Source: Marinobacter bohaiensis | GTDB taxonomy: Bacteria > Pseudomonadota > Gammaproteobacteria > Pseudomonadales > Oleiphilaceae | Direction of reading: 5' to 3' | Length of the DNA stretch: 64,000 bases | NCBI RefSeq assembly: GCF_003258515.1 | Contig: NZ_QGEH01000001.1 | Coordinates: forward strand, 1,116,001 to 1,180,000 | Shown: positions 1 through 64,000 of the stretch, piece by piece | Layout: each line of letters starts with the position of its first letter | Position numbering within the stretch: position 1 is the first letter of the stretch | Notes under the pieces: model-generated | Database searches by the model: none | What the model saw: only the letters and a program-made list of their open reading frames with translations | What the model was told of the DNA's origin: nothing | Position numbers and translations under genes: made by a program

Positions 1-296
1 CCCAGACCGCCACGGAAACGGCCGAGCCAGCGATTGGCGGCCTCGAACAGGTCATCGGCGAGGCCGGCGCGGGCCACGAATACGCCCATCGCCAGGAACA
101 GCGGCAGCACCGAGAACTGGTAATTCATGGCCAGTGCCACGATTTCGTTCTGGGCGACAGTGGCCGCAGCCGGCAGTCCGCGAGGGTGGATCCAGGCGAT
201 GCCGCCGATGCCGCACAGCATGAGATTGAACCCGAGCGGGATTCGGGTGAACACGATCAGCGCCATCAGCGCTACGATGACAGTCAGGACAACCAC
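1..296 (-). CDS. dctM: TRAP transporter large permease DctM (N-terminal fragment, cut by window edge)
   Basis: This is the first ~98 codons of the large membrane subunit of a TRAP transporter; the rest lies beyond base 1. The reading frame, not interrupted to the edge, gives a hydrophobic first helix, then IPLGFNLMLCGIGGIAW and NYQFSVLPLFLAMGVFVARAG, typical of the DctM family with its LP(L/F)F segment. A GTG at 296 is preferred as start because ACGGAG lies ten bases before it; a TTG at 305 is the alternative but is too close to that site. It follows dctQ by 72 bases and should form the substrate channel with DctQ and the binding protein DctP, driven by a sodium or proton gradient. Confidence 0.85.
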   Translation of the reverse strand, partial: MVVLTVIVALMALIVFTRIPLGFNLMLCGIGGIAWIHPRGLPAAATVAQNEIVALAMNYQFSVLPLFLAMGVFVARAGLADDLFEAANRWLGRFRGGL

Positions 297-368
297 AGTT
301 CCCAATCTCCGTTAGAGGCGTTTTGTCAGAGGCGTTGGTGCATTGCTTGCCGGATTTGCGGCGAGGCT

Positions 369-875
369 TCAGGTGTCGTCGTCATGGATGCCGACCCGAA
401 GCAGCCGGAAGAAACCGATTACGGTGGCGATCAGCGCCAGCACCGCGAACGCGTAGACGGAATACCCCAACTGGACTTCCAGGAACTTGGTCAGCATTTG
501 GGCATCCAGCAGCTTCTGGGCCTTGACGAACATCAGCCAGGTGATGCCGACCATCGACAGGAACGACACGGCGGCGGTAAACACCCGTTCGACGACCCGG
601 AGGCGGGCGGGATAGCGCGTCACCGCCAGGCCGGCGACGATGTGACTGTTGTTTCGAACCACCAGCGACATGCCGGCGAAGAAGGCGATGCCGAGCAGGG
701 TGGAGATGAACTCCGCGGCGCCGGGCAGTGGCGTCGCAAAGTGACGGCCGGCTACGTCGACGAAGGTGACCACGATCATCGCGAACACCGAGACGCAGGC
801 GATCACCTGCGCCAGCCGAAAAAGGCCGCTGTCGAGGCGGTCGACAGCGGCAGAGAAGGAGCGCAACGGGGTCAT
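369..875 (-). CDS. dctQ: TRAP transporter small permease DctQ
   Basis: A 168-residue inner-membrane protein with four predicted helices (about residues 18-40, 52-72, 98-117 and 136-158), the length and layout of DctQ small subunits. The family pairs with DctM to form the membrane part of a TRAP importer for dicarboxylates, sugar acids or aromatic acids. The start codon is two bases after the dctP stop, so the two are translationally linked. The gene lies in a dctP-dctQ-dctM operon whose promoter region carries the AGATATATC operator pair shared with the aromatic catabolic operons at 37 and 52 kb. Confidence 0.88.
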   Translation of the reverse strand: MTPLRSFSAAVDRLDSGLFRLAQVIACVSVFAMIVVTFVDVAGRHFATPLPGAAEFISTLLGIAFFAGMSLVVRNNSHIVAGLAVTRYPARLRVVERVFTAAVSFLSMVGITWLMFVKAQKLLDAQMLTKFLEVQLGYSVYAFAVLALIATVIGFFRLLRVGIHDDDT

Positions 876-877
876 GA

Positions 878-1951
878 TTATTCGGCTTCGTCCATGGTTG
901 CCTGTGCGGTGGTATTCGCCGCCTTGAGTTGGCCGGCGTAGATGTCCTCCATGCGCGAGCGGTAAAACTCGAAGGCGTTGGCGGCATCGTCCAGGTGGCG
1001 TTTCTGGGCATCAGCGATCCATGCCTGCTTCATCGGCGCCAGTGCGTGCCGGAGCTTGTCGACGAAGGCGGGATCGGCATCCACGATATCCAGGTTCAGT
1101 TCCTTGAGCGCTCTGTCCTTGCGTTCGTCCATGGCGATGCCGGTACGGCGCGGCAGTCCGTCCGCGGCGCGCAGCACGGCGGCCTGCTGCTCAGCGTTGA
1201 GTTCGTTCCAGGCGTCCTGGTTCATCACCACAGCCCAGGTGGCGGAGCCCATGCCGCCCGGGAAGCGGGTCATGGCCTTGACGTGATCGCCCAGACTGGC
1301 GGCGAGGATGGTGCCGGTACCGATCATCGCGCCGTCGACCGTGCCCTTGGAGACGTATTCGAACAGTTGCGGGAAGTAGGAGTGCACGGGGACGGCGCCG
1401 ACGGTTTCCAGTGCATCGGTCTGCTTGCCGGCGGTGGCCCATATTTTTTTGCCGTCGAAGTCGGCCATGCTGCGGATCGGCTGCTCCCGGCCCACGAAAT
1501 TGACCCCCGGCAGCACGTGCATGGAAAGCAGTTTGACGTCGTTGAATTCGTTGACCTTATCGAAATACTTCTGCTGGGTTTCCCAGATCGCCACGGAGGC
1601 GGATTCACCCGACAGCGAATTGAACGGCATGTCCCCAAGCAGTGGCAGGCCGGTTTGGGCGCGGCTGGCGTAGACCGAAATCATGGCCATGTCGATGATG
1701 CGGTCCTTGACCGCACTCAACTGGCCGTCTGGTTTGGTGAGAGAGGAACCGGGTATGGTGATTTCGATGCTTCCACCGGATTCTTTCTCGATACGCCGGC
1801 TGAAGTCGTCGATCGACGTGCGACGCATGGGGTCGTGTTTGGGCAGGTAGGTGTTGTAGATGAGCTTGACCGGGTCGTCCGCCGCCTGGGCGCTCGAGAC
1901 GCCGGCCAGCAGGGACAGGCCAAGTATGGCAGTGCAGGTAAGTCGCAGCAT
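878..1951 (-). CDS. dctP: TRAP transporter substrate-binding protein DctP
   Basis: A 357-residue periplasmic solute-binding protein of the DctP/YiaO family. Residues 1-23 are a signal peptide ending AQA-AD; the mature protein begins DPVKLIYNTYLPKHDPM and contains the family's central region around ATWAVVMNQDAWNELNAEQQ. The start at 1951 is chosen because GAGGAG lies six bases upstream and the signal peptide follows at once; the frame stays open up to an ATG at 2098 but that start has no ribosome-binding site and would bury the signal peptide. The substrate is not evident from sequence. The shared upstream operators suggest it binds the aromatic acid degraded by the 37-52 kb operons, which is an inference. 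Confidence 0.88.
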   Translation of the reverse strand: MLRLTCTAILGLSLLAGVSSAQAADDPVKLIYNTYLPKHDPMRRTSIDDFSRRIEKESGGSIEITIPGSSLTKPDGQLSAVKDRIIDMAMISVYASRAQTGLPLLGDMPFNSLSGESASVAIWETQQKYFDKVNEFNDVKLLSMHVLPGVNFVGREQPIRSMADFDGKKIWATAGKQTDALETVGAVPVHSYFPQLFEYVSKGTVDGAMIGTGTILAASLGDHVKAMTRFPGGMGSATWAVVMNQDAWNELNAEQQAAVLRAADGLPRRTGIAMDERKDRALKELNLDIVDADPAFVDKLRHALAPMKQAWIADAQKRHLDDAANAFEFYRSRMEDIYAGQLKAANTTAQATMDEAE

Positions 1952-2608
1952 GATGTCTCCTCGGTCTTGTTGGTTATAAATGGAGAAAATCAGTTGTATG
2001 TGTGAGCCCTTGATGACGCGGGGCTTTACCAGCGAAGCCAGACAATTGCGCGTCTGATCGATGTGAAGGTGCCGTGGCTTGGTGGTTTCAGAAGTCATGA
2101 TCCGGCCACGCGTTTCTTCTTATCGTCCTGATGCGTTGCCTCGGGCTTTACCTCCGGGTTCCGTCGCCCTGGGCAGGGGCGATTTTCAGCGTTGTTTCAC
2201 CTCCTTTGTCCCGGCGCCTTTGCCTTCCACGCCGTTCTTCTCGTGAAGCTCTTATCTTTCTTTTTTCTTCATATTTAGATATATCGTAGTTCAAGATAGA
2301 TCTAGAATTTGCAGGCAGCCATTAGACGAAGGTCTTAGGTCTTTGCTTTGATCACTTGCAGCCGATCCGGTGGATTCGTTAAGGCACGTCGGCGTCCAAC
2401 AAGCCGTGTTGGGGACAGGAAAAGCGATTGAGGGTGAATGGCGTTGACAGTCGACTTCCCGTGGCTGCGGGCTGGCCTCTTGAGTTGGGAAAGGGAGTCA
2501 CTCGCCGTGGCACGGGACGCTTTATTACGTTTTGGCAATGCTTGCGACAAGGCGTGGAGCCGGGACTAGATTTTTAGGGAAGTGTCTTTCGCAAGGAGGT
2601 CTCCGACC
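1952..2608. other. Long intergenic region between divergent dctP and the outer-membrane protein gene
   Basis: About 650 bases without a gene I can support. It contains the operator block at 2277-2334 and the leader of dctP. A 71-codon frame at 2335-2550 (minus strand) has no ribosome-binding site and no family character and is not called. The plus-strand end carries the AAGGAGGT ribosome-binding site of the next gene at 2594-2601. I see no other repeat or hairpin of note. Confidence 0.6.
2277..2334 (-). promoter_or_regulatory. Shared promoter/operator architecture upstream of dctPQM
   Basis: Read on the minus strand, this holds GACCTTCGTCTAAT (2334-2321), a 17-base gap, AGATCTATCT (2303-2294), a 7-base gap and CGATATATCT (2286-2277). 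The same elements at the same spacing occur at 37167-37224 and 52830-52887. TTCGTCT sits where a -35 box would lie and the first palindrome overlaps the likely -10, so a repressor bound there would block transcription; PadR from 45060 is the candidate. The start codon of dctP is 325 bases further on, an unusually long leader. Confidence 0.7.
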
Positions 2609-3178
2609 ATGACACGTTCTCTCCCTTCTTTCCTTGCAGTTCCCCTTACGGCCCTGGTGTTCCTGATGATGTCGGCCGCCGCCCATGCGGGCAGCGATAG
2701 CGGTGTCTACGTCGGTGCGTCCGTGGGCCAGGCCCAGGTGGATTTCGACGATGAGTTGCCGGATGTCGGTGAAGTGGATTTTGACGACGACGATACCGCC
2801 TATAAGATCTTTGCCGGCTACAACTTCGGCCTGATTCCGCTCGTGGACCTGGCTGTGGAGGGCGCCTACGTCGATTTCGGCAAGTTCAAGGGCGACATCG
2901 GCAGCATCAGTGACCGGGACCTGGATGTCGACGGCTGGACGGCCGCCGGGCTCGCCGGTGTGAACCTCGGCCCCATCGGAGTGTTCGGCAAGGTGGGTGC
3001 CATCAACTGGGACAGCGATTTCGACGGTCTCGGTGACGAAGACGGTACCGATCCGTTCTACGGCGTGGGTGCGCGCTTCAGCCTGTTCTCGTTCCAGGTA
3101 CGGGCCGAGTACGAGCGCTACGACCTGGACGATTTCGACATCGACTACTTCTCCGTAGGCGCGGCTTTCACCTTCTGA
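2609..3178 (+). CDS. Small outer-membrane beta-barrel protein
   Basis: A 189-residue exported protein: signal peptide over about 27 residues ending AHAGS, then an acidic barrel with alternating aromatic strands and a C-terminal FSVGAAFTF, ending in Phe as outer-membrane proteins do. It fits the OmpX/OmpW-sized barrel families (eight strands), but the exact family is uncertain. ATG at 2609 is chosen over 2582 because a strong AAGGAGGT lies eight bases before it. Long Asp-rich stretches such as VDFDDDDTAYK fit a salt-adapted outer membrane or cation binding. It stands alone, with no functional link to its neighbours. Confidence 0.8.
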   Translation: MTRSLPSFLAVPLTALVFLMMSAAAHAGSDSGVYVGASVGQAQVDFDDELPDVGEVDFDDDDTAYKIFAGYNFGLIPLVDLAVEGAYVDFGKFKGDIGSISDRDLDVDGWTAAGLAGVNLGPIGVFGKVGAINWDSDFDGLGDEDGTDPFYGVGARFSLFSFQVRAEYERYDLDDFDIDYFSVGAAFTF

Positions 3179-3280
3179 GCCACTCTTTCGGCAAACGCCA
3201 TTCACCGGGCGGCTTACGCATTGTCGGTGGTCCCGGTCGCTTCTCCACAGACTGGCCGAAGCAATCCGCCAGACGGGACA

Positions 3281-4168
3281 TTAGTTCCTTAGGAAGTCCA
3301 ACACGGCCGCGCGTTCGGGGATCGATGCGGAGGCGCCGACCCGGGTAACGCACAGCGCCGCTGCGGCACTGCCCAGGCGCAGGGCTGTCTCGGGCTGCTC
3401 GCCGCCAGCCAGGGCCGCCAGGCAATAGCCGATGAACGTATCCCCCGCGGCGGTGGTGTCCACGGCGTCCACCGCAAAAGCGGCCACCCGGGAGCGCCCT
3501 TCCGGGCCGATATAGACCACGCCTTCACGCCCCAGAGTCAGGATCAGCGCCAGACCCGGATAATCCCGGTGCAGAGAGGCTTCGGCCTCGGTGACGCTGT
3601 CCACGCCAGCCAGATCCATGGCTTCGACTTCGTTGACGATCAGCAGGTCCACCCCGGCGAGCAGGGGAATGACCGAATCGCGGGTCATGGGCGCCGGATT
3701 GAAGGCCACGCGGATGCCCTGGCGGGCGGCCTGCGCCATGGCGTCGGCCAGACCGCTGGTTTCGTTTTGCAGCAACAGCCAGTCGTCCGGGCCAGCGGGT
3801 GCCAGTGCCCGCTCAATCTGCTGCCGGGTCACGTTGTGGTTGGTACCGGGATAGAACAGGATGGCGTTTTCTGCATCGTCGGTCAGTTGGATGATGGCGT
3901 GGCCGCTGGCCCCGTCCAGCGGAGTGATGGAAACGGTGTCGACGCCGGCCTCGGCCAGTTGGTCGAGCACCCAGGTGTCCGCCTGCCCGATGGCGCCGAT
4001 ATGCTGCACATGGGCACCGGCGCGGGCCAGGGCGATGGACTGGTTGGCCCCCTTGCCGCCAAGCACCGTGTGGTAATCGCTGGACGCCAGGGTTTCGCCG
4101 GGTCGCACGAAATGATCCACGCGGTAGACATGGTCGAGGTTGATCGAGCCCAGGTTGTAGATGGTCAT
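3281..4168 (-). CDS. Ribokinase-like PfkB-family sugar kinase
   Basis: A 295-residue PfkB-family kinase. It shows the N-terminal signature GGKGANQSIALARAGA (residues 37-52) and the C-terminal DTTAAGDTFIGY (237-248), in which D243 is the catalytic base that activates the sugar hydroxyl. The family phosphorylates ribose, deoxyribose or other sugars with ATP; ribokinase is the closest recognised match. There is no rbs transporter or isomerase beside it, so the physiological sugar is uncertain. The start is supported by AAGG six bases upstream. It is encoded alone, divergent from efpL with about 160 bases between. Confidence 0.82.
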   Translation of the reverse strand: MTIYNLGSINLDHVYRVDHFVRPGETLASSDYHTVLGGKGANQSIALARAGAHVQHIGAIGQADTWVLDQLAEAGVDTVSITPLDGASGHAIIQLTDDAENAILFYPGTNHNVTRQQIERALAPAGPDDWLLLQNETSGLADAMAQAARQGIRVAFNPAPMTRDSVIPLLAGVDLLIVNEVEAMDLAGVDSVTEAEASLHRDYPGLALILTLGREGVVYIGPEGRSRVAAFAVDAVDTTAAGDTFIGYCLAALAGGEQPETALRLGSAAAALCVTRVGASASIPERAAVLDFLRN

Positions 4169-4325
4169 GGCGGGCCTTGTGCTTTCCTTGTTGTCGTTAG
4201 CGGGGCCGCTTTCCGGCGGGCGAATGCATCGAGCCTAGCATGGAGAAGCCTGTGAAACACTCGCGCCGGGACGGCCTTCGTGGTATATCCGCAGCCCTGT
4301 CTTGCCAATCAATGGAATTCGAACC

Positions 4326-4892
4326 ATGCCCAGAGCCAGCGAAATCAAGAAGAACTCCGCCGTCGAATACGAAGGTAACGTCTACTTCGTCAAGGACATC
4401 GAGCGTTCCGTGCCCCAGGGCCGGGCCGGCGGCAGTCTGTACCGGATGCGCATGTACGATGTGGTCACCGGTAACAAGATCGACCAGACCTTCAAGGATT
4501 CCGACATGCTGAACCTGGCGGACCTGGTGCGTCGTCCCGCGACTTTCTCGTACACGGATGGCGACGAGTACGTTTTCATGGACAGCGAGGACTTCACCCA
4601 GTACAGCCTGATGGGGGAGGCGATTGCCGACGAGCTGCTGTTCATCAACGAGGACACCCAGGGGGTGATGGTGATTCTGGTCAGCGACGCGCCGGTGTCC
4701 CTGGCCCTGCCGCCGACCGTGGACCTGACCATCGAGGAAACCGATCCTTCCGTCAAGGGTGGCTCGGCCACCGCGCGCACCAAGCCGGCGCGGTTGACCA
4801 CCGGGCTGGTGGTGCAGGTGCCGGAGCACATCTCCTCCGGCGACCGTATCAAGATCAACGTGGAGGAGCGCAAGTTCCTCGGACGCGCCTGA
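4326..4892 (+). CDS. efpL: Elongation factor P-like protein EfpL (YeiP)
   Basis: A 188-residue EF-P paralogue that binds stalled ribosomes and relieves pausing at polyproline and related motifs. [20 protein letters not shown] and the KOW-like first domain match YeiP, followed by two OB-fold domains. The loop that reaches the peptidyl-transferase centre reads [14 protein letters not shown] with Arg at residue 33, the same position as the functional unmodified Arg in E. coli EfpL; the rest of the loop (PQGRAGG rather than PTARGAA) differs. ATG at 4326 is chosen because family members start MPRA; an upstream ATG at 4302 adds eight unrelated residues. Its stop is 18 bases from the stop of the convergent AraC gene. 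Confidence 0.92.
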
Positions 4893-4919
4893 TCCGTTTG
4901 GCGCCGGTGGTCAGGCGCG
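4884..4919. terminator. Inverted repeat spanning the two convergent stop codons
   Basis: CGCGCCTGA (4884-4892) pairs with TCAGGCGCG (4911-4919), a nine-base stem with an 18-base loop. Each arm contains the stop codon of one of the converging genes, because both proteins end in Gly-Arg-Ala. There is no T-run, so a terminator role is uncertain; the symmetry may be partly coincidental. Confidence 0.35.
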
Positions 4920-5870
4920 GCCGGCCTGGGACGGACTGATACCGAACTGGCGCCGGAAGGCCGCGGTGAAGTTGTTCGGGTGGCCGTAGCCGGCCAACGC
5001 CGAGGCTTCGGTGATGCTGGCGCCGTCCTGTTGCAGCGCCCGATAGGCGTTTTGCAGCCGCCGTTGCCGCAGGAAGCGGCCCACGCCCATGCCGAGGCAG
5101 TCCCGGGCGTAACGCTGGAGCGTGGCGGGGCTCATTCCGAGTTGGTTGCCGATCTGACTCTGGGTCATGGCGAGCACCGTGTCGCTCTCCAGCAGCTCGA
5201 GGAACTGTCGGGCCTGGCGTCCGGTTAACCGGGACGCGGCAGCGCTGTCTGCCGGCAGCGTTTCCAGCCAGGCTGTCATCAGCGACAGGGCGAACCCCTC
5301 CCGCGCCAGCTGACCGATGCGGCCCGGGTCCGGGTGTTCGATCAGGTGCCGGGCCTGCATCCACAGGGACGGCGGCAGCGACCAGGGCGCCACCGACAGG
5401 TGCTGCTGCATTCGCCTCTTGAGCGGCTTCGAATCCAGCGCCTGCTGTTCAAACCACTCCGGTTCCACGGCAACGTAAAGCGCCGTGCGCTGTTCCCCTT
5501 CCGCGGTTTTCATACTGCAGCTTTCGGCATGGCTCAGTGTCATCACCTGGGCCTGCGCCGCCGATTCGTGCAACGCCATGTGGCGGTTGCCGAACTGGAA
5601 TCGGGTCTGGCCTTCCAGGAACAGGGAGATCTTGAGGCTGGCGGACAACTCCGCGTCGAAGCCGATGTCCCGCTCCGCCCGGGCGTTGACGATATGGAAA
5701 GACAGCCCCGAGGCCAGCTTCTCGGTCAGCAGGGTGCCCCGCAGCATCGAGTGCCCCGCACTGGCCGGCGCCGGGCATTCACGCAGGCGGTAGCGGTTCA
5801 GGTGCCTGGCGTTGTGCTCCAGGTCTTCCGTATTCAACAGATGCGGGTTTTGCGGGGAAGGGCGGCTCAT
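4911..5870 (-). CDS. AraC-family transcriptional regulator (PchR-like)
   Basis: A 319-residue regulator with an N-terminal ligand-sensing domain and a C-terminal AraC DNA-binding domain (about residues 215-315) holding two helix-turn-helix units, including GNQLGMSPATLQRYARDCLG and ASALAGYGHPNNFTAAFRRQFG. It is divergent from a TonB-dependent siderophore receptor, the arrangement of PchR/AlcR-type regulators that activate receptor genes on sensing the ferric siderophore. ATG at 5870 is chosen because AGAGG lies six bases upstream; the frame extends to 5903 without a better site. Ligand identity is inferred from context only. Confidence 0.83.
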   Translation of the reverse strand: MSRPSPQNPHLLNTEDLEHNARHLNRYRLRECPAPASAGHSMLRGTLLTEKLASGLSFHIVNARAERDIGFDAELSASLKISLFLEGQTRFQFGNRHMALHESAAQAQVMTLSHAESCSMKTAEGEQRTALYVAVEPEWFEQQALDSKPLKRRMQQHLSVAPWSLPPSLWMQARHLIEHPDPGRIGQLAREGFALSLMTAWLETLPADSAAASRLTGRQARQFLELLESDTVLAMTQSQIGNQLGMSPATLQRYARDCLGMGVGRFLRQRRLQNAYRALQQDGASITEASALAGYGHPNNFTAAFRRQFGISPSQAGRA

Positions 5871-6012
5871 GAACATCCTCTGACGCCGTGGCATAAAGGG
5901 CAACTGTCATTGGCTTACGGGGGCAGTTGAGGCAAATCAATAGATGATTGATGTTTTTGCATCCGCAGCAGACAGGCACCTGTGGAATAATGCGTGCCAG
6001 CCAATCTAAATG

Positions 6013-6029
6013 CAAACGATTGTCGTTTG
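6013..6029. promoter_or_regulatory. Palindromic operator upstream of siderophore receptor (Fur or AraC site)
   Basis: CAAACGA (6013-6019), TTG, TCGTTTG (6023-6029) is a perfect seven-base inverted repeat about 75 bases before the receptor start, in the region divergent from the AraC gene. Its AT-rich symmetric form could be a diverged Fur box or the site of the AraC-type regulator. Which protein binds cannot be decided from sequence. Confidence 0.5.
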
Positions 6030-6102
6030 TGATTGTGGCGGCGCCGGGCTTTACCCGGTGTCGCAGCCGTAACCGCTGCACTGTTGCTGGAGACGTTCAT
6101 CC

Positions 6103-8283
6103 ATGTCCGATAAGAAAATCCGTTCCGCCATCCGTCAGGCCTGCCGTTCCCGTCAGGCGGTGACCGCTGTTTCATTGTCCCTTTTAGCCTGCGCCTTACC
6201 CGCATCCGCTGCCGAAGACACATCGGACGATGTTGCCCTGCCCACGCTCACGGTAGAAGGCAACCGTCTCTACGAGATGGCGCCCAGCGAGGAAGCCGGG
6301 GGTTACGGCGTCGAAGCCGCCACTGTCGGCACCAAGACGCCCGCCTCCCTGCGCGATATTCCCCAGTCCATCACCGTACTGACGCGGGATTACCTGGATG
6401 ATCGCGGCGTCACCCACATCGACGACGCCGCCAAACTGACGCCGGGCCTGCGCACCCTGAGCAACGACAGTGGCCGCTCGTCCATCTATTCCCGCGGCTA
6501 CGAATACGACGAACTCAACATCGACGGTCTGCCGGCGCCGCTGCAGAGCATCTTCGGCACGCTGCCGTCGCTGTCGGCGTTCGACCGCATGGAAGTCATG
6601 CGCGGGCCGTCCGGCCTGTTCAACAGCACCAGTGAACTGGGCGGCATCATCAATCTGGTGCGCAAGCGCGCCACCGTCGAAACCCAGGGTTCGCTCCAGG
6701 CCGGCTACGGCAGTTGGGACCGCAACCGGCTGTCGGCGGACGTGTCCGGTTCCCTCAACGAATCCGGATCCGTGCGTGGCCGGGTGGTGGCGTCCCGCGA
6801 GGATATGCCAAATGAGGTCGACGAGAATGAGAACGTCGATGAAAGCTACTACGGTACGCTGGATATCGACGTGACCGACGCCACCGAGCTGTCCCTGGCG
6901 GTGCTGCACCAGACCAAGGACATCACTCCGTCCAATGGTCTGCCCGCGTTTTCCGACGGCAGCCTGGCGGACTGGGATCGCTCCACCTTCCTGGGGGCCG
7001 ACTGGAACAACTTCGAGAACGAAACCACGGACCTGTTCCTCGATCTGACCCACCAGTTCGACAACGGTGGCTACGGCCGCTTAGCGGTGCGCCAGTCCCA
7101 TCGTGAAGGCGACTATTACTACGCCTTTACCGGCAGTGCGCTGGGGGACGACGGCAGCACCAGTCTGCGCACCACCCAGCGCGACTTCGAACAGGATGCG
7201 CTGTCCATGGACGCCAGCTACAGCCAGCCGTTCGAGGCCCTGGGCCACGTCAGCGAATTCGTGGTGGGTGCGGATTACAAGCACTACGACACCGACTACC
7301 TCAACGGCGCCTCCAATCTGGGCTCGATCAACGTCAACACCTTCGACGCCTCGTCGGTGACGTACAGCGATCCGACCTATTCCCAGCGCATCGAGAACGA
7401 GCTGACCGAGACCGGCGTCTACGGCAAGCTGACCTTCCGTCCGCTGGAAAACCTGGCTTTGATCGCCGGCAGCCGCTTCAGTTGGTATGACCTGAGTGCC
7501 GATACCACCGCGTTGTCCACCGACACCACCACGGAAAGCGACGGCGACGGTTCAGGCGAGTGGACCCCGTATGCCGGCGCGGTCCTGGATGTGGACGAGC
7601 ACCACTCCCTCTACGCCAGCTACTCGGAAGTGTTCAATCCGCAGACCGAGACCGACGAGAACGGCGACCTGATCGATCCGCGCGAGGGCGAGCAGTACGA
7701 GATCGGCATCAAGGGCGCCTACGACAATGGTCGCCTCAACAGCCGGCTGTCCGTTTTCCAACTGACTGACAAGAACCGTGCCGCCACCCCCTACGATGAA
7801 GACGGCAATGCCATCAGCAGTTACTCCGAAGCCACCGGTGAAGCCCGGGTACGCGGTTTCGAAGCGGAGCTGAGCGGCCAGTACGGTCCCTGGGATCTGC
7901 TGGTGGGCTATACCTATATGGACACCGAGAAGCTGGCCGGCGATACCAACACCCTGTTCATGCTGATGCCGCATCACACCGTGAACGCCTGGTCCAAGTA
8001 CACCTTCCACCAGAGTGGCCTGCTGAACCAGTTGAGTCTGGGCGCCGGCGTGACCGCCATGAGCGACTTCTACCTGGAGCGTGGCAGCACAAGCATCGAA
8101 GCGCCGGGCTACGCCGTGGTGGATGCTCTGATCAGCAAGCGTTTCACCGAAAACCTGTCCGCCTCGCTGAACGTCAACAACGTGTTCGACCGCAAGTACT
8201 ACTCGCGGGTGGGCAGTGTGGCCACGTTCAACTTCTACGGCCCGTCGCGCAATGTGATGGCCAACGTGTCCTACGATTTCTGA
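6103..8283 (+). CDS. TonB-dependent siderophore receptor
   Basis: A 726-residue outer-membrane receptor that takes up a ferric siderophore using TonB energy. A signal peptide (about residues 1-36, ending ASAAE) precedes a TonB-box-like LPTLTVEG, a plug domain (TPASLRDIPQSITVLTRDYL through GGIINLVRKRAT) and a 22-strand barrel ending in SYDF. It has no N-terminal signalling (STN) domain, so it should not signal through a FecR protein; the divergent AraC regulator fits instead. The siderophore is not identifiable, but the family is that of hydroxamate and catecholate receptors. Confidence 0.92.
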   Translation: MSDKKIRSAIRQACRSRQAVTAVSLSLLACALPASAAEDTSDDVALPTLTVEGNRLYEMAPSEEAGGYGVEAATVGTKTPASLRDIPQSITVLTRDYLDDRGVTHIDDAAKLTPGLRTLSNDSGRSSIYSRGYEYDELNIDGLPAPLQSIFGTLPSLSAFDRMEVMRGPSGLFNSTSELGGIINLVRKRATVETQGSLQAGYGSWDRNRLSADVSGSLNESGSVRGRVVASREDMPNEVDENENVDESYYGTLDIDVTDATELSLAVLHQTKDITPSNGLPAFSDGSLADWDRSTFLGADWNNFENETTDLFLDLTHQFDNGGYGRLAVRQSHREGDYYYAFTGSALGDDGSTSLRTTQRDFEQDALSMDASYSQPFEALGHVSEFVVGADYKHYDTDYLNGASNLGSINVNTFDASSVTYSDPTYSQRIENELTETGVYGKLTFRPLENLALIAGSRFSWYDLSADTTALSTDTTTESDGDGSGEWTPYAGAVLDVDEHHSLYASYSEVFNPQTETDENGDLIDPREGEQYEIGIKGAYDNGRLNSRLSVFQLTDKNRAATPYDEDGNAISSYSEATGEARVRGFEAELSGQYGPWDLLVGYTYMDTEKLAGDTNTLFMLMPHHTVNAWSKYTFHQSGLLNQLSLGAGVTAMSDFYLERGSTSIEAPGYAVVDALISKRFTENLSASLNVNNVFDRKYYSRVGSVATFNFYGPSRNVMANVSYDF

Positions 8284-8301
8284 CCTGACGGGACACTGGA
8301 A

Positions 8302-8322
8302 GCCGGGCCCATGTGGCCCGGC
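8302..8322 (+). terminator. Stem-loop after siderophore receptor gene
   Basis: GCCGGGCC (8302-8309) pairs with GGCCCGGC (8315-8322) around CATGT. It lies 19 bases after the stop. No T-run follows, so it is either a weak terminator or an mRNA-stabilising hairpin. Confidence 0.4.
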
Positions 8323-8428
8323 AACCCCGCCTCGTAACGTCGTCCGGCGCACGACGCCCTTTCCGGCCAGGCCGAGTTGGCCTATCCTCGCCCGGAACCC
8401 TGATCGAAACCCGTGCCCGAGACCGCCG

Positions 8429-9322
8429 ATGGATATCCGCCAACTGCAATACCTGGTCGCCCTGGATGAAGTGCGCCACTTCGGCGACGCCGCCGCCCGT
8501 TGCCACGTCACCCAGCCGGCACTGTCCATGCGCCTGCGCCAGTTGGAAGAGGAACTGGGGCTGACGCTGGTCACCCGTGGGCACCGGTTCGTGGGCTTCA
8601 CCGCTGAAGGCGAACGCATCCTGGCCTGGGCGCGGGCAGTGCTGGCCGCCCACGACGGGTTGCACGCCGAGGCCTCGGTGTGTCGCGGCCAACTGGTGGG
8701 CACGCTGCGAGTGGGGATGGTGCCGCTGGCGGGCTTCGAGCCGATCCCGTTGCTGCAACAGTTCGCAGCCCAGCATGCGGACGTGCGTTTCGAGTTGAAG
8801 TCCCTGAGTAGCGAACAGATTCTGGAGGGACTGGACACCAACAAGCTGGACGCCGGGTTTGCCTACGCCGACGGGCGTCACGAGCGCAAGTACCGCTTGC
8901 TGGAGGTGGCCGACACCAGCATGGGGTTGCTGTTCAACCGCGAGCGCTGGTCCTTCGCCGCCGAGACGCTGGACTGGTCGGACCTGGAAAAACTGCCTCT
9001 GGGTATTCTCAGCAAGGGGATGCATTTCCGTCAGTCGGTGGACCACGCGCTGCAGAGTGCCGGCGTCGAAATCACGCCGTTGGTGGAAACCGACTCGGTG
9101 GAATTCCTGGTGCAGTCGGTCAGTGCCGGCCTGTGTTGTGCGGTCATGCCCATGGGCGGAGGCCTGGAACAGCGGGACGAGACGCTGGAGCTGCGCCCCA
9201 TTGCCGGCAGCCACACCCTGGCGCCGCTGTGTCTGGCGACCCGACGCAGCGCGCCGGTGTCGGCGCTGGCCGAAGCGCTGCAGCAGTTCGTATGTGAGCG
9301 CCTGGCGTTGACGGATCAATAA
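8429..9322 (+). CDS. LysR-family transcriptional regulator adjacent to fdhF/ydeP-like gene
   Basis: A 297-residue LysR-type regulator. The N-terminal winged helix (MDIRQLQYLVALDEVRHFGD with CHVTQPALSMRLRQLEEELG) is followed by a periplasmic-binding-like effector domain. It is transcribed in the same direction as, and 90 bases upstream of, the FdhF/YdeP-type oxidoreductase, a conserved pairing in pseudomonads and relatives, so it probably controls that gene. The inducer is unknown. Cys residues in the effector domain (VSAGLCCAVMP) are noted but the OxyR redox pair is not recognisable. Confidence 0.87.
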   Translation: MDIRQLQYLVALDEVRHFGDAAARCHVTQPALSMRLRQLEEELGLTLVTRGHRFVGFTAEGERILAWARAVLAAHDGLHAEASVCRGQLVGTLRVGMVPLAGFEPIPLLQQFAAQHADVRFELKSLSSEQILEGLDTNKLDAGFAYADGRHERKYRLLEVADTSMGLLFNRERWSFAAETLDWSDLEKLPLGILSKGMHFRQSVDHALQSAGVEITPLVETDSVEFLVQSVSAGLCCAVMPMGGGLEQRDETLELRPIAGSHTLAPLCLATRRSAPVSALAEALQQFVCERLALTDQ

Positions 9323-9378
9323 GCACTGTTTATCAATGGATCTTTAATCGTGATTGGACGGTTATGATGTCCCGTCTT

Positions 9379-9406
9379 AACCTGTTGCTTATTTGCCCAA
9401 CAGGTT
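9379..9406 (+). promoter_or_regulatory. Hairpin/operator immediately upstream of the FdhF/YdeP-like start codon
   Basis: AACCTGTTG (9379-9387) and CAACAGGTT (9398-9406) form a perfect nine-base inverted repeat with a ten-base loop, ending six bases before the ATG at 9413. That gene has no recognisable Shine-Dalgarno sequence, so the hairpin covers the ribosome landing site if it is transcribed. It could instead be the DNA target of the adjacent LysR protein. Confidence 0.5.
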
Positions 9407-9412
9407 TGCCCC

Positions 9413-11764
<2,352 letters not shown>

Positions 11765-11861
11765 CCGGAGCGTCAAAGAACACGTGAGTGGCGCCGTGGG
11801 CGATCATCCCTGTTATGATGGCCCGCTTCCCGATTCTCAAGCCAGCCACCAGGAAGCCGTC

Positions 11862-12200
11862 ATGACCGCTTTGCCACCTTGTCCCCAGTGCCAGTCCGAG
11901 TACACCTATGAGGACGGCATCCAGCTTGTCTGCCCCGAATGCGGCCACGAGTGGAGCGAAGCGGAGCAGTCGGCGGATGAGGCGGGCGCGGTGATCCGGG
12001 ACGCCAACGGCAATGAACTGCAGGACGGCGACACGGTGACCGTGATCAAGGATCTCAAGGTCAAGGGCTCCAGCCTGGTCGTCAAGGTGGGCACCAAGGT
12101 CAAGAACATCCGCCTGGTGGACGGCGACCACGACATCGACTGCCGCATCGACGGGGTCGGGGCGATGAAACTGAAGTCCGAATTCGTCAAGAAAGCCTGA
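11862..12200 (+). CDS. phnA: PhnA-family zinc-ribbon protein
   Basis: A 112-residue cytoplasmic protein of the PhnA/YjdM family. An N-terminal zinc ribbon ([12 protein letters not shown] and CPECGHEW, residues 7-33) is followed by a small beta-barrel domain beginning [26 protein letters not shown], which is nearly invariant in the family. Despite its name it is not part of the phosphonate C-P lyase pathway and its role is unknown. ATG at 11862 is chosen for AGGAAG upstream; an open frame reaches back to 11487 inside the preceding gene but that is a shadow. Confidence 0.92.
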
Positions 12201-12207
12201 GGTCAGG

Positions 12208-12239
12208 TGGGTCGCCGGGTTCTGAGACCGGCGGACCCA
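12208..12239. terminator. Hairpin between convergent phnA and LysR genes
   Basis: TGGGTCGCCGG (12208-12218) pairs with CCGGCGGACCCA (12228-12239) with one bulged base and a nine-base loop. It lies between the stops of two convergent genes, where a bidirectional terminator is expected. The T-run is weak on both strands. Confidence 0.5.
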
Positions 12240-12257
12240 TTCCATAAGCAGCAGTGA

Positions 12258-13202
12258 TCAATGCAGCGGCGGGCGTTCCACAGCGGCCTGTCGCAGGCAC
12301 TGGATCATCTGGGTGCAGGTCGGCGTGCGGATGCGTCCACGCATGGTGATGATGCCCACCGGAGGTAGCTCCATGGGCAGTTCGATATCCAGCACCTTCA
12401 GAAACCCTTCCTTCTCGAAATGCATGCCCACGTCGCCGGCGAGGTAGCCGATAGCGTGCCGGTGGCGGACGAAGTTCAGGATGTTCAGGAACGACGCCGT
12501 CTCGATCAGGTCCACCGGCGGGTTCAGCCCGTGCTTGTAGAACATCTGGTTGAGCTTGACCCGTGACGATGCCCACGGCGGAGGCACCACCCAGGGCTGT
12601 CCAGCGAGGTCGGCCCAGTCGGGGTTGGCCTTGCTGGCCAGGGGGTGATCCGGGCTGGCCACCACGCACATTTTCTCGTTATAGAGCGCCTGGGTGTCCA
12701 GGTCCGGCGCGGCGTAGCCCGGTTCCAGTCTTCCCACCAGCAGATCCAGCTCGCCCATCCGTAAACGCGGCAACAGACGTTTCAGGTCGCCTTCCTCAAC
12801 CATGACCGAGGTCAGAGCCGAGTGTTCCTTGAGCAGCGATACGGCACGCGTCATCCACACCGGCGTGGCCACCACCATCGCTCCGATGCTGACACGTCCG
12901 GCGGCTCCGGTGGCGACGGCGTCCAGCTCATCCCGGGTGCGACTGAAATCCGCCAGCACCGAGCGGGCAAAGCGCACCACCGACTCGCCGTAAGGCGTGG
13001 GTTCGGTGCCCCGGGTGGAGCGGGTAAACAGGTCCAGCTCAAACATCTTCTCGATTTCCGCCAGCATCTTGGATACGGCCGGCTGGGTGAGCGACAGGAA
13101 TTCGGCGACGCGACCGATGTGGCGGAATTCGTCGAGCGCCACAAGCAGTTGCAGGTGGCGCAGTTTGAGGTTGGAGCGCAGGGCACGATCAATGACAGAC
13201 AT
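12258..13202 (-). CDS. LysR-family regulator of the sugar-acid operon
   Basis: A 314-residue LysR-type regulator: winged helix at about residues 13-72 (LRHLQLLVALDEFRHIGRVA, LSLTQPAVSKMLAEIEKMF) and an effector-binding domain resembling GbpR/PcaQ-type proteins for sugar acids and aromatic acids. It is divergent from the dehydratase gene at 13320 with 117 bases between, the usual layout for a LysR activator and its target operon. The likely inducer is the sugar acid or an intermediate of that operon, by inference from context. Confidence 0.87.
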   Translation of the reverse strand: MSVIDRALRSNLKLRHLQLLVALDEFRHIGRVAEFLSLTQPAVSKMLAEIEKMFELDLFTRSTRGTEPTPYGESVVRFARSVLADFSRTRDELDAVATGAAGRVSIGAMVVATPVWMTRAVSLLKEHSALTSVMVEEGDLKRLLPRLRMGELDLLVGRLEPGYAAPDLDTQALYNEKMCVVASPDHPLASKANPDWADLAGQPWVVPPPWASSRVKLNQMFYKHGLNPPVDLIETASFLNILNFVRHRHAIGYLAGDVGMHFEKEGFLKVLDIELPMELPPVGIITMRGRIRTPTCTQMIQCLRQAAVERPPLH

Positions 13203-13213
13203 GGCTTTACATT

Positions 13214-13223
13214 ACCTTAAGGT
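13214..13223. promoter_or_regulatory. Palindrome in the divergent LysR/dehydratase promoter
   Basis: ACCTTAAGGT is a perfect ten-base palindrome 11 bases upstream of the LysR start codon. It also covers the only Shine-Dalgarno-like bases of that gene, so binding there would fit autorepression. A partial match, ATCCTTATGAT, lies at about 13251-13261. Confidence 0.4.
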
Positions 13224-13319
13224 TATGAAGGCAGTCCATTGTTTCATTTTATCCTTATGATGGCGGGTCGCATACTCGGTTCAAACACAAATACAAACGA
13301 CCATCACAAGTAAGCACCT

Positions 13320-14855
13320 ATGGACCAGTCTGCATCCACATCGCCCCTGCTGCGCCTGCACGCCAACGACAATGTGCTGATCGCCCGTCGCCAGATTGGC
13401 CTCGGCGAAGAGCTCCCCGAGTTGGGGCTGCGCGCCCGGGCCCAGATTCCGGCCGGACACAAGATCGCGGCCAGAGACATCCCCGTCGACGAGCGGGTCA
13501 AGAAGTACGACACGGTGATCGGCGCCGCCGCCCGGGACATCAAGGGTGGCGAACACGTGCATACCCACAATCTGACCCTGATCGATTTCGACCGCGATCC
13601 GGCTTTTGGTCAGGACGTGCGGCCGGTGGACTACCTGCCGGAGGAGGAGCGGGCCACGTTCCAGGGGTATGTCCGACCGGACGGCCGCGTGGCGACTCGC
13701 AACTTCATCGGCATCCTGTCGTCGGTGAATTGCTCCGCCACGGTGATCAACCATATCGCTGAATACTTCACCCCGGAGCGACTGGCGGACTACCCCAATG
13801 TCGACGGTGTCGTCGCCTTTGCGCAGACCAGCGGCTGCGGCATGTCGTCTCCGAGCTATCACTTCGACATCCTGCGCCGTACCCTGGCCGGCTACGCCCG
13901 CCACCCGAACTTTGCCGGTGTGCTGATCGTCGGGCTCGGCTGCGAGCGCAACCAGGTCGATACGCTGGTGGAGTCTCAGGGCCTGGAAGTCGGGCACGGC
14001 GTTGAGACGCTGGTCATGCAGGATACCGGCGGTACCCGCGAGACCATCGAGGCGGGCATCCGCGCGGTGGAGTCCATGTTGCCCGAGGCCAATCGAGTGG
14101 AGCGTCAGCCGGTCAGTGCCAGGCACCTGAAAATCGGTCTGGAATGCGGCGGCTCGGATGGCTTCTCTGGCATCTCCGCCAACCCGGCGCTGGGCGCGGC
14201 CATGGACATCCTGGTGCGTCACGGCGGCACGGCCATTCTGTCGGAAACCCCGGAAATCCATGGCGTCGAGTTCATGCTCACGCGCCGCGCCGTTTCCCGG
14301 GATGTCGGGCAGAAGCTCCTGGACCGCCTGGCCTGGTGGGAGGACTACACCCGCGGGCACAGCGGCCAGTTCAACGGGGTGGTGGGCCCGGGCAACCAGG
14401 CTGGCGGCCTGGCCAACATCTTCGAGAAATCCCTGGGGTCCGCCATGAAGGGCGGAACGACGCCGCTGCAGGCTGTCTACGAATACGCCGAGCCTATCGA
14501 CAGCAACGGGTTTGTCTTCATGGACTCGCCGGGTTATGACCCGGTGGCCGTGACCGGCCAGATCGCCAGCGGGGCCAACCTGATCTGCTTTACCACCGGG
14601 CGGGGGTCGATGTTCGGCTCCAAGCCGGCGCCGACCATCAAACTTGCTTCCAACACCCCCATGTACGACCGCCTGACCGAGGACATGGACATCAACTGTG
14701 GCCAGGTGATCGACGGTACCCTGGATATGGACGCCATGGGTCAGGCTATTTTCGAGCACATCCTGCGTGTCGCATCGGGTGAAGCCACGTGCAGCGAACG
14801 GCTGGGTTTGGGCGACCACGAGTTCGTGCCCTGGCACGTCGGCATTGTCAGCTAA
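13320..14855 (+). CDS. UxaA/GarD-family sugar-acid dehydratase
   Basis: A 511-residue dehydratase of the altronate/galactarate dehydratase family, which remove water from aldonic or aldaric acids to give 2-keto-3-deoxy acids using iron. Residues about 10-85 form the SAF domain (IPAGHKIAARDIP, GGEHVHTHNL); the main domain holds QTSGCGM, IVGLGCERNQ, GLECGGSDGFSGISANPALG and FTTGRGSMFG, with conserved Cys residues in the first three. It resembles UxaA in GEHVH and GarD in overall length, so altronate, galactarate or a related acid are all possible. It is the first gene of the operon running to 21.5 kb. Confidence 0.85.
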   Translation: MDQSASTSPLLRLHANDNVLIARRQIGLGEELPELGLRARAQIPAGHKIAARDIPVDERVKKYDTVIGAAARDIKGGEHVHTHNLTLIDFDRDPAFGQDVRPVDYLPEEERATFQGYVRPDGRVATRNFIGILSSVNCSATVINHIAEYFTPERLADYPNVDGVVAFAQTSGCGMSSPSYHFDILRRTLAGYARHPNFAGVLIVGLGCERNQVDTLVESQGLEVGHGVETLVMQDTGGTRETIEAGIRAVESMLPEANRVERQPVSARHLKIGLECGGSDGFSGISANPALGAAMDILVRHGGTAILSETPEIHGVEFMLTRRAVSRDVGQKLLDRLAWWEDYTRGHSGQFNGVVGPGNQAGGLANIFEKSLGSAMKGGTTPLQAVYEYAEPIDSNGFVFMDSPGYDPVAVTGQIASGANLICFTTGRGSMFGSKPAPTIKLASNTPMYDRLTEDMDINCGQVIDGTLDMDAMGQAIFEHILRVASGEATCSERLGLGDHEFVPWHVGIVS

Positions 14856-14914
14856 GAGCCTGTCTTTCAAAGCATCGAATACCCAATAAGACCCGTTAAG
14901 AAAAGGAAATGACC

Positions 14915-16402
14915 ATGTCTCTGACTCTCACGCGTGACGATTTGATCCGATCGCAGAACCTGATCGGCGGCGAATGGACGTCCGCGTTATCGGAAGTGGT
15001 CTTCCCGGTCCAGAACCCGGCCGATCTGGCTACGATCGCCCAGGTCCCTGACAGCGCCGCGGCCGATGCCCGAGCGGCCGTCGATGCGGCCCACGCCGCC
15101 TTCGCGGCCTGGCGCGAGATGCCCGCCAAGAGCCGGGGCCAGATCCTCAAGCGCTGGCACGCCCTGATCCTGGCGCATCAGGATGATCTGGGCACACTGG
15201 TGTCGCTGGAACAGGGCAAACCCCTGGCCGAAGGTCGGGGCGAGATTCTCTACGCCGCCAGTTATGTTGAGTGGTTTGCCGAAGAGGCCAGCCGCATCGA
15301 CGGTGATGTGATCGCCTCGCCGGTTGCCGGTCGCCGTATGATGGCAGTCCGCGAACCGGTGGGTGTGGTGGCGGTGATCACCCCCTGGAATTTCCCGGCA
15401 GCGATGATCGCCCGCAAGATCGCGCCGGCCCTGGCGGCGGGCTGTACGGTGCTTGCCAAGCCGGCGGAAGACACGCCGCTGACCTCCCTCGCACTGATTC
15501 GCCTGGCGGAAGAGGCCGGGGTGCCGGCGGGGGTGATCAATGTGGTTTGCGCGTCCCGCGAGCAGACGCCTGAGGTGGTGGACGTCTGGCTGGCCGAATC
15601 TCGCGTGCGCAAAGTCAGCTTCACCGGCTCCACGCCCGTGGGCAAGCATCTGGCGCGGGCGTCAGCCGACACCTTGAAGAAGCTGTCCCTGGAGCTGGGG
15701 GGCAACGCGCCTTTCATTGTCTTCGACGACGCGGATCTGGATGCGGCCGTGGATGGCCTGATGGCGGCCAAGTTCCGCAACGGCGGCCAGACTTGCGTAT
15801 GCCCCAACCGGGTGTATGTGCAGGCCGGTGTCTTCGAGGCGTTTGCCGAACGTCTGAGCCGCCGGGTGGAGGCCCTGAAAGTCGCGCCAGCGACGGATCC
15901 GGAGGCCGAGATCGGACCGATGATCAATGCCCGGGCGGTGGAGAAGATCCTGGCGCATATCGAGGATGCGGTGGCCAAGGGCGCGCGCGTCCTGGTGGGC
16001 GGACAGCGCCTTGAGGAACTGGGCCCGAACTATGTGGCGCCCACGATCCTGGCCGATGCCGGAGAGGACGCCGTGCTCTGTTGCGAGGAGACGTTCGGTC
16101 CGGTGGCGCCGCTGTTCCGTTTCGAATCGGAGGACGAGGTGATCGAGAAGGCCAACGACACGCCGTTCGGCCTGGCGGGCTACTTCTATTCAGAGAACGT
16201 CAGCCGCATCTGGCGTGTTGCCGATGCCCTGGAAACCGGCATTGTCGGCATCAACGAAGGTGCGGTGGCATCGGAGGCCGCGCCTTTCGGGGGCGTCAAG
16301 GAATCCGGTTACGGTCGGGAAGGCTCCAGGTACGGCCTGGAGGACTATATGCACATCAAATATCTCTGCCAGGGCAACCTGCGCCAAACCAGCGGAGGCT
16401 GA
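14915..16402 (+). CDS. NAD(P)-dependent aldehyde dehydrogenase, GabD-like
   Basis: A 495-residue aldehyde dehydrogenase. The catalytic Cys is C294 within FRNGGQTCVCPNR and the general base is E260 in LELGGNAP; the second Cys (C296) and this wording match succinate-semialdehyde dehydrogenase GabD, and 2-oxoglutarate-semialdehyde dehydrogenases are close relatives. In this operon it probably oxidises the aldehyde released by the adjacent aldolase (tartronate semialdehyde or succinate semialdehyde). ATG at 14915 is chosen over 14909 because AAGGA is correctly spaced from it. It is followed by the aldolase gene after three bases. Confidence 0.87.
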   Translation: MSLTLTRDDLIRSQNLIGGEWTSALSEVVFPVQNPADLATIAQVPDSAAADARAAVDAAHAAFAAWREMPAKSRGQILKRWHALILAHQDDLGTLVSLEQGKPLAEGRGEILYAASYVEWFAEEASRIDGDVIASPVAGRRMMAVREPVGVVAVITPWNFPAAMIARKIAPALAAGCTVLAKPAEDTPLTSLALIRLAEEAGVPAGVINVVCASREQTPEVVDVWLAESRVRKVSFTGSTPVGKHLARASADTLKKLSLELGGNAPFIVFDDADLDAAVDGLMAAKFRNGGQTCVCPNRVYVQAGVFEAFAERLSRRVEALKVAPATDPEAEIGPMINARAVEKILAHIEDAVAKGARVLVGGQRLEELGPNYVAPTILADAGEDAVLCCEETFGPVAPLFRFESEDEVIEKANDTPFGLAGYFYSENVSRIWRVADALETGIVGINEGAVASEAAPFGGVKESGYGREGSRYGLEDYMHIKYLCQGNLRQTSGG

Positions 16403-16405
16403 AAG

Positions 16406-17230
16406 ATGCATCACACAGCGGTACCCGGCATGGTTCCGGGCAATCCCTTCAAGCGGGCGCTGGCCAACGGCGAGCCGCAGGTGGGCTTCTGGCTTTCCAT
16501 GGGCAGCAGCTATTGCGCGGAGATGTGTGCGACCGCTGGATTCCAGTGGCTGCTCATTGATGGCGAGCACGCGCCTAACGATGTGAACAGCACCCTGGCC
16601 CAGCTCCAGGCGGTGGCGCCTTACGGTGGCCATCCGGTGGTGCGGGCGGTGCAGGGCGAACCGGCGCTGATCAAGCAGCTGCTGGATATCGGTGTGCAGA
16701 CGCTGCTGGTGCCGATGGTGGATACCCCGGAGCAGGCGGCTGCGATGGTGGCGGCCACACGGTATCCGCCGGAAGGTATCCGGGGTGTGGGGGCGGCGGT
16801 GGCGCGGGCGTCACGCTGGAACGGTCGGGCCGATTACGTGCACCACGCCAATGAGGAAGTCTGCCTGCTGGTGCAGGCGGAAACCGTCACCGCCCTGGAG
16901 AACCTGGAGGCCATCTGCGCGGTGGATGGGATCGACGGGGTGTTTATCGGCCCGGCGGATCTGGCGGCGTCCATGGGCCACCTGGGTAACCCGGCACACC
17001 CGGAAGTGCAGGACGCTATCGATGAGGCCATCCGGCGCATCGTCGCCTCGGGCAAGGCGGCCGGCACATTGACCGGCGACATCGAGCAGGCGCGGCGCTT
17101 CCTGTCGTTGGGTGCCACCTTCGTCGCGGTCGGACTGGACGTGACCCTGCTGATGCAGTCGGTACGCCAGCGTGCCTTCGAGTTTGGCCTGCGGGCCAAT
17201 CAACCCACGTCCGTCAAGGGACCCTATTGA
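16406..17230 (+). CDS. HpaI/GarL-type class II aldolase (HpcH/HpaI family)
   Basis: A 274-residue metal-dependent pyruvate aldolase. [12 protein letters not shown] (catalytic His), [19 protein letters not shown] (metal-binding Glu) and [14 protein letters not shown] (metal-binding Asp) match HpaI and GarL closely. HpaI splits 4-hydroxy-2-oxoheptanedioate into pyruvate and succinate semialdehyde; GarL splits 5-keto-4-deoxyglucarate into pyruvate and tartronate semialdehyde. With a UxaA/GarD dehydratase upstream the second reaction is favoured, but the end of the sequence (TSVKGPY) is more HpaI-like. A clear paralogue is at 46596-47390 in the aromatic operon. Confidence 0.87.
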
Positions 17231-17293
17231 AGTGAGGTATACGGGCCTGCGCCCGGAAACAGACTCCTACGGGAGCACTGAAGAGAGAGATCG

Positions 17294-17334
17294 CGAACCG
17301 GACGGGGCATCGGCGAATGCCCCGGGGCGGTTCG
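17294..17334 (+). other. Nested hairpin between aldolase and tctC
   Basis: An outer stem CGAACCG (17294-17300) with CGGTTCG (17328-17334) encloses an inner stem GGGGCAT (17304-17310) with ATGCCCC (17317-17323). It has no T-run. In this position, just ahead of a periplasmic binding-protein gene, it could protect the downstream message or attenuate read-through, giving TctC a different dose from the enzymes. Confidence 0.45.
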
Positions 17335-17387
17335 AAGACAGTCCGATCAACCAGAAATACGATCACTAACAAATATAAGGAAGCATC

Positions 17388-18335
17388 ATGCACAAGCTGA
17401 TAAAAACGTCCGTTCTGATGGCCGGTCTCCTGGGTGCGGGCCTGGCGTATGCCGAGTACCCCACCAAACCGATCACCATGGTCATCCCCTACAATGCCGG
17501 CGGCGGTACCGATGTGCTGGCGCGGGCCATGCAACCGGCGCTGGAAGAGTCGCTGGGGCAGACCATCATTGTCTCCAACGTCCCCGGTGGCGGTGGTATT
17601 CTGGGCTTTACCAAGGTGGCCAATGCCCGCGCCGACGGCTACACCGTCACCATCCCCAACAACGTGATCTTCGCCACCGAAGGTATGGGGAACGCAACCT
17701 ACCACTCCGATGATTTCGACTATCTGGGCAACGTGCTGACCGACAATTACATGGTCGCGGTCCGTGCGGACGGTCCCTGGCAATCCTGGCAGGACCTCCT
17801 GGAGGATATGAAAGCCAACCCCAACAGTGTGAAATTCGGCTTCTCCGGCTACGGCGGCTCCACCCACGTGGCCAGCGAAATGCTCTCTGACAGCGCCGGT
17901 TACAAGGCCAAGCAAGTGCCTTACGACGGCTCGTCCAAGGCCGTGCTGGCGGCGATGGGGGACCACATCGACGCGCTGATGCTCAACGTGGGGGATCTCG
18001 CCGCGGGCCTGAAATCCGGCAAGCTGCGCCCCTTGATGATTCTTGGGGACAAGCGCCTGCAGGAATACCCGGAGGTCCCCACGGCGCAGGAAGAAGGCCT
18101 CAAGCTCTCCCTGACCAACTGGCGCGGTGTCGCGGCACCGGCGGGTGTGGATGATGAGGTCAGACAGGCCTGGGCCGAGGCGCTCAAGCAGGCGACCGCC
18201 GATCCGGCCTTCCGCAAGGCGATCGCAACCCAGGGCGCTGAGATCGAATACATCCCGCCGGGCGAAACGCTCGACGAGCGGATGGCCACCCTGGCGGAGT
18301 CGTTTATCCAGACGGCCCATAAGCTGAAACAATAA
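17388..18335 (+). CDS. tctC: TTT transporter substrate-binding protein TctC
   Basis: A 315-residue periplasmic protein of the Bug/TctC family. The signal peptide (residues 1-22, ending AYA-EY) is followed by YPTKPITMVIPYNAGGGTDVLARAM, the family signature, and GFSGYGGSTHVASEML of the ligand site. These proteins bind carboxylates for a tripartite tricarboxylate transporter; the ligand here is probably the sugar acid processed by the upstream dehydratase. It precedes tctB and tctA in the same operon and has AAGGAAG before the start. Confidence 0.9.
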   Translation: MHKLIKTSVLMAGLLGAGLAYAEYPTKPITMVIPYNAGGGTDVLARAMQPALEESLGQTIIVSNVPGGGGILGFTKVANARADGYTVTIPNNVIFATEGMGNATYHSDDFDYLGNVLTDNYMVAVRADGPWQSWQDLLEDMKANPNSVKFGFSGYGGSTHVASEMLSDSAGYKAKQVPYDGSSKAVLAAMGDHIDALMLNVGDLAAGLKSGKLRPLMILGDKRLQEYPEVPTAQEEGLKLSLTNWRGVAAPAGVDDEVRQAWAEALKQATADPAFRKAIATQGAEIEYIPPGETLDERMATLAESFIQTAHKLKQ

Positions 18336-18395
18336 ACGGCGATGCGGCTCCGCCGGACGGAGTCGCTCCCTCACGTTGCCATAGGGGGTGTCGCG

Positions 18396-18875
18396 ATGTT
18401 GCGCATCAACGAACGACAGATTTTCTATGTCGTGCTGATTGTCGGGGCGGGGTTTTTCCTGAGTATGGCCAAGGCCATTCCGTCGTCGATGGGAATGCCG
18501 GGGGACCCCGGCGCCGGTTTCTTCGCCTTTTGGTCCTGCGTGATCATCATGGTGTTGCTGGGGTATCTGCTGGTGACCGAAACCTTCTTCCAGCGCGCGG
18601 ACCGGGACACACCGGTTCGCATGACGCGGCACGAGCTGGTGGCCCTGGCGGTAACTATCGCGGCCATTGTGATCTATCTGTTGCTGCTGTCCTACGCGGG
18701 CTTTGTCATCAGCACTCTGTTCTTCCTGTTTGCCTTCCGGCAGATCATCGATCGACTGATCAAACACGAGCCGATGTCCGCCCGGTCTTTAATAGCCTCT
18801 GGCGTTTTCTCGGTGTTGGCCACCGGTTTTATCTATCTGGTGTTCTCGGTTCTGTTTGAACTGGCGATGCCCTGA
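18396..18875 (+). CDS. tctB: TTT transporter small membrane subunit TctB
   Basis: A 159-residue membrane protein with four hydrophobic segments (about residues 8-25, 41-62, 80-110 and 130-155), as in TctB subunits. ATG at 18396 is preferred to 18342 because GGGGGTG lies just upstream and the protein then starts at the first helix. It lies between tctC and tctA, and the three together form the importer. TctB sequences diverge strongly, so the assignment relies on topology and position. Confidence 0.85.
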   Translation: MLRINERQIFYVVLIVGAGFFLSMAKAIPSSMGMPGDPGAGFFAFWSCVIIMVLLGYLLVTETFFQRADRDTPVRMTRHELVALAVTIAAIVIYLLLLSYAGFVISTLFFLFAFRQIIDRLIKHEPMSARSLIASGVFSVLATGFIYLVFSVLFELAMP

Positions 18876-18895
18876 GCAAGGTAGGGGATCCGATT

Positions 18896-20425
18896 ATGCT
18901 TGCTAACTTTGCAGATGCAGCCAGCCTGTTTCTGGACGTCAATGTGTTCCTGGCGATTGCCTTCGGTACGGTCCTTGGTCTGATCTTCGGCGCGCTGCCG
19001 GGACTCACCGCGACCATGGGTATTGCCCTGTTGCTGCCGCTGACTTTCAGCATGGAGCCGGTGACCGGTATGGGCATGCTGCTGGGTGTCTACTGTGGTG
19101 CGATTTCCGGGGGCTCGATCCCGGCAGCCCTGCTGAACATTCCGGGCACGCCGTCGTCGGTGGCCACCACTCTGGACGCCTTCCCCATGGCCCGCAACGG
19201 CGAGCCCGGGCGGGCGTTGGGGCTGTGTATCGTGTCTTCCATGATCGGCGGCCTGATCAGCGTCGCCATCTTTGCCTTCCTGTCGCCGGTGATTGCCGAC
19301 GTGGCGCTGGATTTCAGTGCGGTCGAGTATTTTTCTCTGGGATTGTTCGGGCTGACCATTATTGCGTCCGTATCAGGCCAGTCGATCATCAAGGGGATCG
19401 TAGCCGGTCTGATTGGCGTACTGATCTCCTTGATCGGGATTGATTCGCTGACCGGCGTAGTGCGCCTGACCGCGGGTATTCCCGACCTGGTCGGCGGTGT
19501 CGATCTGATGCCGGCCCTGATCGGCCTGTTCGCGCTGTCGCAAATCATCAGCGATGTCACCAACCTGTCGCCGCAGAGCCAGGCCGGTGCCCGGGTGCGG
19601 GTCAATAACGCCTATCCACGTTTCCGGGAAACCTTCCGCCACTGGAAGGTCTGGTCCAGCAGTTCGTTAATCGGTTCGCTGGTGGGGGCAATCCCCGGGG
19701 CCGGCGGCAGCATCGCGTCTTTTCTCGCCTATGACCAGTCCAAGCGCATGTCCAAGACCCCGGAGAAGTTCGGCACCGGCCACGACGAGGGGGTGATTTC
19801 CTGCGAGTCTGGCAACAACGGCATGACCGGCGGCGCACTGATTCCCATGATGACGCTGGGGATTCCGGGTGATGCGTCGGCGGCGATCCTGATGGGCGGT
19901 TTGCTGATCCATGGCCTGCAACCCGGTCCGATGCTGTTCCAGGATCAGGGCAACATCGCCTACGGCATCATCATCGCGTTCCTGGTGGCCAACATCTTCA
20001 TGTTCTGTTTCCAGTCGGTGGGCATCAAGCTGTTCGTGCGCGTGTTGCAGATTCCGCGCTCCTATCTGCTGCCCTTCATTCTGGTTATGTGCATGGTCGG
20101 CGCCTATGGCATCAGCGGCACGTTGAGCTCGGCCTGGGTCCTGTTGTTCTTCGGGGTGTTCGGCTACTTCCTCAACCGCTACGGGTTCAGCTCGGCGCCG
20201 GTGGTTCTGGGCATGATTCTGGGGTACATGGTCGAATCCAATTTCCGCCGTGGTATGACCATGAACGACGGCGACTGGACCGTTTTCTTCACCCACCCCA
20301 TTAGCCTGTGTTTCCTGCTGCTGTCGGTGGTCTCGGTGGTCCTGCCGATCATCCGCCATCGCCGTCAGGCCAGGCAGCGCCAGCAGGAAACGAACTCGAA
20401 CCGGCCGCTGGAGTCGGCACGCTGA
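18896..20425 (+). CDS. tctA: TTT transporter large membrane subunit TctA
   Basis: A 509-residue inner-membrane protein with about twelve helices. Family signatures are present: GLIFGALPGLTATMGIALLLPLTF (residues about 23-46), GGSIPAALLNIPGTPSSVATTLDAFPMA near residue 80-105, and IPGAGGSIASFLAYDQSKRMS near 270. It forms the translocation path of the tripartite carboxylate importer with TctB. It starts 20 bases after tctB and is followed by the dehydrogenase gene of the same operon. Confidence 0.92.
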   Translation: MLANFADAASLFLDVNVFLAIAFGTVLGLIFGALPGLTATMGIALLLPLTFSMEPVTGMGMLLGVYCGAISGGSIPAALLNIPGTPSSVATTLDAFPMARNGEPGRALGLCIVSSMIGGLISVAIFAFLSPVIADVALDFSAVEYFSLGLFGLTIIASVSGQSIIKGIVAGLIGVLISLIGIDSLTGVVRLTAGIPDLVGGVDLMPALIGLFALSQIISDVTNLSPQSQAGARVRVNNAYPRFRETFRHWKVWSSSSLIGSLVGAIPGAGGSIASFLAYDQSKRMSKTPEKFGTGHDEGVISCESGNNGMTGGALIPMMTLGIPGDASAAILMGGLLIHGLQPGPMLFQDQGNIAYGIIIAFLVANIFMFCFQSVGIKLFVRVLQIPRSYLLPFILVMCMVGAYGISGTLSSAWVLLFFGVFGYFLNRYGFSSAPVVLGMILGYMVESNFRRGMTMNDGDWTVFFTHPISLCFLLLSVVSVVLPIIRHRRQARQRQQETNSNRPLESAR

Positions 20426-20471
20426 GGCATGCCGCTCCGGCGCAACACCAACCACGTGATGGACCTTGTGA

Positions 20472-21521
20472 ATGACTGACTATCGGATTGCGCTGATACC
20501 GGGCGACGGTATTGGCGGTGAAGTAATGGACGCCGCCTGGCCGGTGCTGCAGACCCTGGCGGACCGGCACGGCTTCGGGCTGGATGGCGAATGGCTGCCC
20601 TGGTCCTGCGAGTACTACCTCAAACACAACGAAATGATGCCGGCCGATGGCGTGGAGCAATTGCGGCGCTTCGACGGCATTTACCTGGGCGCTGTGGGCC
20701 TGCCGGCCACGGTGCCGGACCACGTCTCGCTGCGTGGCCTGCTGCTGGCGATCCGCCAGGGCCTGGATCTGTCCGTGAACGAACGGCCGCACCGTTTGCT
20801 GGCCGGTGTCACTGGACCGCTGCGGACGGCTGAGCCGTTCGACATCCTGTGTGTACGGGAGAACACCGAGGGCGAATACAGCGGCGCGGGTGGCCGGGTG
20901 CACCACGGCGGCGATCGCGAAGTGGCGGTGGAAACCTCCATCTTTACCCGGGTGGGTGTGGAGCGGGTCCTGCGCTATGGTTTCGAGCAGGCGCGCCGGC
21001 GGCGGTGCAAACTGGCGTCGGTGACCAAGTCCAACGCCCAGCGTCATAGCATGGTGTTCTGGGACGAGATTACCCGGGAAGTCGCCAAAGACTATCCAGA
21101 CGTGGAAGTCACTGCCTATCACGTGGATGCGATTGCGGCGCGGATGATCACGCATCCGCAGTCCCTCGATGTGGTCGTTGCCTCCAACCTGTTCGGCGAC
21201 ATCCTGACGGACATCGGTGCGGCCATCCAGGGAGGCCTGGGCTTCGCCGCGTCCGCCAACATCAATCCCCGGGGCACGGGGCCGGGGATGTTTGAACCGG
21301 TGCATGGCTCGGCGCCGGACATCATGGGCCGAGGGCTGGCCAATCCGCTCGCTACACTTTGGGCTGGTGCGCTGATGCTCCGGCATCTTGGGGAGACAGC
21401 GGCCGCGGATGCGCTGCTCGCTGCGATCGAGCAGGTGACGGCAGCCGGCCAGGGCACGCCCGATATGGGCGGCGAGCTGTCGACCCAGGCTCTCGCGGAA
21501 GCGGTGCGGGCGGCTCTCTGA
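20472..21521 (+). CDS. Tartrate/D-malate-type dehydrogenase (TtuC/DmlA family)
   Basis: A 349-residue beta-decarboxylating dehydrogenase of the isocitrate/isopropylmalate family. It has the N-terminal RIALIPGDGIGGEVM, the substrate segment VRENTEGEYSGAGGRVHHGG, and the metal-binding region SNLFGDILTDIGAAIQGGLG followed by FEPVHGSAPDIMG. NTEGEYS is the form found in tartrate and D-malate dehydrogenases rather than LeuB or Icd. It oxidises a 2-hydroxy dicarboxylate with NAD and may decarboxylate the product. As last gene of the sugar-acid operon it may act on tartrate, malate or a C3-C4 hydroxy acid formed in the pathway. Confidence 0.86.
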   Translation: MTDYRIALIPGDGIGGEVMDAAWPVLQTLADRHGFGLDGEWLPWSCEYYLKHNEMMPADGVEQLRRFDGIYLGAVGLPATVPDHVSLRGLLLAIRQGLDLSVNERPHRLLAGVTGPLRTAEPFDILCVRENTEGEYSGAGGRVHHGGDREVAVETSIFTRVGVERVLRYGFEQARRRRCKLASVTKSNAQRHSMVFWDEITREVAKDYPDVEVTAYHVDAIAARMITHPQSLDVVVASNLFGDILTDIGAAIQGGLGFAASANINPRGTGPGMFEPVHGSAPDIMGRGLANPLATLWAGALMLRHLGETAAADALLAAIEQVTAAGQGTPDMGGELSTQALAEAVRAAL

Positions 21522-21551
21522 CAGGACGCATGGCCAGAAATCGTCCTGTCG
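21521..21551 (+). terminator. Hairpin at the end of the sugar-acid operon
   Basis: GACAGGACG (21521-21529) pairs perfectly with CGTCCTGTC (21543-21551) around a 13-base loop. The first base overlaps the stop codon of the dehydrogenase. The following bases are not T-rich, so termination may need Rho or be partial. Confidence 0.5.
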
Positions 21552-21704
21552 CGGCCTGTTCTTCAGATGGGGTGGGCTGCGGCGCCCCATCAAAAGACTC
21601 TTGAGTATCGCTCCGGCTTCCCGGAGGATGGCGGACTGGCAGCGGCATGGCTGCGAGTCGCCAACCCCCGAAAGGGAACGTCTCAACGACCCGGGAGAAC
21701 CGTC

Positions 21705-22166
21705 GTGAATACCCTCAAGTACCTTGCCTTTACGCTGGCGCTGGCCACGTCTTCCGCCGCCCTGGCGGATGCCGCTTCCACCGCCGAGGCGGAAAAACTG
21801 CTCGATGCGATCAACATGGAAGAGACCCTGGATCGTTCGATCAGCCAGATGCTGGATGTGCAACTGAACCAGCAGCCGTCCCTGAAACCCTACAAGGACG
21901 TGATGCTTCGCTTCTTCAGCAAGTACATGAGCTACGACAACATCAAACCGGACCTGGTCAGTATCTATGCCGATGCGTTCACGGCCGAGGAGTTGCGCGA
22001 GCTGAACGCGTTCTACACCACGGACATCGGCCAGAAGGCGATCCGCACCATGCCGGACCTGATGGCCAAGGGCGCGCAGATGGGCGCCCAGCGGGTCCAG
22101 GCCCACATCGGCGAACTGCGCACCATGATCGCCGAAGAGGCGGAGCGCCTCGAACAGCAACCCTGA
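21705..22166 (+). CDS. Exported DUF2059 protein
   Basis: A 153-residue secreted or periplasmic protein. A signal peptide (residues 1-21, ending ALADA) precedes a helical domain with YADAFTAEELRELNAFYTTD and GQKAIRTMPDLM, the core of the DUF2059 family (function unknown). GTG at 21705 is taken as start because the signal peptide begins there; an ATG at 21567 would add 46 residues of no protein character. It is not linked to the operon before it. Confidence 0.8.
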   Translation: MNTLKYLAFTLALATSSAALADAASTAEAEKLLDAINMEETLDRSISQMLDVQLNQQPSLKPYKDVMLRFFSKYMSYDNIKPDLVSIYADAFTAEELRELNAFYTTDIGQKAIRTMPDLMAKGAQMGAQRVQAHIGELRTMIAEEAERLEQQP

Positions 22167-22318
22167 TCCTGCCGGGCGCCGTGCCAACCCGCGGCGCCTG
22201 CCCCGACCGCGCGGCCGGGCCCGGTCGCGTGCGCTATACTTCCTGAATCGGTTGTACCGGTTGCCTGCGCTGCCGCGTGTTGTCGTCTTTCCCTGGAATC
22301 GATCTGGAGGCGCCGGGC

Positions 22319-22981
22319 ATGCATCGAATCGGGATTCTGGCCCTGTTACTGGTCGTGCCGATCCTCCCCGGAGTGGCACTGGCCGACCGCGCCGGCACCT
22401 GGGACTTTTCCGTCCAGATGGTCGGTAACCTGGACGAGACCAGCCGTGGCGATAACGACTCCCGACTGGATATCGACTCCGACCTTGGCCTGGCCTTCGG
22501 CGGGGCCTATCACGCCACCGAGCACCTCCAGTTCGGCGTCGACCTCACGTTCCTGAACCCGGATTACGAAGCCCGTTTCAATATCGACGGTGGCGGTACC
22601 CGCACCGTCAAGACCGAGCTGGACGTGTTCAATACCCACATCTACGGTGCCTGGAACTTCATGGAAGGCCCGCTGACGCCCTATGTGCGTGCCGGTCTGG
22701 GCTGGACCTACATCGATTCCAACATCATCTCCAGCGATGTGCCGGTCGGTGTGTGCTGGTGGGATCCGTGGCTGGGCTACGTCTGCTCCGCCACTTACAA
22801 CACCTACGACGACACCCAGTTCAGCTATGGCGCCGGGGCCGGTGTGCGTTACGAGTTTGGCGAGCATTATTTCGTGCAGGCGGGCTTCGACCATTTCGAA
22901 CTGACCGACGATGACCTGGGTGCCAGCCCGGATTTCGACGTCTGGCGAATCCAGTTCGGTTGGCGCGTGCGCTACTGGTAA
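22319..22981 (+). CDS. Outer-membrane beta-barrel protein
   Basis: A 220-residue exported protein: signal peptide to about residue 21 (VALAD), then a barrel with alternating strands, TPYVRAGLGWTYID and YGAGAGVRYEF, and a C-terminal Trp (RVRYW). It fits the OmpW/OMP_b-brl class of small eight-stranded proteins. Two Cys residues in a surface loop (about residues 142 and 151, VCWWDPWLGYVCS) could form a disulphide. ATG at 22319 has GGAGG at a suitable distance. The stop codon lies in the left arm of a long inverted repeat. Confidence 0.78.
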   Translation: MHRIGILALLLVVPILPGVALADRAGTWDFSVQMVGNLDETSRGDNDSRLDIDSDLGLAFGGAYHATEHLQFGVDLTFLNPDYEARFNIDGGGTRTVKTELDVFNTHIYGAWNFMEGPLTPYVRAGLGWTYIDSNIISSDVPVGVCWWDPWLGYVCSATYNTYDDTQFSYGAGAGVRYEFGEHYFVQAGFDHFELTDDDLGASPDFDVWRIQFGWRVRYW

Positions 22982-23041
22982 ACGACTGGCCGGATTGGTT
23001 TTTAAGCATTCGTTATTGCAAATTTGGGAAAGTCGTTTACC
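22977..23041. repeat. Eleven-base inverted repeat with 43-base loop
   Basis: GGTAAACGACT (22977-22987) and AGTCGTTTACC (23031-23041) are exact reverse complements. The left arm includes the stop codon of the outer-membrane protein gene. The loop contains a run of five T bases. It may act as a termination structure or binding site; no function is demonstrable. Confidence 0.5.
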
Positions 23042-23368
23042 TGCTTCGGCGCAAGGTGATGTGATCGCGAAGTGATCTGATCCATTTGCATCGCGATCTA
23101 TTGCCGGTATGACTCATCGTCCTTTCCATTCGGATCCCGTGGTTGTCGGGAGTCGATTCCCGGCGTTGATCGCGGTGTGATCTCCAGACCAACAAGAAAA
23201 ACGTCAGTTGCGGACCCCAAGCCCTTGCACCCCGATCACGTCCACCGTGTGGCACCGTTCCTTAGCCAGGCCGGGCCGTCGCTCCGGGTGCTTGCCGGGT
23301 CCGCACCTCGTTGTTGCCAAGGCGCCCTGACGCCGCAATAAAAACAATGTTTCAACAGGAAAAATGCG
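23042..23368 (+). promoter_or_regulatory. Upstream region of the orphan TRAP binding protein with a repeated 16-base motif
   Basis: No gene is supported in this stretch. GATCGCGAAGTGATCT (23063-23078) and GATCGCGGTGTGATCT (23168-23183) are direct repeats with two differences, 105 bases apart, and a shorter TCGCGATCT lies at 23091-23099. Such spaced repeats suggest an operator for the downstream gene. No regulator gene is adjacent. Confidence 0.4.
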
Positions 23369-24352
23369 ATGAACCGGACTTTTTGTGCAGTACTGTGCGG
23401 CCTGCTGTTGCTGGCTCCCGTAACCGCTAGCGCGGAGCCCCAGAAGCTGATTTTCTCCTACGTCACCAGTAGCGATACCCCCACCGGCAAGCTGGTGGCG
23501 CTGTTCAAGAAACTCGTCGAGCGCAAGCTGGACGACCGATATACCATTGAGATCGTGCCCGAAGGCCGGCTCATGGACGACGCCCAGGCGGTTGACGCGG
23601 TGGCGTCCGGGGAGATCGCCTTTGCCGTGCCGCCCGTGTCGAAATTCGGCGATTACACCCAGCAGCTCAAGGTGTTCGACCTGCCATTCCTGTTCCCTGA
23701 CATGGGCGCGGTCAACCGCTTTGAGCAGGGGCCAGTGGGGCAACAGCTGCTTGAGAGCATGAGCGGCAAAGGCATCGTCGGTCTGGGCTACCTGCATAAC
23801 GGGGCCAAACAGCTGACCGCCAACCAACCGTTCCACACCCCGTCGGACCTGGCGGGGCTGAGTTTTCGCATCATGAATTCGGACGTGCTGCGCAAGCAGT
23901 TCGAACGTCTGGGTGCCACCCCGGTCCCGCTGCCGTTCCCCGAGGTCTACCAGGCGCTGGCGGATGACCGTATCCAGGGGCAGGAGAACACCTGGTCCAA
24001 TATCTATTCCAAGCGCTTCTACGAGCATCAGCCCTACATGATGGAATCCAACCACGGCATGCTCGAAGGTATGCTGATCACCAACGCGGGCTTCTGGAAC
24101 GGGCTGAGCGAAGAGGAGCGGCGCCACTTTCGTTACGCCGCGCATATGGCGTTGGAGTACGGCAACGCCATGTCCCTGGCCAAGGGCGCCAATGACCGGG
24201 AGGCGTTGCTCAGCATGAAATCGGTGGATATCTACCAGCCCGGCGCCACGGAGCTGGCGCAGTGGCGAGAGGTCATGGAGCCGCTTTGGGACGAGTACCG
24301 GTCCGCCGTCGGCGCCGATGTGCTCCAGGCCGCCCAGGCAGCCGGCAATTAG
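23369..24352 (+). CDS. Orphan TRAP transporter substrate-binding protein
   Basis: A 327-residue periplasmic DctP-family protein. The signal peptide (to about residue 22, ASAEP) is followed by LIFSYVTSSDTPTGKLV, EIVPEGRLMDDAQAVDAVASGEI and LAGLSFRIMNSDVLRKQFERLGATPVPLPFPEVYQAL, where the conserved Arg (in FRIM) is the residue that binds the carboxylate of the ligand in this family. No dctQ or dctM gene follows, so it may feed a TRAP permease elsewhere or act as a sensor partner. The ligand is presumably a carboxylate. Confidence 0.88.
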   Translation: MNRTFCAVLCGLLLLAPVTASAEPQKLIFSYVTSSDTPTGKLVALFKKLVERKLDDRYTIEIVPEGRLMDDAQAVDAVASGEIAFAVPPVSKFGDYTQQLKVFDLPFLFPDMGAVNRFEQGPVGQQLLESMSGKGIVGLGYLHNGAKQLTANQPFHTPSDLAGLSFRIMNSDVLRKQFERLGATPVPLPFPEVYQALADDRIQGQENTWSNIYSKRFYEHQPYMMESNHGMLEGMLITNAGFWNGLSEEERRHFRYAAHMALEYGNAMSLAKGANDREALLSMKSVDIYQPGATELAQWREVMEPLWDEYRSAVGADVLQAAQAAGN

Positions 24353-24441
24353 CCGTCATTCCGTGATGGGCGCCGCATCGAAGTGGTGTTGCGGCGCCCG
24401 GTTGCGGGCCGTGTGACGCACTGTTGGCCGGCCCATGACGG

Positions 24442-25647
24442 TCAGTTGCAGGATGCCGCTTGCGGGCGCTGGCTGAGTACCCCGGCCAGCGCCAGCAGCG
24501 ACAGCGCCATCACGTAGAGGCCGTAGCCGTAGACGGTCGGCTCGAAACCATAGCGCTGGGAAGCCAGGCCCGCTGCCAGGGCCGGCAGGCTGGCAGACAG
24601 ATAACTGACCACATAGATCACCGACATCAGCGACGAGCGTTCGCCGGCCGGCGCCAGGGCCATGATCGCGCGCATCGCGCCCATGAAGCCGGTACCGAAG
24701 CCCAGTCCGGCCACCGTGAATCCGGTCAGCAGCAGGGGCGTGGAGTGAGTGTAGACACTGCCCAGAATGATGGACATCCCCAGTGGGAGCAGGGTGCCCG
24801 AGAACATGAGGATCTGCCGGGTTGCCAGCACGCGCATGCGCCACACGCTGACGGCCCCCATGGTCGACAGCAGGCACACCATCAGGCCACCGATCATGGC
24901 ATTGTCGAGACCGGTCACGTCCTTGGCCAGCATGGGGCCGAGCGACAGGCTGAAACCACCCAGTGACCAGGCGGCGATGTTGGCCGGAATCACGCGCAGA
25001 AAGGTGGGCAGCACGTTGGCGGGAATGTGCACCCGGGGACGCATGGCGGCCAGTGCACCGGCGCGGCGCTGGACGCTTTCCCGGGTGCTGCGCATACCGA
25101 TCGACTGCCAGACGAAGATCGCGACCATGATCACGAACACCAGACGCATGGGGTAGGGGGCTTCGGCCACGAGTACGCTGGAGCCGAGCGCGCCCAGTCC
25201 CATGCCGATCATCGGCGCGACACTGGCCAGGATCGGACCATGCCGGTGGTCGCTGTCGATCAGCGCGGCGCCCAGGGCACTGGTGGCGATGCCGGTCGCC
25301 ATGCCTTGCAAGGCCCGGGCGATGAACAGCCAGGTCAGGTCGTGGGCGCCCCAGAAGCAGAGCATGGCGCCGATTTCCAGGATCAGTGCCGTGGCGATCA
25401 CCGGCCGTCGTCCCAGGTAGTCCGACAGCGGACCGGTGAACAGCAACGTCAGCAGCAGGGCAAACAGGTAGGTGGCGAACGCCAGGGTCAGCATGGGCGT
25501 GGAAAAATGCCAGGTCGCCTGGTACAGCGGATACAGCGGCGTGGGAACGCTGGAGGCCGCCAGGAACGCCACCACGACCAGCGTGTAAAACACCAGCTGG
25601 CGCGGGTTGGCGCCAGGCTCGGGAGTGGTGTGGACGGAAGCGGTCAT
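24442..25647 (-). CDS. Major facilitator superfamily drug/solute exporter
   Basis: A 401-residue inner-membrane protein with twelve predicted helices and the MFS loop motif GPLSDYLGRRPVI (about residues 73-85), in which D and R are conserved. The nearest group is the YbjJ/YceL-like multidrug set. It is divergent from a TetR repressor with twin palindromic operators in between, which points to an inducible efflux pump. AAGGAG lies five bases before the start. The exported compound is unknown. Confidence 0.85.
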   Translation of the reverse strand: MTASVHTTPEPGANPRQLVFYTLVVVAFLAASSVPTPLYPLYQATWHFSTPMLTLAFATYLFALLLTLLFTGPLSDYLGRRPVIATALILEIGAMLCFWGAHDLTWLFIARALQGMATGIATSALGAALIDSDHRHGPILASVAPMIGMGLGALGSSVLVAEAPYPMRLVFVIMVAIFVWQSIGMRSTRESVQRRAGALAAMRPRVHIPANVLPTFLRVIPANIAAWSLGGFSLSLGPMLAKDVTGLDNAMIGGLMVCLLSTMGAVSVWRMRVLATRQILMFSGTLLPLGMSIILGSVYTHSTPLLLTGFTVAGLGFGTGFMGAMRAIMALAPAGERSSLMSVIYVVSYLSASLPALAAGLASQRYGFEPTVYGYGLYVMALSLLALAGVLSQRPQAASCN

Positions 25648-25656
25648 GGAGGCTCC

Positions 25657-25728
25657 TTAAAGCAAAGACTTTGCGTTATGATGCGCAGTGTACGGTAAAG
25701 CAGACTTAAAGCAAATATTTTGCGTTTA
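25657..25728. promoter_or_regulatory. Twin TetR operators between MFS and tetR genes
   Basis: Two palindromes share the same core: GCAAA-GAC-TTTGC (25662-25674) and GCAAA-TAT-TTTGC (25711-25723). The flanks are also repeated (TTAAA before, GTT after), with centres 49 bases apart. They lie 15 bases from the MFS start and 13 bases from the tetR start, so a bound TetR would repress both genes. Confidence 0.8.
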
Positions 25729-25736
25729 GGGGTGGT

Positions 25737-26330
25737 ATGGGATCCAGAAGCGATACGAGTTGCAAGCCAGCGGTCAGGCCCGGTGGCCGGAGTGCGCGGG
25801 TCCAGCAGGCGGTGCATGAGGCGGTTCGGGCATTGTGCGAGGAGGCCGGACGCGACGCCCTGACGGTGCCGCAGGTGGCCGAGAGGGCTGGCGTGACGCC
25901 GTCGACCATCTACCGCCGCTGGGGCAACCTTAAGGAGCTGATGGCCGATGTCGCCGCCGAGCGCCTGCAGCCGGACGCGCCACTGGCGGACACCGGCAGT
26001 CTGGAAGGCGACCTCATGGCCTGGGCCGGTGACTACATGGAGGAGATGGCTTCCGCACCCGGTCAGCAGGTCCTGGCGGACGCCCTGGGCAGCCACAACC
26101 TGGCGTTGCGTCAGCGTTGCTGGGCGTGGCAGCGCGACCAGATGGCGTTCATGCTGGAGCGGGCCCGGGCCCGCGGCGAGTCACCCCTGCCCACGATTGA
26201 TGCCTTGCTCGACGGTATCATGGGCCCGCTGACATACCGCCTGAGCTACGCGCCGGATTCCCTGTCCCGGGACGGTCTGGCGCACTGGGTTCGCCGGTCA
26301 CTCTCTGTGACCGCGATGGCCCCGGCATGA
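25737..26330 (+). CDS. TetR-family transcriptional repressor
   Basis: A 197-residue regulator. The N-terminal DNA-binding domain (about residues 20-66) has LTVPQVAERAGVTPSTIYRRWGNLKELM, a typical TetR helix-turn-helix ending; the C-terminal part (TetR_C-like, about 80-195) would bind an inducer. It is divergent from the MFS exporter and flanked by the twin GCAAA-N3-TTTGC sites, so autorepression and control of the pump are likely. Confidence 0.88.
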   Translation: MGSRSDTSCKPAVRPGGRSARVQQAVHEAVRALCEEAGRDALTVPQVAERAGVTPSTIYRRWGNLKELMADVAAERLQPDAPLADTGSLEGDLMAWAGDYMEEMASAPGQQVLADALGSHNLALRQRCWAWQRDQMAFMLERARARGESPLPTIDALLDGIMGPLTYRLSYAPDSLSRDGLAHWVRRSLSVTAMAPA

Positions 26331-26346
26331 CCGGAAACGGTGGCGA

Positions 26347-27279
26347 TCATTCCGGTCTGACGTCGAGCCGCGGGGCGTGCTCGAACAGGTAGTCGAGAAA
26401 GGCGCTGACCTTGGAGGATCGCAGCCGGTTTTCCGGGTAGATCACATGGATGCCGTGGCGGGCCGGTTCGCCGGCTGATTCCCAGGCGTCCAGGATCGGT
26501 ACCAGCGTTCCCTGCCGCAGGTGACCGTCGATCAGCCAGGTGGGGAACAGGATCAATCCCTGTCCCTGCAGGGCCGCTTCCACCAGGCATTCCGCGTTGT
26601 TGCTGCGCAGGTTTCCCCGTACCTCCACGACCCTGAATGTGGCTTCTCCCTCTCCCCGGAAATACCAGGGTTGCTCGCCCCGGGTGCCCTTGTAGACCAG
26701 GCAGTTATGTTCCTGCAGTGCTTCGGGCGTGTCGGGTTGGCCATGCCGGGACAGGTAGGCCGGCGCGGCGCACACCACGTGGTGCTGTTCGGCCAGTTGG
26801 CGACCGACCAGGCTGGAATCGGCCAGGGATCCGATACGGATGACCACGTCCGCGCCTTCCTGCACCGGATCGACGAAGGCGTCCGTGAGCGTCATGTCGA
26901 CGTCAATGGCGGGGTAGCGGGACTGAAAGGCCGCCAGCAAAGGTGCGATGTGTCGGCGGCCAAACGCGACCGGCGCGTTGACGCGCAGTGTCCCCCGGGG
27001 CTGCCCGGCGGCGCCGGAAACCTGCTCCGCCGCCCGGTCCAGTTCATCCAGAAGGTCTCGCACCTGCAGGAAATAACGCTCCCCCACCTCCGTCAGGCGT
27101 ACCGCGCGGGTGTGACGGTAGAGCAGCCGGTGGCCGAGCGCCTTTTCCAGGCGGGCGATGCGTCGCGACACGGATGAGGCCGGCAGGCCAAAGTGTCGGG
27201 CGGCTTCGGCAAAGCGACCGGAAGAGGCCACCCGCACGAACAGCCGCAGTGAAATCAGATCGATATCGTTGCTTTCCAA
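26347..27279 (-). CDS. LysR-family regulator divergent from YdcZ pair
   Basis: A 310-residue LysR-type regulator with the winged helix at residues 8-66 (LISLRLFVRVASSGRFAEAARHFGLPASSVSRRIARLEKALG) in the style of the broad group that includes DsdC- and YafC-like proteins. The start is a TTG at 27279 with AAAGG eight bases upstream. It is divergent from two YdcZ-type membrane genes with 90 bases between and probably controls them. No inducer can be inferred. Confidence 0.85.
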   Translation of the reverse strand: MESNDIDLISLRLFVRVASSGRFAEAARHFGLPASSVSRRIARLEKALGHRLLYRHTRAVRLTEVGERYFLQVRDLLDELDRAAEQVSGAAGQPRGTLRVNAPVAFGRRHIAPLLAAFQSRYPAIDVDMTLTDAFVDPVQEGADVVIRIGSLADSSLVGRQLAEQHHVVCAAPAYLSRHGQPDTPEALQEHNCLVYKGTRGEQPWYFRGEGEATFRVVEVRGNLRSNNAECLVEAALQGQGLILFPTWLIDGHLRQGTLVPILDAWESAGEPARHGIHVIYPENRLRSSKVSAFLDYLFEHAPRLDVRPE

Positions 27280-27369
27280 GCAATAAACCTTTGCTCATGT
27301 GTCGGGTTGTTCGTTCCTGAGCATGACTATAAATTGCCGGCCTTTCAATGACGACCAAACGGGGACGAC

Positions 27370-27798
27370 ATGCAATCGATACTGACGCTTTTCCTGGTCC
27401 TGTGCGCGGGCATGGGGCTGTCGGTGGAAGCGGGCTTGCTGGGGCCGCTCGGGGAAGAGGTGGGCCACCTGTCGGCCACGCTCTCCATTTTCATGGTGGG
27501 TGGCATGCTGCTGACCCTGGCCATGGTCTTCTTTGGCGCGCCGCTGGGGACGCTGTTCCGGCAACCGCGCTGGCTGCTGACCGGCGGTGTCCTGGGGCCG
27601 GTGTATGTGATCGTGCTGACGGTGACGACGCCGCTGGTGGGCGTGGGGATGACCATGGTCGGCATCCTCTGTGGTCAGGTTGCTGCAAGCCTTGCGATCG
27701 ATCACTTCGGGCTGTTTGGCAGCGAGCGCCGGGCCATCGATGGTTACCGGGTGCTGGCCCTGGCGATGATTCTGATGGCTCTCTGGCTGATTTACTGA
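27370..27798 (+). CDS. YdcZ-family (DUF606) membrane transporter, first of a pair
   Basis: A 142-residue membrane protein with five hydrophobic segments and the YdcZ signature features FGAPLGTLFRQPRWLLTGGVLGPVYVI and GQVAASLAIDHFGLFG. YdcZ proteins belong to the drug/metabolite transporter superfamily; as half-size units they usually occur as pairs that dimerise. It is followed after ten bases by a homologue, so the two likely form a heterodimer. The substrate is unknown. Confidence 0.84.
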   Translation: MQSILTLFLVLCAGMGLSVEAGLLGPLGEEVGHLSATLSIFMVGGMLLTLAMVFFGAPLGTLFRQPRWLLTGGVLGPVYVIVLTVTTPLVGVGMTMVGILCGQVAASLAIDHFGLFGSERRAIDGYRVLALAMILMALWLIY

Positions 27799-27808
27799 GG
27801 ACGTATCC

Positions 27809-28279
27809 ATGCTGATTTCACTGGTTTTTCCTTTGCTGCTCGTAGGTGGTGCGGTGCTCGCCGCGCAATCCTCCGTTAATGGCCGGCTGGGCTCGACCGT
27901 CGGCGTGCTGGCGAGTGCCTGGCTGACGTTTGCGATGGGGGCGGCTATTACCTTCCTGCTGGTGTTCTTCTTCGAACCGCCGCACGCCGAGTCGCTGTTC
28001 ACGGTACCCAAGTGGCAGCTCACGGGAGCCCTGTTCGGCGTGGTGTACATGCTGGCGATTGTCTTTGCCGTCCCCCGGGTCGGTACAGCGGCGGCGACGG
28101 TCGCGGTGATCACCGGTCAGTTGCTGATGAGCCTGCTGGTGGACCACTTCGGCTGGCTGGGTAACACCCGCCTGCCGCTGGACGATTCGCGCATCGGCGC
28201 CATCGTGCTGCTGGCGGCCGCACTGGCCCTGATCTATCTGAGTAACGTGCGCCGGGAGAGGGCTTTGGCCACCGCCTGA
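27809..28279 (+). CDS. YdcZ-family (DUF606) membrane transporter, second of a pair
   Basis: A 156-residue membrane protein homologous to the preceding gene, with KWQLTGALFGVVYMLAIVFAVPRVG and GQLLMSLLVDHFGWLG at matching positions and AAQSSVNGRLG near the N terminus, which is the best-conserved part of the family. GAGG lies shortly before the start. Co-transcription with the first member and control by the divergent LysR protein are likely. Confidence 0.85.
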   Translation: MLISLVFPLLLVGGAVLAAQSSVNGRLGSTVGVLASAWLTFAMGAAITFLLVFFFEPPHAESLFTVPKWQLTGALFGVVYMLAIVFAVPRVGTAAATVAVITGQLLMSLLVDHFGWLGNTRLPLDDSRIGAIVLLAAALALIYLSNVRRERALATA

Positions 28280-28433
28280 CGAGGCTGGCAGATCAATCCC
28301 CGGCAGCGCCAAGCGTTGCGTCCGGCGGCAGATTGTTTAAAAATGCGCCTCCGTCCTTTGGGTAGCTGCCTATGCAGTTGCCTGAACCGCGACATAGCGA
28401 ATCGTTCTGCCACCGCCACGCCAAGGAATATCC

Positions 28434-29738
28434 ATGTCTCACGCTGCCGAAGCCCAGGCCGCCAAACCTGTTTCATCCCGTTCGCTCCGCCAGTACCTGG
28501 CCATCCTGGGGCCCGGTATTCTGGGAGCGGCCGCGGCGATTGGTGGCTCGCATCTGGTGGCGTCCACCAAGGCGGGGGCCCTGTATGGCTGGCAGTTGGC
28601 CGGGCTGGTGGTGCTGGTCAATCTGCTGAAGTATCCGTTCTTCCAGATCGGCGCCCGCTACACCATGGCCGCCGACGAGTCTCTGATCCAGGGCTACGAC
28701 CGCATCGGCCGCGGTTACCTGTACCTGTTTACGGCGCTCAACCTGTTCGCCTCGGTGGTCAGTACCGCCGGGGTGTCCATGTTGTGCGGCAGCATCCTGG
28801 GGCTGTTCGTTGGCGATAGCCTGAACGTGACCCAGCTCACCATCATCGTGCTGGCCGGCTCGCTGGCTTTCCTGATTTCCGGTCACTATCGGGTGCTGGA
28901 CGGCGTGACCAAATGGATCATTGCCGGCCTTGCGGTGGCTACGGTGGCGGCGCTGGTGATTGCCCTGGACCGGGGCGGCGTGGCGCCGCCGGAGTTTGTG
29001 TCACCCAGTCCGTGGAATCTCGCGGCCATCGGCTTCCTGGTGGCGTTGATGGGCTGGATGCCGGCGCCCATCGAGCTGTCGACCTGGAACAGCGTCTGGT
29101 TGCGGCAGAAGCTCAAGGACCGGGGCGGTGACCTGACCTATCGCGACTCCATTGTCGACTTCAACGTGGGCTACGTTACGTCGACCGTGCTGGCATTGGC
29201 CTTCATGGGGCTGGGAGCGCTGGTGCTCCATGGCAGCGGCGTATCCCTGGCCGGTTCCGGCATCGCCTTTGCCCATCAGTTGGTGGATGTCTACGCCGGC
29301 GTGATCGGTGACTGGAGCCGCTGGCTCATCGCGGCCATCGCGTTCCTGTGCATGTTCTCGACCACGGTTACCGTGCTGGATGGCTACAGCCGGGCACTGA
29401 GCGAATGCTTTGTCCAGTTTGGCCAGCCGGCCGGCAGCCGCCCCACCGGCCACGGTGCCCGTTATACCTACCCGCTGATGGTGGTGATGGCGATTGTCGC
29501 GGCGCTGATTGTGATGTTTTTCAAGGGTGCGCTGCTGGCCATGTTGGAGTTCGCGATGATTTCCGCCTTTGTGGCGGCGCTGGTCTTTGCCTGGTTGAAC
29601 TACCGGTTGATGGGGCTGGATTCGGTGCCGGCCGAGCACCGTCTGGGCAAGGGGATGGTGGTGCTGAGCTGGATCGGCATCGTGTTCTTCGCGTCGGTGA
29701 ACGCGCTGCTGGCGTACTGGTATCTGTTCGTGAAGTGA
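28434..29738 (+). CDS. Divergent Nramp-family transporter
   Basis: A 434-residue protein with eleven predicted helices and the overall Nramp fold sequence (GPGILGAAAAIGGSHLVAS... in helix 1, ARYTMAADESLIQGY after helix 2). Canonical Nramps use an Asp and Asn of a DPGN motif in helix 1 and MPHN in helix 6 to bind Mn or Fe. Here helix 1 reads IGGSH and helix 6 reads MPAPIE, so the Asp, Asn and helix-6 His are lost and only the Met remains. Metal transport is therefore doubtful; it may carry another substrate. AAGGA lies six bases before the start. Confidence 0.82.
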   Translation: MSHAAEAQAAKPVSSRSLRQYLAILGPGILGAAAAIGGSHLVASTKAGALYGWQLAGLVVLVNLLKYPFFQIGARYTMAADESLIQGYDRIGRGYLYLFTALNLFASVVSTAGVSMLCGSILGLFVGDSLNVTQLTIIVLAGSLAFLISGHYRVLDGVTKWIIAGLAVATVAALVIALDRGGVAPPEFVSPSPWNLAAIGFLVALMGWMPAPIELSTWNSVWLRQKLKDRGGDLTYRDSIVDFNVGYVTSTVLALAFMGLGALVLHGSGVSLAGSGIAFAHQLVDVYAGVIGDWSRWLIAAIAFLCMFSTTVTVLDGYSRALSECFVQFGQPAGSRPTGHGARYTYPLMVVMAIVAALIVMFFKGALLAMLEFAMISAFVAALVFAWLNYRLMGLDSVPAEHRLGKGMVVLSWIGIVFFASVNALLAYWYLFVK

Positions 29739-29756
29739 GCCGTTCGCGGCCAATAA

Positions 29757-29784
29757 AAAACCCGGGGCTTCGGCCCCGGGTTTT
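29757..29784. terminator. Bidirectional rho-independent terminator
   Basis: AAAACCCGGGGC (29757-29768), loop TTCG, GCCCCGGGTTTT (29773-29784). The stable GC stem with a TTCG tetraloop and A/T tails serves both strands. It ends the Nramp-like gene on the plus strand and the PhoX gene on the minus strand. Confidence 0.93.
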
Positions 29785-29807
29785 CTGGTTCAGGCGCGGT
29801 CGCCGGT

Positions 29808-31958
29808 TTATTCGCCGACGCGACCGCCATCGGCTTTCTGGATCACCACGGTAGAGGCCCGCGGGCGCACGGTGCCGCTGGTCTCGACGGTGGCGTCGGA
29901 GCCGGAAGGCCAGTTGCCCGGGTGCTGCACGTTGATGAACAGCGCGGTCTTGTCCGGCGTCGCGAAGATGCCGGTGATTTCACAGTCGTTGGGGCCGACC
30001 GCAAAGCGTTTCAGGTTGCCCTGGTCCTGCATGTCGACCACCGACGGATCGTTGCTGTTGCCGGAGACGGTCGACGGCACCACGGCCAGGACCTGGTCGT
30101 TGGTGTAGTCCGCCACGTCGTTGCCGCCGTTGTCGGTTTCAATCCAGAGGATGCCCTGGTCGCCGTCGCGCTGGTCGTACCACAGGCCGTCCGGGCTGGC
30201 GAACTGGTTCAGCTCGGTCAGGCCGGACGGATTGTCGTTGCCGGTCACGGCGCCGCCGAAGACGAAAATCTCCCACTCGAAGGTGGTGGAGGAGGCGGTG
30301 CCTTCCTGCCAGCGGATGATCTGTCCGTTCTCGTTGGCGGCGCGCGGGTTGGCGTTGTTCACCGGTGCGGTGCTGTAGCCCACGCCCAGGTCCTCGATGG
30401 CGCTGCCGCTGTTGGTGTAGGTGGCGGCGGTGCCTTCCGCGGTGCGGTCCGAGTTGTTGGTCAGGGTCATGTAGACGTCGCCGGAGGCCGGGTCCACCGC
30501 GCCCCATTCGGGACGGTCCATCGGCGTGGCGCCCATGATGTCGGCGGCGTCGCAGGTGTTGATGATCACGCCCGCCAGATCGTCGGCGGCCAGCCCCAGG
30601 GCGTCGGCCAGGGTGCCGCCGTCCGGGGTTTCCGCGTCCGGAGTCAGCGCCAGCCACTCGCCGGTGCCGTCGTCGTTGAACTTGGCGACGTAGAGAGTGC
30701 CTTCGTCCATGTACTTGGCGCCCAGGGCCAGGCGGTCGTAGGTGCCGCCGGCCTGGTTGGCATCGCTGGCGCTCCAGACGGCGTCGGAGACGAACTTGTA
30801 GATGTACTCGTTGCGGGAGTCATGACCGGAGTAGAACACCACCGGCTCGCCTTCCACCAGTTTGCCCGGCCAGCAGCCTTCGTGACGGAAGCGGCCCAAG
30901 TGGGTGCGCTTGACGGCTTCGCCGGTGTACGGGTCGATTTCGACGATGTAGCCGAAGGTGCGCGGCTCGTTACGGTAGTCGTCCGCCGCGGTGGCGCCGG
31001 TTTCCGTGGCGTCGAAGCGGGCGAATTCCTCGTCAACCTCAGCGGCCGCCGGATCATCGGACGCGGTTTCCCAGCCATAACGACCGGTGCTGGAGCCAAT
31101 CCCCAGGCGCAGGTCGTCGTCGCGCTGAGTGTCGGTCTTGATGAAGTAACCCGGCCAGTTCTCTTCGCAGGTCAGGTAGGTACCCCAGGGCGTGTAACCG
31201 CTGGCGCAGTTGTTGTTGGTGCCGCGGGTCATGGTGCCGTCGGTGGAGTACTTGGTGATGACGTAGTCGCTTTCGGCCACCGGGCCGGCCAGCGCCATCG
31301 GCGTGGCGGAGGTGATGCGGCGGTTGTAGGTGGAGTTTTTGACGTGGCCCCAGCTGCCGTCGGACTGCTTCTGCACTTCCACCAGGGTGACGCCGTGGGC
31401 GTTGATCTCGGTGCGCACTTCGTCCGCCAGTCGGTAGGCGTTGGAGGTGTCCGGCCCGCCCTGGGTTGACCAGAGGGCGCCCTGGTCGATGTACTCGTTG
31501 TTCAGCGCCAGGATGAAATGGGTGGACGCGGTGTCCTCGGCCAGCGGGAAATGGTACATGCCGTCGTGGTGCATGCCCACGGCGTTTTCCTGGATTTCCG
31601 GAGTGAAGGCCAGGGACTCATCCCACTCGGTGCCGGCGTCGCTCAGTGCGGTCCCCCAGGGGATCAGGATCTGCGCGGTGTAGCCGTCGGGCACGACGAT
31701 GGCGTCGGTCAGCGAACCCAGCACGGCGTCGAAGCCGAGAGTTAGGGAAGTGTCGTTGTCGCTGTCGTTATCGTCGTCGTCATCATTCCAGTCGCAGCCG
31801 GCCAGGCTCATGCCGAAACCGCCCAGTACCGTGGCGGCGGCGACGTTGAGGCTGCCGCGCATGACGGAGCGGCGGCTGAGACGGCGTTCCATGATTTCCG
31901 AGAACGGCTCGTTGCCGCTCTGGTTGTAGATCTCGTGGCTCTCGATTTCCTTACTCAT
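29808..31958 (-). CDS. phoX: PhoX-family alkaline phosphatase, Tat-exported lipoprotein
   Basis: A 716-residue DUF839/PhoX-family protein; characterised PhoX enzymes are calcium-iron phosphomonoesterases that release phosphate outside the cytoplasm. The N terminus carries a twin-arginine signal (RRLSRRSVMRGSLNVAAA) followed by a lipobox LAGC near residue 55, so it is predicted to be folded before export and lipid-anchored. An Asp-rich linker (about residues 56-72) follows. Family parts include FRHEGCWPGKLVEGEPVVFYSGHD and TNNSDRTAEGT. ATG at 31958 has AGAGGG upstream; the ATG at 31973 is a weaker choice. No Pho box was identified. Confidence 0.88.
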   Translation of the reverse strand: MSKEIESHEIYNQSGNEPFSEIMERRLSRRSVMRGSLNVAAATVLGGFGMSLAGCDWNDDDDDNDSDNDTSLTLGFDAVLGSLTDAIVVPDGYTAQILIPWGTALSDAGTEWDESLAFTPEIQENAVGMHHDGMYHFPLAEDTASTHFILALNNEYIDQGALWSTQGGPDTSNAYRLADEVRTEINAHGVTLVEVQKQSDGSWGHVKNSTYNRRITSATPMALAGPVAESDYVITKYSTDGTMTRGTNNNCASGYTPWGTYLTCEENWPGYFIKTDTQRDDDLRLGIGSSTGRYGWETASDDPAAAEVDEEFARFDATETGATAADDYRNEPRTFGYIVEIDPYTGEAVKRTHLGRFRHEGCWPGKLVEGEPVVFYSGHDSRNEYIYKFVSDAVWSASDANQAGGTYDRLALGAKYMDEGTLYVAKFNDDGTGEWLALTPDAETPDGGTLADALGLAADDLAGVIINTCDAADIMGATPMDRPEWGAVDPASGDVYMTLTNNSDRTAEGTAATYTNSGSAIEDLGVGYSTAPVNNANPRAANENGQIIRWQEGTASSTTFEWEIFVFGGAVTGNDNPSGLTELNQFASPDGLWYDQRDGDQGILWIETDNGGNDVADYTNDQVLAVVPSTVSGNSNDPSVVDMQDQGNLKRFAVGPNDCEITGIFATPDKTALFINVQHPGNWPSGSDATVETSGTVRPRASTVVIQKADGGRVGE

Positions 31959-32238
31959 GTGTCCCTCTCTCATCGATTATTTGTCGGAATGGGCGTCAGT
32001 TCCTAAGCCGTCCGCAAGCCTATCGATACAAGGTGACAGGTCGGTTACCGAAATAAGACGAATCGGACGTTCATCAGAGCCGCCCTGACGCGTCGTTCTG
32101 GTACGCATTCCGGATTGATGACGCAGCGCGAAAAGGCGCGGAACCGGGCTGTCGCCGGCTTGATTCGAAGGCCTGAGCGGTTTCTACTGGGCGGCGCCCG
32201 CACGCATCGGATGCGGGAAAACATCGAAGGAGATGGCT

Positions 32239-32658
32239 TTGGCAGGACGAAGTAAGGGGCTGATTCCGGTATTGCTGGTGGTGGGGGCGTTTATCGCCAG
32301 TCTGGTTTGGCTGGTCGGGTGGGCGTCGTTGACGCCGGTGGTGCCGGCCATTTACGGGGTGGTCAGTGGCGTTCTCTTTCTCCTGTATGGTCTCGACAAA
32401 CGGGCGGCCCGCCTCGATCGTCGCCGGGTGCCGGAGCGGCGTCTGCAGGCGCTGGCGCTGTTGGGCGGCTGGCCCGGTGCCCTGCTGGCCCAGCAGCTGT
32501 TCCGGCACAAGACCCGCAAGCTTCGTTTTCAGGTGGTCTTCTGGCTGATCGTACTGCTGCACCTCGTGGTGCTGGGGGCGCTGCTTCTGGCGCATGGCAT
32601 CGAGGGGTGGCGGAATGAGCTGTGGCCGGAACTGTCGCGCCTGCTCGGCAACGGGTAG
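32239..32658 (+). CDS. DUF1294 small membrane protein
   Basis: A 139-residue protein with three or four hydrophobic helices. LLYGLDKRAARLDRRRVPERRLQALALLGGWPGALLAQQLFRHKTRKLRFQ matches DUF1294 closely (YG.DK, GGWPGA, HKT.K). The function of the family is unknown; some members carry an N-terminal cold-shock domain, absent here. The start is probably the TTG at 32239, six bases after AAGGAG; the in-frame ATG at 32233 touches that ribosome-binding site. Confidence 0.85.
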   Translation: MAGRSKGLIPVLLVVGAFIASLVWLVGWASLTPVVPAIYGVVSGVLFLLYGLDKRAARLDRRRVPERRLQALALLGGWPGALLAQQLFRHKTRKLRFQVVFWLIVLLHLVVLGALLLAHGIEGWRNELWPELSRLLGNG

Positions 32659-32751
32659 GGGGGCGGTCGACCGTCAGTGGTCGAAGGCAACCCGTCGAGA
32701 AAACCGGGAGCATCCCGCCCCCGGTTGTGTTGACCGGTATCCGGTGAGGTT

Positions 32752-35175
32752 TTACCAGGCGTACTTGAGGGTACCCAGCACGGTCCGGCCGTCGCCGTAG
32801 TAGTTGGTGCCGTAGTAGCTGGTCACCACGTACTCTTCGTCCAGCAGGTTGGTGGCGTTGACCGACAGGCCCAGCTTGGGGGTGATCTGGTAGCGCACCA
32901 TGGCGTCGGCCACCGTGTAGGCGTCGACCGGAACGGTGTTGGCGTCATCGCCGTAGGTCGAGCCGACGTAGCGCACGCCGCCACCGATCGTGACATCGCC
33001 TCGCGCACCGTTGGCCGGGAAGGTGTGATCCACCCACGCCGAGGCCAGATGCTCGGGCACCGCGGACGGGCGGTTACCTTCGTTGCCGCCGATGCCGTCT
33101 TCCTCGATTTCCGCGTCCCAGTAAGAGTAGGCCAGGGTCATGTTGGTGTTGCGGGCGAGGGACATCTTGGCTTCGAACTCGGCGCCGCGGTTGCCGATCT
33201 TACCCACCTGACGCTGGATGACGGGAGTCACGTTGGTGGGCACGTTGGTCTGGGTCAGGTCGAACAGCGCCACGGTGAACAGCGCGTCGAGCGTGGCCGG
33301 CTGGTACTTCATGCCCACTTCGTATTGCGTGCCTTCCTGGGGCTCAAGCGAGCCTTCCACGGAGTAGCCGTTGGCGCTCGGTGCATACAGCGGCTGGAAG
33401 GACTCGGAGTAGTTGCCGTAAACCGACAGGCCGTCGGTGATCTTGTAGGTCAGGCCGGCGCGGGAGGTGAAGCTCTCGGCGGTGGTGCTTTCGTCGGTGT
33501 CGGTCGTGAAGTAGTGCACGTCGGCATCGAAGTAGTCGTAGCGTCCACCCAGCGTCAGGATCCAGCGATCGTTGAAGGTCAGCTCTTCCTGGGCGTAGAC
33601 GCCGTAGGCGTTCTGTTCCGGTTCGTAGTCCTGGTAGACGGTGGACACATCGACGCAGGCACGGCCGCAGTAGACCGGGTCGTAGATGTCGATGCCCGGC
33701 GCCGACCCGAGCAGGGTGGTTTCCCGGTCCTTGTCGTAGGTGTAGTCCATGCCGAACAGGGTACGGCTGTCGATGGAGTCGGTCAGGGCGGTGTCGTACT
33801 GGAGCTGGTTGTCGATGCCGAAGCGGTCCGCCTCGCCGTCCACCGAAAAGGCGGTGCGGTCGACGCTGGGATCGGTGGTGCCGCCGTAGACCTGCTCGTA
33901 GTCCAGGTCGATGTGACTGTAGCGGGCGGTCTGGCGGAAGGTCAGCGCGTCCGAGAACTGGTGCGAGAACAGATAGCCGAGGGATGATTCGGTGGTGTCG
34001 AACCGGTTGAAGTCCGGCTCGCCCAGGAAGCTTTCCGGATCGATGTCGGCGTCGGCGGGGAAGCCATAACCGGCGTTGCTGTCGCGCTTGCTGAAGTTGG
34101 CCAGAAGGGTCAGCGAGGTTCTGTCGCTGGGCTGGTAGGTCACCGCTGGTGCGATGTAGAAACGGTCGTCGTTGGAGTAGTCCCGACCGTGGGTGCCGTC
34201 CTGCCACAGGCCGGTCAGACGATAGCTCCACTTGCCGTCGTCATCGACCGGGCCGCCGAAATCGGTACCGGCACTGAGGTGCTCATCGCCGCCGGTGACG
34301 AAAACTTCGCCGTGCTCGGTGGATTGCGGGCGTTTGGTAATGGCGTTGACCAGACCGCCGGGACCGTTCAGCCCGAACAGGCTGGAGGTGGAACCTTTCA
34401 GCACGTCGATCTGTTGCAGGCCGTACGGTTCGATCCGGGAGGTCGTGAAACTGGGAATGCGGCTGGGCAGGCCATCGCGATAGGTGCCCAGGGACATCTG
34501 GTTGAACCCGCGAATCCGGTAGAAATCGTAGCGGTCGTCCGAGCCGTAGGCATCCACCGAGACGCTGGAGGTGTAGGACAGCGCCTGCTGCAGGTCCTGG
34601 ACGTTACGGGTTTCCAGTTCTTCTTCGGTGATGACCGAGACCGAGGCCGACGTATCGACAATCGGCGTGTCCATCTTGGTGCCGGTGGCGCTGCGGCTGT
34701 TGACCACACTGTCCGTCACCGGTCCCACCGCCGATTCCGCGCTGGCCTGGACCTGCAGTGGATCCAGCGGCGTGGCGTCATCGCTGACTTCCGCGGCGGC
34801 TTCCACCACGACGGTATTGGCGTCGGCCAGGCTGTAGCTCAGGCCGGAGCCCAGCAGCAGTTGGCCCAGGGCGTCGGCGTTGCTCAGGGTGCCGTTGACG
34901 GCGGGCGCCTGCAGGTCGCGCACCAGCGAGCCATCGACCGTAATCTGCAAGTCCGATTGCTGACCGAACAGGGCCAGGGCCGGTGTCATCGGCTGGGCCG
35001 GAATATTGAAGGTGTTTTCGGCCTGCAGTGCCGAGGCTGCCTGCTGGGTGCTGGTCTGGGCGTTGGCGCTGGCCGGCAGCAGCATGGGCGTCAGGCCGGT
35101 GGACAGCAGCAGGGCGCTGGCCAGGACGCGGCGGCGGTATCGGGTGGGGGAGTGGGTGGATGCCCCGGTTGTCAT
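32752..35175 (-). CDS. TonB-dependent siderophore receptor with STN signalling domain (FpvA/FoxA-like)
   Basis: An 807-residue outer-membrane receptor. After the signal peptide (ending about residue 39, ANAQT) comes an STN domain (about residues 53-125, FNIPAQPMTPALALFGQQSDLQI), which passes a signal through the plug to FecR; then plug (SVSVITEEELETRNVQDLQQAL, LKGSTSSLFGLNGPGGLVNAITKRP) and barrel ending KYAW. It transports a ferric siderophore. It is the last gene of a fecI-fecR-receptor unit and is thus predicted to auto-induce its own synthesis when its ligand is present. Confidence 0.93.
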   Translation of the reverse strand: MTTGASTHSPTRYRRRVLASALLLSTGLTPMLLPASANAQTSTQQAASALQAENTFNIPAQPMTPALALFGQQSDLQITVDGSLVRDLQAPAVNGTLSNADALGQLLLGSGLSYSLADANTVVVEAAAEVSDDATPLDPLQVQASAESAVGPVTDSVVNSRSATGTKMDTPIVDTSASVSVITEEELETRNVQDLQQALSYTSSVSVDAYGSDDRYDFYRIRGFNQMSLGTYRDGLPSRIPSFTTSRIEPYGLQQIDVLKGSTSSLFGLNGPGGLVNAITKRPQSTEHGEVFVTGGDEHLSAGTDFGGPVDDDGKWSYRLTGLWQDGTHGRDYSNDDRFYIAPAVTYQPSDRTSLTLLANFSKRDSNAGYGFPADADIDPESFLGEPDFNRFDTTESSLGYLFSHQFSDALTFRQTARYSHIDLDYEQVYGGTTDPSVDRTAFSVDGEADRFGIDNQLQYDTALTDSIDSRTLFGMDYTYDKDRETTLLGSAPGIDIYDPVYCGRACVDVSTVYQDYEPEQNAYGVYAQEELTFNDRWILTLGGRYDYFDADVHYFTTDTDESTTAESFTSRAGLTYKITDGLSVYGNYSESFQPLYAPSANGYSVEGSLEPQEGTQYEVGMKYQPATLDALFTVALFDLTQTNVPTNVTPVIQRQVGKIGNRGAEFEAKMSLARNTNMTLAYSYWDAEIEEDGIGGNEGNRPSAVPEHLASAWVDHTFPANGARGDVTIGGGVRYVGSTYGDDANTVPVDAYTVADAMVRYQITPKLGLSVNATNLLDEEYVVTSYYGTNYYGDGRTVLGTLKYAW

Positions 35176-35207
35176 CGAGTGTCTCCGTTGGATGTTTGTC
35201 GTGCGTT

Positions 35208-35232
35208 AATGAGAATTTGAACGTTTCTCATT
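35208..35232 (-). promoter_or_regulatory. Iron-box-like inverted repeat before the receptor gene
   Basis: AATGAGAA (35208-35215) and TTCTCATT (35225-35232) are exact inverted repeats with a nine-base spacer, 33 bases before the receptor start. The arms are those of a Fur box but the spacer is longer than usual, so two half-sites or a different regulator are possible. Confidence 0.5.
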
Positions 35233-35325
35233 TGCGTGCTTGAGACAAAACGTCGGCCGGAGGACTTTTTTCAAAAATAATCTGAAATTGCCTCAAAAAA
35301 CCTGAAATCGAACATTCGTGCGCGT

Positions 35326-36372
35326 TCAGGAGGCGGACACCAAGAGCAACCAGGGCGTGATTTCCCGCACCACGGCCTGTTGCGCCCGGGCAATGCCGCG
35401 CAGCGCGCCGACCGGATTCTTCAGGTTGTAGACGCCGGTGACGGGCTGCCCGGCGAGGGCGTCGTCGGTTACCACGATACGCCCGGGGAAATAGCGTCGT
35501 AGCCGGTCAACCACGTCGCCCAGGGGCTGGTCCTGGGCGATCAGCTGGTGTTGGCGCCAGGCGGCGATCTGACCGGTTGGGAGAGTGCCGCGCTCCACGC
35601 CTTGAGCGTCACGGACCGAGATTGTCTGTCCCGTCGTCAGCACTTCTGTGGCATCCGCCTGTAAGGTTGGATCGACCCGCACCCGGCCGTGCTCTACGGA
35701 TACGGCGGTGCCCAGGTCCCGGCGCAGGACGTTGAAGCCGGTACCCAGGACCGTGACCTCCGTGTTGTGGGAGGACACCCGGAAGGGCCGTGTGGGCGCC
35801 GGCGTCACCTCGAAGAAGGCCTCGCCCCGCAATAGGTCGATATGGCGCTCGCCGTCACTGTAGTGAACGCTGATGGCGCTCTCCGGCGCCAGGGTGACGA
35901 CGCTGTCGTCGCTCAACTGGATATCGCGCGTTTCCGCCGTATCCGTGGTGTAGTCCGCCCGCATGTGCAGGTAGGCGTGAGGGCCCACCACCAGCGCCAG
36001 CAGGCAGGCCGCTATCGCCAGGCCGGCGACACGCAGACGTCGGGGGCGCCGCTGTGCCGCGTGGGGCTGAGCCCCGGTGGGCGGCGCGTCGTTTGCTGCG
36101 AAGGCTGCATCGTGCTGGTGGCTGGTAGTCTGACCGCGCATCTCATCCAGCGCCGCCTGCCAGGATCGGGGCTCGGCCGGGGCCGCGGCCTCAATCAACA
36201 GGGCGGTATGCCGGGTCGCCGCCCAGGCGTCGGCGTGCTCGGGGCTGCGTTGCAACCACGTGTCGAAGGCCTGGCGGAGGTCGTCGTTCCCGGGCTCCTC
36301 CTGCAATCGGATCATCCAGTCGGTCGCTTCCCGGTCGATCCGGGCGCGGCTTGATTCGGTGTTCCCTGCCAT
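35326..36372 (-). CDS. fecR: FecR-family anti-sigma/sigma regulator
   Basis: A 348-residue inner-membrane signalling protein. The cytoplasmic N-terminal DUF4880 domain (about residues 10-60, EATDWMIRLQEEPGNDDLRQAFDTWL) binds the sigma factor; one transmembrane helix (about 113-132, LAIAACLLALVVG) leads to the periplasmic FecR domain (IQLSDDSVVTLAPESAISVHY, LLRGEAFFEV) and a C-terminal STN-like part that contacts the receptor. It relays receptor occupancy to the FecI sigma factor. It lies 157 bases after fecI and 150 bases before the receptor gene. Confidence 0.92.
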   Translation of the reverse strand: MAGNTESSRARIDREATDWMIRLQEEPGNDDLRQAFDTWLQRSPEHADAWAATRHTALLIEAAAPAEPRSWQAALDEMRGQTTSHQHDAAFAANDAPPTGAQPHAAQRRPRRLRVAGLAIAACLLALVVGPHAYLHMRADYTTDTAETRDIQLSDDSVVTLAPESAISVHYSDGERHIDLLRGEAFFEVTPAPTRPFRVSSHNTEVTVLGTGFNVLRRDLGTAVSVEHGRVRVDPTLQADATEVLTTGQTISVRDAQGVERGTLPTGQIAAWRQHQLIAQDQPLGDVVDRLRRYFPGRIVVTDDALAGQPVTGVYNLKNPVGALRGIARAQQAVVREITPWLLLVSAS

Positions 36373-36529
36373 TCCCGTGTCTATCCCTTTGCGGCTCGTT
36401 GAGTGCTGTTGTTATCGGGGCCGTCCTGCTGCCAACGCGGTGCCCTGATGACGAAACGTTCCGACACCGGCTTTTTCCAAAAAAACAGGTTCCAGGAAAA
36501 CAGAGGTGCTGTTTGGCGTTGCATGGACA

Positions 36530-37042
36530 CTAGGGACGCTCCAGACGCTCTTTGCAGTACTCGATGCCTTCAGCCACCAGCTTGTGGGCGAGGGCGACGG
36601 AAATATCGAGATAGGCGGCAATCTCCCGCAGCTTGGCGCCGCCGAAGCGGTTCATCTCCAGTGCGATCCGGGTGCGCTCGGGCAGCTCGTTCATGGCGGC
36701 CAGGACCCGCGCGTACTCGTCCCGGTAAAGGTTGACCGTTTCCGGGTTGCGGGCGGTATCGGCGGCATGTAGTGAGGCGTCGTCCTCCGGCGGCGGCACG
36801 GTCACCGGGGGCTCGCGGGTGGTGCGGCGACGGCTGTCCAGCGCCAGGTTGCGCACGATCCGGTAGAGGTAACCGGTGGCGTCATCCAGGAAGCGGCCCC
36901 GGGACGCCTCGTCGAAACGCAGCCAGGCCTCCTGCACCAGGTCCTCCGCGGTCACCCGGTTGCCGGTAATGCGGCTGGCATAGCTGACCAGCGCACTCCG
37001 GTGGCTGACGAACAGGTCGAGCGCGGATTGGGGATGGGACAA
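36530..37042 (-). CDS. fecI: FecI-family ECF sigma factor
   Basis: A 170-residue extracytoplasmic-function sigma factor with region 2 (YASRITGNRVTAEDLVQEAWLRF ... YLYRIVRNLALDSRRR) and region 4 (ELPERTRIALEMNRFGGAKLREIAAYLDISVALAHKLV). It directs RNA polymerase to the siderophore receptor gene. The start is taken as TTG at 37042, nine bases after GAGGAA; the only ATG further up (37144) would put the start upstream of the Fur-like box at 37107-37131, inside the presumed promoter. The final length is then usual for FecI proteins. Confidence 0.88.
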   Translation of the reverse strand: MSHPQSALDLFVSHRSALVSYASRITGNRVTAEDLVQEAWLRFDEASRGRFLDDATGYLYRIVRNLALDSRRRTTREPPVTVPPPEDDASLHAADTARNPETVNLYRDEYARVLAAMNELPERTRIALEMNRFGGAKLREIAAYLDISVALAHKLVAEGIEYCKERLERP

Positions 37043-37106
37043 AGCGACTGCTTCCTCAGAAAACGACGCGGCCAGGGCATGGATCGCGGCGCCTATTGAT
37101 ACCAGA

Positions 37107-37131
37107 AAATGAGATTGATTATCAATTATTT
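37107..37131 (-). promoter_or_regulatory. Fur box upstream of fecI
   Basis: The core ATTGAT-T-ATCAAT (37114-37126) is a perfect 6-1-6 palindrome. Read on the minus strand, the 19 bases around TTGATAATCAATCTC match 13 of 19 positions of the classical Fur consensus. It sits about 65 bases before the proposed fecI start, so iron repression of the whole fecI-fecR-receptor unit is expected. Confidence 0.75.
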
Positions 37132-37166
37132 CCCCGCCAGGCATCGTTGAGTGCCCTGAAGTGTAC

Positions 37167-37224
37167 GACTTTTGTCTAATGGTTGGTGTGTATTTCTAGA
37201 TATATCTTGCTATCAGATATATCG
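37167..37224 (+). promoter_or_regulatory. Shared promoter/operator architecture upstream of the plus-strand catabolic operon
   Basis: GACTTTTGTCTAAT (37167-37180), a 17-base gap, AGATATATCT (37198-37207), a 7-base gap, AGATATATCG (37215-37224). TTGTCT is a plausible -35 box and the first palindrome overlaps the -10 region. The same elements and exact gaps recur at 2277-2334 and 52830-52887 (minus strand), and the palindrome recurs at the padR promoter. The start codon of the first gene is 120 bases downstream. Confidence 0.8.
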
Positions 37225-37343
37225 AAAATTACAAAAAAGATCGCACAATACCTATGGAAAACCACCCCGCAACCCGTTGCTTTCAGTGCCTTTGCCGTCC
37301 TCCGGTGGTGGCCTGCCACGCACGGCGAATGAAGAGGTGAAGC

Positions 37344-38075
37344 ATGACGCACGTTGAAACCCGCGATGTGGAATATGTTCAGGACGACACCCGCATGCTC
37401 GGTTATTTCTGTTCGCCACGGGATGCGGCGCCCGGGAGCTGTCCCGGGGTGCTGGTCGTGCACGGCGCCGAAGGTATGACCAAGCACGTCATGGCCAGCG
37501 CCGAGCGGCTGGCGGCCCTGGGGTACGCCGCCCTCGCTGTGGACTTGTGGGGCGGGCGCAAGCGGCTCAACGGACCGGCTGAATTCGACGACATGATAGG
37601 GCTTTTTGCTGAAGACCGGACACTTTGGATGGGGCGCATGGAGGCGGCCCGCGAGACGCTCCGGGCGCAGTCGTCGACCCATCCCGGCAAGCTGGGCGGT
37701 CTCGGCTACTGTTTTGGCGGTTCCTCGGTGCTGGAGTTTGTTCGCAGCGGCGGTGAGTTGCAGGGCGTGGTGAGTTTCCACGGCGGTATCAACCTGGTCC
37801 ACGACGACTGGTCGGATGCCTGCGGCGAGGCCCGGGCACTGATCTGCACCGGTGCCGACGACCCCATGGCCAATGCCGACGACCTGGCCCGTGTGCAGGA
37901 GGCCATGACCCAGGCCGGACTTGGTTGGGAGGTCAATCTGTACGGCCACACCAGGCATGCCTTTACCGAGGCCGACGGCCCCGGAACGCCCCCGTTTGCG
38001 GCCTACAGTGCCACCGCTGATTGCCGCTCTTGGCACGCCATGACGGGCTTCTTCGAGGATGTTTTCGGGCAGTGA
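37344..38075 (+). CDS. Dienelactone hydrolase-family protein
   Basis: A 243-residue alpha/beta hydrolase. The catalytic Cys is C123 in GYCFGG, the same number as in the classical dienelactone hydrolase; D172 (GADDP) and H205 (HTRHAFT) complete the triad, and E43 (HGAEG) matches the mobile Glu. The family opens lactones formed in aromatic ring-cleavage routes. It is first in the plus-strand catabolic operon, just behind the operator pair, and has GAAGAGG before its start. The actual lactone or ester substrate is not known. Confidence 0.87.
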   Translation: MTHVETRDVEYVQDDTRMLGYFCSPRDAAPGSCPGVLVVHGAEGMTKHVMASAERLAALGYAALAVDLWGGRKRLNGPAEFDDMIGLFAEDRTLWMGRMEAARETLRAQSSTHPGKLGGLGYCFGGSSVLEFVRSGGELQGVVSFHGGINLVHDDWSDACGEARALICTGADDPMANADDLARVQEAMTQAGLGWEVNLYGHTRHAFTEADGPGTPPFAAYSATADCRSWHAMTGFFEDVFGQ

Positions 38076-38127
38076 GGGGCTGGGTGCCCCGTCACGCGAC
38101 GACGCATGTCAGTAACAGGAGTGAATG

Positions 38128-38910
38128 ATGGATCTTGGTATCGCCGGGCGCAGGGCCTTTATCTGCGGATCGTCCCAGGGGCTGGGGCTGGCTTGTGCCC
38201 GCTCCCTGCTGGGGGAAGGCGTGGCGGTGACTCTGAACGGCCGCGACGAGGACAAGCTGCGGACAGTGGTCGACACCCTGCGAAAGGATTTCCCCCAAGC
38301 CGAAATCGGTCATGTTGCGGCGGATCTCACCACCCGCGAGGGGCGCGCTGCGATCCTCAGGGCCGTGCCGGATGTGGACATCCTCGTCACCAATAACGCG
38401 GGCCCGGCGCCCGGCGCGTTGGAGGACTGGGACGAGCCGGCCCTGGATGCGGCCATGGAAGCCAATTTCATGCCCGCAGTGCAGTTAATCCGGGCCTACA
38501 TCCCCGGCATGCGTCGCCGCGGTTTCGGCCGCGTCGTCAACATTACCTCGGCGATGGTGAAGTCCCCGCACTACATGATGGGGCTGTCCACTTCCGCCCG
38601 CGCCGCCCTGACGGCCATCAGCAAGGCCATCAGCCGAGAAGTGGCGGTGGACAACGTCACCCTCAACAACCTCCTGCCCGAGCGGGTGGATACCCCGCGC
38701 CAGGAATTCATGCTGCAGCGGCTGATGAAGAAGGAAGGAATCGGCCGGGACGAGGCACGGGAGCGCAACTGTCGCTCCATCGCCGCCGGCCGGTATGGCC
38801 GACCGGAGGAGTTCGGCGATGCCTGTGCATACCTGTGCAGCGCCCAGGCCGCGTTTATCTCCGGCCAGAACCTACAGCTCGACGGTGGTTCCTATGACGG
38901 CCTGGTCTGA
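38128..38910 (+). CDS. SDR-family protein lacking the usual catalytic Tyr-Lys pair
   Basis: A 260-residue Rossmann-fold protein of the short-chain dehydrogenase superfamily. The nucleotide motif is CGSSQGLGLA (T replaced by C) and NNAGPAPG follows at 89-96. S141 of the active site is present, but where YxxxK is expected (residues 154-158) the sequence is STSAR, so Tyr is Ser and Lys is Arg. This fits the atypical BKR-like SDR group, whose members lack a perfect catalytic tetrad. It may catalyse a non-redox step or bind an intermediate. ATG at 38128 is better spaced from AGGAG than the one at 38125. Confidence 0.85.
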   Translation: MDLGIAGRRAFICGSSQGLGLACARSLLGEGVAVTLNGRDEDKLRTVVDTLRKDFPQAEIGHVAADLTTREGRAAILRAVPDVDILVTNNAGPAPGALEDWDEPALDAAMEANFMPAVQLIRAYIPGMRRRGFGRVVNITSAMVKSPHYMMGLSTSARAALTAISKAISREVAVDNVTLNNLLPERVDTPRQEFMLQRLMKKEGIGRDEARERNCRSIAAGRYGRPEEFGDACAYLCSAQAAFISGQNLQLDGGSYDGLV

Positions 38911-38944
38911 CCGGAGCGGGCGCGAACCGGAGGAGATAAGCGGT

Positions 38945-39340
38945 ATGACGCGTGGGGAGCAGGACAGCCGACTGGCCATCCTGGAATTCGAGCGAGTTCG
39001 TCAGCGTGCCCTCACCGAGCCGGATCTGGGCGTGTTGGAAGGGCTGCTGGCCGACGACCTGGTGCATATTCACAGCACCGGCATGGTTCACGACAAGCCG
39101 GCTTTCCTCAACCACATCCGCAGGATGGGCGGCTTCGTCTCGATCGAGCGTGAGGTGCCCGAGATACGGGTCGAGGGACACCTGGCCGTCGTCACCGGCG
39201 TCACCATTAACACGGTGCGCTCGCTGGAAACCGGTGAGCGAATGGTCCGCCACGGATTCTCCACCCTGATTCTACGTCAGGTGGAGCAGCGCTGGGAGGT
39301 GGTGCTGTCCCAACTGACTCCGGTTCGCGACAGGTCCTGA
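38945..39340 (+). CDS. NTF2-like (SnoaL/DUF4440-type) protein
   Basis: A 131-residue protein with the cone-shaped NTF2-like fold pattern: an N-terminal helix (LAILEFERVRQRALTEPDLGVLEGLLADDLVHIHSTGMVHDKPAFL) followed by sheet strands ending RWEVVLSQLTPVR. Members include isomerases, dehydratases and aromatic-ring polyketide cyclases, and many have no known activity. The His residues in DLVHIHSTG line the usual pocket. It is embedded in the catabolic operon, so a role on a pathway intermediate is probable. GGAGGAG lies upstream of the ATG. Confidence 0.78.
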   Translation: MTRGEQDSRLAILEFERVRQRALTEPDLGVLEGLLADDLVHIHSTGMVHDKPAFLNHIRRMGGFVSIEREVPEIRVEGHLAVVTGVTINTVRSLETGERMVRHGFSTLILRQVEQRWEVVLSQLTPVRDRS

Positions 39341-39376
39341 CCTGTCTGGACGTTCATTCGTGAAAGGAAAAACAAG

Positions 39377-40231
39377 ATGAAACTGGTGCGATTTACGGAA
39401 AGCGGGACCACCCGTATCGGCAAGGTTGTGGGCGACCGGGTGGTGGACCTGTCCGGTGTGGCCGGCGTGGGGCACTCCATGCGGCAGTTGCTGGGCGACC
39501 TGCCGCAACTGCGCTCTGACCTGGAGGGCGTGGCCGAGCCGGCCTTTCCGATGGACAAGGTGCGCCTGGAGGCGCCGGTCAACGATCCGCAGAAGTTCCT
39601 GGGGATCGGGATGAACTATGCCAAACACGCCGAGGAGGCGCGCCAGGCCGGCATCAAAATTCCCGAGAGCCAGCTCTGGTTCAACAAGCAGGTCAGTTGC
39701 CTGAACGGGCCTTTCGATCCGGTGGTCAAGCCGCAGGAGTCGGACATGCTCGACTACGAGATCGAATTGGGCGTGGTCATCGGTCGCCGCTGCCGTCACG
39801 TGAAGGCGGATGGCGCACGTGCGGTGATCGCCGGTTACCTGATCGTCAACGATGTGTCCACCCGGGACTGGCTGCACAAGTCGCCCACGTTCACTCTCGG
39901 TAAGTCGTTCGACACGCACGGCCCTATCGGCCCCTGGCTGACCACCGATGATGAGATCGCCGACCCGCTGAACCTGGACATGAAACTGACGGTCAATGGC
40001 GAGGTGCGCCAGCATTCCCGCACCAACGACATGATCTATGACATCTACCAGCAGATCGAATACCTCTCCACGGTGATGACCCTGGAGCCCGGTGACATCC
40101 TGGCAACGGGCACGCCATCGGGTATCGGTGCACCCACAGGCAACTTCCTGGAGGAGGGCGACGTGGTGCGGCTGGACATTGAATCCTTGGGCTACATCGA
40201 GAACCGGGTGGTCGGTGACGGCCGGGGCTGA
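39377..40231 (+). CDS. Fumarylacetoacetate hydrolase-family protein (plus-strand operon)
   Basis: A 284-residue FAH-fold enzyme. The metal ligands E128 and E130 are seen in LDYEIELGVVIG, with further ligands around NDVSTRDW, and LEPGDILATGTPSGIG closes the pocket. The family splits C-C bonds of acylpyruvates (fumarylpyruvate, acetylpyruvate), decarboxylates oxaloacetate-like acids or isomerises ring-cleavage products. A second FAH-family gene is at 48206-49075 in the facing operon. The substrate probably is a 2,4-dioxo or muconate-type acid. AAAGGAAAAAC precedes the start. Confidence 0.87.
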   Translation: MKLVRFTESGTTRIGKVVGDRVVDLSGVAGVGHSMRQLLGDLPQLRSDLEGVAEPAFPMDKVRLEAPVNDPQKFLGIGMNYAKHAEEARQAGIKIPESQLWFNKQVSCLNGPFDPVVKPQESDMLDYEIELGVVIGRRCRHVKADGARAVIAGYLIVNDVSTRDWLHKSPTFTLGKSFDTHGPIGPWLTTDDEIADPLNLDMKLTVNGEVRQHSRTNDMIYDIYQQIEYLSTVMTLEPGDILATGTPSGIGAPTGNFLEEGDVVRLDIESLGYIENRVVGDGRG

Positions 40232-40277
40232 CGCCGGTGTGTACACCGATCCGTTGATCTATCGAGGAGCAAATGGC

Positions 40278-41552
40278 ATGGCCAGTGACGATTATCGTGA
40301 CTACATCCTGCCGCCGGACACCTTTCGTATCCAGGCGGCGCGGGGGGTGGACCCCAAGACCTATACCGAGCGCATGCTCTCCAACGAGAAGGGCGCCAAG
40401 CTGCGCGACGAGTGGAAGGCCGCCCTTGATGAGCCCTTTCAGGGTGTCACGCCCGACGGCGAGGTGGAGCATGGTCTGTTTGATCTTGAGGATGAAGGCT
40501 TTGATGTGGCGCCTGCGGTGGCGGCGGCAGAGGCGTTCCTGGAGACGCTGGATGAGGCCCAGCGCAAGCAGGTCGGCTATCCGGTGGACGCCCCGGAATG
40601 GCGGGGCTGGTATAACCCGGAGATTCAGTTCAACGACAACGGTGTACGCCTGGAGAACATGTCGGAGGGTTCGCGCCAGGCGTTCCTGAAACTGCTGCAG
40701 GCGTTTACCAGCGAAAAGGGGTTCACCAAGATCCGGCGACTGATGGACGCCAACCACTTTCTGGGCGAACTGTACGACCTTAACAACATCATGAACCGGT
40801 GGAGCTATCACGTTCTGATGTTCGGCGAGCCGTCCACCACAAAGCCCTGGGGCTGGAGCCTGTACGGCCATCACGCTGCCATCTGCTGTTTCGTCGTGGG
40901 GCGTCAGTTGGTGATCTCGCCCACCTTTATGGGGGTGGAGCCCAAGCACATCGACCGCGGCGACGGAGAGGCTTTCACTCTGCTCACCGGCGAGGAGAGC
41001 CTGGGGCTGGCGCTGATGCAGTCGCTATCGCCGGCGCTGCGCGATCGGGCCACGATCTATGGGTTGATGGAAGATCCGGCCATGCCGGACTGGCGCTTCA
41101 ACTTTGCCGACCAGCGCCACCTTGGCGGCGCCTGCCAGGACAACCGTGTGATTCCGCTTGAGGGCATACGTGCCTCGGAATTGGATCGATCCCAGCGCGC
41201 CAAACTGATGCAGGTGATCGAGACCTTCCTGGAATTTTTGCCCGACGGTCCGCGCGCGGCGCGTATGCGGCTCGTCGAGAGCCACCTGGACGACACCTGG
41301 TGGAACTGGATCGGCGGCTGCGGCGATGACGACGTTTTCTACTACCGCATCCAGAGCCCGGTGATCATGATCGAGTTCGACCATCACAGCGGCATGTGGC
41401 TGGGCAATGAGGAACCCGCCAAGTTCCACATCCACACCATCACTCGCATTCCCAACGGTAATGACTACGGCAAGGCCTTGCTGGATCAGTTCCAGAAGCA
41501 TTGTGGATGCGGTGTTCATGGCCCCGATCGGGGGCCGGGGCAGGCGGGATAG
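40278..41552 (+). CDS. DUF3500-family protein
   Basis: A 424-residue cytoplasmic protein matching the DUF3500 family, recognised by WGWSLYGHHAAICCFVVGRQLVISPTFMGVEPKHI and the later WWNWIG and FDHHSGMWLGNEEPAKFHIHTITR. The dense conserved His, Trp and Glu residues look like an active site or metal site, but no catalytic activity is established for the family to my knowledge. ATG at 40278 has GAGGAG eight bases upstream. Its place between an FAH enzyme and a porin within a ring-degradation operon suggests a catabolic enzyme, probably a hydrolase or lyase, as inference only. Confidence 0.8.
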   Translation: MASDDYRDYILPPDTFRIQAARGVDPKTYTERMLSNEKGAKLRDEWKAALDEPFQGVTPDGEVEHGLFDLEDEGFDVAPAVAAAEAFLETLDEAQRKQVGYPVDAPEWRGWYNPEIQFNDNGVRLENMSEGSRQAFLKLLQAFTSEKGFTKIRRLMDANHFLGELYDLNNIMNRWSYHVLMFGEPSTTKPWGWSLYGHHAAICCFVVGRQLVISPTFMGVEPKHIDRGDGEAFTLLTGEESLGLALMQSLSPALRDRATIYGLMEDPAMPDWRFNFADQRHLGGACQDNRVIPLEGIRASELDRSQRAKLMQVIETFLEFLPDGPRAARMRLVESHLDDTWWNWIGGCGDDDVFYYRIQSPVIMIEFDHHSGMWLGNEEPAKFHIHTITRIPNGNDYGKALLDQFQKHCGCGVHGPDRGPGQAG

Positions 41553-41891
41553 CCGCTCCGTCCCCAGGTCGGTCACCTCGTTGTTGTGTCGGAGGTGACT
41601 TGCCCCGGTTGCTGCATCGGGAATGCATCCGGGGCCCTTTTAGCCGCTAGCGGGACCGTTATCTCAAGACTGAGCCTTTTCCCGGGCTGGCTGTACGCCG
41701 GGCCGTTGGGCCTGCCTTTGTCTGGAATACGGTCGCGAGCTGGTATCGATACACGCCGCGGAAGCGCGTCCGGGCGACGCGGAGGAGGGCATGACACGCC
41801 GCCGGAATTCCGGTCAGGCCCAGAAAAACAGCGCTTTTATTCCAATCCATAACAAGACAGAAGCACACGAGAGAACAAGAGGGGCAACACA
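41553..41891 (+). other. Intergenic region between DUF3500 gene and porin gene
   Basis: About 340 bases without a supported gene. It holds the hairpin at 41603-41634 and, at its end, AGAGGGGC as ribosome-binding site of the porin. I saw no AGATATATCT site here, so the porin may depend on read-through or on a separate promoter that I cannot define. Confidence 0.5.
41603..41634 (+). terminator. Hairpin after the DUF3500 gene
   Basis: CCCCGG (41603-41608) with CCGGGG (41629-41634) and an inner TGCAT/ATGCA pair, followed by CCCTTTT. This resembles a rho-independent terminator and would reduce read-through into the porin gene. Confidence 0.65.
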
Positions 41892-43220
41892 ATGACAATA
41901 AAGTTGATATCCAGGTTGGGCTCTTTCATCGTTTCGTTTTTCCTGCTGTTCAGTCCGGTCGGTCATGCGGCCGAGGCATCCGGGGAATCCGTGGATTCGC
42001 TCAACGACTGGCTGGCACAAGGGACGTTTTTCGGTGAGCTGAAAACGATGACCTTCTTCAAGACCTACGAAGGCATCATCGACGACAAACGGACCCATTC
42101 GTTCGGCGGCGAGTTTCAGTATCGCAGCGCCGATCTCCACGGTTTCAGTTTCGGCGTGGGTGAATACTCCGCCTACAATTTCGGCCTGAATCCGTCCAAC
42201 CCGGACGAGACCGAGGGCTATGTGCCGTCCGACAACATCACCATGATCGGCAAGGCCTTCCTGCGCTACCGGGGCGCTGGTTTCGATCTCAAGGGCGGCC
42301 GCATCGGGCTGGATACACCCTTTGCCAACGAAGGTGACGGCCGCACCATGATCCCGGCGCTGTACGAAGGTTTCGGTGGCACTTACGCACTGCCGTTCAA
42401 TCCCGACATCAAGGTGTACGGCTACCGCATTTTCCGCTTCAAGCCCTTCAGCGAAGACAGCTTCATCAAGGGGGACGCCGGTAATCCGGAGATCCCCGAA
42501 ACCGACACGCCGCAGACGGACAGCAATGGCTTTGCCACTGCGGGTGTGCGCTGGGGACATCGCTACGGCGCCAATGCCGAGGCCTGGTACTACAACTTCG
42601 ACAAGCGCCTGCAACTGGCCTATGCCGGTTTCCAGATGCCGCTGGATTCCCTGAAGATGGATTCCTGGACCCCCTTCTGGGCTCTGCAGTACGTCAAGGA
42701 ATGGGACGTCTCCGATCAGGCGGCACCGTTTGAGAACGTGGACACGGACCTGTATTCCGGCCGTGTAGGCATCAATTCTCGCAACGACAAGATCTACCTC
42801 GCCGCGACCTATGTCCCCCACAAGGACGACGCTTTCCTCAGCGGCGCCTACGTCGCGCCCTACAGCTACGGTATCTACAACTCCACGCCGATCGAGGATG
42901 GCCAGCCGCTGGCGTCCATGGCCACCAAAGACCAGCCGGGGCGCTCCTATTCACTGCGCTATGTGCACCATGACGACAAGCTGCTGGCGGTTCTGGGCCT
43001 GACGCGCTTTGAACTGGAGGAATCGACCGGGATCAACTACCCGCTGGATGAATCCGAATTCAACGCCGGCTTCGTGATCCTGGGTTACAACGTCACCGAT
43101 CGTTTCGGGCTGCAGTTCGAAGGGGATTACATCGACTCCGACTCCGACGTGACCGGCGCCTATCACGCCGAGCGTATCCGCATCACCTACAAACTGGGCA
43201 ACGCGCCGGGGCACGGTTAG
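41892..43220 (+). CDS. OprD-type outer-membrane porin
   Basis: A 442-residue exported barrel protein. A signal peptide (about residues 1-26, ending GHAAE) precedes a long run of amphipathic strands; GEFQYRSADLHGFSFGVGEYSAYNFGLNP, FLRYRGAGFDLKGGRIGLDTPF and ITYKLG resemble the OprD family of substrate-specific channels, many of which admit aromatic acids and are encoded with their catabolic genes. It would bring the operon's substrate across the outer membrane. The C terminus (APGHG) extends a few residues beyond the last strand. Confidence 0.8.
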   Translation: MTIKLISRLGSFIVSFFLLFSPVGHAAEASGESVDSLNDWLAQGTFFGELKTMTFFKTYEGIIDDKRTHSFGGEFQYRSADLHGFSFGVGEYSAYNFGLNPSNPDETEGYVPSDNITMIGKAFLRYRGAGFDLKGGRIGLDTPFANEGDGRTMIPALYEGFGGTYALPFNPDIKVYGYRIFRFKPFSEDSFIKGDAGNPEIPETDTPQTDSNGFATAGVRWGHRYGANAEAWYYNFDKRLQLAYAGFQMPLDSLKMDSWTPFWALQYVKEWDVSDQAAPFENVDTDLYSGRVGINSRNDKIYLAATYVPHKDDAFLSGAYVAPYSYGIYNSTPIEDGQPLASMATKDQPGRSYSLRYVHHDDKLLAVLGLTRFELEESTGINYPLDESEFNAGFVILGYNVTDRFGLQFEGDYIDSDSDVTGAYHAERIRITYKLGNAPGHG

Positions 43221-43285
43221 CCGCCTTTCGACAAGGGGCGCCCGCGGGTGCCGGCGCCCCGTTCTTCGCCAGCGAGGTCAAACCC

Positions 43286-43675
43286 ATGCAGCGACGACAG
43301 AGCATCTATATCGACGGGTTCGCACACAGGAACCCCATTCCGGCAGCCTGCCGCGTGGACGGCATGCTTTATTCGGGCGTGATCTACGGGCGTGATCCCG
43401 CCACCGGAAAAATGGCCGACGGGCTGGAGTCGCAGTGCGCCCTAATGTTCGGGCATGTTCGCAGCATCCTTGAGGTGGCCGGCGGCAGCACCGCCGACAT
43501 CATCAAGATGACCCTGTGGATGCAGGACAAGTCCCAGCGCGACGTGGTGAACCGACACTGGGAGCGGCTGTTCCCGGACCCGCAGTCGCGCCCGGCGCGT
43601 CACGCGCTGGATGGAAACTTCACCGGTAACATGCTGATCCAGTGCGATTTCGTGGCGGTACTGGCGAACCGCTGA
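43286..43675 (+). CDS. RidA/YjgF-family protein
   Basis: A 129-residue RidA-superfamily protein. The conserved Arg that binds the substrate carboxylate is in SRPARHALDGNFTGNMLIQCDFVAVL near the C terminus. RidA hydrolyses reactive imines or enamines; members in aromatic routes act as 2-aminomuconate deaminases. Its location in the catabolic operon suggests either deamination of an amino-substituted cleavage product or clean-up of reactive enol intermediates. It follows the porin by 65 bases. Confidence 0.85.
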   Translation: MQRRQSIYIDGFAHRNPIPAACRVDGMLYSGVIYGRDPATGKMADGLESQCALMFGHVRSILEVAGGSTADIIKMTLWMQDKSQRDVVNRHWERLFPDPQSRPARHALDGNFTGNMLIQCDFVAVLANR

Positions 43676-43715
43676 TCCCACCGTGACACCTGGTGTATAC
43701 GCAGAGGACCTTTCC

Positions 43716-44939
43716 ATGACGTTCGATAGCGGTAACCGCCGTCAGCGTGTACAGCTCATTGTGGTGCTGGGCATCCTCAGCGCGGCGTCCTCCCTGGGCA
43801 CGGACATCTACTTGCCGGGGCTGCCGGCGCTGACCGAGGAGTTTCGGGCCGATCCGGCCGTTACCCAGTACAGCCTGAGTCTGTTCTTCATCGGCCTGGC
43901 GGTGGGTCAGTTTCTCTATGGTCCCATCGCCGATCGCTACGGCCGCAAGCCGGTGCTGTACTTCGGGTTCACGTTGTACCTGTTGGGCTGCGTGGCCGGT
44001 GCCCTGGCGGGGTCGGTCACCACGCTGATCCTGGCGCGGGCGCTGCAGGGCCTGGGGGCCGCCACGGGCCAGGTGATTCCCCGAGCCATCGTGCGTGATC
44101 GTTTCTCCGGTGCGCAGGCGGCCCGTGTGATTTCCTTCGTGATCATGGTGATGGCCATTGCCCCGCTGGTGGCCCCGCTGATTGGGAGCCTGGTGCTGAG
44201 TGTGGCGTCCTGGCGTGCGATTTTCTGGCTGTTGGCGGCCTACGCCACCCTTGGTTTGCTGGCTTCGGCGCTGTGGCTGGGCGAGTCCCACGGTGTCGAC
44301 AAACGCGCGCGCCACGGTAGCCTGCCAGCCCAGTACCTGGGCTATTTCGAGCTGCTGCAGCGCGGACCTTTCCCGCTGTTCCTCGCGTGTGGGGTGCAGA
44401 TGTTCGCCGTGCTGTTTGCCTTCGTCTCCGCCAGTTCCTTCATCTACATCGACCAGTTCGGCGTCGACGACTCCCTGTTTGGTTTCTACTTCAGCTTCAA
44501 CATGATCGCGATGCTGTTGGGGAATCTGATTAATGGCCGGCTGGTCGTGCGCTACGGGTATCTGCCCATGCTGGGCATCGCCGTGAGCAACACCCTGATC
44601 TGGAGCATTGTCCTGCTCGTCATGGCCGTTACCGGCGTGGGTGGGCTCTGGGGCATCGTGATCCCGGCCTTCCTCATGTTGCTGACCGTCAGTATGGCCG
44701 GAGCCAATACCATCGCCGGGCTGCTGGATCTGGCACCGGATACCGCCGGCGCGGCTTCGGCGCTGTTCGGCGTGACCCAGTTCGGCTGCGCGGCGCTGGC
44801 GGCTTCCCTGGTCGGCGCACTGGGCAGTGACGCCGTGGCCATGGCCAGTGTGACCTGTGCCGCGGCGACTGGCGCAACACTGACCTACAGACTGTTGCGG
44901 CGCCGCTTGACCGGGACCGCAGTGGAAGAAGCGGCTTAA
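43716..44939 (+). CDS. Bcr/CflA-family MFS exporter
   Basis: A 407-residue membrane protein with twelve helices. LGTDIYLPGLPALTEEF near the N terminus and GPIADRYGRKPVL in loop 2-3 are typical of the Bcr/CflA drug-resistance subfamily. ATG at 43716 has GAGGAC upstream and removes eleven non-family residues. It follows ridA by 40 bases, so it may be the last gene of the operon, removing a toxic intermediate or surplus substrate. The transported compound is unknown. Confidence 0.87.
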   Translation: MTFDSGNRRQRVQLIVVLGILSAASSLGTDIYLPGLPALTEEFRADPAVTQYSLSLFFIGLAVGQFLYGPIADRYGRKPVLYFGFTLYLLGCVAGALAGSVTTLILARALQGLGAATGQVIPRAIVRDRFSGAQAARVISFVIMVMAIAPLVAPLIGSLVLSVASWRAIFWLLAAYATLGLLASALWLGESHGVDKRARHGSLPAQYLGYFELLQRGPFPLFLACGVQMFAVLFAFVSASSFIYIDQFGVDDSLFGFYFSFNMIAMLLGNLINGRLVVRYGYLPMLGIAVSNTLIWSIVLLVMAVTGVGGLWGIVIPAFLMLLTVSMAGANTIAGLLDLAPDTAGAASALFGVTQFGCAALAASLVGALGSDAVAMASVTCAAATGATLTYRLLRRRLTGTAVEEAA

Positions 44940-44980
44940 TCGCTGTCCGAACCGGTCGCCCACTCCGGCCGGTGCCAGCA

Positions 44981-45038
44981 TTGTTTGCATGTCAGGCGGA
45001 TGCTATATTTCAGATATATCTAAAATTAAGTTATATGC
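44981..45038 (+). promoter_or_regulatory. padR promoter with overlapping operator
   Basis: TTGTTT (44981-44986) and TATATT (45004-45009) form a -35/-10 pair with a 17-base spacer. AGATATATCT (45012-45021) begins two bases after the -10, and a weaker copy AGTTATATGC (45029-45038, seven of ten) follows after seven bases, the same gap as in the three catabolic promoters. This position fits autorepression. The GACTTTTGTCTAAT element is absent here. Confidence 0.75.
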
Positions 45039-45059
45039 GATGAGAGTGGAGTAGCCAGC

Positions 45060-45962
45060 TTGACCAGCTTGAAGAGTGCGGCGGGAAGTAACCCGAGAAA
45101 GAGTAGGGCAAAAGGTAACAAGCGTGATGATCGTTCTCCAGGCCATGACGGCGACAGGTCCGGTGACGCTGCCGGCTCGGGAAGCCGGGGCGGCCGACGC
45201 AGTGGCCGTTTGTTCGACTACGGCGAACTGCGACTGCTGGTCCTGACCATGCTCGCGGACCAGCCCAGCCACGGCTACGAGATCATCAAGCAGATCAAGG
45301 AGCGCTTCGGCGGCAACTACAAACCCAGCCCGGGCGTGATCTATCCCACGCTGACCTGGCTCTATGACAAGAACTACGCGGTCATCGACACCGAGGGTGG
45401 CGGCCGAAAACAGTACAGCATCACCTCGGAAGGCAAGGCGTTCCTGAAAGCGAACGAGGCGCAGGTAAAGCTCCTGATGTCACGGGTTGGACCGTCCGGC
45501 AAAGGCCGGCCGCCGGCGCAGATCGTCAACGCAATGGACCACCTCAAGTTCGCCCTGAGTCTGCGCATGAAGCGTGAACCGCTGGCGGAAAGCACCCTCG
45601 ACAAGATCGCAGGGGTCATCGATGCGGCGGCCGATGAGGTCGAGGAACTAATGAACGAGCGGCCGGTGGCCGATACCAACGTCAAAAGCGTCGCCGTTGT
45701 CGAGACGCCGAATGCGGAGCGTTTCGTGCGCCGGTTGAGCAGTCACTTCCAGCACAAGACGCCGGTCACCGCCGGCGAGAACTCGGTCCAGATCCGTATG
45801 TCCCGGGGGGCTTGTTTCCTGGAGGCCGGGGAGCATGAACTCCGTGTCACCGTCATGTCGCCCGACGTCAAGCAGATGGGGGAACTCCAGGAGATCATCG
45901 TACGTCACCTGGAAGATGCCTCCGTCCGCGAAGAGCTGAGGTTCGACTGGCAGTCGGCCTGA
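45060..45962 (+). CDS. PadR-family regulator fused to DUF2218
   Basis: A 300-residue regulator. Residues 1-50 are a basic, disordered tail; 51-135 form a PadR winged helix (LFDYGELRLLVLTMLADQPSHGYEII, PSPGVIYPTLTWLYDKNY); 135-200 are helical as in PadR dimerisation domains; 210-300 match DUF2218 (ETPNAERFVRRLSSHFQHK, HLEDASVREELRFDW). PadR proteins repress genes for phenolic-acid metabolism and release DNA on binding the phenolic compound. The start is a TTG at 45060 with GGAG upstream. It sits between the two catabolic operons and carries their operator in its own promoter, so it is the candidate regulator of all four promoters. Confidence 0.85.
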   Translation: MTSLKSAAGSNPRKSRAKGNKRDDRSPGHDGDRSGDAAGSGSRGGRRSGRLFDYGELRLLVLTMLADQPSHGYEIIKQIKERFGGNYKPSPGVIYPTLTWLYDKNYAVIDTEGGGRKQYSITSEGKAFLKANEAQVKLLMSRVGPSGKGRPPAQIVNAMDHLKFALSLRMKREPLAESTLDKIAGVIDAAADEVEELMNERPVADTNVKSVAVVETPNAERFVRRLSSHFQHKTPVTAGENSVQIRMSRGACFLEAGEHELRVTVMSPDVKQMGELQEIIVRHLEDASVREELRFDWQSA

Positions 45963-46085
45963 GCCGGCTGTCAGCCGACACCCTGGAATGATCGGCGATA
46001 TTTGGGGCCGGCGGACCATGGATGGGGTTCGTAGTCGCGCACTTGATACAACTGTTTGAACATGTTTTGAAAGAGGATGTCATAC

Positions 46086-46514
46086 ATGTCCACGCCGATT
46101 CTTTTCATCAAGCATCAATGTTCCAAGTCAGAACAGGAGATGCTGCGCGTGCTGCGGGCGATTCACGACCGTGCGGATCCCTTTCCGGGTATTGCCCCCC
46201 AGCTCGGCCATCAGGGCGTGTCGGAAACCGACATCATCGATCTGATCGAGGTCTTCCAGGCCCTGTTCCGGCAGTTTGGGCGGTTCGACATGCTGGGCCC
46301 CAAGTCTCCCTGTGTGTCGCGGGATGAGCTCGACCTGCTGGCGACGCTGAACTATTTTGCACGCTACCGCCTGCAGATGAATGGCGTTGATTACCCGGAA
46401 GAGTTCGGGCCATTCTACGACCTGCTCCAGGCCGGCGCCGCCCTGTTGGAGCGGGTCGGCGTCGCCTTTCGCCCACGTCCGATGCCGGAGACATTTGCCG
46501 GCTTCCGGCTGTAA
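46086..46514 (+). CDS. Hypothetical protein downstream of padR
   Basis: A 142-residue soluble protein that I do not recognise. It is mostly helical, begins STPILFIKHQCSKSEQEMLRVLRAIHDRADPF, and has a DIIDLIEVFQALFRQFGRF helix and a Pro-rich end. There is no signal peptide or membrane segment. ATG at 46086 has AGAGGA eight bases upstream; one at 46077 is too close to that site. It lies 123 bases after padR on the same strand and converges with the aldolase gene, so co-regulation with padR is possible. Confidence 0.6.
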   Translation: MSTPILFIKHQCSKSEQEMLRVLRAIHDRADPFPGIAPQLGHQGVSETDIIDLIEVFQALFRQFGRFDMLGPKSPCVSRDELDLLATLNYFARYRLQMNGVDYPEEFGPFYDLLQAGAALLERVGVAFRPRPMPETFAGFRL

Positions 46515-46595
46515 GGCCAAAGCCTGCTGACTGGCCTTGACCACCCGGGATCCGGCGAGGAGGGGCAGGACCAAAAACGGGCCTGCCTGTGGGAT

Positions 46596-47390
46596 TCAGG
46601 ACGTACCGGCCCGGGGCGGTACTTTCTCCTTGAAGGCGCTGGCCAGTCGCGTACTTTCCTTGACCAGCAGGCCAACGTCGCTGCCCACGGCGACAAAGGT
46701 GGCGCCCAGTTCCAGGTAACGTTCCACCAGTTTGGCATCGGCAGACAGAATGCCGGCGGCCCTGCCGTGTGACTGGATGCGTTTGAGGGCGTCCTCGACC
46801 ACGGCCTGGACCTCGGGTGCTCCCGGATTTCCCAGATAGCCCATATCGGCGGCAAGATCGGCAGGGCCGACGAAGACGCCGTCCACGCCTTCGGTGGTGG
46901 CGATGTCATCCAATGCCTCCAGGCCGGCCCGGTTTTCGATCTGCAGCAGCAGGCAGATCTCGTCGTTGGCGGTCTGCAGGTAATCCGGGATGCGGTTGAA
47001 CGCCGACGCTCGCGCGAGGGCCGCGCCGACCCCCCGAATCCCCTGTGGTGGATAGCGTACCGCACGCACCATATCCCGGGCCTGGGCAGCGGATTCGATC
47101 ATGGGCACCAGCAGTGTCTGGGCGCCGATGTCCAGGTATTGCTTGATCAGGGCCGGCTCGCCGATGGTGGCGCGAACCGCGGTATGACACGGCGAGGCCG
47201 CCAGGGCCTGGAGCTGCGCCATCATCAGGGGCACATCGTTGGGGGCGTGTTCGCCGTCGATCAAGAGCCAGTCGAAACCGGCGCCGCCGCAGATCTCGGC
47301 GGTATAGGGGCTGGCCAGGGCGACCCAGAGGCCGATCTGGGGACGCCGCTCCAGCAGCGCCTGTTTGAAAGTGTTACGCGGGGCAGGCAT
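46596..47390 (-). CDS. hpaI: 4-hydroxy-2-oxoheptanedioate aldolase-type enzyme (HpaI)
   Basis: A 264-residue class II pyruvate aldolase. [34 protein letters not shown] holds the catalytic His; LLQIEN and [25 protein letters not shown] carry the metal ligands; resemblance to E. coli HpaI runs along the whole length. HpaI yields pyruvate and succinate semialdehyde at the end of the homoprotocatechuate meta-pathway. ATG at 47390 has GAGGA five bases upstream and starts nine bases after the hydratase stop. It is the last gene of the minus-strand operon. A paralogue is at 16406-17230. Confidence 0.9.
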
Positions 47391-47398
47391 GGCATTCC

Positions 47399-48202
47399 TC
47401 ACTCAAAGAAGCAGCTGACGGTGCCGTAGGGGCCGAAATCGCCGACGATGGTGTCACCGTGGCGGGCCTCGACCGGGCGGATGAAAGAACCGGACAGCAC
47501 CACCTGACCGGCCTCGATGCGGTCGCCGTAACGGGCCAGGCGGCGGGCCAGCCAGGCGATGCCGCGCGCGGGATGATTGAGCACCCCGGCCCCCAGTCCG
47601 GTTTCCTCGACGGCGGCGTTGCGCGAGACGATGGCGCCGGTCCAGCGCATGTCGATCTCGTGGGCGCGCACGGCCCGGCCGCCAAGCACGATGCCGGCAT
47701 TGGCCGCGTTGTCGGAGATGGTGTCGACGATGGTACGTGCCTGACCGGTTTCCGGGTCTTTGCGCAGAATGCGGGTGTCCAGGACCTCCAGCGATGGGGT
47801 CACGTAGTCGGTGGCGTTGATCACATCGAAGACAGTGACGTCGGGGCCGGACAGCGGGGCTTTCATGACGAAGGCCAGCTCGGCCTCAATGCGGGGCTGG
47901 ATAAAACGGTCCGGCGGGATGCGGTTGCCGTCCTCGAACAGCATGTTGTCGAACAGCACGCCCGAGTCCGGTGTGTCGATGTTAAGGGCGTATTGCATGG
48001 CCTTGGAGGTCAGGCCGATTTTCCAGCCGATCACACGGCGGCCGGCGTCGATCTTGCGGTTGACCCAGGCGGTCTGGACGGCGTAGGCGTCGTCCAGAGT
48101 CATGCCCGGATGTTGCCGCGACAGGAGGCCGGTCTGCCGACGGGTTTTCTCGGCTTCGTCCAGGTCGGCGACGGCCTGCTGGATGGCGTTTGGGTCGAGC
48201 AT
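47399..48202 (-). CDS. hpaH: 2-oxo-hept-3-ene-1,7-dioate hydratase-type enzyme (HpaH)
   Basis: A 267-residue member of the HpaH/MhpD hydratase and decarboxylase family. The metal-binding Glu pair appears in [12 protein letters not shown] (about residue 106) with a third Glu in [40 protein letters not shown] is the family's N-terminal pattern. HpaH adds water to 2-oxohept-3-enedioate before aldolase cleavage; relatives hydrate 2-oxopent-4-enoate or decarboxylate 4-oxalocrotonate. Direct coupling to hpaI (nine-base gap) supports the hydratase role. It starts three bases after the FAH stop. Confidence 0.9.
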
Positions 48203-48205
48203 GGT

Positions 48206-49075
48206 CTATCCCTCGTCTTCCACGATGTTGCGCAGCACGCCGATGCCTTCCGCCTCGACCTCAACCACATCGCCCGGCTGCAGCCAGAGCGGTGGCTCGA
48301 AACGGGCGCCGGCGCCGGTGGGGGTGCCGGTCACCAGAATGTCGCCGGGTTCCAGTGTGGTGAACGTGGATATGTAGGCGATGATCTCGCGAAAGGAGAA
48401 GAGCATCCGGCTGGTGCGGTCCTGCTGGCGAATCTCGCCATTGACGCGGGTCGTCAACTGGATATCGGCCAGTTGGGACGCGTCGGTAAAGGGCACCAGC
48501 CAGGGACCCATAGCGCCGCTGCTATCGAAGTTCTTGCCCTGGGTGACGTTGAACTTGGCGTGGCGAACCCAGTCGCGGATGGTGCCTTCGTTGCACAGCG
48601 TCAGGGCGGCGATGTGGTCCAGCGCTTTAGCCGCCGGGATGCGACGCCCCTTCTTTCCGATGACGATGGCGATCTCGCCTTCGTAGTCCAACTGCTCGCT
48701 TTCCGGCGGCCGTATCAGCGGCTGCAGGTGGCCGGTCAGGGAACCGGGAAAACGCACGAACAGGGAGGGCTTGGGCGGCGCGTCCTGATCGTCGCGGTAC
48801 TCGGCATTGCGGTTGGGATAGTTGACCCCGACGCAAAGGATTTTGCCCGGTCTGGGCAGGGGAATCTCATAGGTAACGTCTTCGGGGCTGAAGTCGGGCT
48901 CGAGGTTGGTGACCTCTTCGGCGAGTGTGGCCAGCGCGTTGTCGGCGACCACCTCGTGCAGTGTCGGCCAGCGGGACGAGTAGCGGGCCGACAGGTCGAT
49001 GATCCCGTGATCGGTGACCAGGCCGTAGAGGATACCCCGGGGCGACGATAGAGTTGCAAATCGGGCGTGTTTCAA
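48206..49075 (-). CDS. Fumarylacetoacetate hydrolase-family protein, HpaG-like (minus-strand operon)
   Basis: A 289-residue FAH-fold enzyme. Metal ligands E132 and E134 lie in LDYEGEIAIVIGKKGR, and LEPGDILVTGTPTGAG follows. In the homoprotocatechuate pathway enzymes of this fold (HpaG/HpcE) decarboxylate and isomerise the ring-cleavage acid just before the hydratase, which matches its position ahead of hpaH. Acylpyruvate hydrolysis is the alternative. The start is a TTG at 49075 with a strong AGGAGG five bases before it; no ATG is suitable. Confidence 0.87.
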   Translation of the reverse strand: MKHARFATLSSPRGILYGLVTDHGIIDLSARYSSRWPTLHEVVADNALATLAEEVTNLEPDFSPEDVTYEIPLPRPGKILCVGVNYPNRNAEYRDDQDAPPKPSLFVRFPGSLTGHLQPLIRPPESEQLDYEGEIAIVIGKKGRRIPAAKALDHIAALTLCNEGTIRDWVRHAKFNVTQGKNFDSSGAMGPWLVPFTDASQLADIQLTTRVNGEIRQQDRTSRMLFSFREIIAYISTFTTLEPGDILVTGTPTGAGARFEPPLWLQPGDVVEVEAEGIGVLRNIVEDEG

Positions 49076-49196
49076 CTGAGCCTCCTGTTGTTGTTTGGAC
49101 TCGAGTCAGTTTCAACGCGGTTCGCCCGAGAGGGCGGGCGAAAACAGGCCGCCATCGAGTATGGCGGCCGCGTTCCCGGTGTGGATGCCGGGGGAT

Positions 49197-50255
49197 TTAG
49201 TCGAGGTTGATGTTGAACATACGGGCGGCGTTTCCACCCAGGAGGTTGGCCTTGTCTTCGTCGGTGACGTTCAGGGATTCGATGGTTTCGATGCCCTGGA
49301 AGAACCAGTCCTTGCGGATCGGGTAGGAGCTGCCGTACAGAATGTTCTTGCTACCGATGACGCTGACAGCCGCTTCGAGCTGGGCCTTGCCCCACTGCGG
49401 GGCGCCGGAGGTGTCGAAGAAGATGTTGTTGCTCAGCTGATCGCGCAGGTTGCTGGTGCCGGTCTGGAAGCGGTCCACGGCATCGTTGAACTTGTGCTGG
49501 GGCGGAACCAGCATGTCGGCGAAGGCGTAGAAGGCACCGCCCAGCATGGAGTGGATGAACTTCAGGTTGGGCAGCTCGTCGAACATGCCGCTGAACAGCT
49601 CGCGGCCGACCGCGGTGGCCTGGTCCACGCAGCGACCGAACTGGCGACGCTGGTTGGTGTACGGCAGTACCGAATGGTAATCCACCGGCAGCGGCGTGTG
49701 GTGGACCACCACCGGTACGTTCAGGTCATTGAGGAACTTCAGGTAGGGACGGAAGACCGGGTCGTCCAGGTAGATCTGGCCGTAGTGGGCCACCATCTGC
49801 ACGCCCTTGAAGTCCAGTTCGTTCAGGCAGCGGTCGACTTCGCGCAGGCAGGCGTCGGTGCCCCAGGGCGGAACGACGGCGAGCGCGGTCATCTTGCCGC
49901 CACTGCGTTTGACGTATTCGGCCATACGGTCGTTGACCAGTTTGCAGGTTTCGATGTCGAGCCATTCCTGCCACACCGGCAGACGGAAGACCGCATGGTC
50001 CACGCCGGCTTTTTCCATGTCGGCCAGTTGGCTTTCCAGGGTGTACTGACCTTCGGCGTAGTTCAGGTTCACGTAGCCCTTGGGCTGTTCGATGATCAAC
50101 TGCTGCAGGTCCTTGCCTTCGATCTGTTCGACCCGGGTGTGTACGCCATATTGGCGGGGGATGCAGTCGAGAAAGGAATTCAGCAGATTCTTGTCGGAGA
50201 ACAGGTCGCCCGGCAGCCAGTGCATGTTAGCGTCGATGATTTTTCTGGAACTCAT
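49197..50255 (-). CDS. Amidohydrolase-2 (ACMSD-like) family protein with altered metal ligands
   Basis: A 352-residue TIM-barrel protein of the amidohydrolase-related family that includes ACMSD, gamma-resorcylate decarboxylase and oxalomesaconate hydratase. The usual first-strand motif (His/Glu-x-His) reads N10-M-H12, and the Asp at the end of the barrel (usually GTDYP) reads GSSYP. His residues at VVVHHTP and FIHSMLGGAF remain. Metal binding may therefore be weak or different. In the operon it would be expected to decarboxylate or hydrate an aromatic acid or ring-cleavage product. ATG at 50255 has AAGGA eight bases upstream; the frame from 50324 adds a low-complexity tail. Confidence 0.84.
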   Translation of the reverse strand: MSSRKIIDANMHWLPGDLFSDKNLLNSFLDCIPRQYGVHTRVEQIEGKDLQQLIIEQPKGYVNLNYAEGQYTLESQLADMEKAGVDHAVFRLPVWQEWLDIETCKLVNDRMAEYVKRSGGKMTALAVVPPWGTDACLREVDRCLNELDFKGVQMVAHYGQIYLDDPVFRPYLKFLNDLNVPVVVHHTPLPVDYHSVLPYTNQRRQFGRCVDQATAVGRELFSGMFDELPNLKFIHSMLGGAFYAFADMLVPPQHKFNDAVDRFQTGTSNLRDQLSNNIFFDTSGAPQWGKAQLEAAVSVIGSKNILYGSSYPIRKDWFFQGIETIESLNVTDEDKANLLGGNAARMFNINLD

Positions 50256-50390
50256 GGTTTTGGTCCTTGTTGTGGTTTCAGTCGTGTTTCTGATTGCTGT
50301 TGTGGATTCATGATTGCGCGCCATCGTGCGACGGCGAACGTTGGGCCGGACCGTTTCTTGCCGAACGTGCCCGGTCCCGGTTCGATTTCC

Positions 50391-51662
50391 TCAAGACGTG
50401 GAGAAAACCGATTTGTACTTCCCTGCCTCGCCGGCGCCCTCTTTTTTTCCGGGGATTTTCATCCCGGCCTTGGCGTGGTATTCGCTAAAGATGGAAAGCG
50501 CTTCTTCGTAGGGGAAGATCGTCTCGATATCGTCGAAGGGTTTGCCGCCACTGCGTTCCTCGACAATGCGGCGAACCACCTCCGGGCCTTCGCCACGGGA
50601 GGCCATGACCAGCCAGTTGACCTTTTCCCGGCGCTCCGCCTCGTATTGCCTGAGCGCCTCCGCCGGGTCGTCCACCGCGGCCAGTCGCTCGGCCAGCACG
50701 CGGGCGTCGACGAAGGCCTGGCAGACGCTGTTGCCGCCGCGTGGGTACATGGCGTGAGCCGCGTCGCCGAGTAGCGTGATGCGACCGAACGACCACTGGG
50801 GCAGTGGGTCGTGGTCGATCAGCGGGAACAGGTAGCATTCCCGCGCGTTGCGGATCATCTCGCCGACATCGAGGAAGTCCAGCTTGCAGTCGTCGAACAC
50901 GTGTTCGATTTCCTGGATGCCCACTTCCTGATTCCAGTCTTCCTCGCTCTGGGGCTTCTCGTCCTGCTCGACCACCCAGTTGACCAACTGATTGCCCTGG
51001 CCATCGACGTTGTCCTGGATCGGGTAGACGATCAGGGTGCCCTGGCGGATCGGATCGCCGATGTGCAGGATGCTGCCGCCGGTCTTGATCGGCGGCATGA
51101 CGGTAACGCCGCGGTAGAGGGTCAGGCCGGAGAAATGGGAGCGGTCGGATTCCGGCAGCAGTTTGCTGCGGATGACCGAGCGGATACCGTCGACACCGAT
51201 CACCACATCGGCGCGGACCTGGCCAGGCTCACCCTCGAAAGTCAGGGTGACGCCGTCTGCATCCTGATCGATGTCCTTGCAGCGCGCGCCGAGCGTGATG
51301 GCATCCTCGCCCAGACGGTCCAATACGGCCTTGTAGAGCATCATCTGCATGTGGCCGCGATGAACGAAACGCTGGTCGTGGTCGTAGCCCATATGGCGGC
51401 CGCATTCCTCGCCGAAGATCTTCTGGCCGTAACCGGTGTAGAAGACGGATTCCCGGGCTTCGACGGAGATGTCGCGGAAGTCTTCATACAGTCCCAGTTC
51501 GGTGATTTCTTTCACCGCATAGGGCTTGATATCCACGCCCACGCCGAGCGGTTTCAGCTCCGGGGCGGCTTCGTAGATGTGTGGGCGAAAGCCCTGCTGG
51601 TGGAGTCGCAGCGCGGTGGCCAGGCCACCCGGGCCCGCGCCGATGATTGCAATGTCCAGCAT
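50391..51662 (-). CDS. FAD-dependent aromatic monooxygenase (PhzS/salicylate hydroxylase-like)
   Basis: A 423-residue group A flavoprotein hydroxylase. It has the FAD-binding GxGxxG (IIGAGPGGLATALRLHQQG, residues 6-24), the DG motif (DVVIGVDGIRSVIRSKL) and the GD motif (ITLLGDAAHAMYPRGGNSVCQAFVDA), which define the class. The wording resembles PhzS and salicylate-type hydroxylases, which hydroxylate an aromatic acid, often with loss of CO2. It would add the hydroxyl that creates the diol for the dioxygenase encoded just upstream. AGAGGA is eight bases before the start. Confidence 0.88.
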   Translation of the reverse strand: MLDIAIIGAGPGGLATALRLHQQGFRPHIYEAAPELKPLGVGVDIKPYAVKEITELGLYEDFRDISVEARESVFYTGYGQKIFGEECGRHMGYDHDQRFVHRGHMQMMLYKAVLDRLGEDAITLGARCKDIDQDADGVTLTFEGEPGQVRADVVIGVDGIRSVIRSKLLPESDRSHFSGLTLYRGVTVMPPIKTGGSILHIGDPIRQGTLIVYPIQDNVDGQGNQLVNWVVEQDEKPQSEEDWNQEVGIQEIEHVFDDCKLDFLDVGEMIRNARECYLFPLIDHDPLPQWSFGRITLLGDAAHAMYPRGGNSVCQAFVDARVLAERLAAVDDPAEALRQYEAERREKVNWLVMASRGEGPEVVRRIVEERSGGKPFDDIETIFPYEEALSIFSEYHAKAGMKIPGKKEGAGEAGKYKSVFSTS

Positions 51663-51725
51663 GGTTCGTTTCCTCTTGTTGTTAGCGGTAGCTCCGTGCC
51701 GGAGCCGGTGTCGGATGATTGGTGG

Positions 51726-52739
51726 CTATTCGTTCACCAGCGCCAGGAATCGCTCCAGGGTCGGTGGGTCCACCTTGATGTTGGGCTCGCGCGGTTCGGT
51801 CCCCACGAAAGGACTCGCTTCGGCAAACCATTTCTTCTGCGCCGGGAACCCCCACTGATCGGCCCGTTTGGGGTCGGCCAGATCCCAGGCCAGTGGCGGC
51901 TCCAGGTCGATGTGCTGGTAGTGGGTGTTGAACAGCTCGACGCGGTGGCCGTCCGGGTCGCGGAAGTAGACGAACAGTGCGCCGCTGATGCCATGGCGCC
52001 CCGGGCCGCGCTCCAGACGGGTGGCATAGCCCAGGGATCCGGCCACGTCGCAGGCGCGGATCATGTCGTTGGTATCGGGGAGGGTGTAGGCGAAGTGGTG
52101 CAGGCGCGGTCCCAGCCCGTTGGTAAAGACGATGTCGTGCGGGTTGCCCTTGCGCTGCATCCAGACGCCCCACAGATTCTCGCCGCCATCCTCGCGCTTG
52201 GAAAAAGTGTACTCGCTGAGCCGGAATCCCAGCGGCTGGTAGAACTCATAAGCGCGGCGTACGTCGTGGGTCTGGATCTGGTAGTGATCGATGCGCTGGG
52301 CGCTGGCACCGCGGTAGTGGTTGTATTCCTTCATCATCCGCGGACGTCGCTCCATGGAAGACGTCAGCTCCAATGGCACACCGGTGCTGTCGGTGACGTG
52401 CAGGGTTGGGCCCTGGAAAGGCACGTCGACAAGCTGGCAGTCGATGCCGCGGCTGCCGAAGTAGTCCTGGGCGGCGTGGATGTCGTCGTCGGTCAGTACC
52501 CGCATGCCGATCCGGGCGCATTTGCCGGCGTTCGGCGACTTGTTAAGCACGAGGCTGTGGTGACCGTTCTCCTCCAGCCCTCGCAGGTAGACGCTGTTGG
52601 CGTCCTCATCGCTGACCACCAGCCCCACCAGTTCGGTATAGAAGTGTTTGCTGGCTTCCAGATCGCTCACATTGAGCACAACGTGACTGGTGCGGGTCAC
52701 GTTGAAGGGTGGGTTCAGGACGAAATCATTCAGGCTCAT
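51726..52739 (-). CDS. Extradiol ring-cleavage dioxygenase, HpaD/HPCD-like (VOC fold)
   Basis: A 337-residue type I extradiol dioxygenase with two VOC modules. Iron ligands are H152 (IDHYQIQ), H214 or H215 (LHHFAY) and E268 (HRVELFN); H201 (GNPHDI) matches the acid-base His200 of homoprotocatechuate 2,3-dioxygenase of the Brevibacterium type. The numbering is nearly identical to that enzyme (155, 214, 267, 200). It opens a catechol-type ring with O2. It is the first gene of the minus-strand operon, 90 bases after the operator pair. Homoprotocatechuate is a likely but unproven substrate. Confidence 0.88.
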   Translation of the reverse strand: MSLNDFVLNPPFNVTRTSHVVLNVSDLEASKHFYTELVGLVVSDEDANSVYLRGLEENGHHSLVLNKSPNAGKCARIGMRVLTDDDIHAAQDYFGSRGIDCQLVDVPFQGPTLHVTDSTGVPLELTSSMERRPRMMKEYNHYRGASAQRIDHYQIQTHDVRRAYEFYQPLGFRLSEYTFSKREDGGENLWGVWMQRKGNPHDIVFTNGLGPRLHHFAYTLPDTNDMIRACDVAGSLGYATRLERGPGRHGISGALFVYFRDPDGHRVELFNTHYQHIDLEPPLAWDLADPKRADQWGFPAQKKWFAEASPFVGTEPREPNIKVDPPTLERFLALVNE

Positions 52740-53160
52740 TGTTGTTCTCCCTGTCGTTCGACGCGGCTCCGGACGGGCCGGCCTTTCACACTTTGGTGCG
52801 TCTTTCGATTGCGAGTGATTTGAATATTTCGATATATCTTAGAAAAAGATATATCTTAATTTTCCGATCAACGATTAGACAAAAGTCGTAGTTGAGGTGT
52901 TTGGTTTGGAGAAAAGGTGGGAGCTTTGCACCGAGCTGGTGCGCTTGGGCGTCGGTCGTGCGTCGGTCAGTTAGCCGAGGTGGGCGTTACTGTGATGAGC
53001 CCCGGGTAGAAGGCGTGCCGTTGCGAGGTGGCAGGCGCTGGTGAGGTCTGCGCCGCACCGGGCACGGATACTGCTCGTGTTGGGATGTTTCACACGTTGA
53101 GCGGAGGTTGCTGCCCATGCTACTCGTTGGCCGGCGGTGTCTCCGCATTGGGGAAAGAGC
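52740..53160. other. Divergent intergenic region between the dioxygenase operon and the dehydrogenase gene
   Basis: About 420 bases with no supported gene. The left part carries the minus-strand promoter and operators (52830-52887). The right part leads to the dehydrogenase start at 53161, preceded by GGGGAAAGAG. I see no further conserved element. Confidence 0.55.
52830..52887 (-). promoter_or_regulatory. Shared promoter/operator architecture upstream of the minus-strand catabolic operon
   Basis: On the minus strand: GACTTTTGTCTAAT (52887-52874), a 17-base gap, AGATATATCT (52856-52847), a 7-base gap, AGATATATCG (52839-52830). This is the same order and spacing as at 37167-37224, and the element with its flank (TACGACTTTTGTCTAAT) is identical over 17 bases. 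Expected role: promoter repressed by PadR and released by an aromatic inducer. Confidence 0.8.
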
Positions 53161-54081
53161 ATGAAAGTATCCGTCATCGGCATGGGCAATGTCGGTTCGA
53201 GCCTGGCGTTTGTCCTGGCCATGAAACACATCGTCAAGGAACTGGTTCTGGTGGGGCGCAGCCGGGAATCGGTGTTGGGGGACGTCCTGGACCTGCGCCA
53301 CGGCCAGCTGTTCGTCAGCACACCCACCCAGGTCAACGCCGGAACCCTGGCGGACACGGCCGGTTCCGACATCATCGCCATGTGCGCGTCGGTGCCCACG
53401 CCCAAGCATATGCGTAGCCGCATGGAGCTGGCCCAGGGCAACGTGGACCTGATGCGTGAGATCATGCCGGAACTGGCGCGTCTGTCGCCGGAAAGCACGA
53501 TCGTGATGGTGTCCAACCCGGTGGACGTACTGGTCCACTATGCGCTGAAGTTTACCGGCTTCCGGCCCAACCAGGTGCTGGGCACGGGCACGCTGGTGGA
53601 TTCCTCGCGTTTCCGTCAGTTGCTGGCGGAGGAGTTGCGGATCCACACCGAGGACATTCGCGCTTATATCCTGGGCGAGCACGGCGACAGCCAGTTTCCG
53701 GCCATGAGCTGCGCCGAGGCCGGTGGTGAGCCGCTGGACCCGACGCCGGGTCGTTTCGCCTTGTTCGAGAAGGCCTCGCGAGCCGGCTTCGAAGTGCTCA
53801 AACATAAGGGCTGCACCAACTACGCCATTGCCCTGGCCGCGGCCTTCATCATCGAGAGCATCGCTCTGGACGCCAAGCACACCATGCCGGTCAGCCTGCG
53901 GGTGGACGGTTTCCAGGGGGTAACGGACGTTTGCCTGAGCCTGCCGGCGGTGATTGGTGGCAACGGGATCGAACGGGTATTGCATCCCAGGCTGAACGAG
54001 CGTGAGCAGCAGGCTTTCCTGCACAGCGCGTCGACCGTGCGCAACGTCATCGAGTCGGTGGCTGGGGAAGCGGTGACTTAG
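53161..54081 (+). CDS. Malate/lactate dehydrogenase-family NAD oxidoreductase
   Basis: A 306-residue 2-hydroxyacid dehydrogenase. The Rossmann motif is VIGMGNVGSS (residues 4-13); MVSNPVDVLVHYA and ILGEHGDSQFPAMS, with the catalytic His, are those of the LDH/MDH superfamily. The substrate loop reads SVPTPKHMRSR, which fits neither classical L-lactate nor L-malate dehydrogenase, so the acid it uses is open. It is divergent from the ring-cleavage operon and not in an operon itself. ATG at 53161 is chosen because the Rossmann strand begins there. Confidence 0.83.
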   Translation: MKVSVIGMGNVGSSLAFVLAMKHIVKELVLVGRSRESVLGDVLDLRHGQLFVSTPTQVNAGTLADTAGSDIIAMCASVPTPKHMRSRMELAQGNVDLMREIMPELARLSPESTIVMVSNPVDVLVHYALKFTGFRPNQVLGTGTLVDSSRFRQLLAEELRIHTEDIRAYILGEHGDSQFPAMSCAEAGGEPLDPTPGRFALFEKASRAGFEVLKHKGCTNYAIALAAAFIIESIALDAKHTMPVSLRVDGFQGVTDVCLSLPAVIGGNGIERVLHPRLNEREQQAFLHSASTVRNVIESVAGEAVT

Positions 54082-54128
54082 TGTTTCCTGATACCTGCGT
54101 CCCATAACACCCGCGCCCCTTAACACGG

Positions 54129-54150
54129 GGGCCCCTCAACATCGGGGCCC
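54129..54150. terminator. Hairpin between convergent dehydrogenase and lrp genes
   Basis: GGGCCCC (54129-54135) pairs with GGGGCCC (54144-54150) around TCAACATC. It sits between two convergent stops. There is no T-run, so its activity as a terminator is uncertain. Confidence 0.4.
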
Positions 54151-54160
54151 GGCATTAAGC

Positions 54161-54613
54161 TTAGCCGGCCATATCCTTCACGTTCTCCATCACCACGAAA
54201 GTGCTGGTCTGGAGGACGTGGGGCAGGGCGGAGATCTGCTCGCCCAGGACCTGGCGGTACTCGGCCATGTTGCGGGTGCGGACCTTCAGTAAATAATCGA
54301 AGTTACCGGCAATCATGTGGCACTGCTCCACCGCCGAGATCTGGTTGATGGCGTCGTTGAAGGCGGCCAGGGCCTTGCTGCTGGTGTCGTTCAGGGTGAC
54401 CTGGGCGAAGGCAATGTGACTCAGCCCCAGCTTGGTCTGGTTGATCAGTGCGGTGTAGCCGGTGATGTAGCCCTGCTCTTCCAGCCGGCGCATGCGGACC
54501 TGGCAAGGGGTTTTGGAGAGGCCGACCCGGGAGGCCAGCTCCGTAACGGTGACGCGCGCGTTCTTTTGCAGTTCGCGCATAATGGAGCGATCGATTCGGT
54601 CCAGTTCGACCAT
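54161..54613 (-). CDS. Lrp/AsnC-family transcriptional regulator (PutR-like)
   Basis: A 150-residue regulator: N-terminal helix-turn-helix (LDRIDRSIMRELQKNARVTVTELASRVGLSKTPCQVRMRRLE) and a C-terminal amino-acid-binding domain (CHMIAGNFDYLLKVRTRNMAEY, VVMENVKD). It is divergent from glutamate dehydrogenase and putA. Lrp-type PutR/BkdR proteins activate proline or amino-acid catabolic genes, and the PutA here lacks a DNA-binding domain, so this protein is the likely proline-responsive regulator. Confidence 0.87.
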   Translation of the reverse strand: MVELDRIDRSIMRELQKNARVTVTELASRVGLSKTPCQVRMRRLEEQGYITGYTALINQTKLGLSHIAFAQVTLNDTSSKALAAFNDAINQISAVEQCHMIAGNFDYLLKVRTRNMAEYRQVLGEQISALPHVLQTSTFVVMENVKDMAG

Positions 54614-54772
54614 GGTTCGAATTCCCGGGAAGATTAATGGCTAATTGAGTCGTCAAATATAATCAGGTTGCCTTCGTTTTGAAACCGTATGGTCAAAGTG
54701 TCTTTCGAGGATTGGTTATACTGCGTGTACGATCCCATTTGCTGTGCCGTCGGCTTTATCCGGAGACGATTA

Positions 54773-57700
54773 ATGACCGAATCCCACCCCTCGGACTCCA
54801 ACGCCCTTCTGGAACAACTCGCGGACGCCATCCAGGCGGATGATCCCGACCAGACCCACCTGAGGGAAATCGTCAACCGGGTCATGGCCCAGTCGCAATC
54901 CTGGGAGAGCCACCTGCGCACCCAATTGATCGAGGCCTTCGGCGATGACCTGGGCGATCGGTATGCGCGCTCGTTCCGGAGCGCCTTCCCCAGCGGTTAC
55001 CGTACCCGGTTTTCCGTGGCGGAAGCGGTCAGCGACCTGCGCCAGTTGCTGTCCATCGCTGTCAGCAGCGATGTGCCCATGCGTTTTTATCCAGTGGACG
55101 AACGCGACGGCCAGGTGCTGCGTTTCAAGCTCTACAGCCAGGGTAAGCCGGTTATCCTCTCGGACGTGATTCCCATGCTGGAAAACCTGGGCATGCGGGT
55201 TCTCGACGAGCACCCTTACCGCATCCAGCGCCAGGACGGGGAGACCTTCGGGGTCAGTGATTTCACCGTGGAGGTCCATTCCACCGGCAATCAGGCGGTG
55301 GCGGACAGCGTCATGTCGTTGCTGCAGGAGGCTTTCCGGGAAATCTGGAACGGCTTTGCCGAGAACGATGAACTGAACCGGCTGATCATGGTGTCCGGCC
55401 TGGGCTGGCGGGAGGTAAGCCTGCTGCGGGCCTATTCCCGCTACATCAAGCAACTGCGTTTCGGTTTTAGCCAGCCGTTCATTGCGGAGACCCTGGCCCG
55501 CCACGTAGAGATTACCCGGCGGCTGGTGGCCCTGTTCCAGGTGCGTTTTGATCCGGCGTTTGAACCGAATGGCACCCGGGCGGACGAGAGCGCCGCCGTT
55601 GAAGAGGCCATCCTGGCGGATCTGGAAGCGGTGGAGAGCCTGGATGATGACCGCATCCTGCGGCGCTTCTACCTGCTGATCAAGGCCACCTTGCGCACCA
55701 ACTTTTTCCAGCGCTTCGAGGGGCAGTTCAAGAGCTACCTGTCCCTCAAGTTCGACCCCCAGTCGATCCCCGATATCCCCAAACCGAGACCCCGCTTCGA
55801 GGTGTTCGTCTATTCGCCCCGCGTTGAAGGGGTACACCTGCGGGCGGGACCGGTGGCTCGGGGCGGGCTGCGCTGGTCGGACCGGGCGGAGGACTACCGC
55901 ACCGAGATCCTGGGTCTGGTGAAAGCCCAGCAGGTGAAGAACTCGGTGATCGTGCCGGTGGGCGCCAAGGGCGGCTTTATCGTCAAGCAGCCGCCCCGCG
56001 ACGGTTCGCGTCAGGCGCTGCAGGAGGAGGGCGTGGCCTGCTATCGAATCTTTATTCGCGGCCTGCTGGATCTGACCGACAACCTGGAAGCCGGTCAGGT
56101 GGTGCCGCCGGCGGACGTCGTGCGTCACGATGACGACGATCCCTACCTGGTGGTGGCCGCCGACAAGGGCACGGCCACCTTCTCCGACATCGCCAATCGC
56201 CTGGCCGAGGAGTATGGCTTCTGGCTGGGGGATGCTTTTGCCTCCGGCGGCAGCGAAGGTTATGACCATAAGAAGATGGGTATCACCGCCCGCGGCGCCT
56301 GGGAATCGGTCAAGCGCCACTTCCTGGAAAAAGGCGTCGACACCCAGTCCGACGAGTTCACGGTGGTTGGCGTCGGCGACATGGGCGGCGACGTATTCGG
56401 CAACGGCATGTTGTTGTCGGACCGGATCCGGCTGGTGGGCGCGTTCAATCACCTGCACATCTTCATCGACCCCAAGCCCGACGCCGCAGCGGCGTTCCGC
56501 GAACGCCAGCGCCTGTTCGAGCAGCCCGGGTCCAGCTGGGCCGACTACGACCGCGAACTGATCAGCAAGGGCGGCGGCGTGTTTTCCCGTTCCCAGAAGT
56601 CGATTCCCATCAACGCCGCCATGCGCAAGGCCCTGGGCACCGACGCCAGGCGGTTGACGCCCAACGAGCTGATCAGCGCGCTGCTGCAGGCGCCGGTGGA
56701 CATGATCTGGAACGGCGGCATTGGCACCTACGCCAAATCCCCGGCTGAGTCCCACGAGAGTGTCGGGGACAAGGCCAACGATCCGGTCCGTGTCGACAGT
56801 AACCAGTTGCGCTGCCGGGTGCTGGGAGAGGGCGGCAACCTGGGGTTCACCCAGCTGGCGCGGATCGGCTTCGCCCGCCGCGGCGGGGCGGCCAACACCG
56901 ACTTCATCGACAATGCCGGCGGCGTGGACTGCTCGGACCACGAGGTCAACATCAAGATCCTGCTCAGCAAGGAGGTGCAGGAAGGTCGGTTATCGCTGGA
57001 GCAGCGCAATCGCCTGTTGCGGGAGATGACCGGCGAAGTGTCTGAATTGGTGCTCCAGAACAACTACCGCCAGGCCCTGGCGCTGAGTCTGGCCGAGTCC
57101 ACGGCTGCTGCCAGTCTCGACGAGCATGAGCGCTTCATGCGTCGCCTGGAAGCGGAAGGCCGGCTGGACCGCGCGCTGGAATTCCTGCCCGGCGACGAGG
57201 CCTTGCAGGAGCGCAAGGAATCCCTGTCGGGCCTGACCCGACCGGAGCTGTCGGTGCTGGTGTCCTACGCCAAGATCGAGCTCAAGCAGTTGCTGCTGGC
57301 GTCGCCCCTGGTCCACGACGAGCGCTTCCGCGACGCGCTCTACTCGGCGTTTCCGGCGTCGCTGTTGCGGGCCTTCCCGGGCGCGGTGGAACAGCACCCG
57401 CTGCGGGCCGAGATCACCGCCACACAATTGGCCAATGACATGGTCAATCGCATGGGCATCACCTGGCTGGACAAGATCCGCCATGCTTCGCGCTCCGGTG
57501 CGGATGAGATCGCCGCGGCCTACCGCATCGCGGTGGATATCTACGATGTCGACGCACAATGGCGTGAGATCGAAGCGCTGGACGGTCAGATCGCTGCCGG
57601 CGTCCAGCTCGATCTGTTGCGCGATCTGACCCGGCTGGTGACACGCACCACCAACTGGTTGCTTCGCACACGGCCGCAGGATCTCGATGCAGTGGCCTGC

Positions 57701-58297
57701 CGCGAGCGTTACCAGCCACATCTGGTGCGGGTCATGAGCGCCACCGACAGCCTGCGCGGCGTGATTCCTGAAAGCCGCTGGAATGAGCGCTATGATTATT
57801 ATGTGAGCAATTCGGTGCCGGAACGTCTGGCGGCCTGCTGCGCGTCCACAGAGAGCCGCTACTGGTTGATGGATATCATCGAGGTGGCGCTGCAGTTCGA
57901 CGAGTCGCTGGAAGCGGTGGCCTGGGTGTACTTCTCGCTGGGCGAAAGCCTCAACCTGACCTGGCTCGACAGGCAGATGCGCCAGTTCCGGGCGCGGGGG
58001 CATTGGGAGGTGCTGGCCACCAGTCATTACCGCGACGATCTGGACTATCAGCTGCGTCACCTGACCTCCAGTGTGTTCCGTGTGGGGAACGGGAGCGAAC
58101 AGGATGCGTCCGTGGGCGAAGTGCCGTCGAAAATGGCGCCCGAAACCTTGCTGGCGCAGTGGCGCGACGGCAAGCAGACGCAACTGGGCCGTTGGAAGCA
58201 GATGCTGGGAGACATGCAGACGGCGAAAAACATTGATTGTGCAGTGTTTTCTGTCGCTCACGGTGTCCTGAGGGAGCTGGCGGCAGAGGCGGGATGA
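54773..58297 (+). CDS. gdhB: NAD-specific glutamate dehydrogenase, short large-type form
   Basis: A 1174-residue enzyme that oxidises glutamate to 2-oxoglutarate and ammonia. The catalytic core is of the bacterial 180-kDa class: GPVARGGLRWSDRAEDYRTEILGLVKAQQVKNSVIVPVGAKGGFIVKQ, then DKGTATFSDIAN and VGVGDMGGDVFGNGMLLS, with SVIDNAGGVDCSDHEVN-type text further on (residues about 720-730). Members of that class run to about 1600 residues; this one lacks roughly 400 N-terminal residues that hold regulatory ACT-like domains. ATG at 54773 follows GGAG by seven bases and no upstream frame continues far. It precedes putA, giving a complete proline-to-2-oxoglutarate route. Confidence 0.88.
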   Translation: MTESHPSDSNALLEQLADAIQADDPDQTHLREIVNRVMAQSQSWESHLRTQLIEAFGDDLGDRYARSFRSAFPSGYRTRFSVAEAVSDLRQLLSIAVSSDVPMRFYPVDERDGQVLRFKLYSQGKPVILSDVIPMLENLGMRVLDEHPYRIQRQDGETFGVSDFTVEVHSTGNQAVADSVMSLLQEAFREIWNGFAENDELNRLIMVSGLGWREVSLLRAYSRYIKQLRFGFSQPFIAETLARHVEITRRLVALFQVRFDPAFEPNGTRADESAAVEEAILADLEAVESLDDDRILRRFYLLIKATLRTNFFQRFEGQFKSYLSLKFDPQSIPDIPKPRPRFEVFVYSPRVEGVHLRAGPVARGGLRWSDRAEDYRTEILGLVKAQQVKNSVIVPVGAKGGFIVKQPPRDGSRQALQEEGVACYRIFIRGLLDLTDNLEAGQVVPPADVVRHDDDDPYLVVAADKGTATFSDIANRLAEEYGFWLGDAFASGGSEGYDHKKMGITARGAWESVKRHFLEKGVDTQSDEFTVVGVGDMGGDVFGNGMLLSDRIRLVGAFNHLHIFIDPKPDAAAAFRERQRLFEQPGSSWADYDRELISKGGGVFSRSQKSIPINAAMRKALGTDARRLTPNELISALLQAPVDMIWNGGIGTYAKSPAESHESVGDKANDPVRVDSNQLRCRVLGEGGNLGFTQLARIGFARRGGAANTDFIDNAGGVDCSDHEVNIKILLSKEVQEGRLSLEQRNRLLREMTGEVSELVLQNNYRQALALSLAESTAAASLDEHERFMRRLEAEGRLDRALEFLPGDEALQERKESLSGLTRPELSVLVSYAKIELKQLLLASPLVHDERFRDALYSAFPASLLRAFPGAVEQHPLRAEITATQLANDMVNRMGITWLDKIRHASRSGADEIAAAYRIAVDIYDVDAQWREIEALDGQIAAGVQLDLLRDLTRLVTRTTNWLLRTRPQDLDAVACRERYQPHLVRVMSATDSLRGVIPESRWNERYDYYVSNSVPERLAACCASTESRYWLMDIIEVALQFDESLEAVAWVYFSLGESLNLTWLDRQMRQFRARGHWEVLATSHYRDDLDYQLRHLTSSVFRVGNGSEQDASVGEVPSKMAPETLLAQWRDGKQTQLGRWKQMLGDMQTAKNIDCAVFSVAHGVLRELAAEAG

Positions 58298-58491
58298 CTG
58301 CGAAATCGGGTTTCCCGTCGAACGGGTAAAGGTCATATTGCCTATATTTAACCCTTCGGAAAGGAAGGGCTCGGTTTTTGTTTGGCCAAAAAAGGTCTGA
58401 TTGGTTGCTTTGGCCGGGGTAATAGGAAAATGGTCTTTGTCTGTCTCGGTAAAATGCGACCAGAGAGACAAACAACGACGAGGTGACAACT

Positions 58492-61400
58492 ATGAAACCG
58501 CAGCAGTCAGTGACTCCTGAACTAATCGACTCCCGCCAGGCCGTCCGCGATTACTATCTGGCCGACGAATACAAGGTGATTCACGAGCTGATTGCTGACG
58601 CCCAGTTGTCCAAGGCTGAGCGTGAAGCGATTTCAGCGCGTGCGGCAGACCTGGTGCGCAGCGTCCGCAGTAACGCCAAGCCGACCATCATGGAGAAGTT
58701 CCTGTCGGAATACGGCCTGACCACCAAGGAGGGCGTGGCCCTCATGTGCCTGGCTGAGGCCCTGCTGCGCGTGCCGGACAACACCACGATCCACGCGCTG
58801 ATCGAAGACAAGATCACCTCCGGAAACTGGGGCGCCCACGTGGGCAAAGCCACCTCTTCCCTGATCAACTCCACCACGCTGGCCCTGCTGATGACCAGCA
58901 ACCTGCTCAAGGACTCCGAGCGCCAGAGCGTGGGCGAGACCCTGCGCAAGCTGATCAAGCGTATGGGCGAGCCGGTGGTGCGGACCGTGGCCGGTCAGGC
59001 CATGAAGGAAATGGGGCGCCAGTTTGTCCTGGGCCGTGACATCGAGGAAGCCCAGGAGCGCGGCAAGAGCAACATGAGTCGCGGTTATACCTACTCCTAC
59101 GACATGCTGGGCGAAGCCGCCCGGACCGATGCCGACGCGCTGCGCTACTACAAGGCCTACGCTGACGCCATCGACAGCATCAGCAAGAACTGCGCGGGCG
59201 ACGTGCGCACCAACCCGGGCATCTCCGTCAAACTGTCCGCCCTGCTGGCCCGCTACGAGTACGGCCACAAAGAGCGCGTGATGGAAGAGCTGGTGCCCCG
59301 TGCGCTGGATCTGGCGAAGAAAGCCGCCAAAGCCAATATGGGCTTTAACATCGACGCGGAAGAGGCGGATCGCCTGGACCTGTCCCTGGACGTGATCGAA
59401 GCGATCCTGGCAGATCCCGAACTGGCCCATTGGGACGGTTTCGGCGTGGTCGTGCAGGCTTTCGGCAAGCGTGCGTCCCACGTCCTGAACTGGCTCTACG
59501 CCCTGTCCAACAAGCTGGATCGCCGCATCATGGTGCGTCTGGTGAAGGGTGCCTACTGGGACGCCGAGATCAAGCGCGCCCAGGTGATGGGCCTGAGCGA
59601 TTTCCCGGTGTTCACCCGCAAGGCCTGCAGTGACGTGTCCTACCTGGCCTGCGCCAAGCAACTGCTGGGCATGACCGACCGCATCTATCCGCAGTTTGCC
59701 ACCCACAACGCCCACTCGGTGTCGGCGGTGCTGGAACTGGCCAAGAACGTCGACCGCAACCTGTTTGAATTCCAGCGTCTGCACGGCATGGGCGAGTCCC
59801 TGCACGATCAGGTGATCCGCGACAGCGGCGTGCCCTGCCGCATCTACGCGCCGGTCGGCAAGCACAGCGACCTGCTGGCGTACCTGGTGCGCCGTCTGCT
59901 GGAGAACGGCGCCAACAGCTCGTTCGTGAACCAGATCGTCGACACCAGCATCACCCCGGAAGAGATTGCCAAGGATCCCATCGACGCGGTGCTGGCCCTG
60001 GGCGACGGCATTTCCAGCAAGGCCATTGTGCGTCCGGCCGACCTGTTCGGCGCCAACCGCCGCAACTCCAAGGGCTGGGACCTGACCGATCCGGTCACCA
60101 TCGCGCAGATCGACGAGGGCCGCGGCGCTTACCGCACCCATCGCTGGAAGGGCGGTCCGGTCATGGCGGTGGACGCCGTGGGTGCGGAAGTCCAGGTGGT
60201 GCGTAATCCGGCCGATCCGGACGACGTGGTGGGTGAAGTCACCCAGGCCTCCGACGCCGATATCGACGCCGCCATCACGGCCGGCGAAGAGGGCTTCCGG
60301 ACCTGGTCCGCGATGCCCGCCGAAGAGCGCGCCGAGTGCCTGCGCAAGATCGGCAAGCTGTACGAGGACAACGTCGACGAGCTGTTCGCACTGACCTGCC
60401 GCGAGGCCGGCAAGTCCTTGTTCGACGCCGTCGCCGAAATCCGCGAAGCGGTGGATTTCTGTGAGTTCTACGCCAACGAAGGCATTCGCTACAAAGACAG
60501 TGGCGACGCCCGCGGTGTGATGTGCTGTATTTCGCCGTGGAACTTCCCGCTGGCGATCTTCACCGGCCAGATCGCGGCCAACCTGGCGGCCGGCAACGCC
60601 GTCATCGCCAAGCCGGCGGAGCAGACCGCACTGCTGGCGGCCCGGGCCGTTGAACTGATGCACGAGGCCGGCGTCCCCAAAGGCGCCGTGCAGCTGGTGC
60701 CGGGCACCGGCGCTACCGTCGGTGCCGCGCTGACGTCCGATCCGCGTATGGCGGGCGTCTGCTTCACCGGCTCCACCGCAACGGCCCAGCGCATCAACAA
60801 GGTCATGACCGAGAAGATGGCGCCGGACGCCCCGCTGGTAGCGGAAACCGGTGGCCTGAACGCCATGATCGTGGATTCCACCGCGCTGCCGGAGCAGGTG
60901 GTGCGCGACGTCCTGGCCTCGTCCTTCCAGAGTGCCGGCCAGCGCTGCTCCGCGCTGCGCATGCTGTACGTGCAGAAAGACATCGCTGACCACCTGCTGG
61001 AAATGCTGTTCGGCGCCATGGAGGAGCTGGGCATCGGCAACCCGTGGGACCTGTCCACGGACGTGGGCCCGGTCATCGACCAGACCGCCAAGGACCGCAT
61101 CGTCAGCCACTGTGAGAAATATGAGAAGCGCGGCAAGGTGCTGAAGAAGCTGTCGGTACCGGAGAAAGGTCTGTTCGTGTCGCCAACCGTTATCCAGGTC
61201 AGCGGCATCGAGGAGCTGGAAGAGGAAATCTTCGGGCCGGTCCTGCACGTGGCAACCTTTGAGGCGGCGGATATCGACAAAGTGATCGACGCGGTCAACG
61301 ACAAGGGCTACGGCCTGACCTTCGGCATCCACAGCCGGGTGGACCGTCGCGTCGAGCGGATCTCCAGCCGCATCAAGGTGGGCAACACCTATGTCAACAG

Positions 61401-62121
61401 GAACCAGATCGGCGCCATCGTCGGCTCCCAGCCGTTCGGCGGTGAGGGCCTGTCCGGTACCGGTCCCAAGGCGGGTGGTCCGCACTACGTGCGTCGTTTC
61501 ATGAAGGGCGAGAGCATCGAGGTGCCGGCCCAGTCCGCCGGCAAGCAGATCGGTGCCGAGCGCCTGCAGAAGCTGATCGACAAGGCGCAGGGGCTGCAGC
61601 CGCAGGCTCCGGAAAGCCGTATCCAGGCCATGCGCCCGATCTTCGGCGAGGTGCCCGAGGCCCTGGACGCGCATCCGGAAGACATGCCGGGACCCACTGG
61701 CGAGCTCAACCGTCTGTCCAACCACGCCCGCGGCCTGGTGGTGTGCCTGGGGCCGGACGGCGAGTCTGCGCTCAAGCAGGCGGCCAGCGCCCTGTCCCAG
61801 GGTAACCGGGTGGTGGTCGTGGCGCCGAACGTCGAGAAGACTGTCAGCCAGGCGGCCAAGGCCGGCCTGCCGATCGTTGGCGTTGACGGTGTGCTGGACC
61901 CGGTTGCCTTGACCCAGGCTCACGGCTTTGAAGCGGTGACCAGCGTTGCCGAGCGCTCGCTGCTGCGCGAGTACCGGGATGCCTTGGCCAAGCGCGACGG
62001 CGCGCTGATCCAGTTGATCACCGAGCCAACCCTGACCCAGCGCTTCGTGGTAGAGCGGCACCTGTGTGTCGACACCACGGCAGCCGGTGGTAACGCGAGC
62101 TTGATCGCCGCGTCCGAATAA
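58492..62121 (+). CDS. putA: Bifunctional proline dehydrogenase / glutamate-semialdehyde dehydrogenase PutA
   Basis: A 1209-residue enzyme that oxidises proline to glutamate in two steps. The FAD-dependent proline dehydrogenase barrel (about residues 190-480) includes KLVKGAYWDAEIKRAQ-like RLVKGAYWD and YLVRRLLENGANSSFVNQ; the aldehyde dehydrogenase domain (about 560-1010) has its Glu in VAETGGLNAMI and Cys in SAGQRCSALRML; a C-terminal ALDH-like domain follows. The N terminus starts directly with the alpha domain and lacks the ribbon-helix-helix DNA-binding domain of E. coli PutA, so it is a type B enzyme, not an autorepressor. ATG at 58492 has GAGGTG six bases before it. Confidence 0.94.
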   Translation: MKPQQSVTPELIDSRQAVRDYYLADEYKVIHELIADAQLSKAEREAISARAADLVRSVRSNAKPTIMEKFLSEYGLTTKEGVALMCLAEALLRVPDNTTIHALIEDKITSGNWGAHVGKATSSLINSTTLALLMTSNLLKDSERQSVGETLRKLIKRMGEPVVRTVAGQAMKEMGRQFVLGRDIEEAQERGKSNMSRGYTYSYDMLGEAARTDADALRYYKAYADAIDSISKNCAGDVRTNPGISVKLSALLARYEYGHKERVMEELVPRALDLAKKAAKANMGFNIDAEEADRLDLSLDVIEAILADPELAHWDGFGVVVQAFGKRASHVLNWLYALSNKLDRRIMVRLVKGAYWDAEIKRAQVMGLSDFPVFTRKACSDVSYLACAKQLLGMTDRIYPQFATHNAHSVSAVLELAKNVDRNLFEFQRLHGMGESLHDQVIRDSGVPCRIYAPVGKHSDLLAYLVRRLLENGANSSFVNQIVDTSITPEEIAKDPIDAVLALGDGISSKAIVRPADLFGANRRNSKGWDLTDPVTIAQIDEGRGAYRTHRWKGGPVMAVDAVGAEVQVVRNPADPDDVVGEVTQASDADIDAAITAGEEGFRTWSAMPAEERAECLRKIGKLYEDNVDELFALTCREAGKSLFDAVAEIREAVDFCEFYANEGIRYKDSGDARGVMCCISPWNFPLAIFTGQIAANLAAGNAVIAKPAEQTALLAARAVELMHEAGVPKGAVQLVPGTGATVGAALTSDPRMAGVCFTGSTATAQRINKVMTEKMAPDAPLVAETGGLNAMIVDSTALPEQVVRDVLASSFQSAGQRCSALRMLYVQKDIADHLLEMLFGAMEELGIGNPWDLSTDVGPVIDQTAKDRIVSHCEKYEKRGKVLKKLSVPEKGLFVSPTVIQVSGIEELEEEIFGPVLHVATFEAADIDKVIDAVNDKGYGLTFGIHSRVDRRVERISSRIKVGNTYVNRNQIGAIVGSQPFGGEGLSGTGPKAGGPHYVRRFMKGESIEVPAQSAGKQIGAERLQKLIDKAQGLQPQAPESRIQAMRPIFGEVPEALDAHPEDMPGPTGELNRLSNHARGLVVCLGPDGESALKQAASALSQGNRVVVVAPNVEKTVSQAAKAGLPIVGVDGVLDPVALTQAHGFEAVTSVAERSLLREYRDALAKRDGALIQLITEPTLTQRFVVERHLCVDTTAAGGNASLIAASE

Positions 62122-62147
62122 GCCCTCAACGAGGCTTCGGTTCCGAC

Positions 62148-62182
62148 AACGCCCGGATGGTTCCGCCATCCGGGCGTTTTTC
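62148..62182 (+). terminator. Rho-independent terminator of putA
   Basis: AACGCCCGGATG (62148-62159), loop GTTCCGC, CATCCGGGCGTT (62167-62178), followed by further T bases. A perfect 12-base stem with a T-rich tail, 27 bases after the putA stop. Confidence 0.93.
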
Positions 62183-62425
62183 GTTGGGGCGCTGGGGTTC
62201 CCGCAGGATGCTTCCCAAAAATGAATACGGTTTTGCAACCAATCAATTAGGGGCCTAGCAAACGGGCTGCTAGGTTGGTGTCGGTTCCGTCGCGTTCCTT
62301 CCTTCTGCGTGGCGGGGCCAGGGAGCCTGATCAGAGGTTCCTGAACTCAGGTCTATCAAAAACAACGACAACACAGGGATCGTGGCGTCCGTTTTCTCAA
62401 AACCATAACAACATTGGGAGAAGCC
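62183..62425 (+). other. Leader region of the metallo-hydrolase gene
   Basis: About 240 bases between the putA terminator and the next gene. It must contain the promoter of that gene, but I could not pick out a confident -35/-10 pair. TTGGGAGAAG just before the ATG is the ribosome-binding site. Confidence 0.4.
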
Positions 62426-63400
62426 ATGCTGAAACAATGCCTGACGGCTGCGTTGCTGATGTTTGCCCTGGCCTCGAGCGCCATGGCGCAGGACAACAGC
62501 ACTTTCCGGGTCACCCTGCTGGGCACCGGTACTCCAAACCCCAATCCCGATCGTTTCGGCCCCAGCACCCTGGTGCAGGCCGGCAACCTGAACCTGCTGT
62601 TTGATGCCGGGCGCGGCAATACCATCCGCCTGTGGCAGTTGAAGGTGCCGCTGGGCAGTCTCGATGAAGTCTTCCTGACGCACTATCACTCGGATCACGT
62701 CAACGGTCTGGCGGATCTTTGGATGACCGGCTGGCTGCCGCCGGTATACGCCGGGCGCAAGCAGCCGTTCAACATCACCGGCCCGACCGGTCTGCAGGCA
62801 CTGACCGATGGTCTGGTCAGTGCGTTTGAGAACAACGCCAAGGTGCGTATTGCCGATGAGAAGCTGCCGCCGGAAGCCAACCGCTTCAACGTCACCGAGT
62901 TTGACGAGCAGGTCGGTGGCGTGGTCTATGAAAAGAACGGCGTCAGAGTCACGGCGTTTTCCAACTTGCACGGCGACCTGATTCATCCGTCGGTCGGCTA
63001 CCGCATTGACTATCAGGGCAAGTCGGTGGTGATTTCCGGGGATACCCGCAAATCGAAGACGGTGGTTGAGCATTCACGTGGCGTTGACCTGCTGATCCAC
63101 GAAGTCGCTGCTGCCCGACCGGAGCTGCTAGAGGCGCTGCCGCGTCTGCAGCCGATCATGAATCATCACACCACGCCGCAGGAGGCGGGTGAGGTGTTCA
63201 GCGAAGCCAAGCCAAAGATGGCGGCCTTCACGCATTTCGTGCTGCTGGCAAACCAGGATTACCCGCCGATGACGCCTGCGGAAATCGAGACGGCAACGCG
63301 GGAAACCTACGATGGGCCCCTAGCTATGGGGCAGGATCTCATGGCGTTCGATCTGTCCGGCGATAAGGTCAGGGTGATTCCCTGGAACAGCGATCGATAG
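62426..63400 (+). CDS. Exported MBL-fold metallo-hydrolase (RNase Z/arylsulfatase-like)
   Basis: A 324-residue metallo-beta-lactamase-fold protein. A signal peptide (residues 1-21, ending AMAQ) directs it to the periplasm; the zinc motif H86-x-H88-x-D90-H91 (THYHSDHVNG) is intact, with SGDTRKS and NHHTTP supplying further ligands. The sequence resembles the RNase Z-like, AtsA-type group that includes secreted phosphodiesterases and sulfatases. The substrate is unknown. ATG at 62426 is chosen because the signal peptide begins there. Confidence 0.86.
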   Translation: MLKQCLTAALLMFALASSAMAQDNSTFRVTLLGTGTPNPNPDRFGPSTLVQAGNLNLLFDAGRGNTIRLWQLKVPLGSLDEVFLTHYHSDHVNGLADLWMTGWLPPVYAGRKQPFNITGPTGLQALTDGLVSAFENNAKVRIADEKLPPEANRFNVTEFDEQVGGVVYEKNGVRVTAFSNLHGDLIHPSVGYRIDYQGKSVVISGDTRKSKTVVEHSRGVDLLIHEVAAARPELLEALPRLQPIMNHHTTPQEAGEVFSEAKPKMAAFTHFVLLANQDYPPMTPAEIETATRETYDGPLAMGQDLMAFDLSGDKVRVIPWNSDR

Positions 63401-63422
63401 ATCCCCTCGGGGGTTGCCCTTC

Positions 63423-63446
63423 CGTGACGCCCACCCGGGCGTCACG
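63423..63446. terminator. Bidirectional hairpin between convergent genes
   Basis: CGTGACGCCC (63423-63432), loop ACCC, GGGCGTCACG (63437-63446), followed on the plus strand by CATCTTT. The right arm overlaps the stop codon of the methyltransferase gene on the minus strand. It probably terminates the metallo-hydrolase transcript. Confidence 0.7.
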
Positions 63447-64000
63447 CATCTTTCTCCAGCCACGCGCAGTGCACTCCGATAACGAACCGGAACGATCCAT
63501 CGGACATCCGGTAGGGCGCCAGAGCCCGCTCAGCGGCCGCGCTCACTCGCTCGTGTTGATCGGCCGTTACCCGGACACCGGCAAACGGAAACCAGCCGTC
63601 CACATCGGCCCGGATCAGATCGGTGATGGTCGGGAAGATGACACTTTCCTCCAGACGTTCCACCTCGACCTCCGCCAGGCCGGCTTCGGCAAAGGTATTC
63701 TCGATGATCGAGCGTTGGCCCATGGCGAAGGGCGCGCGCAAAAGGTCGCCGACCGACGGGCTGATCAGTTCCCCATAGAGACCTGACAGAGTCTGGTATA
63801 CCGGTTGTCGGATCAGCTCATCGAAAACCAGAACCACCAGTCGACCGCCGGGCTCCAGCACCCGGTGCATTTCCCGCAGCGCCTGCACGGGATCGTCAAA
63901 CAGCATCAGGCCGAACTGGCAGGTGACGGCGTCGAAGGTGTCTTCGTCGAAAGGCAGATTGCCGGCGTGACTTTCCACCCAGCGGATGGTTTCGGATTTT
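63442..64000 (-). CDS. Class I SAM-dependent methyltransferase (C-terminal part, cut by window edge)
   Basis: The frame is open to the right edge, so the N terminus, including the SAM-binding glycine motif, lies outside the window. Visible parts are LPFDEDTFDAVTCQFGLMLFDDPVQALREMHRVLEPGGRLVVL, the motif II to III region of UbiE/COQ5-like class I methyltransferases, followed by a variable C-terminal half ending CAWLEKDA. The substrate cannot be deduced. It converges with the metallo-hydrolase gene with 41 bases between the stops. Confidence 0.82.
   Translation of the reverse strand, partial: KSETIRWVESHAGNLPFDEDTFDAVTCQFGLMLFDDPVQALREMHRVLEPGGRLVVLVFDELIRQPVYQTLSGLYGELISPSVGDLLRAPFAMGQRSIIENTFAEAGLAEVEVERLEESVIFPTITDLIRADVDGWFPFAGVRVTADQHERVSAAAERALAPYRMSDGSFRFVIGVHCAWLEKDA

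Follow-up and report, generated by a model that had tools for sequence, protein, structure and literature searches.

Regulators of the NfeR/YqjI type within the PadR family carry a His/Cys-rich N-terminal extension that binds metal, and the nfeF-nfeR region of Escherichia coli is reportedly the subject of two papers on YqjI. The operators of the phenolic-acid PadR proteins are probably of another form. According to an excerpt of PMC7981267, nfeF is repressed by NfeR and excess nickel relieves this repression. A PadR family gene has also been placed beside an aromatic pathway, namely next to the vanillate genes of Rhodococcus ruber Chol-4 (PMC6498646, in an excerpt), a likeness to the present locus that is known solely from annotation. 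The stretch of Marinobacter bohaiensis DNA analysed here, 64,000 nucleotides long and hereafter called the window, holds a real and compact PadR regulon of four sites, marked by an operator of known type, unusual targets and a second element in fixed register. What looks new is the use to which the operator is put and the second matching DNA element. The regulon offers an operator code that can be tested for a PadR branch that has had little study (the YqjI type with DUF2218), ties that branch to aromatic catabolism instead of metal reduction and provides a handle on two obscure domains, DUF2218, which may be a sensor, and DUF3500, which may be an oxygenase that opens rings; with four sites, it is also small enough for complete testing.

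The regulator is encoded by padR-DUF2218 at 45060..45962 on the plus strand, where the PadR model covers residues 61-130 (PF03551, 2.1e-16) and DUF2218 residues 212-298, and as classed by its sequence it is a PadR of the NfeR/YqjI type. It shares 40% identity over 147 amino acids with E. coli NfeR (BLASTP, 1e-36), including an identical PSPGVIYPTL stretch that we take to be the recognition-helix region, and it is the sole match to itself in its own genome at E <= 0.001. The two systems have in common a homologous PadR domain and AGATATATCT palindromes before both the regulator and its target. They differ in the palindrome period, which is 11 bp in E. coli and 17 bp in the window, and in their targets, which here are aromatic catabolism and import rather than nfeF. 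The window protein also departs from NfeR in having a His/Cys-poor N-terminus and a fused DUF2218. The first 60 residues of NfeR include 13 His and 7 Cys, against 1 His and no Cys in the first 54 residues of the window protein, and eight operator-bearing relatives have 4-12 His in their N-terminal stretch, the start codons not being curated. DUF2218, fused in the window, forms a separate frame after padR in six of the eight relatives and was not found in the other two. Its genes are placed in metallophore and siderophore clusters in an excerpt of PMC11317620, with a role in regulation or transport suggested. Among the part of the window ORFs that was scanned with Pfam, no ferric reductase (nfeF-like) domain was found. 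A PadR that lacks the His-rich N-terminus, is fused to DUF2218 and is tied to a ring-cleavage/DUF3500 cluster and a TRAP importer is unusual. As read here, translation would begin at a TTG, a start codon that is uncertain, and the first 54 residues (45060-45221) form a basic extension poor in His and Cys.

Composite promoters and target operons

Three promoters share a single layout of 14-17-10-7-10 bases (upstream box, spacer, palindrome 1, gap, palindrome 2) with identical spacing. Promoter A (37167-37224, plus strand) lies upstream of operon A, promoter B (52887-52830, minus strand) upstream of operon B and promoter C (2334-2277, minus strand) upstream of operon C. In promoter A, the box GACTTTTGTCTAAT at 37167..37180 (+; extended box 37164-37185) is followed by palindrome 1, AGATATATCT, at 37198..37207 and, 17 bp from it, palindrome 2, AGATATATCG, at 37215..37224; the palindromes here and below are strandless. 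Promoter B has the box GACTTTTGTCTAAT at 52874..52887 (-), palindrome 1 at 52847..52856 and palindrome 2 at 52830..52839, and promoter C has GACCTTCGTCTAAT at 2321..2334 (-), AGATCTATCT at 2294..2303 and CGATATATCT at 2277..2286. Pairwise identities among the three sites are 14/14, 12/14 and 12/14 for the box, 10/10, 9/10 and 9/10 for palindrome 1, 10/10, 8/10 and 8/10 for palindrome 2 and 8/17, 9/17 and 8/17 for the spacer. Common to all three in a gapless alignment are TA.GAC.TT.GTCTAAT.G.TG in the box region, AGAT.TATCTT and GATATATC. Outside the composite, identity drops abruptly to background at both ends (20-bp steps); counted from the box start, the conserved block extends from about -3 to +62, a little beyond the limits first drawn. 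The original prediction had placed three equally spaced composites at these coordinates and strands and had held their elements to be conserved and their surroundings not; all three were found again with the 14-17-10-7-10 spacing, between flanks at background and around spacers with 8-9 of 17 bases identical.

An alternative to selection is that the promoters are duplicated copies that owe their fixed spacing to descent. The spacers, 47-53% identical where chance would give 25%, lend this some weight, but the abrupt end of the likeness at both block ends and the far lower identity of the spacers than of the elements make it unlikely; a variant in which selection followed an old copying event could still hold. 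Among 100 dinucleotide shuffles of the window, none came nearer to the composite than 9 mismatches, against three observed places at 0, a comparison that is post hoc because the 27 fixed bases of the pattern were drawn from the sites themselves. The double palindrome, GATATATC-N9-GATATATC, was absent from these shuffles at up to 2 mismatches, against four places observed.

These four are also the only ones at this threshold in the whole genome (4,755,891 bases scanned): two are exact, one has 1 mismatch and one has 2, all lie inside the window, and together they comprise the three composite sites and the padR-DUF2218 promoter. At 3 mismatches there are two further genomic places, the reversed control giving four per strand at <=3. 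A small local regulon had been predicted, and double operators at up to 2 mismatches are indeed confined to this cluster; the composite, likewise, was found at its three sites and not at many unrelated promoters. The fourth double operator, GATATATC with GTTATATG 17 bp on (45013..45037, strandless), lies in the padR promoter, which is without an upstream box, and at 2 mismatches it keeps the 17-bp period. A candidate sigma-70 promoter for padR, TTGTTT-N17-TATATT (44981..45009, +), was read by eye, scores below the scanner threshold and ends just before the operator. In the window and in the five relatives that allowed a count, 32-47 bases separate the beginning of the operator from the start codon of padR.

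The targets were originally named as an aromatic-type operon, a ring-cleavage operon and a TRAP importer. Operon A (37344..44939, +), delimited by strand and spacing, would comprise genes for a dienelactone hydrolase (37344-38075), an SDR (38125-38910), a DUF4440/SnoaL-like protein (38795-39340), an FAH-family hydrolase (39377-40231), a DUF3500 protein (ORF 40092-41552, its true start probably later), a porin-like protein (41892-43220, OprD model below cut-off), an ORF left out of the domain scan (43286-43675) and an MFS transporter (43683-44939), all on the plus strand. The putative operon B (46596..52739), wholly on the minus strand, has genes for an HpaD-type extradiol dioxygenase (51726-52739; NCBIfam 338.2 bits, cut-off 321.4), an FAD monooxygenase (50391-51662), an amidohydrolase (49197-50324), an HpaG-like protein (48206-49075; HpaG-C model 179 bits, cut-off 276.4), HpaH (47399-48202; NCBIfam 435.5 bits, cut-off 351.5) and HpaI (46596-47402; NCBIfam 405.7 bits, cut-off 368.8). 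Operon C is dctPQM, of which the first gene, dctP, encodes the TRAP substrate-binding protein (878..2098, -); dctQ and dctM come next and extend beyond the left end of the window, outside which the operon is completed.

No aldehyde dehydrogenase that might act as the HpaE semialdehyde dehydrogenase was found among the scanned ORFs of operons A and B; there is one elsewhere in the window (14909-16402), in a sugar-acid cluster. The substrate of operon B may be other than homoprotocatechuate. For a DUF3500 protein of Aspergillus nidulans, an excerpt of PMC12388069 cites a proposed conversion of 1,2,3,5-tetrahydroxybenzene to 5-hydroxydienelactone, a reaction that fits the neighbouring dienelactone hydrolase here, and DUF3500 may be a ring-opening oxygenase. 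The DUF3500 ORF (40092-41552) lies near the hydrolase gene (37344-38075), and there is a sequence relative in the solved chain Amc20 (9x86).

The double palindrome and the PadR clade

The operator had been put forward as a form not previously described, which does not stand, as its core is AGATATATCT and this sequence is present twice in the nfeF-nfeR intergenic region of E. coli, where the palindromes before padR have a period of 11 and 2 mismatches. Going by these letters, the operator belongs to a known kind and is not a new form. A literature search on GATATATC together with PadR gave no relevant title, and one on AGATATATCT gave none among the matches listed.

Five plasmid loci (Sinorhizobium, Ancylobacter, Agrobacterium, Pannonibacter and Marinibacterium) were taken for their PadR from 182 matching plasmid records, and in each of the five an exact GATATATC-N9-GATATATC stands directly before padR; among YqjI-type padR loci picked by protein, five of seven have an exact 17-bp double operator in front. 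A search by pattern only, through 398 genomes of the phylum (the window's included), matched three others, all three with a YqjI-type padR directly behind; they belong to the phylum of the window but to another class, and the reversed control matched one genome. Seven more distant PadR loci (L027, L032, L034, L035, L036, L040 and L041) gave no double palindrome at periods of 11, 17 or 20 with up to 3 mismatches. The one YqjI-like padR (41% identity) from the family to which the window belongs, L018, has two near-palindromes in front of it (1440-1461), which by eye stand some 12 bp apart and so differ in period from the 17 bp of the window.

The alphaproteobacterial plasmid loci resemble the window in operator and in 17-bp period (5/5); they differ from it in having 5-12 His N-terminally, DUF2218 as a separate frame, no exact box and no hpa genes found. 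DUF2218 lies beside padR in four of the five and DUF3500 near padR in three (L038 11717-12856, L039 9914-10759 and L049 4261-5040). In Ancylobacter and Agrobacterium the operator is followed, all on one strand, by padR, DUF2218, a methyltransferase gene and DUF3500, and by this order DUF3500 recurs as a target. Siderophore uptake genes lie near padR in the Pannonibacter locus, and at two further loci we recognised by eye what are presumably iron-export-like and TonB-receptor-like genes.

The double operator is well linked to this PadR clade, and the original choice of PadR-DUF2218 as the binder is a likely one, the protein-picked loci (5/7) and the pattern-found genomes outside the order (3/3) being in agreement. 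The two palindromes probably form a tandem operator for the PadR-DUF2218 encoded nearby, a reading to which a probability of about 0.78 may be given. That some other regulator binds them is very improbable. It would account for six double palindromes in genomes of the order and family that have no PadR match in the DNA read: three exact ones in same-order genomes (of 390), with no match in ~19 kb, and three at 1 mismatch in same-family genomes (of 163), with none in 3 kb. Against it, the operator stands at padR in all five plasmid loci, in the three out-of-order genomes and in the window, and the search of the genome yielded a single PadR of this type. The three exact same-order examples each occupy 1501-1525 of their loci (L050, L051 and L052), with no PadR match nearby, and that of L052 is followed after ~20 bases by a possible start codon and is perhaps the operator of another regulator.

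If PadR-DUF2218 does bind the palindromes, two PadR dimers, or one extended complex, would sit 17 bp apart over the promoter/start region and would repress dctPQM, the dienelactone hydrolase/DUF3500 operon, the hpaD-type operon and padR itself, until a signal released PadR and lifted repression at the four promoters. Binding and repression, like the activator considered below and the signal, are what we infer from this arrangement.

The upstream box

The box is present at the three structural promoters and absent from that of padR. It contains a GAC-N4-GTC half-palindrome, is a poor palindrome overall and includes TCTAAT, which is invariant at the three sites and matches five of the six bases of the -10 hexamer TATAAT. 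Its core, GACNTTNGTCTAAT, occurs without mismatch at four genomic places (the three composites and one other) and with at most 1 mismatch at nine, against 11 in the reversed control. The extended box is found at 0 mismatches solely at the three structural promoters; its six other matches, all at 3 mismatches (control 7), lie wholly or partly inside frames of at least 80 codons in five cases, L088 being the exception. Consensus scans for sigma-70 promoters found none at any of the four promoters, and the shuffles gave 0.1-0.4, so these zeros carry little information, and no -10 or -35 element is assigned here; the scans favour neither the activator nor the core-promoter reading of the box.

Class II activators bind centred near -41.5. 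Were TATATC in palindrome 1 the -10 element, the centre of GAC-N4-GTC would fall near -41.5, and the fixed spacing would then hold box, -10 and operator in register. At the structural promoters, and at these three alone, the box would most likely be bound by an activator as second factor; the odds that it is an activator site rather than a core promoter element are about even, and the activator step itself is put at a level chance.

A possible, if less than probable, alternative is that the box is the core promoter, with TCTAAT as -10 and the PadR pair acting as a roadblock at ~+12 to +38, no second factor being needed. The invariance of TCTAAT at the three sites and its 5/6 agreement with TATAAT speak for this reading, and an operator close to the start or beyond it is the common arrangement, as the distances counted at padR show. 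Among the weak genomic matches to the box, L084 (3 mismatches, partly in frame) reads TATAAT where the composites have TCTAAT and lies ~80 bases ahead of what is probably a gene start; this too favours a core promoter. However, there is no recognisable -35 element at 16-18 bp upstream at any of the three sites, and the invariant bases upstream of TCTAAT, together with the fixed distance to the operator, exceed what a -10 plus roadblock needs. That the box is instead the -35 element (TTGTCT/TCGTCT), the -10 sharing bases with palindrome 1, was one of the original suggestions and is unlikely. TTGTCT matches TTGACA at four of six positions at sites A and B, but site C has TCGTCT, the -10 at 17 bp would be TCTAGA or TTAAGA (2-3/6), and TATATC, 23 bp away, is too far for sigma-70.

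For the activator, one lead comes from an excerpt of PMC8249747, where E. coli PepA is reported to bind the nfeF-nfeR spacer in gSELEX. AsnC, encoded beside operon B, was weighed as the box-binding protein and set aside: its gene faces that of a glutamate dehydrogenase, with no box match at up to 2 mismatches nearby.

Related clusters and origin of the regulon

The double operator precedes YqjI-type padR genes elsewhere; no second full composite was found in 163 family, 390 order or 398 phylum genomes, the window's own being in each count. The catabolic genes recur on a Thioclava plasmid, where 11 of 17 queried window proteins are matched at 46-69% identity with their order partly kept, among them hpaD and the genes for the FAD monooxygenase, the amidohydrolase, DUF3500 and the dienelactone hydrolase; a second Thioclava record agrees with the first in annotation. 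This cluster differs from the window in having GntR and IclR genes where the window has PadR and in being without double operator and box, no PadR match, no double operator at up to 3 mismatches and no box at up to 2 being found in it.

HpaD searches returned three other genomes among 276 of the class (the window's included), at 44-45% identity, and 12 with a match among 347 of the family of G684, which belongs to another class. Eight of these 12 regions gave no double operator at up to 3 mismatches and no PadR match; box matches in the eight were at 2 mismatches only (one in L073, two in L076), and the only other cluster genes above 33% identity were HpaG/FAH homologues, in L078 and L079. The PadR protein scan of named genomes yielded two distant loci. 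The best padR match in 57 related genomes is a partial one at 41%, the best hpaD match in 275 other genomes of the class stands at 45%, and for dctP the 162 other genomes of the family give no match at 1e-90, with 12 plasmid matches at 25-29% identity among the matches listed. Given these poor matches to padR, hpaD and dctP in relatives, the regulon looks to have been acquired and wired up locally.

A more speculative and rather doubtful reading makes the regulator an NfeR-type PadR of metal homeostasis turned catechol sensor. The His-rich N-terminus would have been lost and DUF2218 taken in as a module for catechol-like or ferric-catechol ligands; PadR would govern import and the hydroxylation of the ring as well as two ways of opening it, through HpaD and the putative dioxygenase DUF3500; and the composite promoter would need a second factor, an activator, in exact register with the PadR pair.

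Two neighbouring units may be recorded. A palindrome at 37111-37132, which by eye resembles a Fur box, stands where a gene for a FecI-like sigma factor (36530-37144, -) begins; this gene, with FecR and a TonB receptor gene after it, makes up an iron-uptake unit abutting operon A. Between operons C and A, a sugar-acid-type cluster (12258-24352) contains galactarate/altronate dehydratase, aldehyde dehydrogenase, HpcH/HpaI aldolase, TctABC, a second DctP and LysR genes.
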